This document shows positions 1 to 46,708 of a stretch of DNA of 46,708 bases, in pieces. Position 1 is the first letter of the stretch. Every line of letters starts with the position of its first letter. Source of the DNA: Anaeroplasma bactoclasticum (GTDB lineage: Bacteria; Bacillota_I; Bacilli_A; Acholeplasmatales; Anaeroplasmataceae). The position numbers and the translations under genes were made by a program. Below the pieces are notes generated by a model. It was not told the origin of the DNA, searched no databases, and was given only the letters and a program-made list of their open reading frames with translations. Location of the stretch: the NCBI GenBank assembly GCA_023663825.1, contig JAMPGQ010000009.1:1-46708 (forward strand), written 5' to 3'.

Positions 1-124
1 CTATAGCCATCTATATGGAGTAGAGCCCTCACATTATAGACTTCTTCTAGCTACATTTATATTATACAATAAATTGATTTTTTTAGGAAGTATAAAATAA
101 TACTTTTTTAAATTTACTAATATT

Positions 125-149
125 AAAAAAGGCTATATCCTCATAGCCC
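125..149 (-). terminator. Rho-independent terminator after GNAT gene
   Basis: On the minus strand a 6-bp stem (GGCTAT/ATAGCC, loop of 6) is followed at once by six T. It begins one base after the stop codon of the acetyltransferase gene, so it ends the PAP2-GNAT transcript. Confidence 0.8.
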
Positions 150-560
150 TTATATTCTTTTAAGAAAAAAGTATTCCTCATAATCATCAATATCGTTTTT
201 ATAACTGCCAACCTGTTCATACCCCATAGCAAAATAGAATTCTTTTCCCTGCCAATTAAAGGTATCTAAACGAATTGTATTAGCACCAAGAATTTTCGCT
301 CTTCTTTCCATTTCTTCAAGTAGCATTCTGCCATATCCTTTCAGGCGATACTTTTCATCTACATAAACAGTAGATACATATAATATCTTAAATGCAGTCA
401 TACAGGCATCTACTCCTGCCACCAAAACACCCTTATCCATTATGCCTATAGATATCGTACCATTTAATTTATAATGAATATATGCTTTATCATAGTTATC
501 CAATGCAGTTTCAAGTTGTTCAATTTGTTCTTCGGTTAAATCAACAATTTTTGTTTTCAT
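150..560 (-). CDS. GNAT-family N-acetyltransferase
   Basis: A 136-residue protein with the GNAT fold signature. The acetyl-CoA pyrophosphate loop is seen as VYVDEKYRLKGYGRMLL (R-L-K-G-Y-G fits Q/RxxGxG/A) at about residues 66-82, followed by a helix and the late strand ending in FYFAMGYEQVG, typical of the family. It would move an acetyl group from acetyl-CoA to an amine; the substrate cannot be read from sequence. It is cytoplasmic, with no signal peptide. Its ATG overlaps the stop of the upstream PAP2 gene in an ATGA arrangement, so the two are translationally coupled. A hairpin terminator follows the stop. The family call is firm and the substrate unknown. Confidence 0.85.
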   Translation of the reverse strand: MKTKIVDLTEEQIEQLETALDNYDKAYIHYKLNGTISIGIMDKGVLVAGVDACMTAFKILYVSTVYVDEKYRLKGYGRMLLEEMERRAKILGANTIRLDTFNWQGKEFYFAMGYEQVGSYKNDIDDYEEYFFLKRI

Positions 561-1237
561 AATTCTGTTTTAACACTTTGTTTTTCTTTTAATGCAAACA
601 TCTTATCTAAACCAACAACCAAACTGAATAGTCCAAAGCCCATAAGGAATCCTCCTAATATATCTGTCATCCAGTGCATAGAGGATAAAAGTCTTCCAAG
701 CACACAAATTAAAATCATAATTGAAAACCCGGTATAGCTTAAAATCTTATAAATAAGCTTCTTAGATTCTCTTTTAGTTATGCAATAACCACTACATAAT
801 AATATAAAAGTGGATAACATCACGTGTGTTGATGGAAAAGATGCTTCTGCTTCCATTTCTATTAATATAGGTCTATAGTTTACTATAATCGCCTTATCAA
901 ATAAAACCCAAAACAAAAGAATAATTAAGATGCCACCACCAACAAATAAAATATCCTTATCAACCTTAAATAAACTTTTTTTACTTGTCAACTGATAAAC
1001 ACCATATATAGCAACTCCTACTAAAAATCCCAAACTAACAAGTAAAATCACATCTGATACCGAATCCCAATTCCCATTATACTGGTCTACTAGAAATATT
1101 TTATTAAATTCATATAAACCAATTTCTCCTTCAAAATTCACTTTTTTATCTGCAGTGAATAATAAAACCAAAAGAATAAGAAACATCCCTATACAACTTA
1201 ATCCTATTATAATGTAACTATTAAATACTTTTTTCAT
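557..1237 (-). CDS. PAP2-family membrane phosphatase
   Basis: An integral membrane lipid-phosphate phosphatase of the PAP2 superfamily, 226 residues. The three active-site motifs are visible: K-x6-RP in KAIIVNYRP, a PSTH version of the PSGH motif, and GRLLSSMHWMTD matching SRx5HxxxD with Gly for Ser. About six hydrophobic segments surround them. It probably removes phosphate from undecaprenyl-pyrophosphate or another lipid phosphate at the outer membrane face; which one is not decidable here. An ATG six codons upstream is possible, but a GGAGAGG site lies five bases before the ATG at 1237, so that start is preferred. Coupled to the GNAT gene downstream. Confidence 0.85.
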   Translation of the reverse strand: MKKVFNSYIIIGLSCIGMFLILLVLLFTADKKVNFEGEIGLYEFNKIFLVDQYNGNWDSVSDVILLVSLGFLVGVAIYGVYQLTSKKSLFKVDKDILFVGGGILIILLFWVLFDKAIIVNYRPILIEMEAEASFPSTHVMLSTFILLCSGYCITKRESKKLIYKILSYTGFSIMILICVLGRLLSSMHWMTDILGGFLMGFGLFSLVVGLDKMFALKEKQSVKTEL

Positions 1238-1274
1238 AGTTCCTCTCCTACACATTACTTTTTATTCCTCTACA

Positions 1275-1302
1275 ATTATAGCACTTTTTCAACAATTGTC
1301 TA
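1275..1302 (-). promoter_or_regulatory. Promoter for PAP2-GNAT pair
   Basis: The minus strand reads TAGACA, 16 bases, TATAAT, ending 37 bases upstream of the PAP2 start codon. The -35 differs from consensus at one base and the -10 is perfect. Confidence 0.6.
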
Positions 1303-1483
1303 CACACATTTGTATCTTTCAAGGATTAAAAAATATTGCCTATATTATAATTGAATTAATAGGAAGGGTGCTGATTTACAATGAATAACCAAGTCAATAA
1401 TATGCTAAAAATTATAGTTTTAAAAATGTCTCATGAAAATGAGGTGTTTTGAATATGAAATTAAACGATATAATAGTAGAATT

Positions 1484-1515
1484 AAAAAGATCCCAAACCG
1501 AGAATTTTTGGGACC
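1484..1515 (-). terminator. Terminator after rpsI (works both ways)
   Basis: A 9-bp stem (GGTCCCAAA with TTTGGGATC, one G-T pair, 9-base loop) followed by five T on the minus strand, 37 bases past the rpsI stop. On the plus strand the same stem is followed by TTTTTGTTATTTTT, so it could also stop plus-strand transcription. Confidence 0.8.
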
Positions 1516-1551
1516 TTTTTGTTATTTTTATACAATTTCCATTTCGCAAAA

Positions 1552-1950
1552 TTAACGTTTTGAGAACTGTGGAGCACGTCTTGCTTTCTTTAAACCATAC
1601 TTCTTACGCTCTTTACAACGTGAATCACGTGTAATTAAGCCTGCAGGTTTTAAAATTGCACGATACTCTGGATTAACTTCCATTAATGCACGAGCGATAC
1701 CTAAACGGATAGCTCCTGCTTGGCCTGTTGTTCCTCCACCATAAACGTTAACTAAAACATCAAACTTATTGGTTGTTTCTGTAGCCTCAAGTGGTTGTAG
1801 TACATCTAGACGAATTGCTGCTGAAGGAATATATTCTTCAAATGAACGACCATTTATAGTAATAGTTCCTTTACCTGAGCGTAAATATACTCTAGCAACT
1901 GAACTCTTACGACGACCTGTTCCATGATATTGAACTAAATTCTTTGCCAT
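1552..1950 (-). CDS. rpsI: 30S ribosomal protein S9
   Basis: A component of the small ribosomal subunit whose basic C-terminal tail reaches the P-site tRNA. The protein is 132 residues, the usual size. It shows the family's N-terminal block ([17 protein letters not shown]), the central [19 protein letters not shown] block, and the universal lysine/arginine-rich end closing with APQFSKR. A gene 16 bases upstream encodes L13, the near-universal partner, so the two form the rplM-rpsI operon. A purine-rich AGGAGG site lies just before the ATG. A strong hairpin terminator follows. Confidence 0.98.
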
Positions 1951-1966
1951 TAACCTTTTCCTCCTA

Positions 1967-2404
1967 TTATGCCTTTACTACGAATTCTACTGGTTTTTGT
2001 GCAGCATGTGGATGTGTTGCTTTTGCATACACATACAATTGCTTTCTCATTTGATCTCCTAGCTTAGTATGTGGAATCATACCATAAATTGCATGCTCTA
2101 CCATTCTAGTAGGATACTTTGCAATCACAGTCTCAGCAGTAAGTGTTCTTAAACCACCATTGTACTCAGAGTGATTGTGATAAAGCTTATCTTGCCACTT
2201 ATGACCAGTTAATACGACTTTGTCAGCGTTAATAACGATGACATTATCTCCGCAGTTTACATGTGGAGTATAAATTGGTTTGTGCTTACCTCTTAATAGA
2301 GAAGCTACTACAGTTGCTAAACGTCCTAATGTTAAACCAGCTGCATCTACAACATACCAATTATGTTGTACAGTTTGATTGTTTGCCATGAATGTATTAT
2401 TCAT
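1967..2404 (-). CDS. rplM: 50S ribosomal protein L13
   Basis: An early-assembling large-subunit ribosomal protein of 145 residues. Family features include the [17 protein letters not shown] opening, the [12 protein letters not shown] segment and the H-x-Y-x-GG loop (HSEYNGG), plus the [12 protein letters not shown] block. The ATG at 2404 has AGGAGG eight bases upstream. It is first in the rplM-rpsI operon, with its own sigma-A promoter (TTGACA-N17-TAAAAT). The leader contains a hairpin whose 3' arm covers part of the ribosome site, consistent with autogenous control known for L13 leaders in Bacilli. Confidence 0.98.
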
Positions 2405-2415
2405 TGTTGTTTCCT

Positions 2416-2438
2416 CCTAAATTATGTTCATAATTAGG
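2416..2438 (-). promoter_or_regulatory. Possible L13 leader hairpin hiding the RBS
   Basis: In the rplM 5' leader the minus strand can fold CCTAATTATG against CATAATTTAGG, with one bulged T and a short AA-centred loop. The 3' arm ends in the first AGG of the AGGAGG ribosome site, so folding would block translation. Ribosomal-protein leaders (L13 class) are known in low-GC Gram-positives; matching to that Rfam model was not tested. Confidence 0.4.
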
Positions 2439-2474
2439 CCATGTGGATCTTGTTTAAAAAATGTACCGATAAGT

Positions 2475-2503
2475 ATTTTATAAAATTTTAAAGGCTTTGT
2501 CAA
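2475..2503 (-). promoter_or_regulatory. rplM-rpsI promoter
   Basis: On the minus strand: TTGACA, exactly 17 bases, TAAAAT. A consensus -35 and near-consensus -10, about 70 bases upstream of the rplM start. It lies in the 196-base gap between rplM and the MsmK-type gene; no clear terminator for the upstream operon was seen in that gap. Confidence 0.85.
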
Positions 2504-2600
2504 GGAGGGAAGTGGTTTTTGTTTTAAGTTTGGTGATTGGATGCTGCTTTATAGGGCTGCTAATAACTTTTTCAAAAACAAAAAGACGCATATTTGAGTA

Positions 2601-3698
2601 TTAACAAATTCTTAATTGTGTTTCATTATCAAAAATATGACAATGATCCATATCAAAGGTTAGCCCTACCTTTGAGCCTTCATCAATTAAAATTCTTGAA
2701 TTTACAATGCAAATCATTGGTGTATCATCAATCTTAAAATGAAGATTGGCTTCATGTCCAAGCATTTCTAAAAGCTCAACTTCAACTTCAATTGTAGTAT
2801 CTTGCTCGGGCTGTGAAGCCAGAAAAACATCCTCTGGGCGTATTCCGAGCAATACCTCTTTTTGAAAGGCTTCTTTTTCTGCAATCACTTTCTTATGTTC
2901 TAGACTTAAAGGCAAACAAACTGTGCCATTTAATGTTATGAAATTCCCATCCTCATTGATTTTTCCTGGCAAAAAATTCATGGATGGTGTTCCTATAAAA
3001 CTGCCAACAAAAACATTTGCAGGAGCATTATAAATCTCTTTTGGTGTTCCAATTTGCTGAATATAACCATCTTTCATTACTACAATCCTTGATGCCATTG
3101 TCATTGCCTCAATTTGATCGTGGGTAACATATAAAGAAGTGGCTTGAATATTTTTGTGAATCCGCGCAATTTCTGTACGCATTTGCACCCTTAATTTTGC
3201 ATCCAAATTTGATAATGGCTCATCAAATAAGAATACCTTAGCATCCCTTACAATAGCTCTACCTAATGCAACTCTTTGTCTTTGACCACCAGATAACGCC
3301 TTAGGCTTTCTACTTAAAAACGGTGTCAACCCTAAGGTTTCTGCAACCTCTTCTATTCGTCTTTTAATTTCATCCTTTGGAACCTTTCTAAGCTTTAATC
3401 CAAAGGCCATATTGTCAAATACAGTCATATGAGGATATAACGCATAAGACTGAAACACCATCGCTATACTTCTGTTTTTAGCAGGAACATCATTCATCAA
3501 TTCTTCATCAATATATAGTTCTCCACTTGTGATTTCTTCTAAACCTGCAACCATTCGTAGAGTTGTGGATTTTCCACAACCAGATGGTCCTACTAGAACA
3601 ATAAAATCTTTATCCTGAATCTCTAAATTAAAATCAAATACAGCTTGTACTCCATTTGGATAAATTTTATTAATATTTCTCAAACTAACATTAGCCAT
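2601..3698 (-). CDS. Sugar ABC transporter ATP-binding protein, MsmK/UgpC type
   Basis: The ATPase of a carbohydrate importer, 365 residues. Walker A (GPSGCGKST, about residues 38-46), Q-loop (FQSYALYPH), signature LSGGQRQRVALGRA, Walker B (VFLFDEP) and the switch His (VTHDQ) are all present. The C-terminal 130 residues form the TOBE/regulatory domain typical of MsmK, MalK and UgpC. It is the last gene of the glycosaminoglycan operon and its ATG overlaps the ROK kinase by 8 bases. The LplB/LplC-type permeases and binding protein of the same operon have no other ATPase nearby, so this is the likely partner; such ATPases often also serve other importers. Confidence 0.93.
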   Translation of the reverse strand: MANVSLRNINKIYPNGVQAVFDFNLEIQDKDFIVLVGPSGCGKSTTLRMVAGLEEITSGELYIDEELMNDVPAKNRSIAMVFQSYALYPHMTVFDNMAFGLKLRKVPKDEIKRRIEEVAETLGLTPFLSRKPKALSGGQRQRVALGRAIVRDAKVFLFDEPLSNLDAKLRVQMRTEIARIHKNIQATSLYVTHDQIEAMTMASRIVVMKDGYIQQIGTPKEIYNAPANVFVGSFIGTPSMNFLPGKINEDGNFITLNGTVCLPLSLEHKKVIAEKEAFQKEVLLGIRPEDVFLASQPEQDTTIEVEVELLEMLGHEANLHFKIDDTPMICIVNSRILIDEGSKVGLTFDMDHCHIFDNETQLRIC

Positions 3699-4629
3699 TT
3701 CTCTTCACCTCTTGTTTTTTTTTCATTATGTATGCAGCTGCTCCAAAAATACCTGCATCATTTTTTAACACTGCCAATTTAATCTTTATTTGCATAGCCT
3801 GTTTTAAACAAATTTTTTTATATTCACTTTTGATTTTATCAATTAAGAATGCTCCTGCATTACTTAATCCACCACCTATAATAAATGCATCTGGATTAAC
3901 AATAACAGCTATAGTTGCTAAAGCACGTGCTAGATATTTACAGGCCTCATCAACAACATAAATAGCTAAAGGATCTTCTCTTTTTGCAGCATCAATAATA
4001 TCTTTAGCCGTCATTTTATCATTAATGACTAGCTTTGAAGGAAGCTTATTCTGATAATGCCTTGCCAAATTACAAAGCCCTGTTGCAGAAGAAATGGTTT
4101 CTAAATGTCCTTTATTACCACACCCACAAGTAAAGCTATAGGTTGAATCTATATACATATGTCCAATTTCTCCACACAAGCCGCTATTTCCTTCAAGAAT
4201 TTCATCATTTAAAATGATGCCACCACCAACGCCTGTTCCTAAGGTTATAAAAACAATTGAGCCATTAAGCTTTTGAACTATCTTTTCCCCATAGGCCGCA
4301 ATATTAGCATCATTAAATACAAAAACATTTACCTTATGTCCTAAAGCCTTAGAAAACTGACTTGCTACATCTACCTCTTCCCAACCAAGGTTAACACATT
4401 TTACTGCAATTCCGTTCTTTACAATTCCTGGAACGCCTATGCCATACCCATAGATAGAGGTAATATCAATTCCCTTTTGTTTTAAAAAAGTCTTAATACT
4501 ACTAGCAAGTTCTACAAATAAATTTGCAGAATGTGTTAAAATTTCCCATTGCTCTAAAAGCTCTCCGGCTTCTGAAAAGAAGCCTATCTTAATAGAGGTC
4601 CCACCAATATCTATTCCGAAATTATACAT
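3691..4629 (-). CDS. ROK-family sugar kinase, probable GlcNAc kinase
   Basis: A 312-residue cytoplasmic kinase. The N-terminal phosphate loop GIDIGGTSIKIGFF, catalytic Asp in NDAN (D107), TLGTGVGGGI ATP-binding loop and GEIGH are present. The zinc motif is altered: ROK enzymes normally have CxCGxxGCxE, here C168-G-C170-G-N-K-G-H175-L-E177, with His in place of the third Cys; H157 is the usual fourth ligand. In this operon, between nagA and the ATPase, it most likely phosphorylates GlcNAc released by the GH88/PL8 pathway to give the NagA substrate. Glucose or ManNAc are alternatives, since ROK specificity is hard to read from sequence. Confidence 0.85.
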   Translation of the reverse strand: MYNFGIDIGGTSIKIGFFSEAGELLEQWEILTHSANLFVELASSIKTFLKQKGIDITSIYGYGIGVPGIVKNGIAVKCVNLGWEEVDVASQFSKALGHKVNVFVFNDANIAAYGEKIVQKLNGSIVFITLGTGVGGGIILNDEILEGNSGLCGEIGHMYIDSTYSFTCGCGNKGHLETISSATGLCNLARHYQNKLPSKLVINDKMTAKDIIDAAKREDPLAIYVVDEACKYLARALATIAVIVNPDAFIIGGGLSNAGAFLIDKIKSEYKKICLKQAMQIKIKLAVLKNDAGIFGAAAYIMKKKQEVKRNG

Positions 4630-4641
4630 TCTTAATCACCC

Positions 4642-5790
4642 TTACATTTTTGAGTAAATAATCTCTCCACGACAAACCGTCATATATACATTAAGCTTTT
4701 GATCTATAACGACTAAATCTGCATCCTTTCCAACAGCAATGCTTCCCTTTTTATCAGCTATATGTAGACAATTTGCAGGATTGATTGTTGCTAAATCAAT
4801 AGCATCCGTCAAGCTACAATTGGTAATCTGCATAAACCGATAAATTGCTTCATTCATTTTTAAGATAGATCCAGCTAGCGTTCCATCCTTTAATTTTGCC
4901 ATACCCTTGCTTACAATAACCTCTTGTCCACCTAATTGATATATTCCGTCTGGCATCCATTTAGCCTCCATAGCATCAGTAATCAAGCTTATTCCGGTCT
5001 TCTGTTTTGCCTGATATAACAAATTTACTACTGGAGGCAAAACATGCTTACCATCACAAATCAACTCACAATTTAGTTCTTTATGTAGCAATCCTGCTCC
5101 CACAGCTCCTGCTTCTCGATGATGTAACCCTCGCATTGCATTAAACATATGAGAAATAGAGGTGGCTCCTGCAAGAACAGCCTCTTTTGCTTGGACATAG
5201 GTACAATCCGTGTGACCTAATGAGGCTACAATGTTTTGTTTTACCAAATGCTTTACTAAATCCATCCCGTTTTCTTCTACAGCCAAAGTAACCTCTTTTA
5301 TATGATTTCCTGCTTGCTTGTTTAATTTATCAAAAATATCAACACTACAAGGAAGTATATAGTCCCTAGGCTGAGCACCTGCATACTTTGGACTAATAAA
5401 GGGACCCTCTAGATGAATTCCTAATATTTCTACACCCTTAGGATTTTCTTCTATATAATCCCTTAACACTTTTAAACTAGAAAATAGAGTATCTAAGCTT
5501 TGGGTCATCGTAGTTGCAAGACAGCTCGTTGTACCTTCTTTTACAATTGAGTCTAAAATCTTTTTTATTTGTCTTTTAGAAGGATTCATAAAATCTGCCT
5601 TACCTGCTCCATGAATATGCTTATCAATAAATCCAGGAACAACAATATATGAATCATCAAATTCGATAAGCTCCTTAGATTCATCCTTACCAATACTTGA
5701 TATTTTTCCATCTTGAATTTGTAAGGAGGTCTTTACAATTCCTTTTCCTTCAATATAAATCCTTGTATTTTTAAAACCAAAGCACTTCAT
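4642..5790 (-). CDS. nagA: N-acetylglucosamine-6-phosphate deacetylase
   Basis: Removes acetate from GlcNAc-6-phosphate to give glucosamine-6-phosphate. Full length at 382 residues with amidohydrolase features: HIHG metal motif (H58, H60), LGIHLEGPFIS with its metal-binding Glu, SLGHTD, SHMFNAM and LITDAM, whose Asp is the catalytic base. The C-terminal small barrel ends in GKDADLVVID. It starts one base after nagB ends, and the kinase follows 12 bases on, so the three enzymes take GlcNAc to fructose-6-phosphate. Placement in the lyase operon suggests GlcNAc comes from a glycosaminoglycan. Confidence 0.97.
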   Translation of the reverse strand: MKCFGFKNTRIYIEGKGIVKTSLQIQDGKISSIGKDESKELIEFDDSYIVVPGFIDKHIHGAGKADFMNPSKRQIKKILDSIVKEGTTSCLATTMTQSLDTLFSSLKVLRDYIEENPKGVEILGIHLEGPFISPKYAGAQPRDYILPCSVDIFDKLNKQAGNHIKEVTLAVEENGMDLVKHLVKQNIVASLGHTDCTYVQAKEAVLAGATSISHMFNAMRGLHHREAGAVGAGLLHKELNCELICDGKHVLPPVVNLLYQAKQKTGISLITDAMEAKWMPDGIYQLGGQEVIVSKGMAKLKDGTLAGSILKMNEAIYRFMQITNCSLTDAIDLATINPANCLHIADKKGSIAVGKDADLVVIDQKLNVYMTVCRGEIIYSKM

Positions 5791-5791
5791 T

Positions 5792-6520
5792 TTATTCTTT
5801 CACCAGGCTCAAGGCTTCTTCATCTGTTATCACTACAACATCATTATGGAGATGAAGTACACTTGCAGGAAAATCAGGAGTTACCTCCTTAGCTAAAAGC
5901 CGTTTTACTGCTTGAGCTTTATTTTTTCCAGTAGCAATTAAAACAATTTTTTTTGCCTTCATAATTTCAGCTATTCCCATTGTGATTGCCTGAGTAGGAA
6001 CCTCAGCTAAGGATGAAAAAAATCTTTGATTGTCCTGTCTTGTTTTATCTGTTAATTGGACAATGAATGTCTTTTGATCAAATGGGGTTTGTGGTTCATT
6101 AAACCCAATATGCCCATTCGCACCTATTCCCAAAAGCTGAATATCCACCTTTGCTTTAGCAAGCTTTTTTGAATACTCTTTACAGGATGCTTCTAAATTA
6201 CTCGGATTTGCATAAGGAATATGCACATTATTTTTATCAATATCAATATGATCAAAAAGATTTTCATTCATAAAATAATAATAGCTTTGAGGACAACTTC
6301 TATCTATTCCTACATATTCATCTAAGTTATACGTTTTTACATTTTTAAAGGATATAACCTCATTTTCATAATCCCGAATTAGTTTTTTATATGTTCCAAT
6401 AGGAGAGGAGCCTGTTGCTAACCCTAATACTATATTTGGTTTAGCCTTTATAGAAGCAGAAATGATTTCTCCTGCAACTTTACTAGCCTCCTCATAATTT
6501 TTACAACGAATTAATTCCAT
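5792..6520 (-). CDS. nagB: Glucosamine-6-phosphate deaminase
   Basis: Converts glucosamine-6-phosphate to fructose-6-phosphate and ammonia. The protein is 242 residues, the length of the Firmicutes single-domain NagB. Motifs: LATGSSPIGTY phosphate loop, YNLDEYVG with the catalytic Asp, and GIGANGHIGFNEP with the ring-opening His. The ATG lies 20 bases inside the end of the epimerase gene and is preceded by AGAAGGAG, which supports this start. NagA follows one base after the stop. Confidence 0.97.
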   Translation of the reverse strand: MELIRCKNYEEASKVAGEIISASIKAKPNIVLGLATGSSPIGTYKKLIRDYENEVISFKNVKTYNLDEYVGIDRSCPQSYYYFMNENLFDHIDIDKNNVHIPYANPSNLEASCKEYSKKLAKAKVDIQLLGIGANGHIGFNEPQTPFDQKTFIVQLTDKTRQDNQRFFSSLAEVPTQAITMGIAEIMKAKKIVLIATGKNKAQAVKRLLAKEVTPDFPASVLHLHNDVVVITDEEALSLVKE

Positions 6521-7379
6521 TATATGCTCCTTCTAAATATTCAATTTCTATATTTGTATGAAAAGCTTCCCTTCCATCTAACTGCTGAATATGAAACTTT
6601 TCACTTATTTGATGATTTGTCACATCTTTATCTGGCAATCCCATCCATGGTTCTATACACAAAAACCTTGGATCATCAGGATTACATTGCCAAAAGGCCA
6701 CAAAGGGCATGGTATGCTTTATACTTAGGGCATTTGTCTTTGATGCTAAGGTGATTTGCTTAACCCCTTGATAACAAAGCGTTTTTTTATCCTTTAACAA
6801 AGAAGATAATTCTTTTAAATGAAAGGATAATGGTAAAGAGGTCTTTTTTATCTTGTCTACAAAGACTGGATTAAACTCTACCTGATGGACAAAGCGAGGT
6901 GATAAGAAAAGTGAAAAATCCTCAGCAAAAAGCCTACTTAAGCCATCATAATCAAAGCCAGGATGTAGTCCTAAAGAAAAATACATTTTTTCCTGTTGTA
7001 AATTCTTTACTTTTAAAAGAATTTGTATTCGATTTTCAATCAAAGTGTATGTTATATAAAACTCATACTTAAATGGATAATCAATTAAGGTTTCAGCAGA
7101 ATAGGTAGATTTTAAGGTTATGCTATCTTCCTTTTGTTCTACCAAATCAAAGTGCTGTTTTTTTAAAAATCCATGTGTATTCATAAAATAACTCTGTTCT
7201 TTGTACTTATAAAATCCATCCTTCAAATTTCCGATAATCGGAAATAAGATTGGACTTTTTTCCTCCCAAGGCTGATTCCCCTGCCAAAGAATATTAATCC
7301 CCTTCACACATACCTCTTCTAGCTCTGCTCCTTTTTCAGATATACATAAGCTAAAGATGTCATTGTGTATTTTATACAT
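6501..7379 (-). CDS. Aldose 1-epimerase family protein (LacX-like)
   Basis: A 292-residue cytoplasmic protein of the galactose mutarotase fold. It opens with GAELEEVCVKGINILWQG, then PILFPIIGNLKDG, MNTHGFLKKQHF and SLGLHPGFDY, the pattern of the LacX/YeaD branch, with conserved histidines in THGF and LHPGF. It would interconvert alpha and beta anomers of a sugar. Within the operon it may supply the right anomer of the released amino sugar or uronate; that is inference. Its end overlaps nagB by 20 bases, and it starts 10 bases after the RpiR regulator. Confidence 0.85.
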   Translation of the reverse strand: MYKIHNDIFSLCISEKGAELEEVCVKGINILWQGNQPWEEKSPILFPIIGNLKDGFYKYKEQSYFMNTHGFLKKQHFDLVEQKEDSITLKSTYSAETLIDYPFKYEFYITYTLIENRIQILLKVKNLQQEKMYFSLGLHPGFDYDGLSRLFAEDFSLFLSPRFVHQVEFNPVFVDKIKKTSLPLSFHLKELSSLLKDKKTLCYQGVKQITLASKTNALSIKHTMPFVAFWQCNPDDPRFLCIEPWMGLPDKDVTNHQISEKFHIQQLDGREAFHTNIEIEYLEGAYNGINSL

Positions 7380-7388
7380 ACGTTCTCC

Positions 7389-8207
7389 TTATTTTAATAC
7401 TGTATTGGTAACTCCTTGAACGTACTTTTTTGTCTTTTCAACATCGCGCATTGCACAGCTTGTCACTAAAATATCACAAACATACACTTGAGATATTTTA
7501 GAACAAAAGAAGCCACCACTTATTTCATTTTCAAAACCATTTGTTTTCAAAAATACATCTGCAAGAGAATAAAGCGTTGAATTAGAGTAATTAGAAATCA
7601 CAATAATTTTTACATTTTTCTCCTTACAATTCAAAGCAAATTTAACCATTTCTTCGGTTTCACCACTAAAGGAATAAATCACTGCACAGGATTCTTCATT
7701 TAATATAGCCGTATACATATAGTTAAAATGAGAATCATTAATTACAATTGCATTTACACCTGTTCTTATAATTTTACTAAACATATCTAATGCCGTAGTA
7801 TGACTTGTTCCCATACCAGCAATAAGAACCTGCTTAGAGGATAAAATAAGATCTGTTGCTTTCTCAATTGCCTTCATATCTACTGAGGCCTTTGTTTTTT
7901 GAATTACATCAAGCATATTTTCAGTTATATTATCAATAAAAGGAAGGCCATTTTTAATACTCATATCTTGTAATGCTTGATAAATATCCATCTTTAAAGT
8001 GATAAAATTCGTATAACCAAGCTTTTTAAAATAACGAACAATAGAAGCTTCTCCTACATGAAGCTTTGTTGTTATACTATTGAGTGTGTCATATATCACT
8101 TGTTCTGGATTTTCAATAATATATTTATGGATGCTTTTTTCTGTTTTAGAAAAAGCAATATGCTCCTTAACAAGGATACTTTCTAATTTAATTTTGTCAA
8201 TAACCAT
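7389..8207 (-). CDS. RpiR/MurR-family transcriptional regulator with SIS domain
   Basis: A 272-residue regulator. The first 77 residues form the RpiR helix-turn-helix (YDTLNSITTKLHVGEASIVR, then YFKKLGYTNF); residues about 100-260 are a SIS sugar-phosphate-binding domain (LIAGMGTSHT, VIYSFSGETEEM, VIVISNYS). Family members sense phosphosugars such as GlcNAc-6-phosphate or MurNAc-6-phosphate. It sits between the polymer-degrading genes and the nag genes, so it probably controls this operon. A GTG three codons upstream is possible, but the spacing from AAAAGG favours the ATG at 8207. A weak promoter of its own is visible upstream. Confidence 0.9.
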   Translation of the reverse strand: MVIDKIKLESILVKEHIAFSKTEKSIHKYIIENPEQVIYDTLNSITTKLHVGEASIVRYFKKLGYTNFITLKMDIYQALQDMSIKNGLPFIDNITENMLDVIQKTKASVDMKAIEKATDLILSSKQVLIAGMGTSHTTALDMFSKIIRTGVNAIVINDSHFNYMYTAILNEESCAVIYSFSGETEEMVKFALNCKEKNVKIIVISNYSNSTLYSLADVFLKTNGFENEISGGFFCSKISQVYVCDILVTSCAMRDVEKTKKYVQGVTNTVLK

Positions 8208-8250
8208 ATACAACACAGCCTTTTCTTTTAATTTTTTAATAGTTATTCAT

Positions 8251-8279
8251 ATTATAACAAAATATGCTATCATTTTAAA
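8251..8279 (-). promoter_or_regulatory. Possible internal promoter before the RpiR gene
   Basis: TTTAAA, 17 bases, TATAAT on the minus strand, overlapping the last codons of the beta-helix gene. The -10 is perfect and the -35 matches four of six. It would let the regulator and nag genes be expressed apart from the surface-protein genes. Confidence 0.4.
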
Positions 8280-11200
8280 GTACTGTATACTTTCGTTTTT
8301 TTCTTTTTTTAAGGAGTATTCCTCCAATCAAAAGGCTAGCACTAAGAACTACTATAACTCCAGTGATACTCCATATTAATATAAAATTGGTGTTTTCAAC
8401 AGCCCCAGCTTCCTTTACCTTTTTGGCATATAAAATGGTATCCTTTGTTACTGCATCCTTATCAAAATCCCATAAAGTGGTATATGTATCATTTTCATAC
8501 CACCCATAAAACTGATAGCCTTCTAAAATTGGTAAATTTGGTGGGGAAATTTTTTTATTTTCTAAAACCGTGATATTTGCAATTACCCCTTCGCCTTCAA
8601 TATAAAATTCAACTGTATAAAGAATAGCTACTTTTTCCCATTTTGCATATAGGGTTACATTTTGTGAAAGCTTACTACCAGGAATTGCTGGTTCTTTCCA
8701 TTCTGGATCTAAATACCAGCCTTTAAATTGATAGCCTTCAAATGTTAGGCTTGGTAATGGATTAGGAAGCTTGGTTATATTTGTAAGGTGTAAAGGTGTA
8801 TCTCCATAACCTTCGTTTTGCCAAAACACTGTATATGTTTTTTCCTCCCATGCTCCATAAAGTATAAGATTCTCTCTTATAAAACTGGAAAAATCAAATA
8901 ATTCTAAGCAGCTCTTATCTTTATACCAGCCTTTAAATTGATAGCCCTCAAGCTTAGGTTCTACTGGCGGAGAAATCATATTTCCCTGTTCTACTTGTTG
9001 TTCTAAATATAAAGTTCCATCTACATATTGAAAACAAACTTGATGATAAACTATAATTTTTTCCCAAGCAGCTTGTAAAATCATATCCTCTACAATCTTA
9101 TTTTCAAAAGCCCAAGCAACACCATCTTTATACCAACCTTTAAAGCTGTATCCTTCTTTTGTAGGAGGTAGTGGGCTTTGAATAGTGCTTCCTTTTTTTA
9201 TGGTTATACCTTCTATGCTTGTACCTCCACAAGAATCAAAAATCACTCTTAAATCTTTTTCCCATTTGGCGTATAGAATTAGGCTTTCTTCTACTAAATC
9301 CTTAGAAAAATCCCATAAGGTATCATCCTTATACCAGCCTTTAAAGCTATATCCTTCTTTTGTAGGGGAGGCTATAGCATCAATTAAACTAAGCTCATCT
9401 ACAGAACAGGTATAAACTTCTATATCATCCACCATAAATTGAACATGATAAGAAATGATTTCTTTTTCCCATTTCGCATAAAGAGTAAGATCTTCTAAAA
9501 TAGTATCTTTGGAAAAATCCCATAAGGTATCATCCTTATACCAGCCTTTAAAGCTATACCCTTCTTTTGTAGGAGATAAAGGGCTTTGAACAAAGCTTCC
9601 TTTTTTTAAAGCTATGCTTTCTATGCTTGTCCCTCCACAGGAATCAAAGGTCACTATCGGATTTTTTTCCCACTTCGCATAAAGAGTAAGATCTTCGCTA
9701 AGCAACATTCCTGGAGTTGCTTTTATCAGCAAGGCTTGATCTATAAACCACCCTAAAAAGCTATACCCTTCTAAGGATAAAAAAGGTAGTTCTAATGGAA
9801 GAGTAGCCGATGTTATACTTGGAAGCTTCTGTGGATACTCATTTGGCATATAGGATATCGTATAAACGCGTTCTATAGAGATTTGATTTATTGTATAGCT
9901 TTTCGTTTGAAGCAAATAATTTTCATTTTCTATAATTACATTTTGATTAGTGTCCTTAAGTAAAAATATTTCATGGTCTCCAAAGGCTAAGGGTGTATTT
10001 GTGTATTTTATACCATCAACATAAATCATGGCATCTGCCAACACAATACGATTTTCAATCTTGTAGCTAACCTCTGTTAAAGTAAGTAGCTCTGATACTA
10101 TAATTACTTCATATTCATCAGAAAGTGTTTTTTTATACTCTACTCCATTACTATAATCCGCATTTCGGCTATAATCATCTTCATTAAGCGTTCTTCTAAT
10201 GTTAACCTTTAACAAAGTATCCAAATAATTTCTATTATTCGTAATCGTTACGTTTTCTGGCATCTTAAAGTTTTGATTATCTATCCGAATTTCTTCGTTT
10301 TTCAAGCCTAAAGAATAAACTTTATTATCTCGAATAGTTATATCAGAAATTTCTGCTGTTTCCATATAATTATATAGTAAGATTAAAAAATCTGTAGTCA
10401 CATATAAGCCTTGAGGCGTTTTTTCATTTGCAATAAAGGCTTTATTGATAAAGATATTTTCTTTAATATAAATGTTTTTTAAAAACTGGTGATCACTTGC
10501 AGTTTGAACATAAAGCAGAATCATTGTTTCTTCTAATATGTTTTTGTAAATGACAAGATTTTCTCCGTTTCGACATTTTACACCACCATCTTGGTTTTTA
10601 TTCATTCCTTTAAAATAATTACCAATAATATCAAGTCCATCAAACATTTTAGCATAGATAATGTGATCTCTATTGTAGCCCTTTGTTGAGCCTGATTTAT
10701 CCTCATAACCAACCTCAACAACATCCGTATTTAAAGAAAAATGATTACTTAAAATTTTCGTGTTTTGGTCTGAATTAATTACATTTATTGCTGTCATAAA
10801 ATAGCCTTGATTAGAAGTATTATCTAAAATATTGGCAGCTTCTACAACCTCTTTTAAAGCTTTAGTTGTATCAGATATAATACTTGTTAACACATCCTCT
10901 AAAAGACCAAAATAATTATCCTTTATGATTACATTCTTTGTTTTATATATACCTATCCCTCGTCCTAAGCTACTAGAATCCCTTAAAAACAAATTCGATA
11001 AAATCGTTATAGAATTATGATTTTTAGAAATATAATATCCTGTTGCTTCACCACCATTTTTATTGTTAGAATCTGGCTGCAAGCCTGAAGATATCGCTAT
11101 GTTTACTAGCTTAGCATTTGCAAAAATATTTTGAGTTATCGTAATACCATCCGAACCAGAATTTTGAAAATACATCGTTACATTATCAAAGATTATATTT

Positions 11201-11538
11201 TTTATGGTGATATTTAATACTTTCTCATAATCATCACGAATATAGCTTTGATAAGTAGAATCAATACCTTTAAAAACAGTCCCTTCTTCTCCTATTAAAG
11301 ATACACCATTTGCTAGATGAATAGTTCCATCTATTCTATAAATTCCTTTATTAAAGTAAGCATCCTTATTCTTTTTTTTGCAAGTCATTAAAAACTCATT
11401 AATCTCATCTGTGTTATCTTGTACGGAGCTTATATACCCTTTCGCCTCTAAATACTCCTTTTCAGCAACTAAAGGAATACAGAAGCTAAAACACATCACA
11501 AACAAGATACATAAAATAATTCCTTTAATCTTTTTCAT
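8275..11538 (-). CDS. Secreted beta-helix protein with seven InlB-type repeats and C-terminal membrane anchor
   Basis: A 1087-residue surface protein. Residues 1-25 are a signal peptide. Residues about 35-460 resemble right-handed beta-helix proteins: an opening like pectate-lyase-type folds (KNKDAYFNKGIYRIDGTI, then GVSLIGEEG) and many NIFxNxx-type Asn ladders. Such folds bind or cleave polysaccharides, but no catalytic residues could be assigned. Residues about 565-1045 hold seven InlB B-repeat (Listeria-Bacteroides) units marked by GYxFKGWY and LYAKWEK. A membrane helix (about 1055-1078) and a KKRKKRK tail end the protein; there is no LPXTG. It is co-transcribed with PL8 (4-base overlap), so a role in binding or trimming the same polymer is likely. 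Confidence 0.75.
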   Translation of the reverse strand: MKKIKGIILCILFVMCFSFCIPLVAEKEYLEAKGYISSVQDNTDEINEFLMTCKKKNKDAYFNKGIYRIDGTIHLANGVSLIGEEGTVFKGIDSTYQSYIRDDYEKVLNITIKNIIFDNVTMYFQNSGSDGITITQNIFANAKLVNIAISSGLQPDSNNKNGGEATGYYISKNHNSITILSNLFLRDSSSLGRGIGIYKTKNVIIKDNYFGLLEDVLTSIISDTTKALKEVVEAANILDNTSNQGYFMTAINVINSDQNTKILSNHFSLNTDVVEVGYEDKSGSTKGYNRDHIIYAKMFDGLDIIGNYFKGMNKNQDGGVKCRNGENLVIYKNILEETMILLYVQTASDHQFLKNIYIKENIFINKAFIANEKTPQGLYVTTDFLILLYNYMETAEISDITIRDNKVYSLGLKNEEIRIDNQNFKMPENVTITNNRNYLDTLLKVNIRRTLNEDDYSRNADYSNGVEYKKTLSDEYEVIIVSELLTLTEVSYKIENRIVLADAMIYVDGIKYTNTPLAFGDHEIFLLKDTNQNVIIENENYLLQTKSYTINQISIERVYTISYMPNEYPQKLPSITSATLPLELPFLSLEGYSFLGWFIDQALLIKATPGMLLSEDLTLYAKWEKNPIVTFDSCGGTSIESIALKKGSFVQSPLSPTKEGYSFKGWYKDDTLWDFSKDTILEDLTLYAKWEKEIISYHVQFMVDDIEVYTCSVDELSLIDAIASPTKEGYSFKGWYKDDTLWDFSKDLVEESLILYAKWEKDLRVIFDSCGGTSIEGITIKKGSTIQSPLPPTKEGYSFKGWYKDGVAWAFENKIVEDMILQAAWEKIIVYHQVCFQYVDGTLYLEQQVEQGNMISPPVEPKLEGYQFKGWYKDKSCLELFDFSSFIRENLILYGAWEEKTYTVFWQNEGYGDTPLHLTNITKLPNPLPSLTFEGYQFKGWYLDPEWKEPAIPGSKLSQNVTLYAKWEKVAILYTVEFYIEGEGVIANITVLENKKISPPNLPILEGYQFYGWYENDTYTTLWDFDKDAVTKDTILYAKKVKEAGAVENTNFILIWSITGVIVVLSASLLIGGILLKKRKKRKYTVL
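9311..9573 (-). repeat. 56-bp near-identical direct repeats inside the InlB-repeat region
   Basis: The stretches 9311-9366 and 9518-9573 match at all but one base and lie 207 bp (69 codons) apart. Further diverged copies occur near 8717, 8930 and 9133. They encode the WDFSKD...GYSFKGWYK part of successive repeats, and identity at DNA level suggests recent duplication and scope for repeat-number change. Confidence 0.85.
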
Positions 11539-13628
11539 TCCTGCCTCCCAAAAGTAATGGTGTGTACAAATTCATCTTCAATTTGATAGGCATTCTCTTT
11601 TATCTTTAAATCCGTGCTTAAAGGCTTATAGCCTTGGATTGAAATTTGGATCGATTGTGCTTTTTGACAAGCCAAACGAACAATCATTTTTTCTTTAGAC
11701 CTTGCTAAAATCAAGCACACTTTTCCAGAAATAAAAAGATCTTTATATTGACAGGATTGGTTTGTAAAGCAATTGATTAATACATACTGCTTATATTCCA
11801 AAATATGAGCATTATTTAAAATCAACAGGCTATATTCATCACATACGCAGTTGTTTTTTGGATAAAGCTGATATACATACTGAGTTGGATTTTTATAATA
11901 TATTCTTGTTCCTTTAAAATACATAGGATCATCAGATTCATTTTGATTCAAATCATAAAAGGATCTTTTTTCATCAAAGGCTTCTATAATAGGAATTGGA
12001 TTACAAATCAGCTTAAACTTAGAAATAATACTATTTTTATTTACCTCATAGACATCATCAAAATTATAAATAGTTGAAACATATTCTTTTGTAGATTTTA
12101 TATTTGTTCCCACACAAACCATTGAATGATCTAAGATAAATTTAGAGAAAAAACCACTGACCTGATTTTTTTGATGAAAGCTTGTATTTAAGATTTCACC
12201 AAAATCAACTCCTGCTGAAAGCAGAGCTTTCATTTTTTGATTTGCTGGTTCTGCTTCTAATGGATTTGTAGATCCATTCCTAAAATAAGGATTTATTCTT
12301 AAAATCTCATTAGGATCTGGAGGCACATTATAATATAAATCATAGGTAAAATTAGATTGATAGTAGCCTAGCTTATTTTCCAAATTGATACTTTCATAAT
12401 TACTTATTCGATCTGAATAGCTAGAAATAGCAATTAAATACTCCTGATTTCTTTTGATATACCGATTCATCGAATTAAAAACAAAGCATTTTGCTTGGTA
12501 GGTATGAAAGTATTTTTCATTATAAATATAATCTAAAAAGCCTTGCTTACAATAAAGCTTTGAAAGTCTATGAAATGCATTTAAAATAATCTCATAGCTA
12601 TAGCTGGCTCCTTTTCTTCTACTTGCGGCTCTACCACGAACACAGTTTAAGGCTTGGTTGTGATATAAAAACGGCATATATGACCTTTCAATCGTATCAT
12701 AAAGCTTTAAAAAGTAGTCAGTACAATCGATTTTAAGTAAGGAATAAATCTCAAGAATTTTAGCAATAGAGCTTAACAAAACCTCGCCATAGGAGGCGGT
12801 ATATGGAATAGATTCATGATATAAAAATCCACCATCCTTATAAAAGCCATTTCCTTTATCCGTTATCATAATCAGCTTAGGCAACAGCATATAAAGCTCT
12901 TGAATTGCCCTATCATTTTGAATAAGTAAATTTCTTAACAAAGCAATATAAATCGTATCTGCCAAATTGGCATAGCTTGTCTGATATCTATCAAGATTGG
13001 GATAATTTCTCCTATAATATTCATATAAAGGATTTGGCAAATAGAAGTTTTCTATAGCCATATAAGAAAAGATTTGTTGTTTTGGAATCTGATTAAAAAA
13101 CAAAATCATAATTTCATTGATACATCTAGGAATACCAATTTCATAAACCCACCAATTTCCAGTGTAATTTTCTTTTCCTTTATAGCTTTTTAAAACATTT
13201 TCTTTTAATTCTATAAGAATTTGTGTTTTTAAAGCTTCATCTTCTTTTATAATACTATATTTAGCTAGACCAACAAGCCTTTTAAAAATATGATAGGTTT
13301 GTTCAGTTTCTTCTTTTGGTAAGTCTACATAGAGTTTTTGAAGATTTGTAATATCAAAATCCTTTTGTTCTAATAAGATCTTTTTATAGCCTAATATAAC
13401 CTCTTCATACTTCACATCATAGGGCTTTAATTGAATTACAAAATCTTTGGATTCATTTATCCTACAACAGGAGAAAGAATCTAAATAAATCGCATAATAG
13501 CCTTGATTTGATATTGGAAACCAATTCTTTTTTCCATCAAGCTCATAAAGAATGTCTCTGCATTCTAAATCCTTTACCACTTCGATTTCTAACAAATATC
13601 TACCTTGATTTGGATTATGAAATTCCAT
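11535..13628 (-). CDS. Cytoplasmic polysaccharide lyase family 8 enzyme (hyaluronate/chondroitin lyase type)
   Basis: A 697-residue enzyme of the PL8 group, which cleaves uronic-acid polymers by beta-elimination. Signature segments: NWWVYEIGIPR (158-168, the aromatic patch), Asn221 in YANLADT, His271 and Tyr280 in FLYHESIPYTASYG, and RGRAASR (331-337). These correspond to the known Asn-His-Tyr-Arg catalytic set of PL8. There is no signal peptide and the enzyme lacks the N-terminal binding domains of secreted PL8 lyases, so it probably acts inside the cell on imported oligosaccharides, giving unsaturated disaccharides for the GH88 enzyme. Its stop overlaps the next gene's ATG by 4 bases. Specificity (hyaluronan or chondroitin) is not set by these motifs. 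Confidence 0.88.
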   Translation of the reverse strand: MEFHNPNQGRYLLEIEVVKDLECRDILYELDGKKNWFPISNQGYYAIYLDSFSCCRINESKDFVIQLKPYDVKYEEVILGYKKILLEQKDFDITNLQKLYVDLPKEETEQTYHIFKRLVGLAKYSIIKEDEALKTQILIELKENVLKSYKGKENYTGNWWVYEIGIPRCINEIMILFFNQIPKQQIFSYMAIENFYLPNPLYEYYRRNYPNLDRYQTSYANLADTIYIALLRNLLIQNDRAIQELYMLLPKLIMITDKGNGFYKDGGFLYHESIPYTASYGEVLLSSIAKILEIYSLLKIDCTDYFLKLYDTIERSYMPFLYHNQALNCVRGRAASRRKGASYSYEIILNAFHRLSKLYCKQGFLDYIYNEKYFHTYQAKCFVFNSMNRYIKRNQEYLIAISSYSDRISNYESINLENKLGYYQSNFTYDLYYNVPPDPNEILRINPYFRNGSTNPLEAEPANQKMKALLSAGVDFGEILNTSFHQKNQVSGFFSKFILDHSMVCVGTNIKSTKEYVSTIYNFDDVYEVNKNSIISKFKLICNPIPIIEAFDEKRSFYDLNQNESDDPMYFKGTRIYYKNPTQYVYQLYPKNNCVCDEYSLLILNNAHILEYKQYVLINCFTNQSCQYKDLFISGKVCLILARSKEKMIVRLACQKAQSIQISIQGYKPLSTDLKIKENAYQIEDEFVHTITFGRQE

Positions 13629-13654
13629 TAGTTCTCCCTCCTATTCGTTTTAAT

Positions 13655-15199
13655 TTACTTTACATATTTTTGAATTGTTGTAGTAATTGCATCTGTTCCA
13701 GCCTTTTTCATTGCTGCAACATAAGAATCCCATTCACTTTGGCTGATAGTAGTAGATCCTTTATTCAACCACTGACTTACTTGTTCTAAATATACTGTAT
13801 TCACGCCACTTCTATACGCATTTACAGATTGATAGTCTGCATTAGTTAGCTTTATATTTGGATAAATAAGCTTATTATAATTCAAATTTAAATAATTATT
13901 AGATTCATATAAGTTCATTGCCTTTTTTGCAGGCTCAGATAGCCAAGCCTCTTCATAGGCAAAGGTTTGTACTCCTGGAGATTGAAGCTGAGCACCAATA
14001 TTATATAAATTAGCCAAGGCTGTAGCTTTATCATTTAAAATCTTATCTGTATAGCTATAGCTTGAACCAGTTTTTGTAAAATGCTCGCCTTCAATACCAA
14101 AATTCAATTGTTCATGCCCTGTTGGACTAAAGAAATAATCAATCCACTTCATTAGCTTGATTTGATTTTCTAAACTCGTTGCAGAATTAATAGCCGTAAC
14201 TGTACCGATTTGCTTACGAATTGTTGGTTCATATTTTGATCCATCGCTTCTAGTAGGAGGTGCGATGCATACAACCTCAAAGCCTTCAACTAAATTTTCA
14301 GCATACACATCATCATTAAAAGAATACGTTGTTCCAATCCAGTCATGAGTAGCTCCACCACTATTTTGAGCAAAATAGGTTACACGCTTATCCTCCGTAG
14401 CAGGTGTTAAAATGTTAGGATCGATTAAACCCTCCTTAAACCACCCGGCAATATTTTCTATTGCTGTTTTAAATTCAGGCTGGATAGCTCCATACTGAAC
14501 GACTCCTTTTTCATCTAAATAATATTCTGCAGTAGCTCCCCATAAGGATGCTAATTCAGAAATTGCAAAATCTAAATCTCTATCGAAATATGGATAGATA
14601 TTAGAAAATGTCGTTAATAAGCTCTTATTTGCCTTAAAGGCTTTTAATAATTTGTGAAAATCATCAACGCTCATCGCATCTAAATTATTTTTATCTATTC
14701 CTTCAGGAAGTTTGTTGTTTTCAGCAAGCTTATTGACCCAGTCCTGACGGACAAAGAAGGCCTTAGCTGTTTTACCATCTGTATAAAAAGGAATACCATA
14801 AATTTTTCCATCACTTGCGGTAGCCCAAGCTTTCTTCTCTGGGTTCTCCTCAAAGAATTTTTTCAAATTAGGTGCATGCTCTGAAATTAAAGGTGTTAGA
14901 TCTAAAAAGATTTCATCCTTTAATGCAGTTGCCTCTATAGTATCCTGATCATTTACAACTAGATTAGCGTCCTTTCCTCTCAAATTATAAATGGTATCAT
15001 AATTAGAATCATATTTTTGAAGTACTCCTGTAAGCTCAATTCCTGCATATTCATTTGCTTTTTTGAATACCTCCATATCAGAACGATAAATAAAATTATC
15101 CTGATACAAAAATATTGTTAATTCATCGCTTCCTCCACAGGAGGTAAGTGTTAAAATGCTAGTCGCTATTAAAACGATCATTAGTAATAGTTTCTTCAT
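13655..15199 (-). CDS. Oligosaccharide-binding lipoprotein of an LplABC-type ABC importer
   Basis: A 514-residue family-1-like extracellular solute-binding protein. The signal peptide ends in the lipobox LTSC (Cys21), so the protein is lipid-anchored outside the membrane. The mature part has the LplA/LipO pattern (GKIYGIPFYTDGKTAKAFFV, then RQDWVNKL) found with LplB/LplC permeases, both encoded about 8 kb upstream in the same operon. It would capture glycosaminoglycan oligosaccharides. Its first 41 bases overlap the end of the heparinase-type gene; a GAGGGG site inside that gene serves its ATG, so translation is coupled. Confidence 0.9.
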   Translation of the reverse strand: MKKLLLMIVLIATSILTLTSCGGSDELTIFLYQDNFIYRSDMEVFKKANEYAGIELTGVLQKYDSNYDTIYNLRGKDANLVVNDQDTIEATALKDEIFLDLTPLISEHAPNLKKFFEENPEKKAWATASDGKIYGIPFYTDGKTAKAFFVRQDWVNKLAENNKLPEGIDKNNLDAMSVDDFHKLLKAFKANKSLLTTFSNIYPYFDRDLDFAISELASLWGATAEYYLDEKGVVQYGAIQPEFKTAIENIAGWFKEGLIDPNILTPATEDKRVTYFAQNSGGATHDWIGTTYSFNDDVYAENLVEGFEVVCIAPPTRSDGSKYEPTIRKQIGTVTAINSATSLENQIKLMKWIDYFFSPTGHEQLNFGIEGEHFTKTGSSYSYTDKILNDKATALANLYNIGAQLQSPGVQTFAYEEAWLSEPAKKAMNLYESNNYLNLNYNKLIYPNIKLTNADYQSVNAYRSGVNTVYLEQVSQWLNKGSTTISQSEWDSYVAAMKKAGTDAITTTIQKYVK

Positions 15200-18100
15200 C
15201 TTTTTTACCCCTCTTTTTTAAAATAATTACTATAATTACTACTGCTATAGTAAGTAAACCTATAGATCCCACAATACTGCCAATAAGAATTGGAAGATTA
15301 GAAGAATTGTTCTGTTGTGGTGTATAATTATTATGATAAAATTCAACTTTAGAAATTGTTGTTTTATCATCATTGTTATTACCGTTAAATACAATTTTGA
15401 TATATTTTGCTTCAATAAAGCCTAAGGAATATACTTCATCTCCCATATTATTTGTACTTTGACCACCAAAGTAACAACTCTCATAAGTAATACCATCAAG
15501 ACTATAATAAATATCAAAATAATATGTATTTAACAAGCCTCCAGAAAATCTCATTAAAACGTTTGTTATCGTTTTTATATCCTCAAACTCAAAGACTACG
15601 ACCTCTCTTTGTTCAGAAGAAAAGGTAGTTGTTCTTTCCCCGTCTAAAAGATTTTCAACACCATTACTACCACTTACATTTACAACTGGAATTTGTTTAA
15701 ATTCCTCATAACCATCAATAAGAGTATCTACAATAAAACGGTAAGAATATTCTTTTACCTCTTTTGTTTGCAAATCCGTCACAATTACCTTTGTAAATTG
15801 ATTAAAGGCTGTTGCTTTTTTTACCACTACCGTATATTTTTCTTTATCATAGGTTACAGTTAAATTTGGAACCTCTTTAACAGATTTGTCCAATTTAACA
15901 ACATAAGTATATTGATAAGGATTGAAAACATATTTATAAAGGTTCCCAAGCTCAGCTTCTACCTTTATATCCTCAACTGAAATATCAGTTTTAGGTAAAG
16001 CCTCATCTAGACTCCACTGATCTAAAGGTACAATCTCATACTTTTCAAAGCTTGTAATTTCTTCTAATGTTGGAATAAATACGACATTTAGTGTGCCAGA
16101 AACCACATTTTCAAGCTTAATCACTAGCTTATTTATACCCGTATTATCTAAATTACAAAATTCTCCGATTGTTCCTGGTAAAGCAGTTGCAGGCATAACA
16201 CTAAAGCTTCCTATTTCACTATTAATATAGGCATATAGCGTTTTTCCATTTAGAATTAATCTTGCAAGCTTGTCATTTATAATTTCAATTCTAGCCTCTG
16301 TATGAGCACTCCAATAAACAACTGATTCATCTCGCAATTCAAATTCATCTTGAATCATAATTTTTGATCTATTGTCAAAAAATTTTAATCCTCGATAAGC
16401 AGAAACCACATCTGTTTTATACACGTTGCTAAGATTAACTATAGAATAGCCACCACTACTATTTGTTTCAAATTTTATTATTGGGGCAGTTTCATAAGGA
16501 TCCTGTTGTAAAACAGGATTTTTTTCTGGATTAAATACTAAAGTGTTTTGTCCCTGTGCATTCTTTTTATAATAGGTCCATCTTTGATAATCATAGTCCC
16601 AAAAGCCGTTTGGTACAACAATGTTATAGCTTTCATTACTATAATTACCAATAAACCTTTCCCCAAGAGCATATATTTCAAAGGTTCCACTATCTAAATT
16701 CTTATGAGCAAAGGATCCACTTGCACAATCAATTCCCTTTAAGCCTGTAAAAATAGCCATTTCATCACCAAAGGCAGATCGGAAGGTAGCAAGCTCATGA
16801 TCCTCTAATAAATAATCTAAAGGATCCATTGTATGTAAGTTGATATCATCAAATAACCCTGGTCGATACCACAATAAATTCATAATATTATATTGCTCAT
16901 TATCATCAGCTAATTTACTCAATATAGCGGCATTAATATTATTTTCATCAATCCTTGTATACCATAATAATGCTGGTTGATTATTTGAATATTCACTTTC
17001 AGCATAATAGAAAGACTCATAATTTGGACTAGATGTGTATAGTGGATAATTAATATAATCCATAATTCCTTTAATATCACTTAAGCCAAAAGAATTAATT
17101 TTACCATCTGTTTGTCCATATAAATTTCTAAGTGTGGCAAGCAAAGAGACCATATTCCTATGAGCATAAATAGAATAAGCAGGTCCTTCAGGGAAACCAC
17201 CAGATTCAGAATAATGGACTAAACCATTTTGTAAAAATCTAAAGGCTGTAATGATAACCTGTGCAGACATTTGGCGAATATTTATAGTTTGAGTATTTCC
17301 TCTTACAGTAACCTCTACTTCTTTATCATAGCTTAAGGTAGCTAATGCTGCTAAAGCTAAATCTCCACAAATCAATAAGCAATGATTGTTTCCATGAAGC
17401 AATACATTTACATTCTGTAATGTCTCAAAAAAATAGAAGCCTTCTTCATAAAGTGCTTTAATAACCATTTCCTTTTGGATATCACTCAAGGTATCCTTAA
17501 TATAGCTATAAGCAAAGGAAACGCTATAGGTTGCCATCGCAGCATCTAAGAATCCATTCGTATCTTCTCCCCAGGAAAGTCTTCTTGTCTTATCCGTATT
17601 TTCTATAAAATCTTCATCTTGAACCAAATATCTCATCTGTTCCCAACAACGCATCGCATATTCTTTATTTCCAGTCACCTGATAAAGAATAGCAAACTGT
17701 TCCATTGCAGATCGTCCGTTTGCAGGTACTGTTGTAGCCTGATAATGAGCTAAATTTTTCTCATAATATTCTACCCAGCGAACAATGTATTCATCATTTG
17801 CATTATAACCCGCTTTAATCTCTTGTAACCACTCATCATTACTTAATAAATAAATTCCATCAAGCTTTCCACTTGAAGCTAATTCATCAAATTTAAAATC
17901 TGTTTCATCTGGTAACACATATAATGTTGTAGTTATAACAGACTCTGTATCATTATTATGAAGAAGTAAGCTAAAGCTATCATATCCATAAAAATCTTTT
18001 GGAGGTGTGTAGTTATATAATACTCCATAAATGATTTTTCCTGTACTTGAATAGTACCTATCTTGAATTTCTTGGACTACACCATCTAAAAAGAGCTCAA

Positions 18101-19823
18101 CCTCACCACCATTTTTCGTTGTAAGCTTTAAGCTTCCATCCTTAGCTGTAGCATAAATACTACTATAAAACTCTGCTTTTTCCTTACGTAAGGTATATTC
18201 ATTTCCTGCTGTTTGAAATGCAGAACGCTTCGTATATGGATAAACAACTTCGATATCATTACAGGTGATTTGAACATATCCACCATTATAATAAGTAGAC
18301 AATTTAGAATCATAAATCTTTCCACCAGCTGAATAATTATACTTATTCTTACTTGTTTCCCAGCTTAAAGCTTCATTCTTGGGCGTAGTTAACCAAAAAT
18401 CCGTTTGAAAACAATCATCATAAATTGCCTTTATATTTACTTGGATTTCAACAACCTGATATCCTTTTTCATCATCAAAAACCACAATTTTAAACGAATC
18501 ATATTCTGTTCCAATAGTATAAACATCTCGATTCGGTGAATAAATCACTTGATTGTTTTTAATATAATAGCTTCCCATTTTAGGACTACTATATTTGAAA
18601 ATCTGATAAGAATTACTATCTGTTACATGAACATCAATCGCTATAGATGAATCTTCTTCAACCTCTACTAAATTATTTTCATTTACCTCTGCATGAATAC
18701 CATCCTTTTGACCTACAATTACTAAAATTTGAGTTTGATAATCAAAAATCAAATCAGATATAGTAACATAGGTTATTCCAGAGGACAAGCCCTTGATTAC
18801 ACCAGCTCCTGATACTTCTAAAACGGAAGTATCACTCACCTGATATTCATAATTATAATCTATATTAGAGGCTGGATTTGTAGTGATACGGATTTGTTTT
18901 TGTTCTCCAACCGCTAGTTCCTCTGTTTTGTTTAACGCAGATATAGAAAGGTGATCTGGTTCTACAGCACGATATAACTCTACATCATCAAACCAAATTT
19001 CACCTGTATTTCCAGATGTATAAAGCTCAAGTTTTAAAGCCTTTTCGCCCTCTTCTATTCTAAACACATCCGATTTAACATTCGTCCACTCAAAAGTCCC
19101 GTTTAGCTTATCAGTTAAGGTTTTATTCTTGTTATCTTGATTTACACGAATATACGTGTCCTTAGAAACTTCATTTCCTTTGATTCTTGCAGTAACATAA
19201 TATTGTCCAGGACCAACATTGTAAGTTTTATATAGTACAGATTGCGAGATTTTTTTGTGGTTATAATGAACTACATTATTTCCATCCTCTTCTACAATCT
19301 CTACAATTTGATTTTCTGTATCTACACTACTAGCAGCACCTACCCATAACCTCCAGCCATTTAAAGTTTCATTAGGCACAGTCCAAGTTGTCCCAACAGT
19401 ATATGCACTAAAGTTTCCGTCCTCACATAAATTCTTTGATACGACATGAATCGTTAGTTCATCAAAGTATTCTTCTGAGGTTAAAGTTAGCTTTGAATCG
19501 CCTTCCTTTAAACCAGCAACTTTAAATTTAAAATTTGTTAAATAAAGTATTTCCTCATTCTCTACTTCAATTTTAAGCATTTGCTTTTCTTCTTCAGTAA
19601 CATAGGGCATAAAGTTATTTGAAAAATCGTATGTTTCCCCTACATCAATCGTCACTTCATCAGGAAGAGACTGCTTAAAAACAGGATACTTTTCTTCCTG
19701 ATTGATATAAGAAGGAGTGCTGTCACCCCGAATAATCATACTATGACGCGTGATGACAGCACCTAAGAAAATTGTTAGAAAAAGAAGAAATAAAGTACTA
19801 ATTATTTTTATTTTCTTCTTCAT
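15159..19823 (-). CDS. Secreted, membrane-anchored heparinase II/III-type polysaccharide lyase
   Basis: A 1554-residue multidomain enzyme. A signal peptide (1-25) and Ig-like/carbohydrate-binding-like modules are followed by an alpha/alpha-toroid and beta-sandwich typical of heparinase II/III. Recognisable pieces: GNNHCLLICGDLALAALA (about residue 811), GGFPEGPAYSIYA (about 876), YYAES near 960, and SFAHKNLDSGTFEIYALGER (about 1040), equivalent to the HxHxDxGSF segment. A discoidin (F5/8 C) domain covers about 1380-1495, then a membrane helix and KKRGKKDEE tail. The catalytic-type His of the usual HAHxD is HKNLD here, so activity needs testing. It probably makes the first cuts outside the cell. 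Confidence 0.8.
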   Translation of the reverse strand: MKKKIKIISTLFLLFLTIFLGAVITRHSMIIRGDSTPSYINQEEKYPVFKQSLPDEVTIDVGETYDFSNNFMPYVTEEEKQMLKIEVENEEILYLTNFKFKVAGLKEGDSKLTLTSEEYFDELTIHVVSKNLCEDGNFSAYTVGTTWTVPNETLNGWRLWVGAASSVDTENQIVEIVEEDGNNVVHYNHKKISQSVLYKTYNVGPGQYYVTARIKGNEVSKDTYIRVNQDNKNKTLTDKLNGTFEWTNVKSDVFRIEEGEKALKLELYTSGNTGEIWFDDVELYRAVEPDHLSISALNKTEELAVGEQKQIRITTNPASNIDYNYEYQVSDTSVLEVSGAGVIKGLSSGITYVTISDLIFDYQTQILVIVGQKDGIHAEVNENNLVEVEEDSSIAIDVHVTDSNSYQIFKYSSPKMGSYYIKNNQVIYSPNRDVYTIGTEYDSFKIVVFDDEKGYQVVEIQVNIKAIYDDCFQTDFWLTTPKNEALSWETSKNKYNYSAGGKIYDSKLSTYYNGGYVQITCNDIEVVYPYTKRSAFQTAGNEYTLRKEKAEFYSSIYATAKDGSLKLTTKNGGEVELFLDGVVQEIQDRYYSSTGKIIYGVLYNYTPPKDFYGYDSFSLLLHNNDTESVITTTLYVLPDETDFKFDELASSGKLDGIYLLSNDEWLQEIKAGYNANDEYIVRWVEYYEKNLAHYQATTVPANGRSAMEQFAILYQVTGNKEYAMRCWEQMRYLVQDEDFIENTDKTRRLSWGEDTNGFLDAAMATYSVSFAYSYIKDTLSDIQKEMVIKALYEEGFYFFETLQNVNVLLHGNNHCLLICGDLALAALATLSYDKEVEVTVRGNTQTINIRQMSAQVIITAFRFLQNGLVHYSESGGFPEGPAYSIYAHRNMVSLLATLRNLYGQTDGKINSFGLSDIKGIMDYINYPLYTSSPNYESFYYAESEYSNNQPALLWYTRIDENNINAAILSKLADDNEQYNIMNLLWYRPGLFDDINLHTMDPLDYLLEDHELATFRSAFGDEMAIFTGLKGIDCASGSFAHKNLDSGTFEIYALGERFIGNYSNESYNIVVPNGFWDYDYQRWTYYKKNAQGQNTLVFNPEKNPVLQQDPYETAPIIKFETNSSGGYSIVNLSNVYKTDVVSAYRGLKFFDNRSKIMIQDEFELRDESVVYWSAHTEARIEIINDKLARLILNGKTLYAYINSEIGSFSVMPATALPGTIGEFCNLDNTGINKLVIKLENVVSGTLNVVFIPTLEEITSFEKYEIVPLDQWSLDEALPKTDISVEDIKVEAELGNLYKYVFNPYQYTYVVKLDKSVKEVPNLTVTYDKEKYTVVVKKATAFNQFTKVIVTDLQTKEVKEYSYRFIVDTLIDGYEEFKQIPVVNVSGSNGVENLLDGERTTTFSSEQREVVVFEFEDIKTITNVLMRFSGGLLNTYYFDIYYSLDGITYESCYFGGQSTNNMGDEVYSLGFIEAKYIKIVFNGNNNDDKTTISKVEFYHNNYTPQQNNSSNLPILIGSIVGSIGLLTIAVVIIVIILKKRGKKDEETITNDRFNSD

Positions 19824-19832
19824 AAACCAACC

Positions 19833-22800
19833 CTACTCCTTGTCTTCTTTGTTTTCAACTTCCTTAGGAGTATGGTTTTTCTTTATAAAATAGAACGCAA
19901 GTCCACCTGCTAAGCCTAATGCAGCAATAACACCAATGACAATTCCAGCAATTGCACCACCACTTAACCCTTTATTTGTCTTATCTGTTACAGGTGGAGT
20001 AACTGCCTTTGGAGTCCACTTTGCATAAAGCGTTGTATCAGCTGTAATCTCTTTTCCTTCTACAGCCTTTTGTGTACAAGCATCATCTAAATACCAGCCC
20101 TCAAAGGTATATCCAGTCTCTGCTAAAACAGGAAGTGTAGGTAATTTAGTACCAGTCACACTTGCTTGAGCAGTGCCGTGTCCCTTTGTATTAAACGTAA
20201 TTGTATAAGTAGTTACAGAAACAGGCACCCATTTAGCGTATAGCGTTGTATTTGCTGTAATAGCAGCACCAGCTACTGCCTTTGTTGTATATGTATCTTC
20301 TAAATACCAGCCCTCAAATAGATATCCATCTGCAGTTGCATTTGGCAATTCTGCAGGTAATGCTACTACATTAGATTCTGCTTGTGGTGCTGTACCATGT
20401 CCTTGCATATCATAGGTTACATTATATTCTTTTACAATTACAGTGATTTCAAGTGTTGCAGCTGGATTATCACTTGCAGTTATAGTGATTGTTGTAGTTC
20501 CTAAAGCAACCTCTGTAATGTATAATTGGTTTCCGTCTAGCTCTGCTTTACAAATTGTTTCATCTGCAACCACGCTTGCTAGTTCACTGGTTGCATCAGC
20601 AGGTACAACATTTAAAGACCATATAGCTTTTTTTGGATTAAAATCATGTAAAATTATTGTAATTGGATTTGTATCAATAGAAATAGTTTCTACTGGTTTT
20701 GTGATTTTAATTTGAATTGTTTTTTCATCTAAACCAACTTTAACAGTGATTGTCACATCACCTGTTTTATCTAAAATAGTAACTAATCCAGCTTCATTTA
20801 CAGTAGCTAATGTTTCATCACTTGAAGTGAATTCTGGTGAAATTGTCCCAGTTGAAGGAATTGGAACAACATTAATTTGATAGGTCTCATTTGTTTTTTT
20901 AACAATTTCTTTAGAAGTATCTACTGCTTGATTTTTATCATTAACAAAATTCCAACTTTCTGTTTTTACACTTTCAAGTTCAACTAGACTTAAATGTGTT
21001 ACATAAGCGTCAATGTCAGCTTCTTGATTCCATGTTCCAATTTCTACCTTGATTCCTTCAAAACCCTTTCCGATAGCATTAACATCTAGATTAATTGGGT
21101 TGGTTTCGAAATAAACCCAACCATTTGTTAATTTTCCTTTGTCGTTTTGTAATGTAACAGCGTAAGGAGCTGCTGATCCATAGGTTATATTTCCATTTGA
21201 AGTATTATAATATGTAAATATTTTTAAATCTATTCTTGATGCCGAAGTTTTAGATGCGGCTTCTGGATTCATTTTAATCCAACCCGTTAATTTAAAATCC
21301 TTATTTTCAGATAATTCAGAAAGTGGTATCCATTTATCTAAATGAGATCCAGATGGATTAGCTCCACCATTACCTGCAATTTTAATTGCTTTACCAAATA
21401 CATCATCTGAAACCACACTGATTTCTGCAAAGGTCTTACTTCCATAGCCCTTGCTTGTAAAACCACTCTTCTCTTCTTCTGCAGCATTCCATACATCAGT
21501 TAATTCATAATTGTTTAAATTTGAATATGCTCCTTGAGTTACTTTAACATCAACTTCTTTTTCTACGCCACTATCATCTGTTGCAGAAATTTTAAGCTTA
21601 GCAGTTCCAGTTTTAAGGGCTGTAAGGATGTCATTATTAAGAGAAACAACATCATTTCCTTCTACAACTTCAAATGCTAAGTCTGTGTTATCAGCATTAT
21701 TAGGGAAGGCTTTAAAAAGTTTATTTAAAGCGAATGATTCACTTACTCCAAGAGTAATTGTATTATCTACAACTACCTTTTCTGTTAAAATATCTGCTAC
21801 TAAAATTGGCTCCACATTTTCTTCAATAGAAAATGTCGTACTTACTGGCTCTGCTAAATTACCATCAAAGCTATAATTTATTGTCAAATTTTCTACTGCC
21901 TTTAAGCCTGTAAAATATCCACTTTCATAGCTAATAATGTCCTCTCCTTCTAAAGAGTAGGTTGTTGTATTATTTTCTGTTGTAGCTAATAAATCTGTAC
22001 CATTTAAGCTGAAAGTGACATTGTAATTAGGACAAATAGAAGGAAGATAGTTCGTATCTGTGCCTGCATAAATAGGGTCAAGCTTTAAGGATGCCCCCAC
22101 CTTTGCAGAAGAAACCAGAGGAGCTGAAACAACTGGTGCGTTATACTCTCCTATTCTTACATAATCCAAATACATATTAATATCTTGACTTGTATTACCA
22201 TTTGGGATATTATAGAAAAATTCTGTCAATTTACCATTAAAGTCATCATTATTAGCAAAATTTGTCTCATAAATAAATTTATTATCTAAAAATCCATATA
22301 TTTTATCCTGAGATGCTGTTCCGTCTAAACCACCATTATTTTCAAGAATAAAGGTGGCCTCATGCCATTCATTTTTAGATACTCTAGCTGTTAGAGTCTC
22401 CATTTTAATCCACTGCCCTTCAGGAATTTGATAATAAGTTCCGTCATCACGCATTCTAAGTAAAGTATATGTCCTACTAGAGCCAATATCTGCTGTATTC
22501 AACCATAAGCCAAATTGTTGTTCTCTACCATGGTCGATGTTAAACTTAAACTTTAAAACCATAGAGCTATTCTCTTTATTAAATAAAGAAGATGCACTAC
22601 CATTATCTCTTATACTAATTTTACCAGTTTGAGAGGCATTTGCCATTGTGCTTACCTTTAAAACCTCAAGATTATCCTTCTGTTCTAATGTAGTAATAAC
22701 AAGGTCTTGCTTACTATTGGCATAAAGATTATGATTATTTGCCCCACCATAAGCACTAATGCTTCCGTCGCCATAATCAAACTCTTCTGTAAAACTGAAA

Positions 22801-22914
22801 TTTTCAGTTAATTCCTTAGGGGCTTCATCTTCTGCGTGAGTTGTTAGACCCCCCCCCCACTAAAGCTATTCCACATAGCATAATAGTGCTTAAAAATAGT
22901 TTTTTGAATTTCAT
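19833..22914 (-). CDS. Phase-variable glycan-binding surface protein (reading frame broken at a G10 tract)
   Basis: The in-frame ORF from 22646 begins without a signal peptide. Upstream, an ATG at 22914 with an AAAGGAAAG site encodes MKFKKLFLSTIMLCGIALVG in another frame, and the two meet at ten G on the minus strand (22849-22858). With nine G the frame runs through as VGGGLTTHAEDEAPKEL into the long ORF, giving about 1026 residues; with ten it stops soon after the tract. The mature protein has a LamG-like module, a CBM-like module, Ig-like BIG2 repeats, two InlB-type repeats (GYLFEGWYL, GYTFEGWYL), a membrane helix and a charged tail. No enzyme motif is seen; it is probably an adhesin or polymer binder. 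Shown out of frame in this sequence. Confidence 0.85.
22849..22858 (-). repeat. G10 homopolymer tract in the signal-peptide coding region
   Basis: Ten C on the plus strand, ten G on the coding strand, between codons 18 and 23 of the surface-protein gene. A length of nine (or twelve) puts the gene in frame. Such G runs are very rare in AT-rich DNA and are classic slipped-strand phase-variation sites. Confidence 0.9.
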
Positions 22915-22941
22915 TTTTTTCTTTCCTTTCTTTTTTTATTT

Positions 22942-23817
22942 TTATTTTACTGAACCAACCATAACACCCTTTTTAAAATACTTTTGAATAAATGGGAATA
23001 TAATCATAATTGGAACTATCGCAATGATTATTAATGCAAAAGCTGAAACAGTTCCTCTAAATAAGTCTCCAGATTCTCCTGTGCTTTGTAGCATTTTTTT
23101 AACAAGTACCTGTAATGGATAAAGCTTATCCTTTTGTAGAACAATTTCTGCCCAGAAATATCCATTCCAACGGTCTATTGCATAGAACAATCCTACTGTG
23201 GTTATTGCAGGTCCACTGGCAGGAATATAAATGCTTGTTAACATTCTAAAATGAGATGCACCATCAATTTGAGCTGATTCATCAATATCTACTGGTATAG
23301 CAGCAAAGTACGTTCGTAATAGAATTACATTATAGGCTGAAAATGCAAATGGAAGCATAATTCCCATAATATTTCCAAGCATGCCTAAGCTTTTAATATT
23401 CGTATAGGTTGCAATCATTCCAGGCTTTAACCACATAGTCAATACTACAATAATCGACATAATTTTAATTATTTTTAATCCTCTACGAGAGAGTACATAA
23501 GCACATGTAATACTTAAAAATAAGCTAATTGCAGTACCAAGCAGCGTATACAAGATGGTGTTTCCATAGGCTCTCCATATTTCAACATTTTTTAAATGCT
23601 CCATTATATATTCCATTGTAAAGCCTTGTGGTACAATTAATAATTTTTGTTGATTTACTGCTCTAGAGAAGGCTACGGGATCACTAACTGCAGTGATAAA
23701 GATATAAAGTATTGGGTATACCATTAAAATAGATAACACAATTAAAAGTACGTTATTGACAATTCCTAAGATATTATCAAGGTTTAATTTCTTTTTCCAA
23801 GTTAATTTTTTTGTCAT
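22942..23817 (-). CDS. ABC transporter permease, LplC/YtcP type
   Basis: A 291-residue inner-membrane permease of the carbohydrate CUT1/LplC group. Six membrane segments are visible, the first at about residues 20-42. The EAA loop is present as DESAQIDGASHFRMLTSIYIP, contacting the ATPase. It pairs with the LplB-type permease upstream. The first ATG of the longer frame (23835) has no ribosome site; AGGTGA lies about seven bases before the ATG at 23817, which is preferred. Confidence 0.92.
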   Translation of the reverse strand: MTKKLTWKKKLNLDNILGIVNNVLLIVLSILMVYPILYIFITAVSDPVAFSRAVNQQKLLIVPQGFTMEYIMEHLKNVEIWRAYGNTILYTLLGTAISLFLSITCAYVLSRRGLKIIKIMSIIVVLTMWLKPGMIATYTNIKSLGMLGNIMGIMLPFAFSAYNVILLRTYFAAIPVDIDESAQIDGASHFRMLTSIYIPASGPAITTVGLFYAIDRWNGYFWAEIVLQKDKLYPLQVLVKKMLQSTGESGDLFRGTVSAFALIIIAIVPIMIIFPFIQKYFKKGVMVGSVK

Positions 23818-23828
23818 TTTATTATCAC

Positions 23829-24833
23829 CTACCATAACTGTGTATCTGAAACCTTTTTAGCAATTTTATTTACTATGGTTACTAGCACAATAGCTACCAC
23901 CGCATCAAATAAACCTATTGTTGCGGCTAAACCGTAATTCGGTTGTCCTACTGTAGGGCTTAAGCTGACATTATAAACATATGTGCTTATGATTTCTGAG
24001 GTTGGCTTATTATATACAGTTTGCAATAACAACACCTTTTCATAGCCCATTGATAAAAGCTTACCAATTTTTAGAATCAACGTAATAATAATTGTAGGTG
24101 CTATCCCTGGAAGTGTCACATGAAAGATTTGTCTGATTTTTCCTGCCCCATCCATAGAGGCTGCCTCATATAGGGAAGTATCTATTGCAGATAGGGCTGC
24201 CAAATAAATTAAGGAATTATATCCTATTGTTTGCCATAATTCCATAATGGCATATATCCAACGAAATAAATTCGGGTTATTTAATAAATTAGGCTTGTTA
24301 TTTGGATCTACGATTCTCAATGCGGCTAAAATGTTTACAATCATACCTGTATCTGACTTTAAAAATTCGATAACTAAATTACAAACAACTACTGCCGAAA
24401 TGAAGAAGGGAAGGAAGGTGGTTGTTTGGGCAATTCCTTTTACTACTTTACTTCTAGATTCGTAAATCATAATTGCAAGCAGGATTGCTGCTGGAAAACC
24501 AATAACTAGTACTAATAAATTTAATAACAGAGTATTTCCTAATAAGGAGAAAAATCCATCCATTGAAAAGAAATAAATATAGTTTTCAAATCCTATAAAT
24601 TTACTTCCAAAAACACCCTTGCTTACGCTATAATCCTGAAACGACATTAAAACATTAGAAACGAAGGGTACGAAAACGAAAAAGATAATCCATATAAATG
24701 CTGGCAAAAACAATAAATAAATTTGCCAATTATATTTCATATGCTTCTTAAATTTTTCTAAAAATTTGTTTTCCTTAGGATCTTTTGTTTTAGATGCTTC
24801 TGTACTTGTTTTATTTTTTATTTCAAGTTCCAT
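23829..24833 (-). CDS. ABC transporter permease, LplB type
   Basis: A 334-residue permease of the LplB family with a charged N-terminal cytoplasmic stretch (about 40 residues), the first membrane helix at about 43-65 (LLFLPAFIWIIFFVFVPF) and the EAA loop DTSLYEAASMDGAGKIRQIF. It forms the membrane channel with LplC for oligosaccharide uptake. The ORF can be extended 11 codons upstream, but TAGGAGG lies seven bases before the ATG at 24833, so that start is chosen; this leaves a 10-base gap to the GH88 gene. Confidence 0.92.
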   Translation of the reverse strand: MELEIKNKTSTEASKTKDPKENKFLEKFKKHMKYNWQIYLLFLPAFIWIIFFVFVPFVSNVLMSFQDYSVSKGVFGSKFIGFENYIYFFSMDGFFSLLGNTLLLNLLVLVIGFPAAILLAIMIYESRSKVVKGIAQTTTFLPFFISAVVVCNLVIEFLKSDTGMIVNILAALRIVDPNNKPNLLNNPNLFRWIYAIMELWQTIGYNSLIYLAALSAIDTSLYEAASMDGAGKIRQIFHVTLPGIAPTIIITLILKIGKLLSMGYEKVLLLQTVYNKPTSEIISTYVYNVSLSPTVGQPNYGLAATIGLFDAVVAIVLVTIVNKIAKKVSDTQLW

Positions 24834-24843
24834 ATTCTGCCTC

Positions 24844-26073
24844 CTACCAATAAGGATTCCAATCATCCTTGTATAATCTTAACAAAAGCTCTACAAAGAA
24901 ATAGTCTCCAAAAATCAAATATTCATCCACACCTAAATTCCCATGGAAAAAATATACCCCACTTTTTAAAATGCCCTCAAGATTATCTCCAAGATACTTT
25001 TCAGCTAACGCTTTTGTAATTGCTAGACTTGCATTTAAATAAATTTCTTTATCTAAATCTTCCTTAGGAAGGTTTTTTGATAGTTCAAATAAACCAATAG
25101 CTGCAATTGCTGCGGCACTTGTATCTCGTTGCCCATCATCTTCTGTAAAGATTAAATCCCAATTGCACACCAAATCGTTAGGTAGCCTGTTTAAAAAGTA
25201 GTTTGCTAAGCATTTAGCTTGATTTAAAAATTCTACATCCTTAGTATATCGATATGAAATTGGGAACCCTAAAATCCCCCAGGCCTGTCCTCTTGCCCAA
25301 CAAGAATCATCAGAGTATCCTTGGTGAGTTGAACCATATTTTGGTTCTCCTGTTATAACATCCATATGAAAGGTATGAAAGGTAGATGCATCCGCTCTAA
25401 TAATATACTTACTAGCTGTTTTTGCATGATTGTAAGCCATCATAAAGTATTGATGATCTTTGGTAAAGGCATCTGCAAAATAAAGCAAGGGAATATTTAA
25501 GTTACAATCAATAATCATTCTGCCTCTTTGCTTTTCATCATTCATATCGCCCCAGGCTTGTAAAATTTTAGCCTTATCAATATAACGCTTTGATAAAAGC
25601 TTAGCAGCCATAAGAGAAGTTTCTAAAGCCTTCTTAGAGCCTGTAATCTTATAATCTGCAACAGTTGAAATACTATATAAAAAACCAATATCATGATGCT
25701 TAAGTCCAGCCTCATCTTCATTCTTATGATAATGATTTTCTATTCTTTGGCGAAAGGAATCTGAGTGCTTTTGAGCCTCAAGCTTGTATTTTTCATCTTG
25801 CGTATATTCATACATCAGCCATAAAATACCACTCCAAAAGGAATTTGTCCAAATACTTTCATTATTGCTACAATCCCATTTTAAATTCCCTACTGACCCA
25901 TAAACATAATCCTTACTGCACGCCCTGGGAAAATTGTCATCGTGAAATTTTAGAAGCATATTATCTACAATCCTAACAACCTTATCTAAAGTCATTTTTA
26001 CATCACTTTTATCAAATTTAGGTCTGGTTTTAAATTCATTTCTTTTAATTTCTTCTAGCTTAACTCGTCCCAT
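24844..26073 (-). CDS. Unsaturated glucuronyl hydrolase, GH88
   Basis: A 409-residue alpha/alpha-barrel hydrolase that removes the 4,5-unsaturated uronic acid from disaccharides made by lyases. The two catalytic-type Asp are present in KHHDIGFLYS (D128) and MIIDCNLNIPLL (D189), with the aromatic active-site loop SCWARGQAWG. There is no signal peptide, so it acts in the cytoplasm downstream of PL8. Products would be GlcNAc (to the nag genes) and an unsaturated uronate. It overlaps the preceding gene by 14 bases. No sulfatase is encoded nearby, fitting unsulfated substrate. Confidence 0.95.
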   Translation of the reverse strand: MGRVKLEEIKRNEFKTRPKFDKSDVKMTLDKVVRIVDNMLLKFHDDNFPRACSKDYVYGSVGNLKWDCSNNESIWTNSFWSGILWLMYEYTQDEKYKLEAQKHSDSFRQRIENHYHKNEDEAGLKHHDIGFLYSISTVADYKITGSKKALETSLMAAKLLSKRYIDKAKILQAWGDMNDEKQRGRMIIDCNLNIPLLYFADAFTKDHQYFMMAYNHAKTASKYIIRADASTFHTFHMDVITGEPKYGSTHQGYSDDSCWARGQAWGILGFPISYRYTKDVEFLNQAKCLANYFLNRLPNDLVCNWDLIFTEDDGQRDTSAAAIAAIGLFELSKNLPKEDLDKEIYLNASLAITKALAEKYLGDNLEGILKSGVYFFHGNLGVDEYLIFGDYFFVELLLRLYKDDWNPYW

Positions 26074-26869
26074 TATTCACCTCTTTAATTTCCGTTCCCC
26101 ATGCCTCAAATTGAGTTAGTGCAGGAAAATCAGATAATTTTTCTCCTTTAATTAAATTTTTCAAAACAATAAAGCTTACCTTTTTACTTTTAAACTTAAA
26201 GGCCTGCCTTTTCTCTGTTTTGTCTAAATGTATAACCATTTGACTATGATCTGAAAACTCTAGGGTGGCTTGTTTCCAGTAATTATCATGAGGGAAATCT
26301 GCTCGTAAGGTTAGAACAACCTCATCAATCATCACTTCTCTACCAAAGTCAATTTTAAATTCGGCATTTGGATTTTTATTAATTCCCCAGCTTTGATAAG
26401 GAAAACTCCCATGTGAATCATTATAGTAATACCCATCAATTGCATTTCTACTTGCAAACACACACTCATTTCTTGTTTCTACATTTGCAACAGAATGTGG
26501 ATAAAAAGTAGTATTGAAATGCTCATCGTATGGATTATAGGCCATATTCCTTCTTTGATAAACCTCTTCTTCCTTAGCCTCTTCCACATGAATAAGATGA
26601 CAATCTCCATAAAATGATTTTGGGGAATAATTTTTTCTTTGATTTACCTCTGGAATATGATAAATAAAAGAACTTTCAGGAACATACACAATTGCCTCTT
26701 CCATTGTGTCCTCTAAACGAATTTTATAAAATCCTTTTACTTTATCACAATCTACAATCATCCAATCCCCATCTTGATATTCAAAATTGTAAACAATGCT
26801 CAATTTTTCTGCTGCCAAACTAATATACAATTCGTTATTTTGCTGATTGATTATTTTTAATTTTAACAA
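26060..26869 (-). CDS. Cytoplasmic protein with discoidin-like C-terminal domain, first gene of the GAG operon
   Basis: A 269-residue protein with no signal peptide and no known catalytic motif. The C-terminal half (about residues 135-255) looks like a discoidin/F5-8-C jelly roll: ASRNAIDG, then WGINKNPNAEFKIDFGREV, a typical A-x-DG...W...IDLG pattern. The N-terminal 120 residues are unrecognised. It precedes GH88 with a 14-base overlap, so a role in handling the unsaturated sugar is possible. The start appears to be TTG at 26869; GGAG lies only one base before it, whereas the G10 tract ends seven bases upstream, so translation may depend on that tract. Confidence 0.65.
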   Translation of the reverse strand: MLKLKIINQQNNELYISLAAEKLSIVYNFEYQDGDWMIVDCDKVKGFYKIRLEDTMEEAIVYVPESSFIYHIPEVNQRKNYSPKSFYGDCHLIHVEEAKEEEVYQRRNMAYNPYDEHFNTTFYPHSVANVETRNECVFASRNAIDGYYYNDSHGSFPYQSWGINKNPNAEFKIDFGREVMIDEVVLTLRADFPHDNYWKQATLEFSDHSQMVIHLDKTEKRQAFKFKSKKVSFIVLKNLIKGEKLSDFPALTQFEAWGTEIKEVNNGTS

Positions 26870-26876
26870 GCTCCTA

Positions 26877-26886
26877 CCCCCCCCCC
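26877..26886 (-). repeat. G10 homopolymer tract at the operon leader/ribosome site
   Basis: Ten G on the minus strand, seven bases upstream of the TTG start of the first operon gene and just after the cre site. No in-frame upstream ATG exists, so the tract is in the leader. Poly-G can pair with the CCUCC of 16S rRNA; length changes would alter spacing or strength. Confidence 0.85.
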
Positions 26887-26893
26887 TTTGATA

Positions 26894-26909
26894 TTGAAAA
26901 CGCTTTCGA
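26894..26909 (-). promoter_or_regulatory. cre site (CcpA catabolite control)
   Basis: The plus strand reads TTGAAAACGCTTTCGA, matching WTGNNARCGNWWWCAW at all but one base, with a near-palindromic core. It lies about 26-41 bases downstream of the expected start of transcription, where CcpA would act as a roadblock. A LacI-family operator is the alternative. Confidence 0.75.
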
Positions 26910-26941
26910 GCAAAAGGTATAGAAACCCTTTGGTTACTTCC

Positions 26942-26970
26942 ATTGTATCACTAATATTGGAGCAAGTCAA
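26942..26970 (-). promoter_or_regulatory. Promoter of the glycosaminoglycan operon
   Basis: TTGACT, exactly 17 bases, TACAAT on the minus strand, 73 bases upstream of the TTG start. No equally good promoter was found in the next 18 kb of minus-strand genes, which are spaced by 0-30 bases. Confidence 0.85.
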
Positions 26971-27020
26971 CAAAATGAAGAAAAATATTTGGAGTTTGCT
27001 CCATTTTTGCCATTTTTTCC

Positions 27021-27045
27021 AAAAAAAAGAGCCGTTTTGGCTCTT
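27021..27045 (-). terminator. Terminator after the hexosamine-kinase gene
   Basis: AAGAGCC, 5-base loop, GGCTCTT, then six or more T on the minus strand, seven bases past the stop. It isolates the sugar-nucleotide cluster from the glycosaminoglycan operon promoter just downstream. Confidence 0.9.
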
Positions 27046-27051
27046 AACTCT

Positions 27052-28134
27052 CTATTTTGTTATTTCTTTAATACATGCTTCCATCTCAGAAAACCTATTT
27101 TCTATTTCAGATACAAGCTTAAGCTGCGTTCTAGCTCTTACTAAATTGTGGTCTTTATAATGAATTTGAAAATAGATGTCACCAGATAAATAATCCGCAA
27201 GAAATCGCATCCCACATTCCATAGTTAGCAAGTAAGCACTATAAGGAAGTAGCTCTAATTCCTTAGCTGTAATACTGTTTGATACAGCACTATAATACCC
27301 TAAGGCATAGGTTTTAAATAACTCTAAATCAAAATGCACTTTATTTAAATCCTTTTCATCTTCTGCTGCAGTAGAGGCTCCAAATCGAATAGAATCCCCA
27401 AAATCATAAAGCAAAGAGCCTGGCATAATTGTATCTAGGTCAATAATGGCTCTTGCTTCAAAGCTTTTATCATCCATTAAAATATTGTTTAGCTTTGTAT
27501 CATTATGCGTCACACGTAAAGGAATGCTCCCATCCTTTAATCCATCTAAAACCTTAGATAGTGTATTTTGACGTTTTAAAATAAAATCAATTTCATTCCT
27601 ACAATCCTTTACTCGCTTTACTTTATCTTCTTTAACAGCCTTTAAAAAATCCTCAAAACGTTTTACTGTATTATGAAAATTGGGTATCGTTTCAGTTAAC
27701 AAGGATGCATCAAAATTTGCCAAGTGATTTTGAAATTCACCAAAAGCTTTTCCAGAGTTATAAAACACCTGTTTATTACTTGCTTTTTGAAAGGTTACTG
27801 CATTTTCAATAAAATCATACATTCTAAAGCATTCTAGCTTACCCTTTTGATTAAGTTTTAAAAATGCTTCTTCCTTTTTTGTTGGTATAACACATAATGT
27901 TTCAATTCCCTGCCCTTGAAGTGCCTCAGTCACATAACAAATATTTTTCATTAAGGCATCTGGATCTTTAAAAACATGTGTATTCATTTTCTGAAGTATA
28001 TATCTTTTTTTTGTTGTAGTTACTAATAATGTTTGATTAATATGTCCTTCTCCATAAGGACAAACCTCAAGCAATTTTCCTTCAAGCTTAAAAAGATCTA
28101 CTACATCTTTAAATTCCTTTGTATAATCCATCAC
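27052..28134 (-). CDS. Aminoglycoside-phosphotransferase-fold kinase, NahK-like N-acetylhexosamine 1-kinase
   Basis: A 360-residue cytoplasmic kinase of the choline/aminoglycoside kinase fold. The catalytic loop is THNDTKLNNILMD (H-x-D-x4-N) and the metal site is IIDLDTIMPGSLLYDFGD; the N-terminal lobe carries GHINQTLLV and RYILQKMN. This arrangement, next to a sugar nucleotidyltransferase and galE, matches the bifidobacterial NahK (LnpB) setting, where it makes GlcNAc-1-phosphate or GalNAc-1-phosphate. The phosphorylase of that pathway is not in the window. The start could be GTG at 28134 or the adjacent ATG; GAGGG lies 8-11 bases upstream. Overlaps the nucleotidyltransferase gene by 26 bases. 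Confidence 0.8.
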   Translation of the reverse strand: MMDYTKEFKDVVDLFKLEGKLLEVCPYGEGHINQTLLVTTTKKRYILQKMNTHVFKDPDALMKNICYVTEALQGQGIETLCVIPTKKEEAFLKLNQKGKLECFRMYDFIENAVTFQKASNKQVFYNSGKAFGEFQNHLANFDASLLTETIPNFHNTVKRFEDFLKAVKEDKVKRVKDCRNEIDFILKRQNTLSKVLDGLKDGSIPLRVTHNDTKLNNILMDDKSFEARAIIDLDTIMPGSLLYDFGDSIRFGASTAAEDEKDLNKVHFDLELFKTYALGYYSAVSNSITAKELELLPYSAYLLTMECGMRFLADYLSGDIYFQIHYKDHNLVRARTQLKLVSEIENRFSEMEACIKEITK

Positions 28135-28963
28135 GAATGTATCCCTCTATTGCTTCCTTAATTTCTTTTAAATCCTCACGATAAGTAATACCATACCACT
28201 TATCTGTATTTTTAAATACCTTTACCGTAGCCAATTTCTTATGAACAGCATTTGATATAACAGTAGGAATAAAAAACTCATCCTTCATTAAATCTGCTGT
28301 TTTTAAAAACTCTTTATAGTCTTCTTCTAGATAAGTAAATATATCAGGTGTAAGTCCCCAAAGATTCATAGAAACCAATGTTTCTTTAGGAAACTGCTTT
28401 TCTATTCCATCTACAATGTAATTTCCTAAGGCATCAATTTTTGTAAATTCTTCTACACTTTTTAAATAACCTTGTTCCACCTGACAAACGCCTCTTGAGA
28501 CAGTTCCATTTTTGCTTACCGTGTTAGCAAGAAGATAAGAGGTCATTGCATATTGTCCTGGCTGGGCAGAAGATAAATGCTTACAAATTTCAAAGAAAGC
28601 ATTTTGACCATAATAATCATCAGCATTTATAATCGCAAAGGGCTCCTTAACAACATCCTTGCAACAATAAATTGCATGTCCAGTTCCTAAAGGCTTACAT
28701 CTACCCTTTGGAAGATCCTGTGTTGTTTGGAATACATACACAACTGGTAAAATTTTTGCAATACGATTTCCTACAAGTCTTTTAAAGTATTCTTCCATAT
28801 CTTCTCTTATGATAAAAACAACCTTACCAAAGCCTGCTTTTTTTGCATCATAAACAGAAAAATCTAAAATACCTTTTCCATCTGAGGTAATAGGCTCAGC
28901 CTGCTTCAATCCCCCAAAGCGACTACCCATTCCTGCAGCCATAACTACTAATGTTGGTTTCAT
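28109..28963 (-). CDS. Sugar-1-phosphate nucleotidyltransferase
   Basis: A 284-residue enzyme of the NTP-transferase fold. The signature loop is MAAGMGSRFGGLKQ (GxGxR plus catalytic Lys) and the metal/sugar site is NADDYYG. It would join a sugar-1-phosphate to UTP or another NTP. Between a hexosamine 1-kinase and UDP-hexose 4-epimerase, its likely job is to make UDP-GlcNAc or UDP-GalNAc (or the hexose forms). AAAGGAG precedes the ATG. The 26-base overlap with the kinase suggests coupled translation. Confidence 0.82.
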   Translation of the reverse strand: MKPTLVVMAAGMGSRFGGLKQAEPITSDGKGILDFSVYDAKKAGFGKVVFIIREDMEEYFKRLVGNRIAKILPVVYVFQTTQDLPKGRCKPLGTGHAIYCCKDVVKEPFAIINADDYYGQNAFFEICKHLSSAQPGQYAMTSYLLANTVSKNGTVSRGVCQVEQGYLKSVEEFTKIDALGNYIVDGIEKQFPKETLVSMNLWGLTPDIFTYLEEDYKEFLKTADLMKDEFFIPTVISNAVHKKLATVKVFKNTDKWYGITYREDLKEIKEAIEGYIRDGLYKGI

Positions 28964-29056
28964 TTCTTTAGCTCCTTTATTTTTCTAGATAATATTATAA
29001 ACAAAAATCAATAGAAAACAAGACTAATTTTTCAAGTAAAATAACCAAAAAAATGC

Positions 29057-29082
29057 TACATAGAGATAAATATCTCTATGTA
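29057..29082. terminator. 12-bp perfect palindrome, bidirectional terminator-like
   Basis: TACATAGAGATA, AA, TATCTCTATGTA, with T-rich runs outside on both strands. It lies past the galE terminator and before the nucleotidyltransferase gene, so it is either a second terminator or a structured leader or stabilising stem between galE and the next gene. Confidence 0.5.
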
Positions 29083-29102
29083 TTCGTAAAAAAATTTTTA
29101 AA

Positions 29103-29135
29103 GAAAAAATCCTCTTAAGCTTCATACTTAAAAGG
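29103..29135 (-). terminator. Terminator (or attenuator) after galE
   Basis: CCTTTTAAG, 7-base loop, CTTAAGAGG (9 bp, one G-T pair), then A and six T on the minus strand, ten bases past the galE stop. If read through, galE, the nucleotidyltransferase and kinase form one transcript. Confidence 0.7.
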
Positions 29136-29144
29136 ACCTTAAAT

Positions 29145-30161
29145 TTATTGAGAATATCCATTAGGATTGTTTTTTTGCCAGTTCCAAGCATCTCTTGCCA
29201 TTTCTTCAATACTATATTTTGCCTTAAAGCCAAGCTCATGATAGGCTTTTTGTGGAGATGCATAACAAGACGGAATATCTCCTGGGCGTCTAGATTTAAA
29301 GGAATAAGGAATTGGATGTCCTACAGCCTTTTCCATTGCATGGATTACTTCTAAAACACTATACCCTTTCCCTGTCCCTAAATTGTAAACCACAAGTCCA
29401 CAACCAGAAAATAATTTGTTTAAGGATAAAATATGTCCTTCTGCCAAATCACATACATGAATATAATCTCTAACTCCCGTGCCATCTACCGTTGGGTAAT
29501 CATTACCAAAAACACCAACCTCCTTAAGCTTCCCTATTGCCACTTGGGTAATATAAGGAACTAAATTATTAGGTATTCCATTTGGATTTTCCCCAATTCT
29601 TCCAGAGGGATGGGCACCTATGGGATTAAAATAGCGTAGCAAAGCAATATTAAATTTAGGATTCACCTTAGCTAAATCCCTTAAAATATCTTCTATCATC
29701 AGCTTTGTTCTCCCATAAGGATTAGAAACATGAAGGTCAAAATCCTCATAAATTGGAACGCTTTTTGGCTCTCCATAAACCGTTGCAGAAGATGAAAATG
29801 CAAGATTATACACTCCATATCTACTCATTAAATTTAATAGATTGATAGTAGAAAACAAGTTGTTCTCATAATATTTTAAAGGTAATGCTACAGATTCACC
29901 CACTGCCTTTAAACCAGCAAAATGAATAACTGCATCAATTTTGTTTTCCTTAAAAACAACCTCAAACGCTTCTAAATCGCAACAATCTGCCTCATAAAGC
30001 TTTATATTTTTTCCTGCAAGCTGTTCTACACGATAAACAGCTTCCTTTGAAGAATTGATAAAATTATCAATGATAATCACATTATAATTTTTTTCCAATA
30101 AGGCAAGAACTGTATGAGAACCGATATATCCAGCTCCACCTGTAACCAATATTGTTTTCAT
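29145..30161 (-). CDS. galE: UDP-glucose/UDP-GlcNAc 4-epimerase
   Basis: A 338-residue short-chain dehydrogenase-type epimerase. NAD is held by the [18 protein letters not shown] loop; the catalytic residues are the Ser in [11 protein letters not shown] and Tyr-Lys in NPYGRTK. It interconverts UDP-Glc and UDP-Gal, and possibly the N-acetyl forms. A promoter of its own (TTGCAT-N17-TAAAAT) lies upstream. With the kinase and nucleotidyltransferase downstream it completes a galactose or hexosamine salvage set. Confidence 0.95.
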
Positions 30162-30184
30162 GTTTAATCACACTCCGGATTTGA

Positions 30185-30213
30185 ATTTTAACATAAAGAC
30201 TACATTTATGCAA
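30185..30213 (-). promoter_or_regulatory. galE promoter
   Basis: TTGCAT, 17 bases, TAAAAT on the minus strand, about 24 bases upstream of the galE ATG; CGGAG lies in the short leader. Confidence 0.75.
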
Positions 30214-30286
30214 TAGTTAAGTTTATCCTTAATTTTCTTTTCTTTATTACAAATAAAGAAAACATTTATTTGACTTTCTATTTTCT

Positions 30287-30724
30287 TTAATTTGATTTTT
30301 CTATAAATCTTACAAAAATAGAGAAAAACTCTAAAAATAACAACAAAAATACAAATACCATATAGGTAATAGAAAAAGGATCACCAGCTAAAGCAACCTC
30401 TTCTACTATAAACAAATTCCCAATATGTATCATCGCAAGAATTACACAACAAGAAATTACTCTTATAAAATATATTACTATCCGAAAAATTTTAAATTCT
30501 TTCTTTTTTAAAAAAATAGTATACCCTTTTATTTTATTAATATAATGAAATATACCATTATTTATAAATACAATTCCTAAGTGAACCAAAAAGGATATGG
30601 TAAAGTAATATAGATTACGGACCATAATAAATTGAGCAAGAATTAAAATCGTTAATAAGAAAGTAATAACAGAAAATAAAGAATTAGATATACGATATAC
30701 TTTTCTTAAAGTCTCATTTGTCAT
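30287..30724 (-). CDS. Small integral membrane protein, unknown
   Basis: Not recognised. About 145 residues with four hydrophobic segments (starting near residues 15, 40, 80 and 113) separated by short basic loops. The ATG at 30724 overlaps the end of the lipoprotein gene by 11 bases, so the two are coupled and may act together at the membrane. A TTG four codons upstream is the alternative start. Confidence 0.6.
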   Translation of the reverse strand: MTNETLRKVYRISNSLFSVITFLLTILILAQFIMVRNLYYFTISFLVHLGIVFINNGIFHYINKIKGYTIFLKKKEFKIFRIVIYFIRVISCCVILAMIHIGNLFIVEEVALAGDPFSITYMVFVFLLLFLEFFSIFVRFIEKSN

Positions 30725-31673
30725 CTTTAGAAACAATCTTTCTGTAAGTTTCTTTTTCTTCCTCTGTAAGTTCTAAAACCTCAAAATAATCATACTTTAA
30801 ATTCAAATCCACCTTAAGCTTAGCATTTTCTACCTGCACTGTACTAGTAAGATATTGTCTGATATATTCGTTTTCTAAAATTAAAGAAATAGCATCATCT
30901 GCTTGAAATTCTATATGAATTGGTAAAAGATTTGCACAAGACAGTTCTATATCAACATCGGTGGTTAAATCTGTATCTAGATCCTTAAAAATCAAATTTG
31001 CAGGAATCTGTAAGCGCAAAGTAAAGGAATCCTTTGTTGTTTTACAAATGATAACATGATAAGTATCAATGAAGGAAGATGGATTTGATATAAAGCTTAA
31101 AGGATTATAATATTTCATTAAATCTATATATGAGCTTATGGATGGCTTATATTCTTTTATATCTTCATAAATATTTACCTTATCTTTGATTGTGAAATGA
31201 TTGTCTCCAGTTTCTACATTTCCCTTTAAAAAAGCATACATATCATCAGTTACCAAATCCAAAGAAAGCTTATTTTTAGTTTTTAAAGATAAACTATCAG
31301 AATCTGTATTTGTATATCCATCCAGTGATATTGTCCCACTCATCTTAAATTTTTTTAAATTCGTGATGGCATTAACAGCAAAAGTATATCCTAAATCTAT
31401 CGTTCTTGTCTCCTGATTTGTAACAACAACCTTTCCTTCTAGCTCTGTTTTAAAATCTAAAGAAAAGCCATTAAAATTAGAATTTATATTAACTTTATTT
31501 AATTTGTTAAAAATCTCTTTTACTTCATCTAAATTATCTGTTGCAGAAATTTGATAGGTTACAGCCTCTTGATTTTCATCTACAAGTATAATCTCAGCAG
31601 GCACTTCCTTAGCATCACAGCCTACCACACAAAAACAAAAAATCATCAAGATAAATAACATTATTTTTTTCAT
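30714..31673 (-). CDS. Lipoprotein of unknown function
   Basis: A 319-residue protein with a signal peptide ending in the lipobox VVGC (Cys19), so it is anchored outside. The mature part is rich in beta-strand-like segments (GKVVVTNQETRTIDLGYTF; KFKMSGTISLDGY), a pattern seen in lipoproteins of the LolA/LppX-like or DUF-type fold; no family is claimed. GGAGC is spaced correctly before the ATG. It follows mscS by 13 bases and overlaps the membrane-protein gene. Confidence 0.7.
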   Translation of the reverse strand: MKKIMLFILMIFCFCVVGCDAKEVPAEIILVDENQEAVTYQISATDNLDEVKEIFNKLNKVNINSNFNGFSLDFKTELEGKVVVTNQETRTIDLGYTFAVNAITNLKKFKMSGTISLDGYTNTDSDSLSLKTKNKLSLDLVTDDMYAFLKGNVETGDNHFTIKDKVNIYEDIKEYKPSISSYIDLMKYYNPLSFISNPSSFIDTYHVIICKTTKDSFTLRLQIPANLIFKDLDTDLTTDVDIELSCANLLPIHIEFQADDAISLILENEYIRQYLTSTVQVENAKLKVDLNLKYDYFEVLELTEEEKETYRKIVSKDDK

Positions 31674-31686
31674 GTTTGCTAGCTCC

Positions 31687-32535
31687 TTACTTTTTTATAG
31701 CAACCTCTAACTGATTAAATGGTATTTCAATACCATTCTCATCAAAGGCTTTTTTAATTTCAACCAGTAGATAATTTTGAATTGTCCAATAATCTTTATT
31801 ATTACACCAAACACGAATATTTAAATCTACACTTGAACTAGAATATTCTTTAATCCCTACATAAGGAACAGGATCTGTAAAAATAAGAGCATTCTGCTTG
31901 CAAACATCATTGATTACATCTGTAGCCTTATTTAAATCTGCATCGTAGGCAATAGACATTACCACTTCTACTCTTCTTGTTTCTTTGATTGATGTATTTA
32001 CAATAACATTATTAGCAAGTGCTCCATTAGGAATATGAACCACTTTATTATCAGCAGTAACTAATACAGTATAAAACATATGAATATCTTCTACAGTGCC
32101 ACTTTCTCCATTAGAGGTTATTTTATCTCCAATTCGAAATGGCCTCATTAAAATAATGATAATGCCACCTGCAAAGTTAGATAAGGATCCTTGCAATGCC
32201 AAACCCACAGATACACCTGCAGAAGCAATCAAAGCTGTAATAGAGGCAGTTTCTATTCCGATATAACCAACAAAGCAAATCAAACATACTACTTTGATAA
32301 CAATACGTAGCACTTGCGTTCCAACTCTAGAAAGTGTTTCATCTGCTTGTCTTTTTTGTAGACGTTTATAAAGCTTTTTCGTTAATATATTTGTTATTTT
32401 AAATATAATAAATAATAATACTAACCCAATAATTAAACGAATTCCTGTTGTTGTACACCAGTTTAATATTGTATTCCATAAAGCATTCCAATCAATATTA
32501 TTTGTATTTTCTGCTAAAAACATAATTTTCTTCAT
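31687..32535 (-). CDS. Small-conductance mechanosensitive channel, MscS family
   Basis: A 282-residue channel that opens under membrane tension to release solutes. Three membrane helices are visible, the third being the Gly/Ala-rich pore helix ASAGVSVGLALQGSLSNFAG, followed by GIIIILMRPFRIGD and the beta-domain (GTVEDIHMFYT...VHIPNGALAN), all hallmark MscS. A short N-terminal extension lies outside. The start is either the ATG at 32535 or the one four codons on; AAAGG is adjacent to the first and 12 bases from the second. Confidence 0.93.
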   Translation of the reverse strand: MKKIMFLAENTNNIDWNALWNTILNWCTTTGIRLIIGLVLLFIIFKITNILTKKLYKRLQKRQADETLSRVGTQVLRIVIKVVCLICFVGYIGIETASITALIASAGVSVGLALQGSLSNFAGGIIIILMRPFRIGDKITSNGESGTVEDIHMFYTVLVTADNKVVHIPNGALANNVIVNTSIKETRRVEVVMSIAYDADLNKATDVINDVCKQNALIFTDPVPYVGIKEYSSSSVDLNIRVWCNNKDYWTIQNYLLVEIKKAFDENGIEIPFNQLEVAIKK

Positions 32536-32592
32536 CCTTTACATAATTTCACATTTTAATTTTTTATTTTTACTATATTTTTCTTGTATACT

Positions 32593-32697
32593 ATAGGTGT
32601 CAAAAAGACAGAAAGGAGTTTTAATTTTATCAATCGACAACTAAAATCTCCCCTTATAAAGTCGATACAACGCTCTAGGAAACTAGAGCTTTTTTTC
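32593..32697 (+). ncRNA. Candidate small RNA on the plus strand between mscS and serS
   Basis: A TATACT box at 32587-32592 is followed about 100 bases on by a strong plus-strand terminator. In between, GGAG/CTCC with TTTTA/TAAAA can pair (one bulge), and ATCGAC/GTCGAT can pair with one arm inside the first loop, giving either a pseudoknot or two alternative folds. No good -35 was found and no ORF fits. The last bases are antisense to the serS stop. It matches no RNA class I recognise. Confidence 0.4.
32672..32696 (+). terminator. Plus-strand rho-independent terminator
   Basis: GCTCTAG, GAAA tetraloop, CTAGAGC, then seven T. The U-run is only on the plus strand, while both flanking genes are on the minus strand, so it must serve a plus-strand transcript. 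Confidence 0.75.
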
Positions 32698-33982
32698 ATT
32701 TTACTGGTTTTAAAACTTCTATTCCACCCATATAAGGTTGTAAAGACTTAGGTACAGATATACTACCATCTGCATTATAGTTATTTTCTAAAACAGCAAT
32801 TAAACCTCTAGGTGTTGCAAGAACAGTATTATTTAATGTATGCACTAAATAAGTTCCCTTTTCGTTTTTAGTACGAATCCCTAATCGTCTAGCTTGGGCA
32901 TCACCTAAGGTTGAACAAGAACCAACCTCAAAGTATTTTTGTTGTCTAGGGCTCCAAGCTTCAACATCACAAGATTTTACTTTTAAGTCAGCCAAATCGC
33001 CTGTACAGCATTCTAGGGTACGAACAGCTACATCTAGACTTCTAAAGAATTCTACCGTATAGCTCCACATCTTGTTATACCAATCCATACTTTCTTCTGG
33101 CTTACATAGAACTATCATTTCTTGTTTTTCAAATTGATGTACACGATAAATTCCTCTTTCTTCAATACCGTGAGCGCCTACTTCTTTTCTAAAGCATGGA
33201 GAATAAGAAGTTAATGTAATAGGAAGCTCAGCTTCTTTAACAATCTGTCCTTTAAAGCGTCCAATCATAGAATGCTCAGAGGTTCCGATTAAATACAAAT
33301 CTTCTCCTTCTATCTTATACATCATATTTTCCATTTCAGCAAAGCTCATAACACCAGTAACAACATCTGAACGAATCATAAATGGCGGAATACAATAGGT
33401 AAAGCCTTTGTTGATCATAAAATCTCTAGCATAGCTTAGCATTGCAGAGTGAAGTCTTGCAATATCTCCTACAAGATAATAAAAGCCATTTCCACTTGTT
33501 CTACCTGATGCTTCCTTATCTAAACCGTTAAATCTTGCAATGATATCTGCATGATAAGGGATTTCATAAGCAGGAACCACAGGATCCCCAAATTTTTCAA
33601 TTTCTACATTTTCAGAATCATCCTTACCCACTGGAACACTTGCATCTACAATTTGAGGAATTACTAGCATCTTCTTATTTAATTCTGTTTGAAGCTCTTC
33701 TAGCTTAGGTTCAATTTCAGCAATTCTTGTATTGTTCTTAGTTACAGTAGCTTTAGCCTCATTTGCTTTATCTATTTCTTTATTTTTCATATAAAAGCCA
33801 ATTTGCTTACTAATTTCATTTCTAGAGGCTCTTAAGGTTTCAGCCTCTAGCTTTAAGGCACGAATATCCTTATCTAATGCAATAACCTCATCTACTAAAG
33901 GTAATTTTGCATCTTGAAATTTCTTTTTTAAATTTTTTCTTACCACTTCTGGATTTTCTCTAATAAATTTAATATCTAACAT
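32696..33982 (-). CDS. serS: Seryl-tRNA synthetase
   Basis: Charges tRNA-Ser with serine. 428 residues, full length. The N-terminal 110 residues form the long coiled-coil arm that grips the tRNA variable loop. Class II motif 2 is seen in SPCFRKEVGAHGIEERGIYR, followed by VHQFEKQEM; motif 3 is in NNTVLATPRGLIAVLENN. A T-box leader with a serine specifier precedes it, fixing its regulation: uncharged tRNA-Ser allows read-through. Confidence 0.98.
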   Translation of the reverse strand: MLDIKFIRENPEVVRKNLKKKFQDAKLPLVDEVIALDKDIRALKLEAETLRASRNEISKQIGFYMKNKEIDKANEAKATVTKNNTRIAEIEPKLEELQTELNKKMLVIPQIVDASVPVGKDDSENVEIEKFGDPVVPAYEIPYHADIIARFNGLDKEASGRTSGNGFYYLVGDIARLHSAMLSYARDFMINKGFTYCIPPFMIRSDVVTGVMSFAEMENMMYKIEGEDLYLIGTSEHSMIGRFKGQIVKEAELPITLTSYSPCFRKEVGAHGIEERGIYRVHQFEKQEMIVLCKPEESMDWYNKMWSYTVEFFRSLDVAVRTLECCTGDLADLKVKSCDVEAWSPRQQKYFEVGSCSTLGDAQARRLGIRTKNEKGTYLVHTLNNTVLATPRGLIAVLENNYNADGSISVPKSLQPYMGGIEVLKPVK

Positions 33983-34002
33983 TTCTCTTTCCCTCTCTTT
34001 TT

Positions 34003-34225
34003 CTAAAAATAAAAGCCCTTAAGTATTAAACCTAAGGACGATATATACCGTGGTGCCACCTTAATTCTAGTATAAAACTAGCACTTAAATCCTTTAACGC
34101 AGAAATACGATTCTTATCCAAGGTAGATTCATCTAACGTGTTTAACTAGCTTCCACCAACCACTAGCTCTCTATCTAACTCATCAATTAGACTACTTAGC
34201 CTCTTCACTTAAGATTACTGAAATT
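34003..34225 (-). promoter_or_regulatory. T-box riboswitch for serS
   Basis: The leader holds the canonical T-box segment AAGGTGGCACCACG, whose TGGC part pairs with the free tRNA acceptor end, and a specifier loop reading GAATCTACC, with UCU (Ser) as the codon before the conserved A. A terminator (CCTTA/TAAGG, then GCTTTTATTTTT) follows at about 34005-34037, 23 bases before the serS ATG. Confidence 0.93.
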
Positions 34226-34251
34226 ATACCATTATTTAAAGTATAATTCAA
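34223..34251 (-). promoter_or_regulatory. serS promoter
   Basis: TTGAAT, 17 bases, TATAAT on the minus strand, placing the start of transcription at the 5' edge of the T-box leader. Confidence 0.8.
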
Positions 34252-34258
34252 TTGGAAA

Positions 34259-34498
34259 TTATTGGACGATAGCCTCTTCTTTTTGTTCCTCTTTTGGTTG
34301 AGTTTTTTTAATTTCACTACGAATCCAAAAGAATCCTATAACAAAACCAATACCAACAATAACAATTATAATGATAAATGTAACATACCATAAATGCCAC
34401 GCAGAATACGACCAAATTCCATATACTAAAGAGGCAAGTAACGTATAAACAATGGCTATACAAATATTCACATAATTCTTTTTAATATGTTCTAGCAT
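34259..34498 (-). CDS. Small two-helix membrane protein, unknown
   Basis: Not recognised. 79 residues with two membrane helices (about 12-30 and 38-62) and a charged KKTQPKEEQKEEAIVQ tail. AGGTG six bases before the ATG at 34498 supports that start over a GTG three codons earlier; a TATAAT box lies about 20 bases upstream. Reads toward serS with no terminator between. Confidence 0.55.
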   Translation of the reverse strand: MLEHIKKNYVNICIAIVYTLLASLVYGIWSYSAWHLWYVTFIIIIVIVGIGFVIGFFWIRSEIKKTQPKEEQKEEAIVQ

Positions 34499-34615
34499 CT
34501 TTATCACCTATGGATATTATATCACAATTTGTTCTTTAGTCAATTTTTATTATTTTTTAGTTTGAGTTCCCCCATTTTTATAAATAGCCAATATTCTCAT
34601 AAAATATCTTCAATG

Positions 34616-34635
34616 TTGTCGATTCTTGTCGAATG
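34616..34635 (+). promoter_or_regulatory. Tandem 10-bp direct repeat upstream of the accessory-cassette promoter
   Basis: TTGTCGATTC followed directly by TTGTCGAATG: two copies at exactly one helical turn, ending seven bases before the -35 box. This is the usual position and phasing of a response-regulator or other activator site. The 11-bp TTGTCGATTCT also occurs inverted at 38051-38061. Confidence 0.5.
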
Positions 34636-34642
34636 CATTTCC

Positions 34643-34670
34643 TTGACAAAGAAAAAAAACCATATATAAT
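34643..34670 (+). promoter_or_regulatory. Promoter of the plus-strand accessory cassette
   Basis: TTGACA, 16 bases, TATAAT; both boxes are consensus. It lies 36 bases upstream of the first ATG, which has AAAGGGAG in front. Confidence 0.88.
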
Positions 34671-34706
34671 AAATTTGATAATTCATAGCGCAAAGGGAGT
34701 AAAATT

Positions 34707-35992
34707 ATGAAAAAAATAAAAAGCTGTTTCATATTACTTGTGATGCTGGTTTTCCTAACAATATTTAGTATTCATTTGAATACAAAGGAAGATATATTTG
34801 TTGAAAAATCTCATTCATATGAAAACATTGGTTACTATGTTGTAACACAATCTGTTTCTTCATCAAAAAAATGTATGTTAACAAATCTATTGTTAACTTT
34901 ATAAAATCGACAAGAAGAGAGGTTTATGAGGAGAATAATAAATATTATTATTATGCTTCACCTTATGTTGATAAAGTTGTTTCCATTAGAGAAATAGGTA
35001 ATGATATTGATTCTATTATCTTTATGGTAAATGAATTGGAGAATAGAGCTAAAGAAAAAAATAGCAAAGCCTCAAAATATAAAAATTTGTGCTTGGGATA
35101 TTTGCGTTCTATAAATGCATCTTATGCTGATAGTGGGTCAAAATATGGTTCGAAGTGGGGAATAATAGCCGGAAATACAGACGAGAGTTTTGTCAAAGAA
35201 ATAAATAATGATTATTCTCACGGTTTACGGTTTAATGAATTTTTTTCTCAATTTATAAATTATAGCGACTATAATGTAAGGTTGCATGGGGAGTTAGATG
35301 CTAAATACAGGCGTTCTGACGATTCTAATCCTGCTTTACGTTTAATTGATCCACAAGGAAAGGAACAAAAGATTGATTTAATCCACATGTTCGCAAGTAT
35401 CGATGGCATTTATTGCAAAACTGAAAATGATTTATCTTTAGGAAGAAATAATGCACAAAGAGATATTGTTAGTTGGAACGGAGATTTACAAACTGCTGCA
35501 AAAAACTTGAAATATGATATGCATAATTTGAATTATAATACATCTAATTTTTATGACATAATGAACGCTAATATAGGATGTAACGAAGATGATATTTTAG
35601 CAGATATTGATGCTATGAATGTGACAAAAGGCTACTTAGACATTGATGAAAATTCATTGGCAGATTCCTTAACAGCATATTATGCTATCATAAAAACATC
35701 CTCTTTTAGAAGATTCACAATGTTTATGTATACCACAACAATTGAAGTAGAATACGAGAACAAACCTGCCGATGCCTTTTTAGCATTAAAAAATGAAATA
35801 TACTTTCAATTTAATTTGGAAGAAAAAAATGATGGCAATATAATAAATAAAAATAATTATATGAATGCTTACGTGGGTAATTATATAATGACCGAAAATG
35901 GCAAATCAATGCCTTCAAAAGAAATCAGAGAATTTATAACTGAAAATTTTATAAAATACTTGAAAGCTAACATAACCCAAGCAGAATGCTAG
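34707..35992 (+). CDS. Exported protein of unknown function, frame broken at an A7 run
   Basis: Not recognised. The ATG at 34707 has a good ribosome site and opens with a signal peptide or anchor (MKKIKSCFILLVMLVFLTIF). That frame closes at 34904, while a 373-residue frame begins at the A7 run (34865-34871) with no ribosome site of its own. Adding one A joins them into about 428 residues. The body is hydrophilic, with a coiled-coil-like stretch (ELENRAKEKNSKASKYKN) and two conserved-looking blocks, IDLIHMFASIDG and DIVSWNGDLQTAA. The cause may be mutation, slippage at the A run, or sequencing error. It heads a three-gene operon with a lipoprotein and a radical SAM enzyme. Confidence 0.6.
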
Positions 35993-36001
35993 GAGGAACA
36001 T

Positions 36002-36499
36002 ATGATGAAGAAAATGTTTTGTATTTTTATCTTTTGTGTTTCTATACTTCTATTCTCTTCCTGCAAAGGAGATACATTACAAGAAGAGTGTGATAGACAA
36101 TCAACTATCGAATGTTTTTTAGAAGATTATAAACCAATTGAAAATGGCTTAGGAATTAATTATAGATTTAATTTTGATTATGATTCGAAAATTTTTAAGG
36201 ATAAAGATTATTTGATTTATCAAACAATAAAAGATATTGAATATCGTCAATATAATTTGTCACATAAGGATGACCATATTCCAAAGGAAGATATAAGCCT
36301 TATCTATGGTAGTGGTAATAATAGAGAACGAAATTTTATTCTTTTAAGTGATTTAGAAAGAGTTTGTGTATATCGTATATTTGATGGTCATCTTGAGTTT
36401 CATTATTCCTATCGATATTATAGAATAAACAAAACAGACGGATTAAAAATTATGGAAGTTTTAGAAAAATTAGAGCTTGACAAAAATGAAACAAATTGA
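36002..36499 (+). CDS. Lipoprotein of unknown function
   Basis: A 165-residue protein whose signal peptide ends in the lipobox FSSC (Cys21). The mature part has extra cysteines (EECDRQ, IECF) and many aromatic residues; no family is recognised. AGGAGG lies five bases before the ATG. It starts 9 bases after the exported-protein gene and overlaps the radical SAM gene by 14 bases, so the three are one unit; it could be a substrate or partner of that enzyme. Confidence 0.75.
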   Translation: MMKKMFCIFIFCVSILLFSSCKGDTLQEECDRQSTIECFLEDYKPIENGLGINYRFNFDYDSKIFKDKDYLIYQTIKDIEYRQYNLSHKDDHIPKEDISLIYGSGNNRERNFILLSDLERVCVYRIFDGHLEFHYSYRYYRINKTDGLKIMEVLEKLELDKNETN

Positions 36500-37742
36500 T
36501 GTATTAGATAAAACAATTTTTGTAAATGAAACTAACGGAGACTTTTCATATTATAAAGAAGATGTTCTTGATAATAGCAGCCCAAACATTGAAGAATATA
36601 TAAAATCCTTTAATACTAAATATTTGACAATTTGTATTAATATATCAAACGCGTGTAATCTTGCTTGTAAATATTGTTTTAACAACTTCAAAAAAAATAA
36701 ATTAATGGACTTTGATTATATACAAAGGAAAATTATACAACTTGTAAATAGATTTAGTCACTGTGAGAGGTTTTATATTGATTTGTCTGGCAAAGGTGAG
36801 CCATTATTAAACTTATCAACTATATACAAAATATCAAAATTATGCAAAAGTTTATCACAAAAATATAATAAAGATTTTGTTGTTTTATTCGTGACAAATG
36901 GAATGTTTTTAAATAAAAAAACAATAAAAAATCTTCAGAAAAAAGATATCCTTTTTGGTATTAGTCTTGATGGCCCTAAAGAGATTCATAATTTTTTTCG
37001 TACGGATAAGTTCAATAATCCCACATACGATTTAATAATGAAAAATATAAGAGCAATAAAAAAAAGAGAGTATTTAGGATGTGCTATTACCATAACCAAT
37101 CATACTTTTGATTTACTTAAAACTTTATTAGAATTAGATTCTTATTTTGAAACGATTTCAATAAAACCAGTAAGGGATATTCAATATGGATTCACTCAAG
37201 AATCTATTGAAGCGTGGATAAAAGAATATGAGAAATTAACAATTTTCTTTGCAGAAGAAATTAAAAATAAACGATGGAAATTATTAAAAAAAATAATCAA
37301 TGGTGATGATTATTTTGGAAAATTCATTTTCCGTTGCTTTCTAAACGTTAGGGTTTTAAATCGATGTGATGCAGGTATAACACGTTTTACCATTGATGAA
37401 AATGATAAAATATATGGATGCCCTGCTTCAACTATAATACCTAACCAAACCATTGATTTTTTGAATACAAAAAATCAATTATCGGAACAAATCTGTTTAA
37501 ATAAGCATCTTTGTAGTAACTGTGAATTTTTTTATTATTGTGGAGGAGAGTGTGAAATAGAACGAATTTTACATAATAACAAAAACAATGAAATAATGTG
37601 TGAATTTAAAAAAGGACTTATAAAATTTGCAATGTATTTAAAATTATTTGCTTTATTTGAATTTCCAAACATTTTTATAGAAATATATTCATTTTGCCAA
37701 GAAAAAATGAATAGAAAAAAATTTAATAACGATAACGATTAA
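36486..37742 (+). CDS. Radical SAM enzyme with SPASM domain
   Basis: A 418-residue protein. The radical SAM cluster motif is C57-N-L-A-C61-K-Y-C64, followed by the GKGEPLLN (GGE-like) SAM-binding segment and FGISLDGPKEIHN. The C-terminal SPASM region has the expected cysteines (RCDAGI, YGCPAS, CSNCEFFYYCGGECE, MCEF) for two auxiliary Fe-S clusters. Such enzymes modify peptides or proteins: sulfatase maturation, thioether RiPPs, and others. No sulfatase or classic small precursor is seen, so the substrate may be one of the two exported proteins before it. A TTG three codons upstream is the alternative start. Very AT-rich, unlike the flanking core genes. Confidence 0.88.
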   Translation: MKQIDVLDKTIFVNETNGDFSYYKEDVLDNSSPNIEEYIKSFNTKYLTICINISNACNLACKYCFNNFKKNKLMDFDYIQRKIIQLVNRFSHCERFYIDLSGKGEPLLNLSTIYKISKLCKSLSQKYNKDFVVLFVTNGMFLNKKTIKNLQKKDILFGISLDGPKEIHNFFRTDKFNNPTYDLIMKNIRAIKKREYLGCAITITNHTFDLLKTLLELDSYFETISIKPVRDIQYGFTQESIEAWIKEYEKLTIFFAEEIKNKRWKLLKKIINGDDYFGKFIFRCFLNVRVLNRCDAGITRFTIDENDKIYGCPASTIIPNQTIDFLNTKNQLSEQICLNKHLCSNCEFFYYCGGECEIERILHNNKNNEIMCEFKKGLIKFAMYLKLFALFEFPNIFIEIYSFCQEKMNRKKFNNDND

Positions 37743-38175
37743 TCATTATTTATCTATTATAGTATTTATATTAAATTCATTTTTCTATGGATATTTCAAA
37801 TATGAACCACATTCATTTCATTATTCACTTACAATCCACGACTAAATTGTCTATCTCACCCATAACCCATGTTATGTAATTCCATTATCTTCCTTTGTCA
37901 ACTCTCTATTAAAGAGCCTCTTTAAAATTTGAAATAGGAAGATAAAATATAAAACCAAAGATATGTGATGAAGATACACCTTCATCAGAAGAATGGTAGG
38001 CAAGAACGCCTACTTTTTTTGTACAAAACAAAAAGAAACCAAAGTATATTAGAATCGACAAACAAACTAAATACAATTTGGTTCCCGTGAATAATTATAA
38101 GCCATATTCCTCTATTTCTAGAGACGAAAGAATTAAATTATTGTATTAAAACTAGATTAGTTTGGCTAAACAAAG
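37743..38175. other. Gap between radical SAM and Fic genes
   Basis: 433 bases with no credible ORF. It contains a 17-base palindrome (TTAAAGAG, C, CTCTTTAA) at about 37909-37925, a 7-bp hairpin (GATGAAG/CTTCATC) at 37967-37986 and the terminator below. The 11-mer AGAATCGACAA at 38051-38061 is an inverted copy of the repeat upstream of the cassette promoter. These may be the 3' end of the cassette transcript plus a cassette boundary. Confidence 0.5.
37996..38020 (+). terminator. Plus-strand terminator of the accessory cassette
   Basis: GTAGGC, 6-base loop, GCCTAC, then seven T. It is about 250 bases past the radical SAM stop, and a second hairpin stands just before it; it either ends a long 3' leader or a separate small RNA. 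Confidence 0.75.
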
Positions 38176-39240
38176 CTATTCATTTTCTTTAATAACTTCA
38201 TAGTGTCTAATTCTAGAATTTACAAGTATAGGCTTTAAAAAACCATTATTGGATAATTCTGTACACCAGTTTATAATGGTTCTATTGGTAACCCCTAACT
38301 TCTTAGATAAATCAATGGGTGTGAAGTTATCCATTTTATTTTTTCTAAGATATAACAAAAAATTTTTACTCTTACTGGATAGACGTGATATTCTTACTTG
38401 CTTATCCTCCTTTACTTCTTTATTTACAATTTGCAATACTTTATTTGCATATAAAGAAAACACCTTTAAAAAATACTTTATCCATATTTCTGGGTGAGGA
38501 GGATTATTTCTTCCATCATAATATAATGCTGGCAATCCCATTTGCAAGCAAGTATAATATTCGTCTATATCATAAGCAAAATATTCTTCTAGTGAACCAA
38601 TATCCTTAAAACCATAACCATAATAGGAAAGAACATAATTGGAAAGTATTCTTGCCGTTCTACCATTTCCATCCTCAAATGGATGAATGGTAACCAATTG
38701 ATAGTGCAATACTGCAGCCTTTAAAACTGGATGATCGGTAGAGGCTTTTATATACTCAACCAATTCTTTTAACAGATCTAAAACTTCACTATACTCGGGT
38801 GGAATATATTCTGGTTGATGTGTTTGTTGATTCCATACAGCAAATAATACACCTGGTGGCATAGCCTTTCTTATACCGATTTTTTCTTTAGGTTCTCCAA
38901 AACAGATTAATTTTTGAACCTCTAATAGCATTTCAATAGAAAAAGGTTCTCTTTCACTCAGCCTTTCTTCTAAAAAGGTTAAAGCTAAATAATAGTTTCT
39001 GATTTCCTGTTCGGGTTTTAGAAAATGTCTTTCTTGAGCTTCTAAAATTTCACTTGCTTGATCAAATGTTAAAGGATTACCTTCCATCTTATTAGAGGCA
39101 TATGAACTTCTTTTCTTGGTGTTTTTTCGAAATCTATTAGATAAGAAAATAGGTATATCTACTAGATTAATAGCATCTTTATTTTTTTCAATCTTTAAAA
39201 TTGAATCTAATATCTCATTATCTAAAATCACTTTTATCAT
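38176..39240 (-). CDS. Fic-domain AMP-transferase-type protein with C-terminal HTH
   Basis: A 354-residue class II Fic protein. The active-site loop is HPFEDGNGRTAR (matches HPFxDGNGRxxR). An N-terminal inhibitory helix motif (S-x-x-x-E-G-N) is seen in ASNKMEGN, which blocks ATP until released. The last 70 residues form a winged-helix-like DNA-binding region (TPIDLSKKLGVTNRTIINWC). It would add AMP to a hydroxyl side chain of a target protein, possibly itself. No antitoxin gene is adjacent. Its promoter carries three 11-bp tandem repeats, suggesting self-control through the HTH part. AAGGTGG precedes the ATG. Confidence 0.93.
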   Translation of the reverse strand: MIKVILDNEILDSILKIEKNKDAINLVDIPIFLSNRFRKNTKKRSSYASNKMEGNPLTFDQASEILEAQERHFLKPEQEIRNYYLALTFLEERLSEREPFSIEMLLEVQKLICFGEPKEKIGIRKAMPPGVLFAVWNQQTHQPEYIPPEYSEVLDLLKELVEYIKASTDHPVLKAAVLHYQLVTIHPFEDGNGRTARILSNYVLSYYGYGFKDIGSLEEYFAYDIDEYYTCLQMGLPALYYDGRNNPPHPEIWIKYFLKVFSLYANKVLQIVNKEVKEDKQVRISRLSSKSKNFLLYLRKNKMDNFTPIDLSKKLGVTNRTIINWCTELSNNGFLKPILVNSRIRHYEVIKENE

Positions 39241-39260
39241 ATTTCATCCCACCTTATAAT

Positions 39261-39306
39261 AGTATACCATAATTTCACTATTTTTTCACTATTTTTTCAC
39301 TATTTT
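39261..39306 (-). promoter_or_regulatory. fic promoter with three 11-bp tandem repeats
   Basis: An extended -10 (TGGTATACT on the minus strand; TATACT at 39261-39266) is followed upstream by three perfect copies of AAAATAGTGAA (plus strand TTCACTATTTT) at 39274-39306, each 11 bp. They cover the -35 area and are in helical phase, fitting a repressor or activator that binds cooperatively. Confidence 0.6.
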
Positions 39307-39593
39307 TATTCTATAATCCATTTTTAATCCTAATAGATACAATTCTATTGGTGATTATCATTCTTATGGTAATCTACGCCATCGTAAATTCAATAAAAAT
39401 TAAATCTTTAGGGCATAAGTGGATATCGAATAAAAATGTACCATATAAAGAAAAAGAGCCTTCACAATCTTACACAGTTAAGGCTTCTATTTCTTTATAA
39501 AATCTTTTAAGAGAGAAGGAATCCCCACTTTGTAAGGACCTATCCACTCAAGATTATAAGCTATTATTTTGACTGACTTTTACAAGTCTTTTT
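39307..39593. other. Gap between fic and rnfB
   Basis: No gene is supported. A plus-strand open frame here reads like the hydrophobic end of a membrane protein (DTILLVIIILMVIYAIVN) and closes at about 39500, but it has no start codon with a ribosome site. AGCCTT/AAGGCT can pair around 39459-39487. It ends with a 5-bp plus-strand hairpin followed by seven T (39575-39595). A decayed gene or a short plus-strand RNA is possible. Confidence 0.4.
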
Positions 39594-39917
39594 TTATTTC
39601 AATTTAATAGGATTAACAGATCCATCATCATTTGGATGGTCATCCAAATACTTTCTAATAGCCTCTGGTTTTCCAGATTTTAAGCCTGGTTTACAAAGGC
39701 TCAAATTTTCAGCAGTTTGATTCACGATAGCTTCCGCAAAGCCTGCACAACCTGGATATCCACAAGCACCACAGTTGGCATTAGGAAGAATACCTGTAAT
39801 ATCTTCTATTCTTGTATCCACTTTAACATACAAGAACTTTGCAGCTATAGCTAATCCAAAACCAAAAAGCAATCCTAATCCAGCTAATATTCCTATTGCG
39901 ATAAATACTTCTTTCAT
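39594..39917 (-). CDS. rnfB: Short Rnf complex subunit B lacking ferredoxin domains
   Basis: 107 residues. An N-terminal membrane helix (about 5-29) is followed by the RnfB-type 4Fe-4S domain: C49, C52, C57, C75 in NCGACGYPGC...LCKPG. RnfB subunits normally continue with two or more ferredoxin-type CxxCxxCxxxC motifs (about 170-330 residues in all). Here the gene stops after the first domain and the next 300 bases encode no cysteine motif. RnfB takes electrons from ferredoxin, so the complex must use this single cluster or borrow others. The preceding 80-residue protein has the same Cx2Cx4C spacing. A 4-base overlap couples the two. Confidence 0.85.
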   Translation of the reverse strand: MKEVFIAIGILAGLGLLFGFGLAIAAKFLYVKVDTRIEDITGILPNANCGACGYPGCAGFAEAIVNQTAENLSLCKPGLKSGKPEAIRKYLDDHPNDDGSVNPIKLK

Positions 39918-40156
39918 TCTTCTTTATCCTCGCTTTCTGTTTCTAGTTCTTTCTTAATCTTTTCTAAATCTAGTTTTTCATGTATTTTACATTCTGTATT
40001 TGTACAATTCAAGCAAAACTCCTCAGAGATTTTAATATTTTCACATCCCTTAGGAACTGGTGTTCTTTTGTTTAAAACATAGGACACAATAAATAGTACA
40101 ACTAAACAGGCTATAATTGTAATAGCTAATCCTAAGAATGGATTCATATTATCCAA
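39914..40156 (-). CDS. Rnf-associated small membrane protein with Cys cluster
   Basis: Not part of the standard Rnf set. 80 residues: one membrane helix (about 9-28), then C38, C48, C51 and C56, and a charged acidic tail. C48-x2-C51-x4-C56 copies the spacing of the first three cluster cysteines of RnfB, and the helix-then-cluster layout is also the same. It lies between rnfA (8-base overlap) and rnfB (4-base overlap), so it is made together with them. A second RnfB-like electron carrier is the simplest reading; a metal-delivery or assembly role is possible. Confidence 0.7.
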   Translation of the reverse strand: MDNMNPFLGLAITIIACLVVLFIVSYVLNKRTPVPKGCENIKISEEFCLNCTNTECKIHEKLDLEKIKKELETESEDKEE

Positions 40157-40739
40157 TCATTCCTGATAAGCCTAAGAAGGCTAAGCTCATTAGAGCTGCA
40201 GTTGCTAAAGCAATAGGGATACCCTTAAATGCCTTAGGTACATTAGCAGCATCTAAACGATAACGAATACATGAAAATACGAAGATAATTAAAGCAAAGC
40301 CTAGTCCTGTGCCAATAGCTTCTGCCATAGACATTCCAAAGCTTAAGCCTTGAGAGGAGTTTCCTTGAGCAACACCTAATACAGCACAGTTTGTTGTAAT
40401 TAAAGGTAAATATACACCAAGTGATTTATATAAGGATGGTGAAAACTTTTTAATAAACATTTCAACCAATTGTACAATAGATGCAATAACCAAGATATAG
40501 GTAATTGTATCCATATAAGCTATACCACAGAAATCTAATAGCTGATAGATAGGCCAGCAGATTGCAGCAGCAAGCACAATGACAAATGTAACAGCAACAC
40601 CCATACCTAAAGCGGATGAGGATTTTTTAGATACACCTAAGAAAGGACATACACCATAAAATCTTGAAAGTGTAACGTTATTAATTAGCATTGCGTTTGC
40701 AATAGCTAATAGAAATGCAACAATTAAATTCCAAAACAT
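40149..40739 (-). CDS. rnfA: Rnf electron transport complex subunit A
   Basis: 196 residues, six membrane helices. RnfA pairs with RnfE as inverted homologues that hold an Fe-S cluster inside the membrane; the cluster cysteines sit in GVCPFLGVSK and TTNCAVLGVAQG. Rnf moves electrons from reduced ferredoxin to NAD while pumping Na+ or H+. The gene is full length and lies one base after rnfE. Confidence 0.96.
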   Translation of the reverse strand: MFWNLIVAFLLAIANAMLINNVTLSRFYGVCPFLGVSKKSSSALGMGVAVTFVIVLAAAICWPIYQLLDFCGIAYMDTITYILVIASIVQLVEMFIKKFSPSLYKSLGVYLPLITTNCAVLGVAQGNSSQGLSFGMSMAEAIGTGLGFALIIFVFSCIRYRLDAANVPKAFKGIPIALATAALMSLAFLGLSGMIG

Positions 40740-40740
40740 T

Positions 40741-41496
40741 TTACTTGTCCTCCTTTGCTTCAGCTTGCTTAGCAGCTAATTCAGCTGCTTTTTTCATCTT
40801 TAATTCTTCTATTCTTTTCTTCTCAGCTAATAGCTTCTTTTCTTCCTTATGATTTCTATAGAATGCCATCACTGCTAAGATACAGCCCAAAGTTAAGAAA
40901 CCACCTGCAGGAAGAATGAATAGTTTAATTGCATAATTAGATAGTGGAGTTATACTTGTATAAGGAATAAAAGTAAAGTATACACCAAAGGTTAATCCAC
41001 CAGTACCTAAAATTTCACGTATAATACCCATAATACATAGAGCCATTGTAAAACCAATACCCATCCCTAACGCATCTAATAAAGACAAGAGTGGTCCATT
41101 CTTAGAAGCAAAAGATTCGGCTCTACCTAAGATAATACAGTTTACAACGATTAAAGAAATAAACACACCTAAGCTAGCATAAAGCTCTGGTAAGAAGGCT
41201 TCTGCAAACATCTTAATAATTGTAACAAAGGTAGCAATAATTACAATGTAACAAGGAATCTTTACTTCCGCAGGAATAATCTTTCTAAGCAAAGAAATAA
41301 GTACGTTTGAACCAATTAAAGTAAGAATAACTAAGATACCCATACCGAAGGCTGATTCTAATGATTTGGTTGTTGCCAAAGTTGGACACATACCAAGTAA
41401 GCCAACAAGCACAGGATTTTCCTGAATAATACCAGCTAAGAACGCTTTTAATCTTTTAGACTTCTCTTTTACTGGCTTTTCTTTTGTCTGTTCCAT
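40741..41496 (-). CDS. rnfE: Rnf electron transport complex subunit E
   Basis: 251 residues with the RnfA-like six-helix core and its two conserved Cys segments (GLLGMCPTLA and VVNCIILGRAE). The C-terminal tail is charged and Lys/Ala-rich (about residues 215-251), somewhat longer than in many RnfE. It overlaps rnfG by one base. Confidence 0.96.
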   Translation of the reverse strand: MEQTKEKPVKEKSKRLKAFLAGIIQENPVLVGLLGMCPTLATTKSLESAFGMGILVILTLIGSNVLISLLRKIIPAEVKIPCYIVIIATFVTIIKMFAEAFLPELYASLGVFISLIVVNCIILGRAESFASKNGPLLSLLDALGMGIGFTMALCIMGIIREILGTGGLTFGVYFTFIPYTSITPLSNYAIKLFILPAGGFLTLGCILAVMAFYRNHKEEKKLLAEKKRIEELKMKKAAELAAKQAEAKEDK

Positions 41497-42047
41497 TAGT
41501 TCGCACCTCCTTGTCTTATTTTTGCATCATCGAAGGCTGACTTCACTAGACTACGAATTAATTTAGATGCATAAGTAGCACCTGCAGTAACATCGGATTT
41601 TGTCAAATCTAAATTGTCTACATCAGATTCTGTCATATTCTCTTTATATTGATTGTTCAAATGTGTATCTGCTTCACTTGAGAAGGATTGTCCATTTGTT
41701 ATAAAACGTACACCCGCAAGTTTAGAATCAGAGGTTATACCTAATAATAATTCAATTTCACCATAAGCATTAGATCCTGAAGCAGTATAAATATATCCTA
41801 AGAAGTTTCCGCTTGCATCATAAGCAACAATAACTTCTTCAATGCTACTAGAAGAAAAACCTTCTGTAATTGTAGTAGATTTACTTGCATCATAGGTTTC
41901 AAACACCTCTTGACAAAGCTTAGCCTTTTTTGTTTCGTTATTTTTAGAAATAATTGGTGCAGTAAGTAAATTAATACAAGCAATTAATGCAGCACAAACT
42001 CCAGCAATCAACGTTAATACAAGGGCGGTTAAAGTATATTTTTTCAT
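41496..42047 (-). CDS. rnfG: Rnf electron transport complex subunit G
   Basis: 183 residues: one N-terminal membrane helix, then an outside FMN-binding domain. The site for covalent FMN is in DVTAGATYASK, whose second Thr (GAT) would be modified by ApbE; no apbE is in the window. Contains the usual LGYIYTASGSNAYG and GEIELLLGIT strands. Confidence 0.95.
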   Translation of the reverse strand: MKKYTLTALVLTLIAGVCAALIACINLLTAPIISKNNETKKAKLCQEVFETYDASKSTTITEGFSSSSIEEVIVAYDASGNFLGYIYTASGSNAYGEIELLLGITSDSKLAGVRFITNGQSFSSEADTHLNNQYKENMTESDVDNLDLTKSDVTAGATYASKLIRSLVKSAFDDAKIRQGGAN

Positions 42048-42059
42048 CTTCTTACCCTC

Positions 42060-43202
42060 CTATATCTGTATTTGGTGAGCAACTGAGAAGCCTACAATTA
42101 AACAAATGACAACCATAGCGATTCCCAAGCCTAATAGCTGTTTCCATGTGTAGGTATTCTTTTTGCCACGCATTAAATAATCCATTGCGGGAGCAAACAT
42201 ATTCGCAATTAGAATAGAGAAGGCAACACCTTCTGGATAAGCTCCACAATATCGAACTAGTGCTGTAATAATACCAGCCATTGCACCAAATGCAATTCTA
42301 CCAAATTTTGTTGTAGGTGAAGTTACAGGGTCTGTAATCATAAACACAGCACCGAATAACAAACCACCAGAAAGCATTTCATACATAAATAAATCAAATA
42401 CATTCCAGTCTACACCCATAACTGTATCATGTGCTTGATTACTCCATACACAATAAGCTACGATACTTACAACTAAAGTAATTACTGCAAAGCTTCCTAT
42501 CATAGATAAACAAGCTCTTAAATCAGCACTTCTTCTTACAAACAAATAAATTCCACCAATAATAATCAGCAATGAACAAACTTCGCCCATTGATCCTGGA
42601 ATCTGTCCTAAGAATAAATCTAACAAGCTATATTCGTTTAAGGCTTGTCCAAGCATTCCTAAATTTCCTTTAACTACAGCAAGTGGTGTGCCAGAAGCTG
42701 CAACATCAACTCCGCCTTTTCCATAAACTAATTTAGAACCAAAGCACACACCTACAAATACACGTCCTGTGGCAGCCGGGTTAAAGATATTACTCCCCAA
42801 ACCACCAAATATCATTTTTCCAATCAGCATTCCAAATACAGCACCAATAAGCACAACATACCAATTACAGCCTGCCGGCATAATTAATGCATATATAATT
42901 GCTGAAATCAGTGGGGCAATAATATTGTTGATTGTATACTGATTCTTTATTTTTATAAATCCTTCTTTACTAAAAAGCTCTTTAAACTTCATGCCGCTAG
43001 GCCATTTGATAAACATATGGCAAACAAGTTCAATCACCAACATAGCAGCAACAGAGATTAAAACAACATAAATTCCATTCCATCCATTTTGGATACAAGC
43101 GAATAATAATACAGGTACTAACGCAATTAATACATCTAACATCATTCGCTTAACAGATACCGGCTTACGAATGTATGGAGCACTTTGAGCAACTAACTTC
43201 AT
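42060..43202 (-). CDS. rnfD: Rnf electron transport complex subunit D
   Basis: 380 residues, about ten membrane helices. NqrB/RnfD features include SAPYIRKPVSVKRMMLDVLIAL at the start, LGSNIFNPAATGRVFVG, and MITDPVTSPTTKFGRI, the area of covalent FMN attachment. It is thought to form part of the ion channel. Begins 12 bases after rnfC. Confidence 0.96.
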   Translation of the reverse strand: MKLVAQSAPYIRKPVSVKRMMLDVLIALVPVLLFACIQNGWNGIYVVLISVAAMLVIELVCHMFIKWPSGMKFKELFSKEGFIKIKNQYTINNIIAPLISAIIYALIMPAGCNWYVVLIGAVFGMLIGKMIFGGLGSNIFNPAATGRVFVGVCFGSKLVYGKGGVDVAASGTPLAVVKGNLGMLGQALNEYSLLDLFLGQIPGSMGEVCSLLIIIGGIYLFVRRSADLRACLSMIGSFAVITLVVSIVAYCVWSNQAHDTVMGVDWNVFDLFMYEMLSGGLLFGAVFMITDPVTSPTTKFGRIAFGAMAGIITALVRYCGAYPEGVAFSILIANMFAPAMDYLMRGKKNTYTWKQLLGLGIAMVVICLIVGFSVAHQIQI

Positions 43203-43214
43203 AACTTTTCCCTC

Positions 43215-44504
43215 CTATACCATTCTCTTTGCCTTACGACAATAATCTGTTAAATGTATTTTAGATGTACATGTGTAAGAACACATACCACATAAGATAC
43301 AAGCTTTAATATTCAACTTATTCAATGCATCCTTATCCTTGTTCTTTACTGCCTGCATAATTTGAATTGGCTGTAATCCTGCTGGACAAGAATATACACA
43401 GGAAGCACATCTTACACAAGGTTCTTCATGAATTGGGCGTTCATTTAAAACAATAGTTGAGGTACAAGTCTTTGTGATAACTGCATCATCTCTTACAAGG
43501 TTAGCTCCCATCATAGGTCCACCCATAATAAGAACCTTATTTTCATCACCCTTATATCCGCCACAAACATCAATCAATTCCTTTAAGGAAGTTCCTATTC
43601 TTAAACGAATATTTTGAGGAATATTAATTCCATCACCTGAAAGTGTATAGTTTCTCTTAGTAACAGGCTGATTATATTTTATTGCACGATATAAACCAAC
43701 AGTTGTTGAAACGTTAAATACCATTAACCCTAGCTTAGCAGGTAATACTCCTGCAGGCACCTTGATATCTAAAGCGGATTTAATCATTTCAATTTCCCAC
43801 CCTTGAGGATAATAATTTCCAACACGGCATACTTCAATATTTAAATCTGGGAATCTTGTCAACTCAGCAGTTAAACAATCATATAAATCTTGATATTTCT
43901 TCTTAATACAAATTAAGCCTTTCTTTGCTTTAAAAGCCTTCATTGCATAGCTTGCACCTAAGATTACACGTCTTGGATGTTCTAGCATCATACGGTGATC
44001 GGAAGAAATATATGGTTCACATTCTACACCATTAATTAATATTGTATGGATTGGATCCTTCGTTTGAAATTTTATATAGGTTGGGAAAGAACTTCCTCCC
44101 AAACCCACTAAAGAAACATCCTTTGTAATTCTTGCGAAATCCTCTAAGGTTAATTGATCAATTTCCTCATCACTTCTTGGAATTTCAGGACTAATCCATT
44201 CATCCTTTTTATCATTTTTAATTTGTATAAACTCTGTTAATTTTCCACTACGATGAAATTTTTTAACAAATCCTACCACTTCACCAGAAACAGTTGAGTG
44301 AATAGGTTGTTCAAAGAACGGTCCTTTTCTTACACCAAGTTTTTGTCCAATTTTAACCTTATCGCCAACCTTAACAAAAATGTCACTATCAGCACACCTA
44401 GCATTTGTTACAGCCATATAAATATATTCTGGCTCTAAATACCTTAGTGTAGGTAAACTTGTAGTAGAAACCACACCTGTTATTTGTCTTGTTTTAGCTA
44501 TCAC
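43215..44504 (-). CDS. rnfC: Rnf electron transport complex subunit C (NADH side)
   Basis: 429 residues, soluble. The FMN/NADH-binding domain shows GLGGSSFPTYIKF and the NGVECEPYISSDHRMMLE block; two ferredoxin motifs close the protein (CVRCASCVYSCP from about residue 363, CILCGMCSYTC from about 402). It hands electrons to NAD+. The start is GTG at 44504 with GGAGGG seven bases upstream. First gene of the Rnf set, 16 bases after the nucleotidyltransferase-fold gene, and so likely in its transcript. Confidence 0.97.
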   Translation of the reverse strand: MIAKTRQITGVVSTTSLPTLRYLEPEYIYMAVTNARCADSDIFVKVGDKVKIGQKLGVRKGPFFEQPIHSTVSGEVVGFVKKFHRSGKLTEFIQIKNDKKDEWISPEIPRSDEEIDQLTLEDFARITKDVSLVGLGGSSFPTYIKFQTKDPIHTILINGVECEPYISSDHRMMLEHPRRVILGASYAMKAFKAKKGLICIKKKYQDLYDCLTAELTRFPDLNIEVCRVGNYYPQGWEIEMIKSALDIKVPAGVLPAKLGLMVFNVSTTVGLYRAIKYNQPVTKRNYTLSGDGINIPQNIRLRIGTSLKELIDVCGGYKGDENKVLIMGGPMMGANLVRDDAVITKTCTSTIVLNERPIHEEPCVRCASCVYSCPAGLQPIQIMQAVKNKDKDALNKLNIKACILCGMCSYTCTSKIHLTDYCRKAKRMV

Positions 44505-44520
44505 TATAATCCCTCCTTCT

Positions 44521-45306
44521 TTACTTCTCTACAATGATAATTTCGAGTTTATCAATAATATCTTTTAATGTCTTTATATACACCTTAGAATTCTTAAACA
44601 TAGTATCAAATAATATATTTAAGTTCTCTTCAAATTTTAAAGGCAATATCTTACATTCTTTTTTACAGATAGAAATAAGTCTCTTTTCACCTGGATGTGT
44701 CATATCATTTAAGGCAAAAATAATATCAAAATAACTAGCTAAAAATTCTGTAGTTCTATGATTAATACTTACTTTGTCTTCTCTATTTATTGCTTTTTTG
44801 ATTTGATCATAATAACTTGGTAAAAAGCCATATAACAACGCACTATTTTTAGAAATAATATTTGAGCGTAATTGTTGTGGATAGTCTACATTAAACTTAT
44901 CCTGCATCTTTTTAAAAGCCCCTGATTTATCACTAAAAATATTAGAATGTAACACATTATGCCAAAGACATGTAGTGTATCCATTATGAGCACAGTGCTT
45001 AAAAACTACTGCCTCCAGCTCCTCTTCGAAGGCTTTAAAATCTCTATAGATAATATCAATGGGAATATCATCGTTCATTATACAATTATCTTCAGTTTCC
45101 CAAAAGGTATTATTACATTCAATCTGCTTACAGTATTTTTTTAAAATAGGTAATCTTTCCTCTGGTAAAACGGGTTTACTATAATATACATAAACATCAT
45201 AATCTGAAGCCTTATCTGCATATCCGCTGGCTCTAGATCCACCAATGGCTATAGCTTCTACCCCAGTCAATTGATTTAATTCATTTAATAAATCATCAAC
45301 AACCAT
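44521..45306 (-). CDS. Nucleotidyltransferase-fold protein (DUF4037-like)
   Basis: 261 residues. The N-terminal pol-beta-type fold has IAIGGSRASGYADKASDYDV, with GS and D-Y-D metal ligands and a third Asp in IPIDIIYRD. The rest is helical. Relatives include antibiotic nucleotidyltransferases and uncharacterised DUF4037-type proteins; the substrate is unknown. Directly upstream of rnfC on the same strand; the pairing looks incidental rather than functional. Confidence 0.75.
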   Translation of the reverse strand: MVVDDLLNELNQLTGVEAIAIGGSRASGYADKASDYDVYVYYSKPVLPEERLPILKKYCKQIECNNTFWETEDNCIMNDDIPIDIIYRDFKAFEEELEAVVFKHCAHNGYTTCLWHNVLHSNIFSDKSGAFKKMQDKFNVDYPQQLRSNIISKNSALLYGFLPSYYDQIKKAINREDKVSINHRTTEFLASYFDIIFALNDMTHPGEKRLISICKKECKILPLKFEENLNILFDTMFKNSKVYIKTLKDIIDKLEIIIVEK

Positions 45307-45329
45307 ACTTTCTTCCTTCTTATTACAAA

Positions 45330-45345
45330 ATAATAACGCTTACAT
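45330..45345 (-). promoter_or_regulatory. Possible second cre site, upstream of the nucleotidyltransferase-Rnf genes
   Basis: The minus strand reads ATGTAAGCGTTATTAT, one mismatch from WTGNNARCGNWWWCAW; the plus strand also fits with one mismatch. It lies 24 bases before the ATG. If real, CcpA would link Rnf expression to sugar supply. Confidence 0.4.
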
Positions 45346-45370
45346 TTCTATTTTAAAACATTTAAACAAG

Positions 45371-45400
45371 AAAATCTAGGAAAAAAAGCATTTTCCTAGA
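45371..45400 (-). terminator. Terminator after the MmcQ/YjbR-like gene
   Basis: TCTAGGAAAA pairs with TTTTCCTAGA (10 bp, 6-base loop); the minus strand then has TTTTCTTG. It lies 10 bases past the stop. Confidence 0.8.
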
Positions 45401-45409
45401 AAAAGTTTG

Positions 45410-46075
45410 CTAACTTGTATAAATATAGCTCTTTTTAATGTACATCATTACTTCTTCATCAGATACCGTATCATCCAAAGTAATTGTTACCCAGCTTTTC
45501 TTATTCATATGCCAGGCCAAATAAAATCCTTCTTGTTTTAAAAGAGCATCACGTTCATCTTCTTTTATTTTTAAGTTTAATATCTCAACCATACCAATCG
45601 CTTTCTTATCTAATTTACGTCTTTCAATATAAGCAATAAGAGCATACCATTTTTTATTATTAATGTGTCTAAAGATAGCATAATCTGGTGAAGATTCCCA
45701 AAGAAATTCTGGTTGATTATGGTATTGTTTTATAATTTTTCCTGCAATGCGATTAGCTTGCGGAGTAATAAAATAGAGCCTTTCACAGCATTTATTCTTA
45801 ATATCTAATAATATATTTTTATACTCTTCTCTAACAGAATTGACAAATTCCCCCTTCATACTTTCAATACGAAAATTATTATATTCTTCTCCTAAGCTTA
45901 AATCTATTATTTTTCCTGCAATTTGGTTGGATTCATCAAGCATAATCATTGCAGTAAATCCATTACTCATATTTATAGAATATCTATAGCAATTTTGTCT
46001 TTCTTCAAATCCATATGCTAAAAGCTTATCTTTATTAAATTTCATCTTTTTAAAAACTTCAGACTCTATGCTCAT
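45410..46075 (-). CDS. MmcQ/YjbR-family protein
   Basis: 221 residues. The last ~115 residues match the MmcQ/YjbR (double wing) pattern: SPDYAIFRHINNKKWYALI, then VEILNLKI and GFYLAWHMNKKSWVTI. The first 100 residues form a second related or separate domain often found in Firmicutes members. The family fold resembles DNA-binding proteins, but its role is not known. GGAGG is well spaced before the ATG. Confidence 0.78.
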   Translation of the reverse strand: MSIESEVFKKMKFNKDKLLAYGFEERQNCYRYSINMSNGFTAMIMLDESNQIAGKIIDLSLGEEYNNFRIESMKGEFVNSVREEYKNILLDIKNKCCERLYFITPQANRIAGKIIKQYHNQPEFLWESSPDYAIFRHINNKKWYALIAYIERRKLDKKAIGMVEILNLKIKEDERDALLKQEGFYLAWHMNKKSWVTITLDDTVSDEEVMMYIKKSYIYTS

Positions 46076-46118
46076 GCCTATTCCTCCAAAATTATTATAG
46101 CATATTTATAAAACATAT

Positions 46119-46126
46119 GGTATAAT
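46119..46126 (+). promoter_or_regulatory. Extended -10 promoter before the RhuM gene
   Basis: TGGTATAAT-type extended -10 (TATAAT at 46121-46126) with no clear -35. It gives a leader of about 120 bases. Confidence 0.5.
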
Positions 46127-46197
46127 AAACCTATGAGAAATAAAAGTGTAATTGATTTGGTATATACCATTTTTACAATTTTAAAAAAAACACTATT

Positions 46198-46230
46198 GAT
46201 CCGTCTGAAAAGATGGATCTTTTCTTTTTC
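46198..46230 (+). terminator. Hairpin with U-run in the RhuM leader (possible attenuator)
   Basis: GATCCGTCT, GAAA loop, AGATGGATC (9 bp, one G-T), then TTTTCTTTTTC, ending 22 bases before the RhuM ATG. A terminator in this place would limit expression unless read through. Confidence 0.6.
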
Positions 46231-46251
46231 TCAAAAAGAAAGGATGATATT

Positions 46252-46708
46252 ATGTTAAATAATGAAAACAAATTCGATTTAATCAAATTTGAGGATGGAG
46301 AGTTCTCTTTAGATGTAAGTGTAAGTCCTAATGAGGAGACTGTTTGGCTTACAGCCAATCAAATGGCGATACTTTTCGAAAGAGATGAAAAAACAATAAG
46401 AAAACATATAAATAACGTATTTTTTGAACAAGAAGTAGAAAAAATAAGCAACACGCATTTTTTGCGTGTTGCCGGAGTAGATCAAAGAGTTGCCTTTTAT
46501 TCCTTAAATGTTATTATTTCTGTCGGATATAGAGTCAAGTCTAGGAGAGGGGTTATATTTAGACAATGGGCCACCTCTATATTAAAACAATATATGATGA
46601 ATGGTTATGCTATCAATGAGAAACGTTGTTTTGCTCATAGTGATTCTATAGTGAATTTAAGTAATGATGTAGAAATAATCAAAAATAAAATAAACACTAT
46701 AGAAGATA
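46252..46708 (+). CDS. RhuM-family protein (partial, cut by the window edge)
   Basis: The first 152 residues of a virulence-protein RhuM homologue: the KilA-N/Bro-like opening (TVWLTANQMAILFERDEKTI, then RKHI), THFLRVAGVDQRVAFYSLNVIISVGYRVKS and the RQWATSILKQYMMNGY segment are characteristic. AAAGGA lies upstream of the ATG. Homologues are found on genomic islands and are often associated with Fic/Doc proteins; the function is unclear. The 3' end is outside the window. Confidence 0.9.
   Translation, partial: MLNNENKFDLIKFEDGEFSLDVSVSPNEETVWLTANQMAILFERDEKTIRKHINNVFFEQEVEKISNTHFLRVAGVDQRVAFYSLNVIISVGYRVKSRRGVIFRQWATSILKQYMMNGYAINEKRCFAHSDSIVNLSNDVEIIKNKINTIED

Follow-up and report, generated by a model that had tools for sequence, protein, structure and literature searches.

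The locus analyzed here raises the question of whether a run of ten G in the signal-peptide codons of a surface-protein gene switches this gene on and off. Most of what is known of G-tract switching comes from Gram-negative pathogens of mucosal surfaces, and many poly-G tracts of Campylobacter and Neisseria lie in glycan-synthesis genes. The run lies in the window, i.e., the whole stretch of 46,708 nucleotides that was analyzed. An initial annotation had read it as an on/off switch of a surface protein.

The plus strand of the window carries ten C at exactly 22849-22858, i.e., ten G on the coding strand of a gene running leftwards, just where the initial annotation had placed them. The site is made up of three features, all on the minus strand:

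22859-22914, minus strand: ATG and initial stretch of the signal peptide (MKFKKLFLSTIMLCGIALV), with a final codon that takes in the first G of the tract
22849-22858, minus strand: homopolymer of ten G (G10), candidate slippage site, inside the signal-peptide codons and one base out of frame
19833-22848, minus strand: body of the surface protein, with a cleavage-like site between LTTHA and ED, an all-beta domain, repeats and a C-terminal transmembrane helix

The ATG at 22914-22912 is preceded by AGAAAGGAAAGAAAAAA, and a purine-rich Shine-Dalgarno-like stretch (AGAAAGGAAAG) lies ahead of it. Reading from this ATG gives MKFKKLFLSTIMLCGIALVGGG, then SNNSRRR and a stop; its translation is MKFKKLFLSTIMLCGIALVGGGSNNSRRR, ending at that stop. 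The tract lies within codons 19-22, and the stop is reached seven codons past it; a shift by one base therefore cuts the product short. This position fits the earlier description of the tract as placed early in the ORF, as is typical of contingency loci. The frame that follows the tract starts with WGGGLTTHAEDEAPKELTENF... and stays open for 1008 codons with no other stop. Both the one-base shift that had been annotated between ATG 22914 and the long frame and the count of 1026 residues for the continuous protein proved arithmetically right. The start codon and the signal peptide are conserved in relatives.

The 937-aa ORF at 19833-22646 begins at the first internal ATG of the 1008-codon frame, and the methionine at its start is unconserved in relatives. 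This ATG was ruled out as the normal start; beginning there would cost the protein its signal peptide as well as some of its N-terminal domain.

The N-terminal domain of the surface protein is all-beta (residues about 15-240). Ig-like (Big_2) domains and Listeria-Bacteroides repeats are present as well, and the protein ends in a transmembrane helix with a short charged tail (KKNHTPKEVENKEDKE). An LPXTG motif was not found at its C terminus, and no sortase was present among the genes scanned. The N-terminal domain matched no Pfam family, and a profile of 12 orthologues touched laminin-G domains only at E = 0.1. AlphaFold reached a pLDDT of 35 for the whole protein without an alignment and a poor 48.5 for the N-terminal domain. 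With this low-confidence domain model, Foldseek returned mostly lectin-like and lyase-like beta folds (TM 0.25-0.38), which served as a hint only. Thus, the protein is membrane-anchored and probably glycan-binding, the binding being a guess that leans on the gene context.

This context is a leftward operon, of which sugar-processing genes are also part. Read in the direction of transcription, its features are:

26942-26970, minus strand: operon promoter TTGACT-N17-TACAAT, overlapping an inverted repeat (TGGAGCAA...TTGCTCCA)
26877-26886, minus strand: second G10 tract, in the operon leader at the Shine-Dalgarno position of the first gene
26060-26869, minus strand: first operon gene, with a TTG start and a weak match, scoring under the curated cut-off, to an F5/8-type discoidin-like domain
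24844-26073, minus strand: GH88-type unsaturated glucuronyl hydrolase
22942-24866, minus strand: two ABC sugar-transporter permeases, whose genes immediately precede the switched gene in those relatives that were examined
15159-19823, minus strand: large exported protein, carrying both heparinase II/III-like and carbohydrate-binding domains
13655-15199, minus strand: 514-aa protein with no family match, a possible solute-binding protein by position only
11535-13628, minus strand: polysaccharide lyase of family 8 (PL8, hyaluronate/chondroitin lyase type)
8275-11538, minus strand: second exported-type protein, with seven Listeria-Bacteroides repeats

Judged by these gene families, the operon looks like one for glycosaminoglycan degradation. 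Much of its gene order recurs in congeneric relatives, and also in four genomes that belong to another genus. The promoter is followed by a cre-like operator (CGAAAGCGTTTTCAA), and the promoter layout likewise recurs in relatives. Since the large exported protein is encoded only 9 bases downstream of the switched gene, it is open to polarity. The second G10 (26886-26877), which did not appear in the initial annotation, lies seven bases before the TTG start of the first gene. It is absent in the relatives examined, which have an ordinary Shine-Dalgarno sequence there. This tract might modulate how the first operon gene is translated.

Elsewhere in the window, a T-box leader (RF00230, 124.7 bits) at 34031-34217 lies directly upstream of a seryl-tRNA synthetase gene. 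Three plus-strand genes at 34871-37742, including one for a radical SAM protein, run opposite to the rest of the window and have a lower GC content; they form a possible peptide-modification cluster.

The initial annotation had suggested comparing tract length in related genomes. Three other species of the genus (G005, G003 and G009) were observed to have syntenic orthologues with GGG GGG GGT (G8) in frame at the same signal-peptide codons, although these three lineages may not be independent, and G003 and G009 look close to each other. In all three, this region encodes xxGGGLTSxAE(D/E). In G002 the G run is broken by one A, and similar residues are encoded without a run in G006 (GGA GGA GGC) and G001 (GGA ACA GGA), the Gly-rich motif being conserved among the orthologues at the protein level. 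Since several orthologues of the genus have no run at the signal-peptide site, the switch is not universal.

Tracts were also observed elsewhere in the gene family. The orthologue of G004 has no signal-peptide run; its frame is lost at a G9 within the Ig-like region (L209:12639-12647), exactly where its tblastn match splits into two frames. In another genus, a G9 just upstream of the G019 orthologue abuts TATAAT (L211:12626-12634). Where G019 has this upstream G9, G013 carries an interrupted remnant, GGGGGTGGG (L213). The same gene thus bears a G tract at three different places, i.e., in the signal peptide, in the Ig-like region and in the upstream promoter. When relatives were searched for signal-peptide G tracts with one strict pattern, nothing came up beyond the window itself, G005 and a match that is probably due to chance. 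A scan of named genomes at the protein level turned up no relative.

The run is not an inherited codon choice, since synonymous sites are saturated, the coincidence of GGG codons is near chance and GGG is rare. At conserved four-fold codons of the operon, third-base identity between the window and its relatives was about 0.40. GGG made up 70 of the 674 Gly codons in the window, and the number of GGG codons shared with relatives was close to that under independence (5 versus 2.0 expected in G009, the rest at or near expectation). Retention of the G run despite this synonymous turnover therefore requires selection or recurrent gain.

The G10 in the signal-peptide codons is not alone in the genome; beside the second tract in the operon leader, further runs were found that the initial annotation did not include. 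Pattern searches of the own genome (2.06 Mb) yielded 14 G runs of at least eight, eight of them of at least ten. Markov models (orders 1-4), for which the window minus its two G10 tracts served as training sequence, predicted 0.2-5.6 runs of at least eight and 0.002-0.2 of at least ten, and the order 0 model 0.03 of at least ten. The earlier judgement that a G10 is extremely unlikely by chance was thus borne out, and together the in-frame G8 orthologues and the genome-wide use of G tracts support the on/off reading.

Most of the other long G runs sit between TTGACA-like and TATAAT hexamers. In the own genome, these promoters have the form TTGACA-N9-G(8-11)-TATAAT with spacers of 17-20, and the loci of the family mostly have 17-19. 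About ten such promoters were observed (L003, L004, L007, L009-L013, L015 and L016). Downstream of them, signal-peptide-like starts, judged by eye, were seen at L009, L010, L011 and L015, and lipoprotein-like starts at L012 and L016. The repeat family of the surface protein is also encoded downstream at L009, L012 and L016. At L013, L004 and L003, the promoter tract precedes genes for a zinc-ribbon membrane protein, a helicase-like protein and an unknown protein, respectively. Among 100 relatives, 13 carried 32 TTGACA-N-G-TATAAT promoters in total, and in a sample of the phylum the pattern occurred in 14 of 392 genomes; the reversed-pattern control gave 0 in both cases. A scan of named species genomes, run without a control, found the pattern in at least 120 stretches, many of them from gut Clostridia and Bacilli.

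Two of the promoter loci gave additional observations. The G8-spacer promoter at L004:2998-3005 lies about 365 bases upstream of the ORF for the large helicase protein (AAA_11/UvrD-like), possibly a defence gene subject to phase variation. The 3' end of L007 and the 5' start of L013 apparently represent one G11 promoter, which suggests that both ends are assembly breaks at the tract.

Three other explanations have to be weighed. The tenth G may be an assembly or sequencing error, in which case the gene would be intact and the run would merely code for the conserved Gly-Gly-Gly motif. G homopolymers are error-prone in short-read assemblies, the Gly-rich motif is indeed conserved in the protein, and contig ends lie within about 160 bases of 5 of the 14 own-genome tracts of at least eight G, where the assembler evidently struggles. 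True length mixtures would, however, break contigs at the tracts just as sequencing trouble would. Moreover, the run occurs in four genomes and is not explained by codon use, and the G004 orthologue is likewise out of frame at a G run. An error in the assembled sequence is regarded as unlikely.

That the assembled allele is out of frame would also be expected if the frameshift were fixed, i.e., if the gene had recently become a pseudogene in this strain and the tract were its mere breakpoint. This is highly improbable: the 1008-codon frame has no other stop, and its length and otherwise intact state speak for a change that is recent or reversible. The orthologues of most relatives are intact and open, and therefore this is not a dead gene family; in addition, G tracts recur genome-wide at regulatory places. 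Slippage might instead occur at the level of expression, with RNA polymerase or the ribosome yielding a fixed full-length fraction in every cell as a dosage device. Transcriptional slippage can be triggered by a stretch of ten identical bases, and less product might be needed from a gene that sits within an operon. A conserved recoding site, however, would not allow for relatives with an in-frame G8 or with no run at all, and the promoter-spacer tracts of the same genome cannot act by recoding. As the sole explanation, such a dosage device is given very little weight, although slippage during expression can coexist with mutation.

We conclude, with a probability of about 0.84, that the G10 at 22849-22858 is a contingency locus, i.e., a slippage switch of the membrane-anchored surface protein. 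We infer that slipped-strand mispairing in replication would add or remove single G in the tract and thereby shift the signal-peptide start codon into or out of frame with the protein body. From the assembled allele, which is out of frame, only the short peptide would be made, and the cell line would be OFF or nearly so; full-length protein could leak from the OFF allele by transcriptional or ribosomal slippage. The population would thus become a mixture of cells with and without the surface protein, which, being encoded in a glycosaminoglycan-degrading operon, probably helps to capture or bind glycan at the cell surface. Polarity may perhaps also vary the levels of the downstream lyase genes. 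A counter-point is that all three G8 orthologues are in frame, whereas a free switch would show some in the OFF state, as is the case in G000 and, at another site, in G004.

The signal-peptide tract would belong to a set of G-tract switches spread over the genome, the majority of which would act by promoter spacing. A broader idea takes together the three alternative tract sites across species, the two-level tracts on one operon (ribosome-binding site in the leader and signal peptide) and the about ten promoter tracts, and views them as combinatorial, genome-wide switching of the cell surface and of host-glycan foraging. This extension is tentative, and we hold it to be somewhat less likely than its opposite.

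MutS and MutL are full-length in the genome, by which loss of mismatch repair was ruled out as the cause of the tracts. As both proteins are present, the slippage rate need not be extreme, and both should lower rates. A wall-less state of the species of the window was likewise ruled out, since penicillin-binding transpeptidases are present. They were found in its genus (g1), whereas none were found in several further genera (g2, g4, g5) and families (f3, f5) belonging to its order; therefore, walled and apparently wall-less lineages are mixed in this order.

Comparable switches are known from other bacteria. In the sortase-dependent pilus loci bbr_0113 and bbr_1889 of Bifidobacterium breve UCC2003, an intragenic G tract separates the codons of the Sec signal from those of the remaining protein in the first surface-protein gene of the cluster (PMC9187656). 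In the reference genome both loci are out of frame; slippage during replication was shown by maximum depth sequencing, and the downstream cluster genes are affected by polarity (PMC9187656). As in these loci, the tract described here separates signal part and body in a gut bacterium whose reference allele is out of frame. In contrast to the LPXTG pilin and sortase of this Actinobacterium, the protein described here is membrane-anchored, probably glycan-binding and encoded in a glycosaminoglycan-degradation operon, the bacterium is of Anaeroplasmataceae type, and slippage is the proposed mechanism. The 5' poly(A) tract of Listeria monocytogenes inlA, in which a reversible frameshift leaves a tiny truncated product (PMC2831843), likewise places a homopolymer close to the start of a gene for a surface protein; inlA, however, is a single locus with poly(A) instead of poly(G).

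In the Neisseria porA, opc and fetA promoters, a homopolymer between -35 and -10 alters spacing and expression (cited in PMC2791445). The TTGACA-N9-G(8-11)-TATAAT promoters of the own genome are built alike, whereas the G10 at 22849-22858 is coding, and the promoter form occurs here at about ten loci of one AT-rich Bacilli-type genome. Hypermutable coding G tracts that switch surface structures on and off are reported for Campylobacter and Neisseria (PMC8355987, PMC5084427). These taxa are distant, and the coding case described here concerns the signal peptide of a surface protein.

Among gut commensals, few G-tract switches have been shown experimentally, e.g., those of B. breve. The switch proposed here is of a known kind in a new lineage; what is added is its conservation in relatives, its movement within a gene family and its place in a genome-wide set. 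The promoter signature TTGACA-N9-Gn-TATAAT can be searched for in any metagenome. An uncultured and poorly known gut lineage of a mollicute-containing order appears to switch surface proteins stochastically, one of them encoded in an operon for host glycosaminoglycans. If true, this would mean bet-hedged foraging on host glycans, which is a testable claim.
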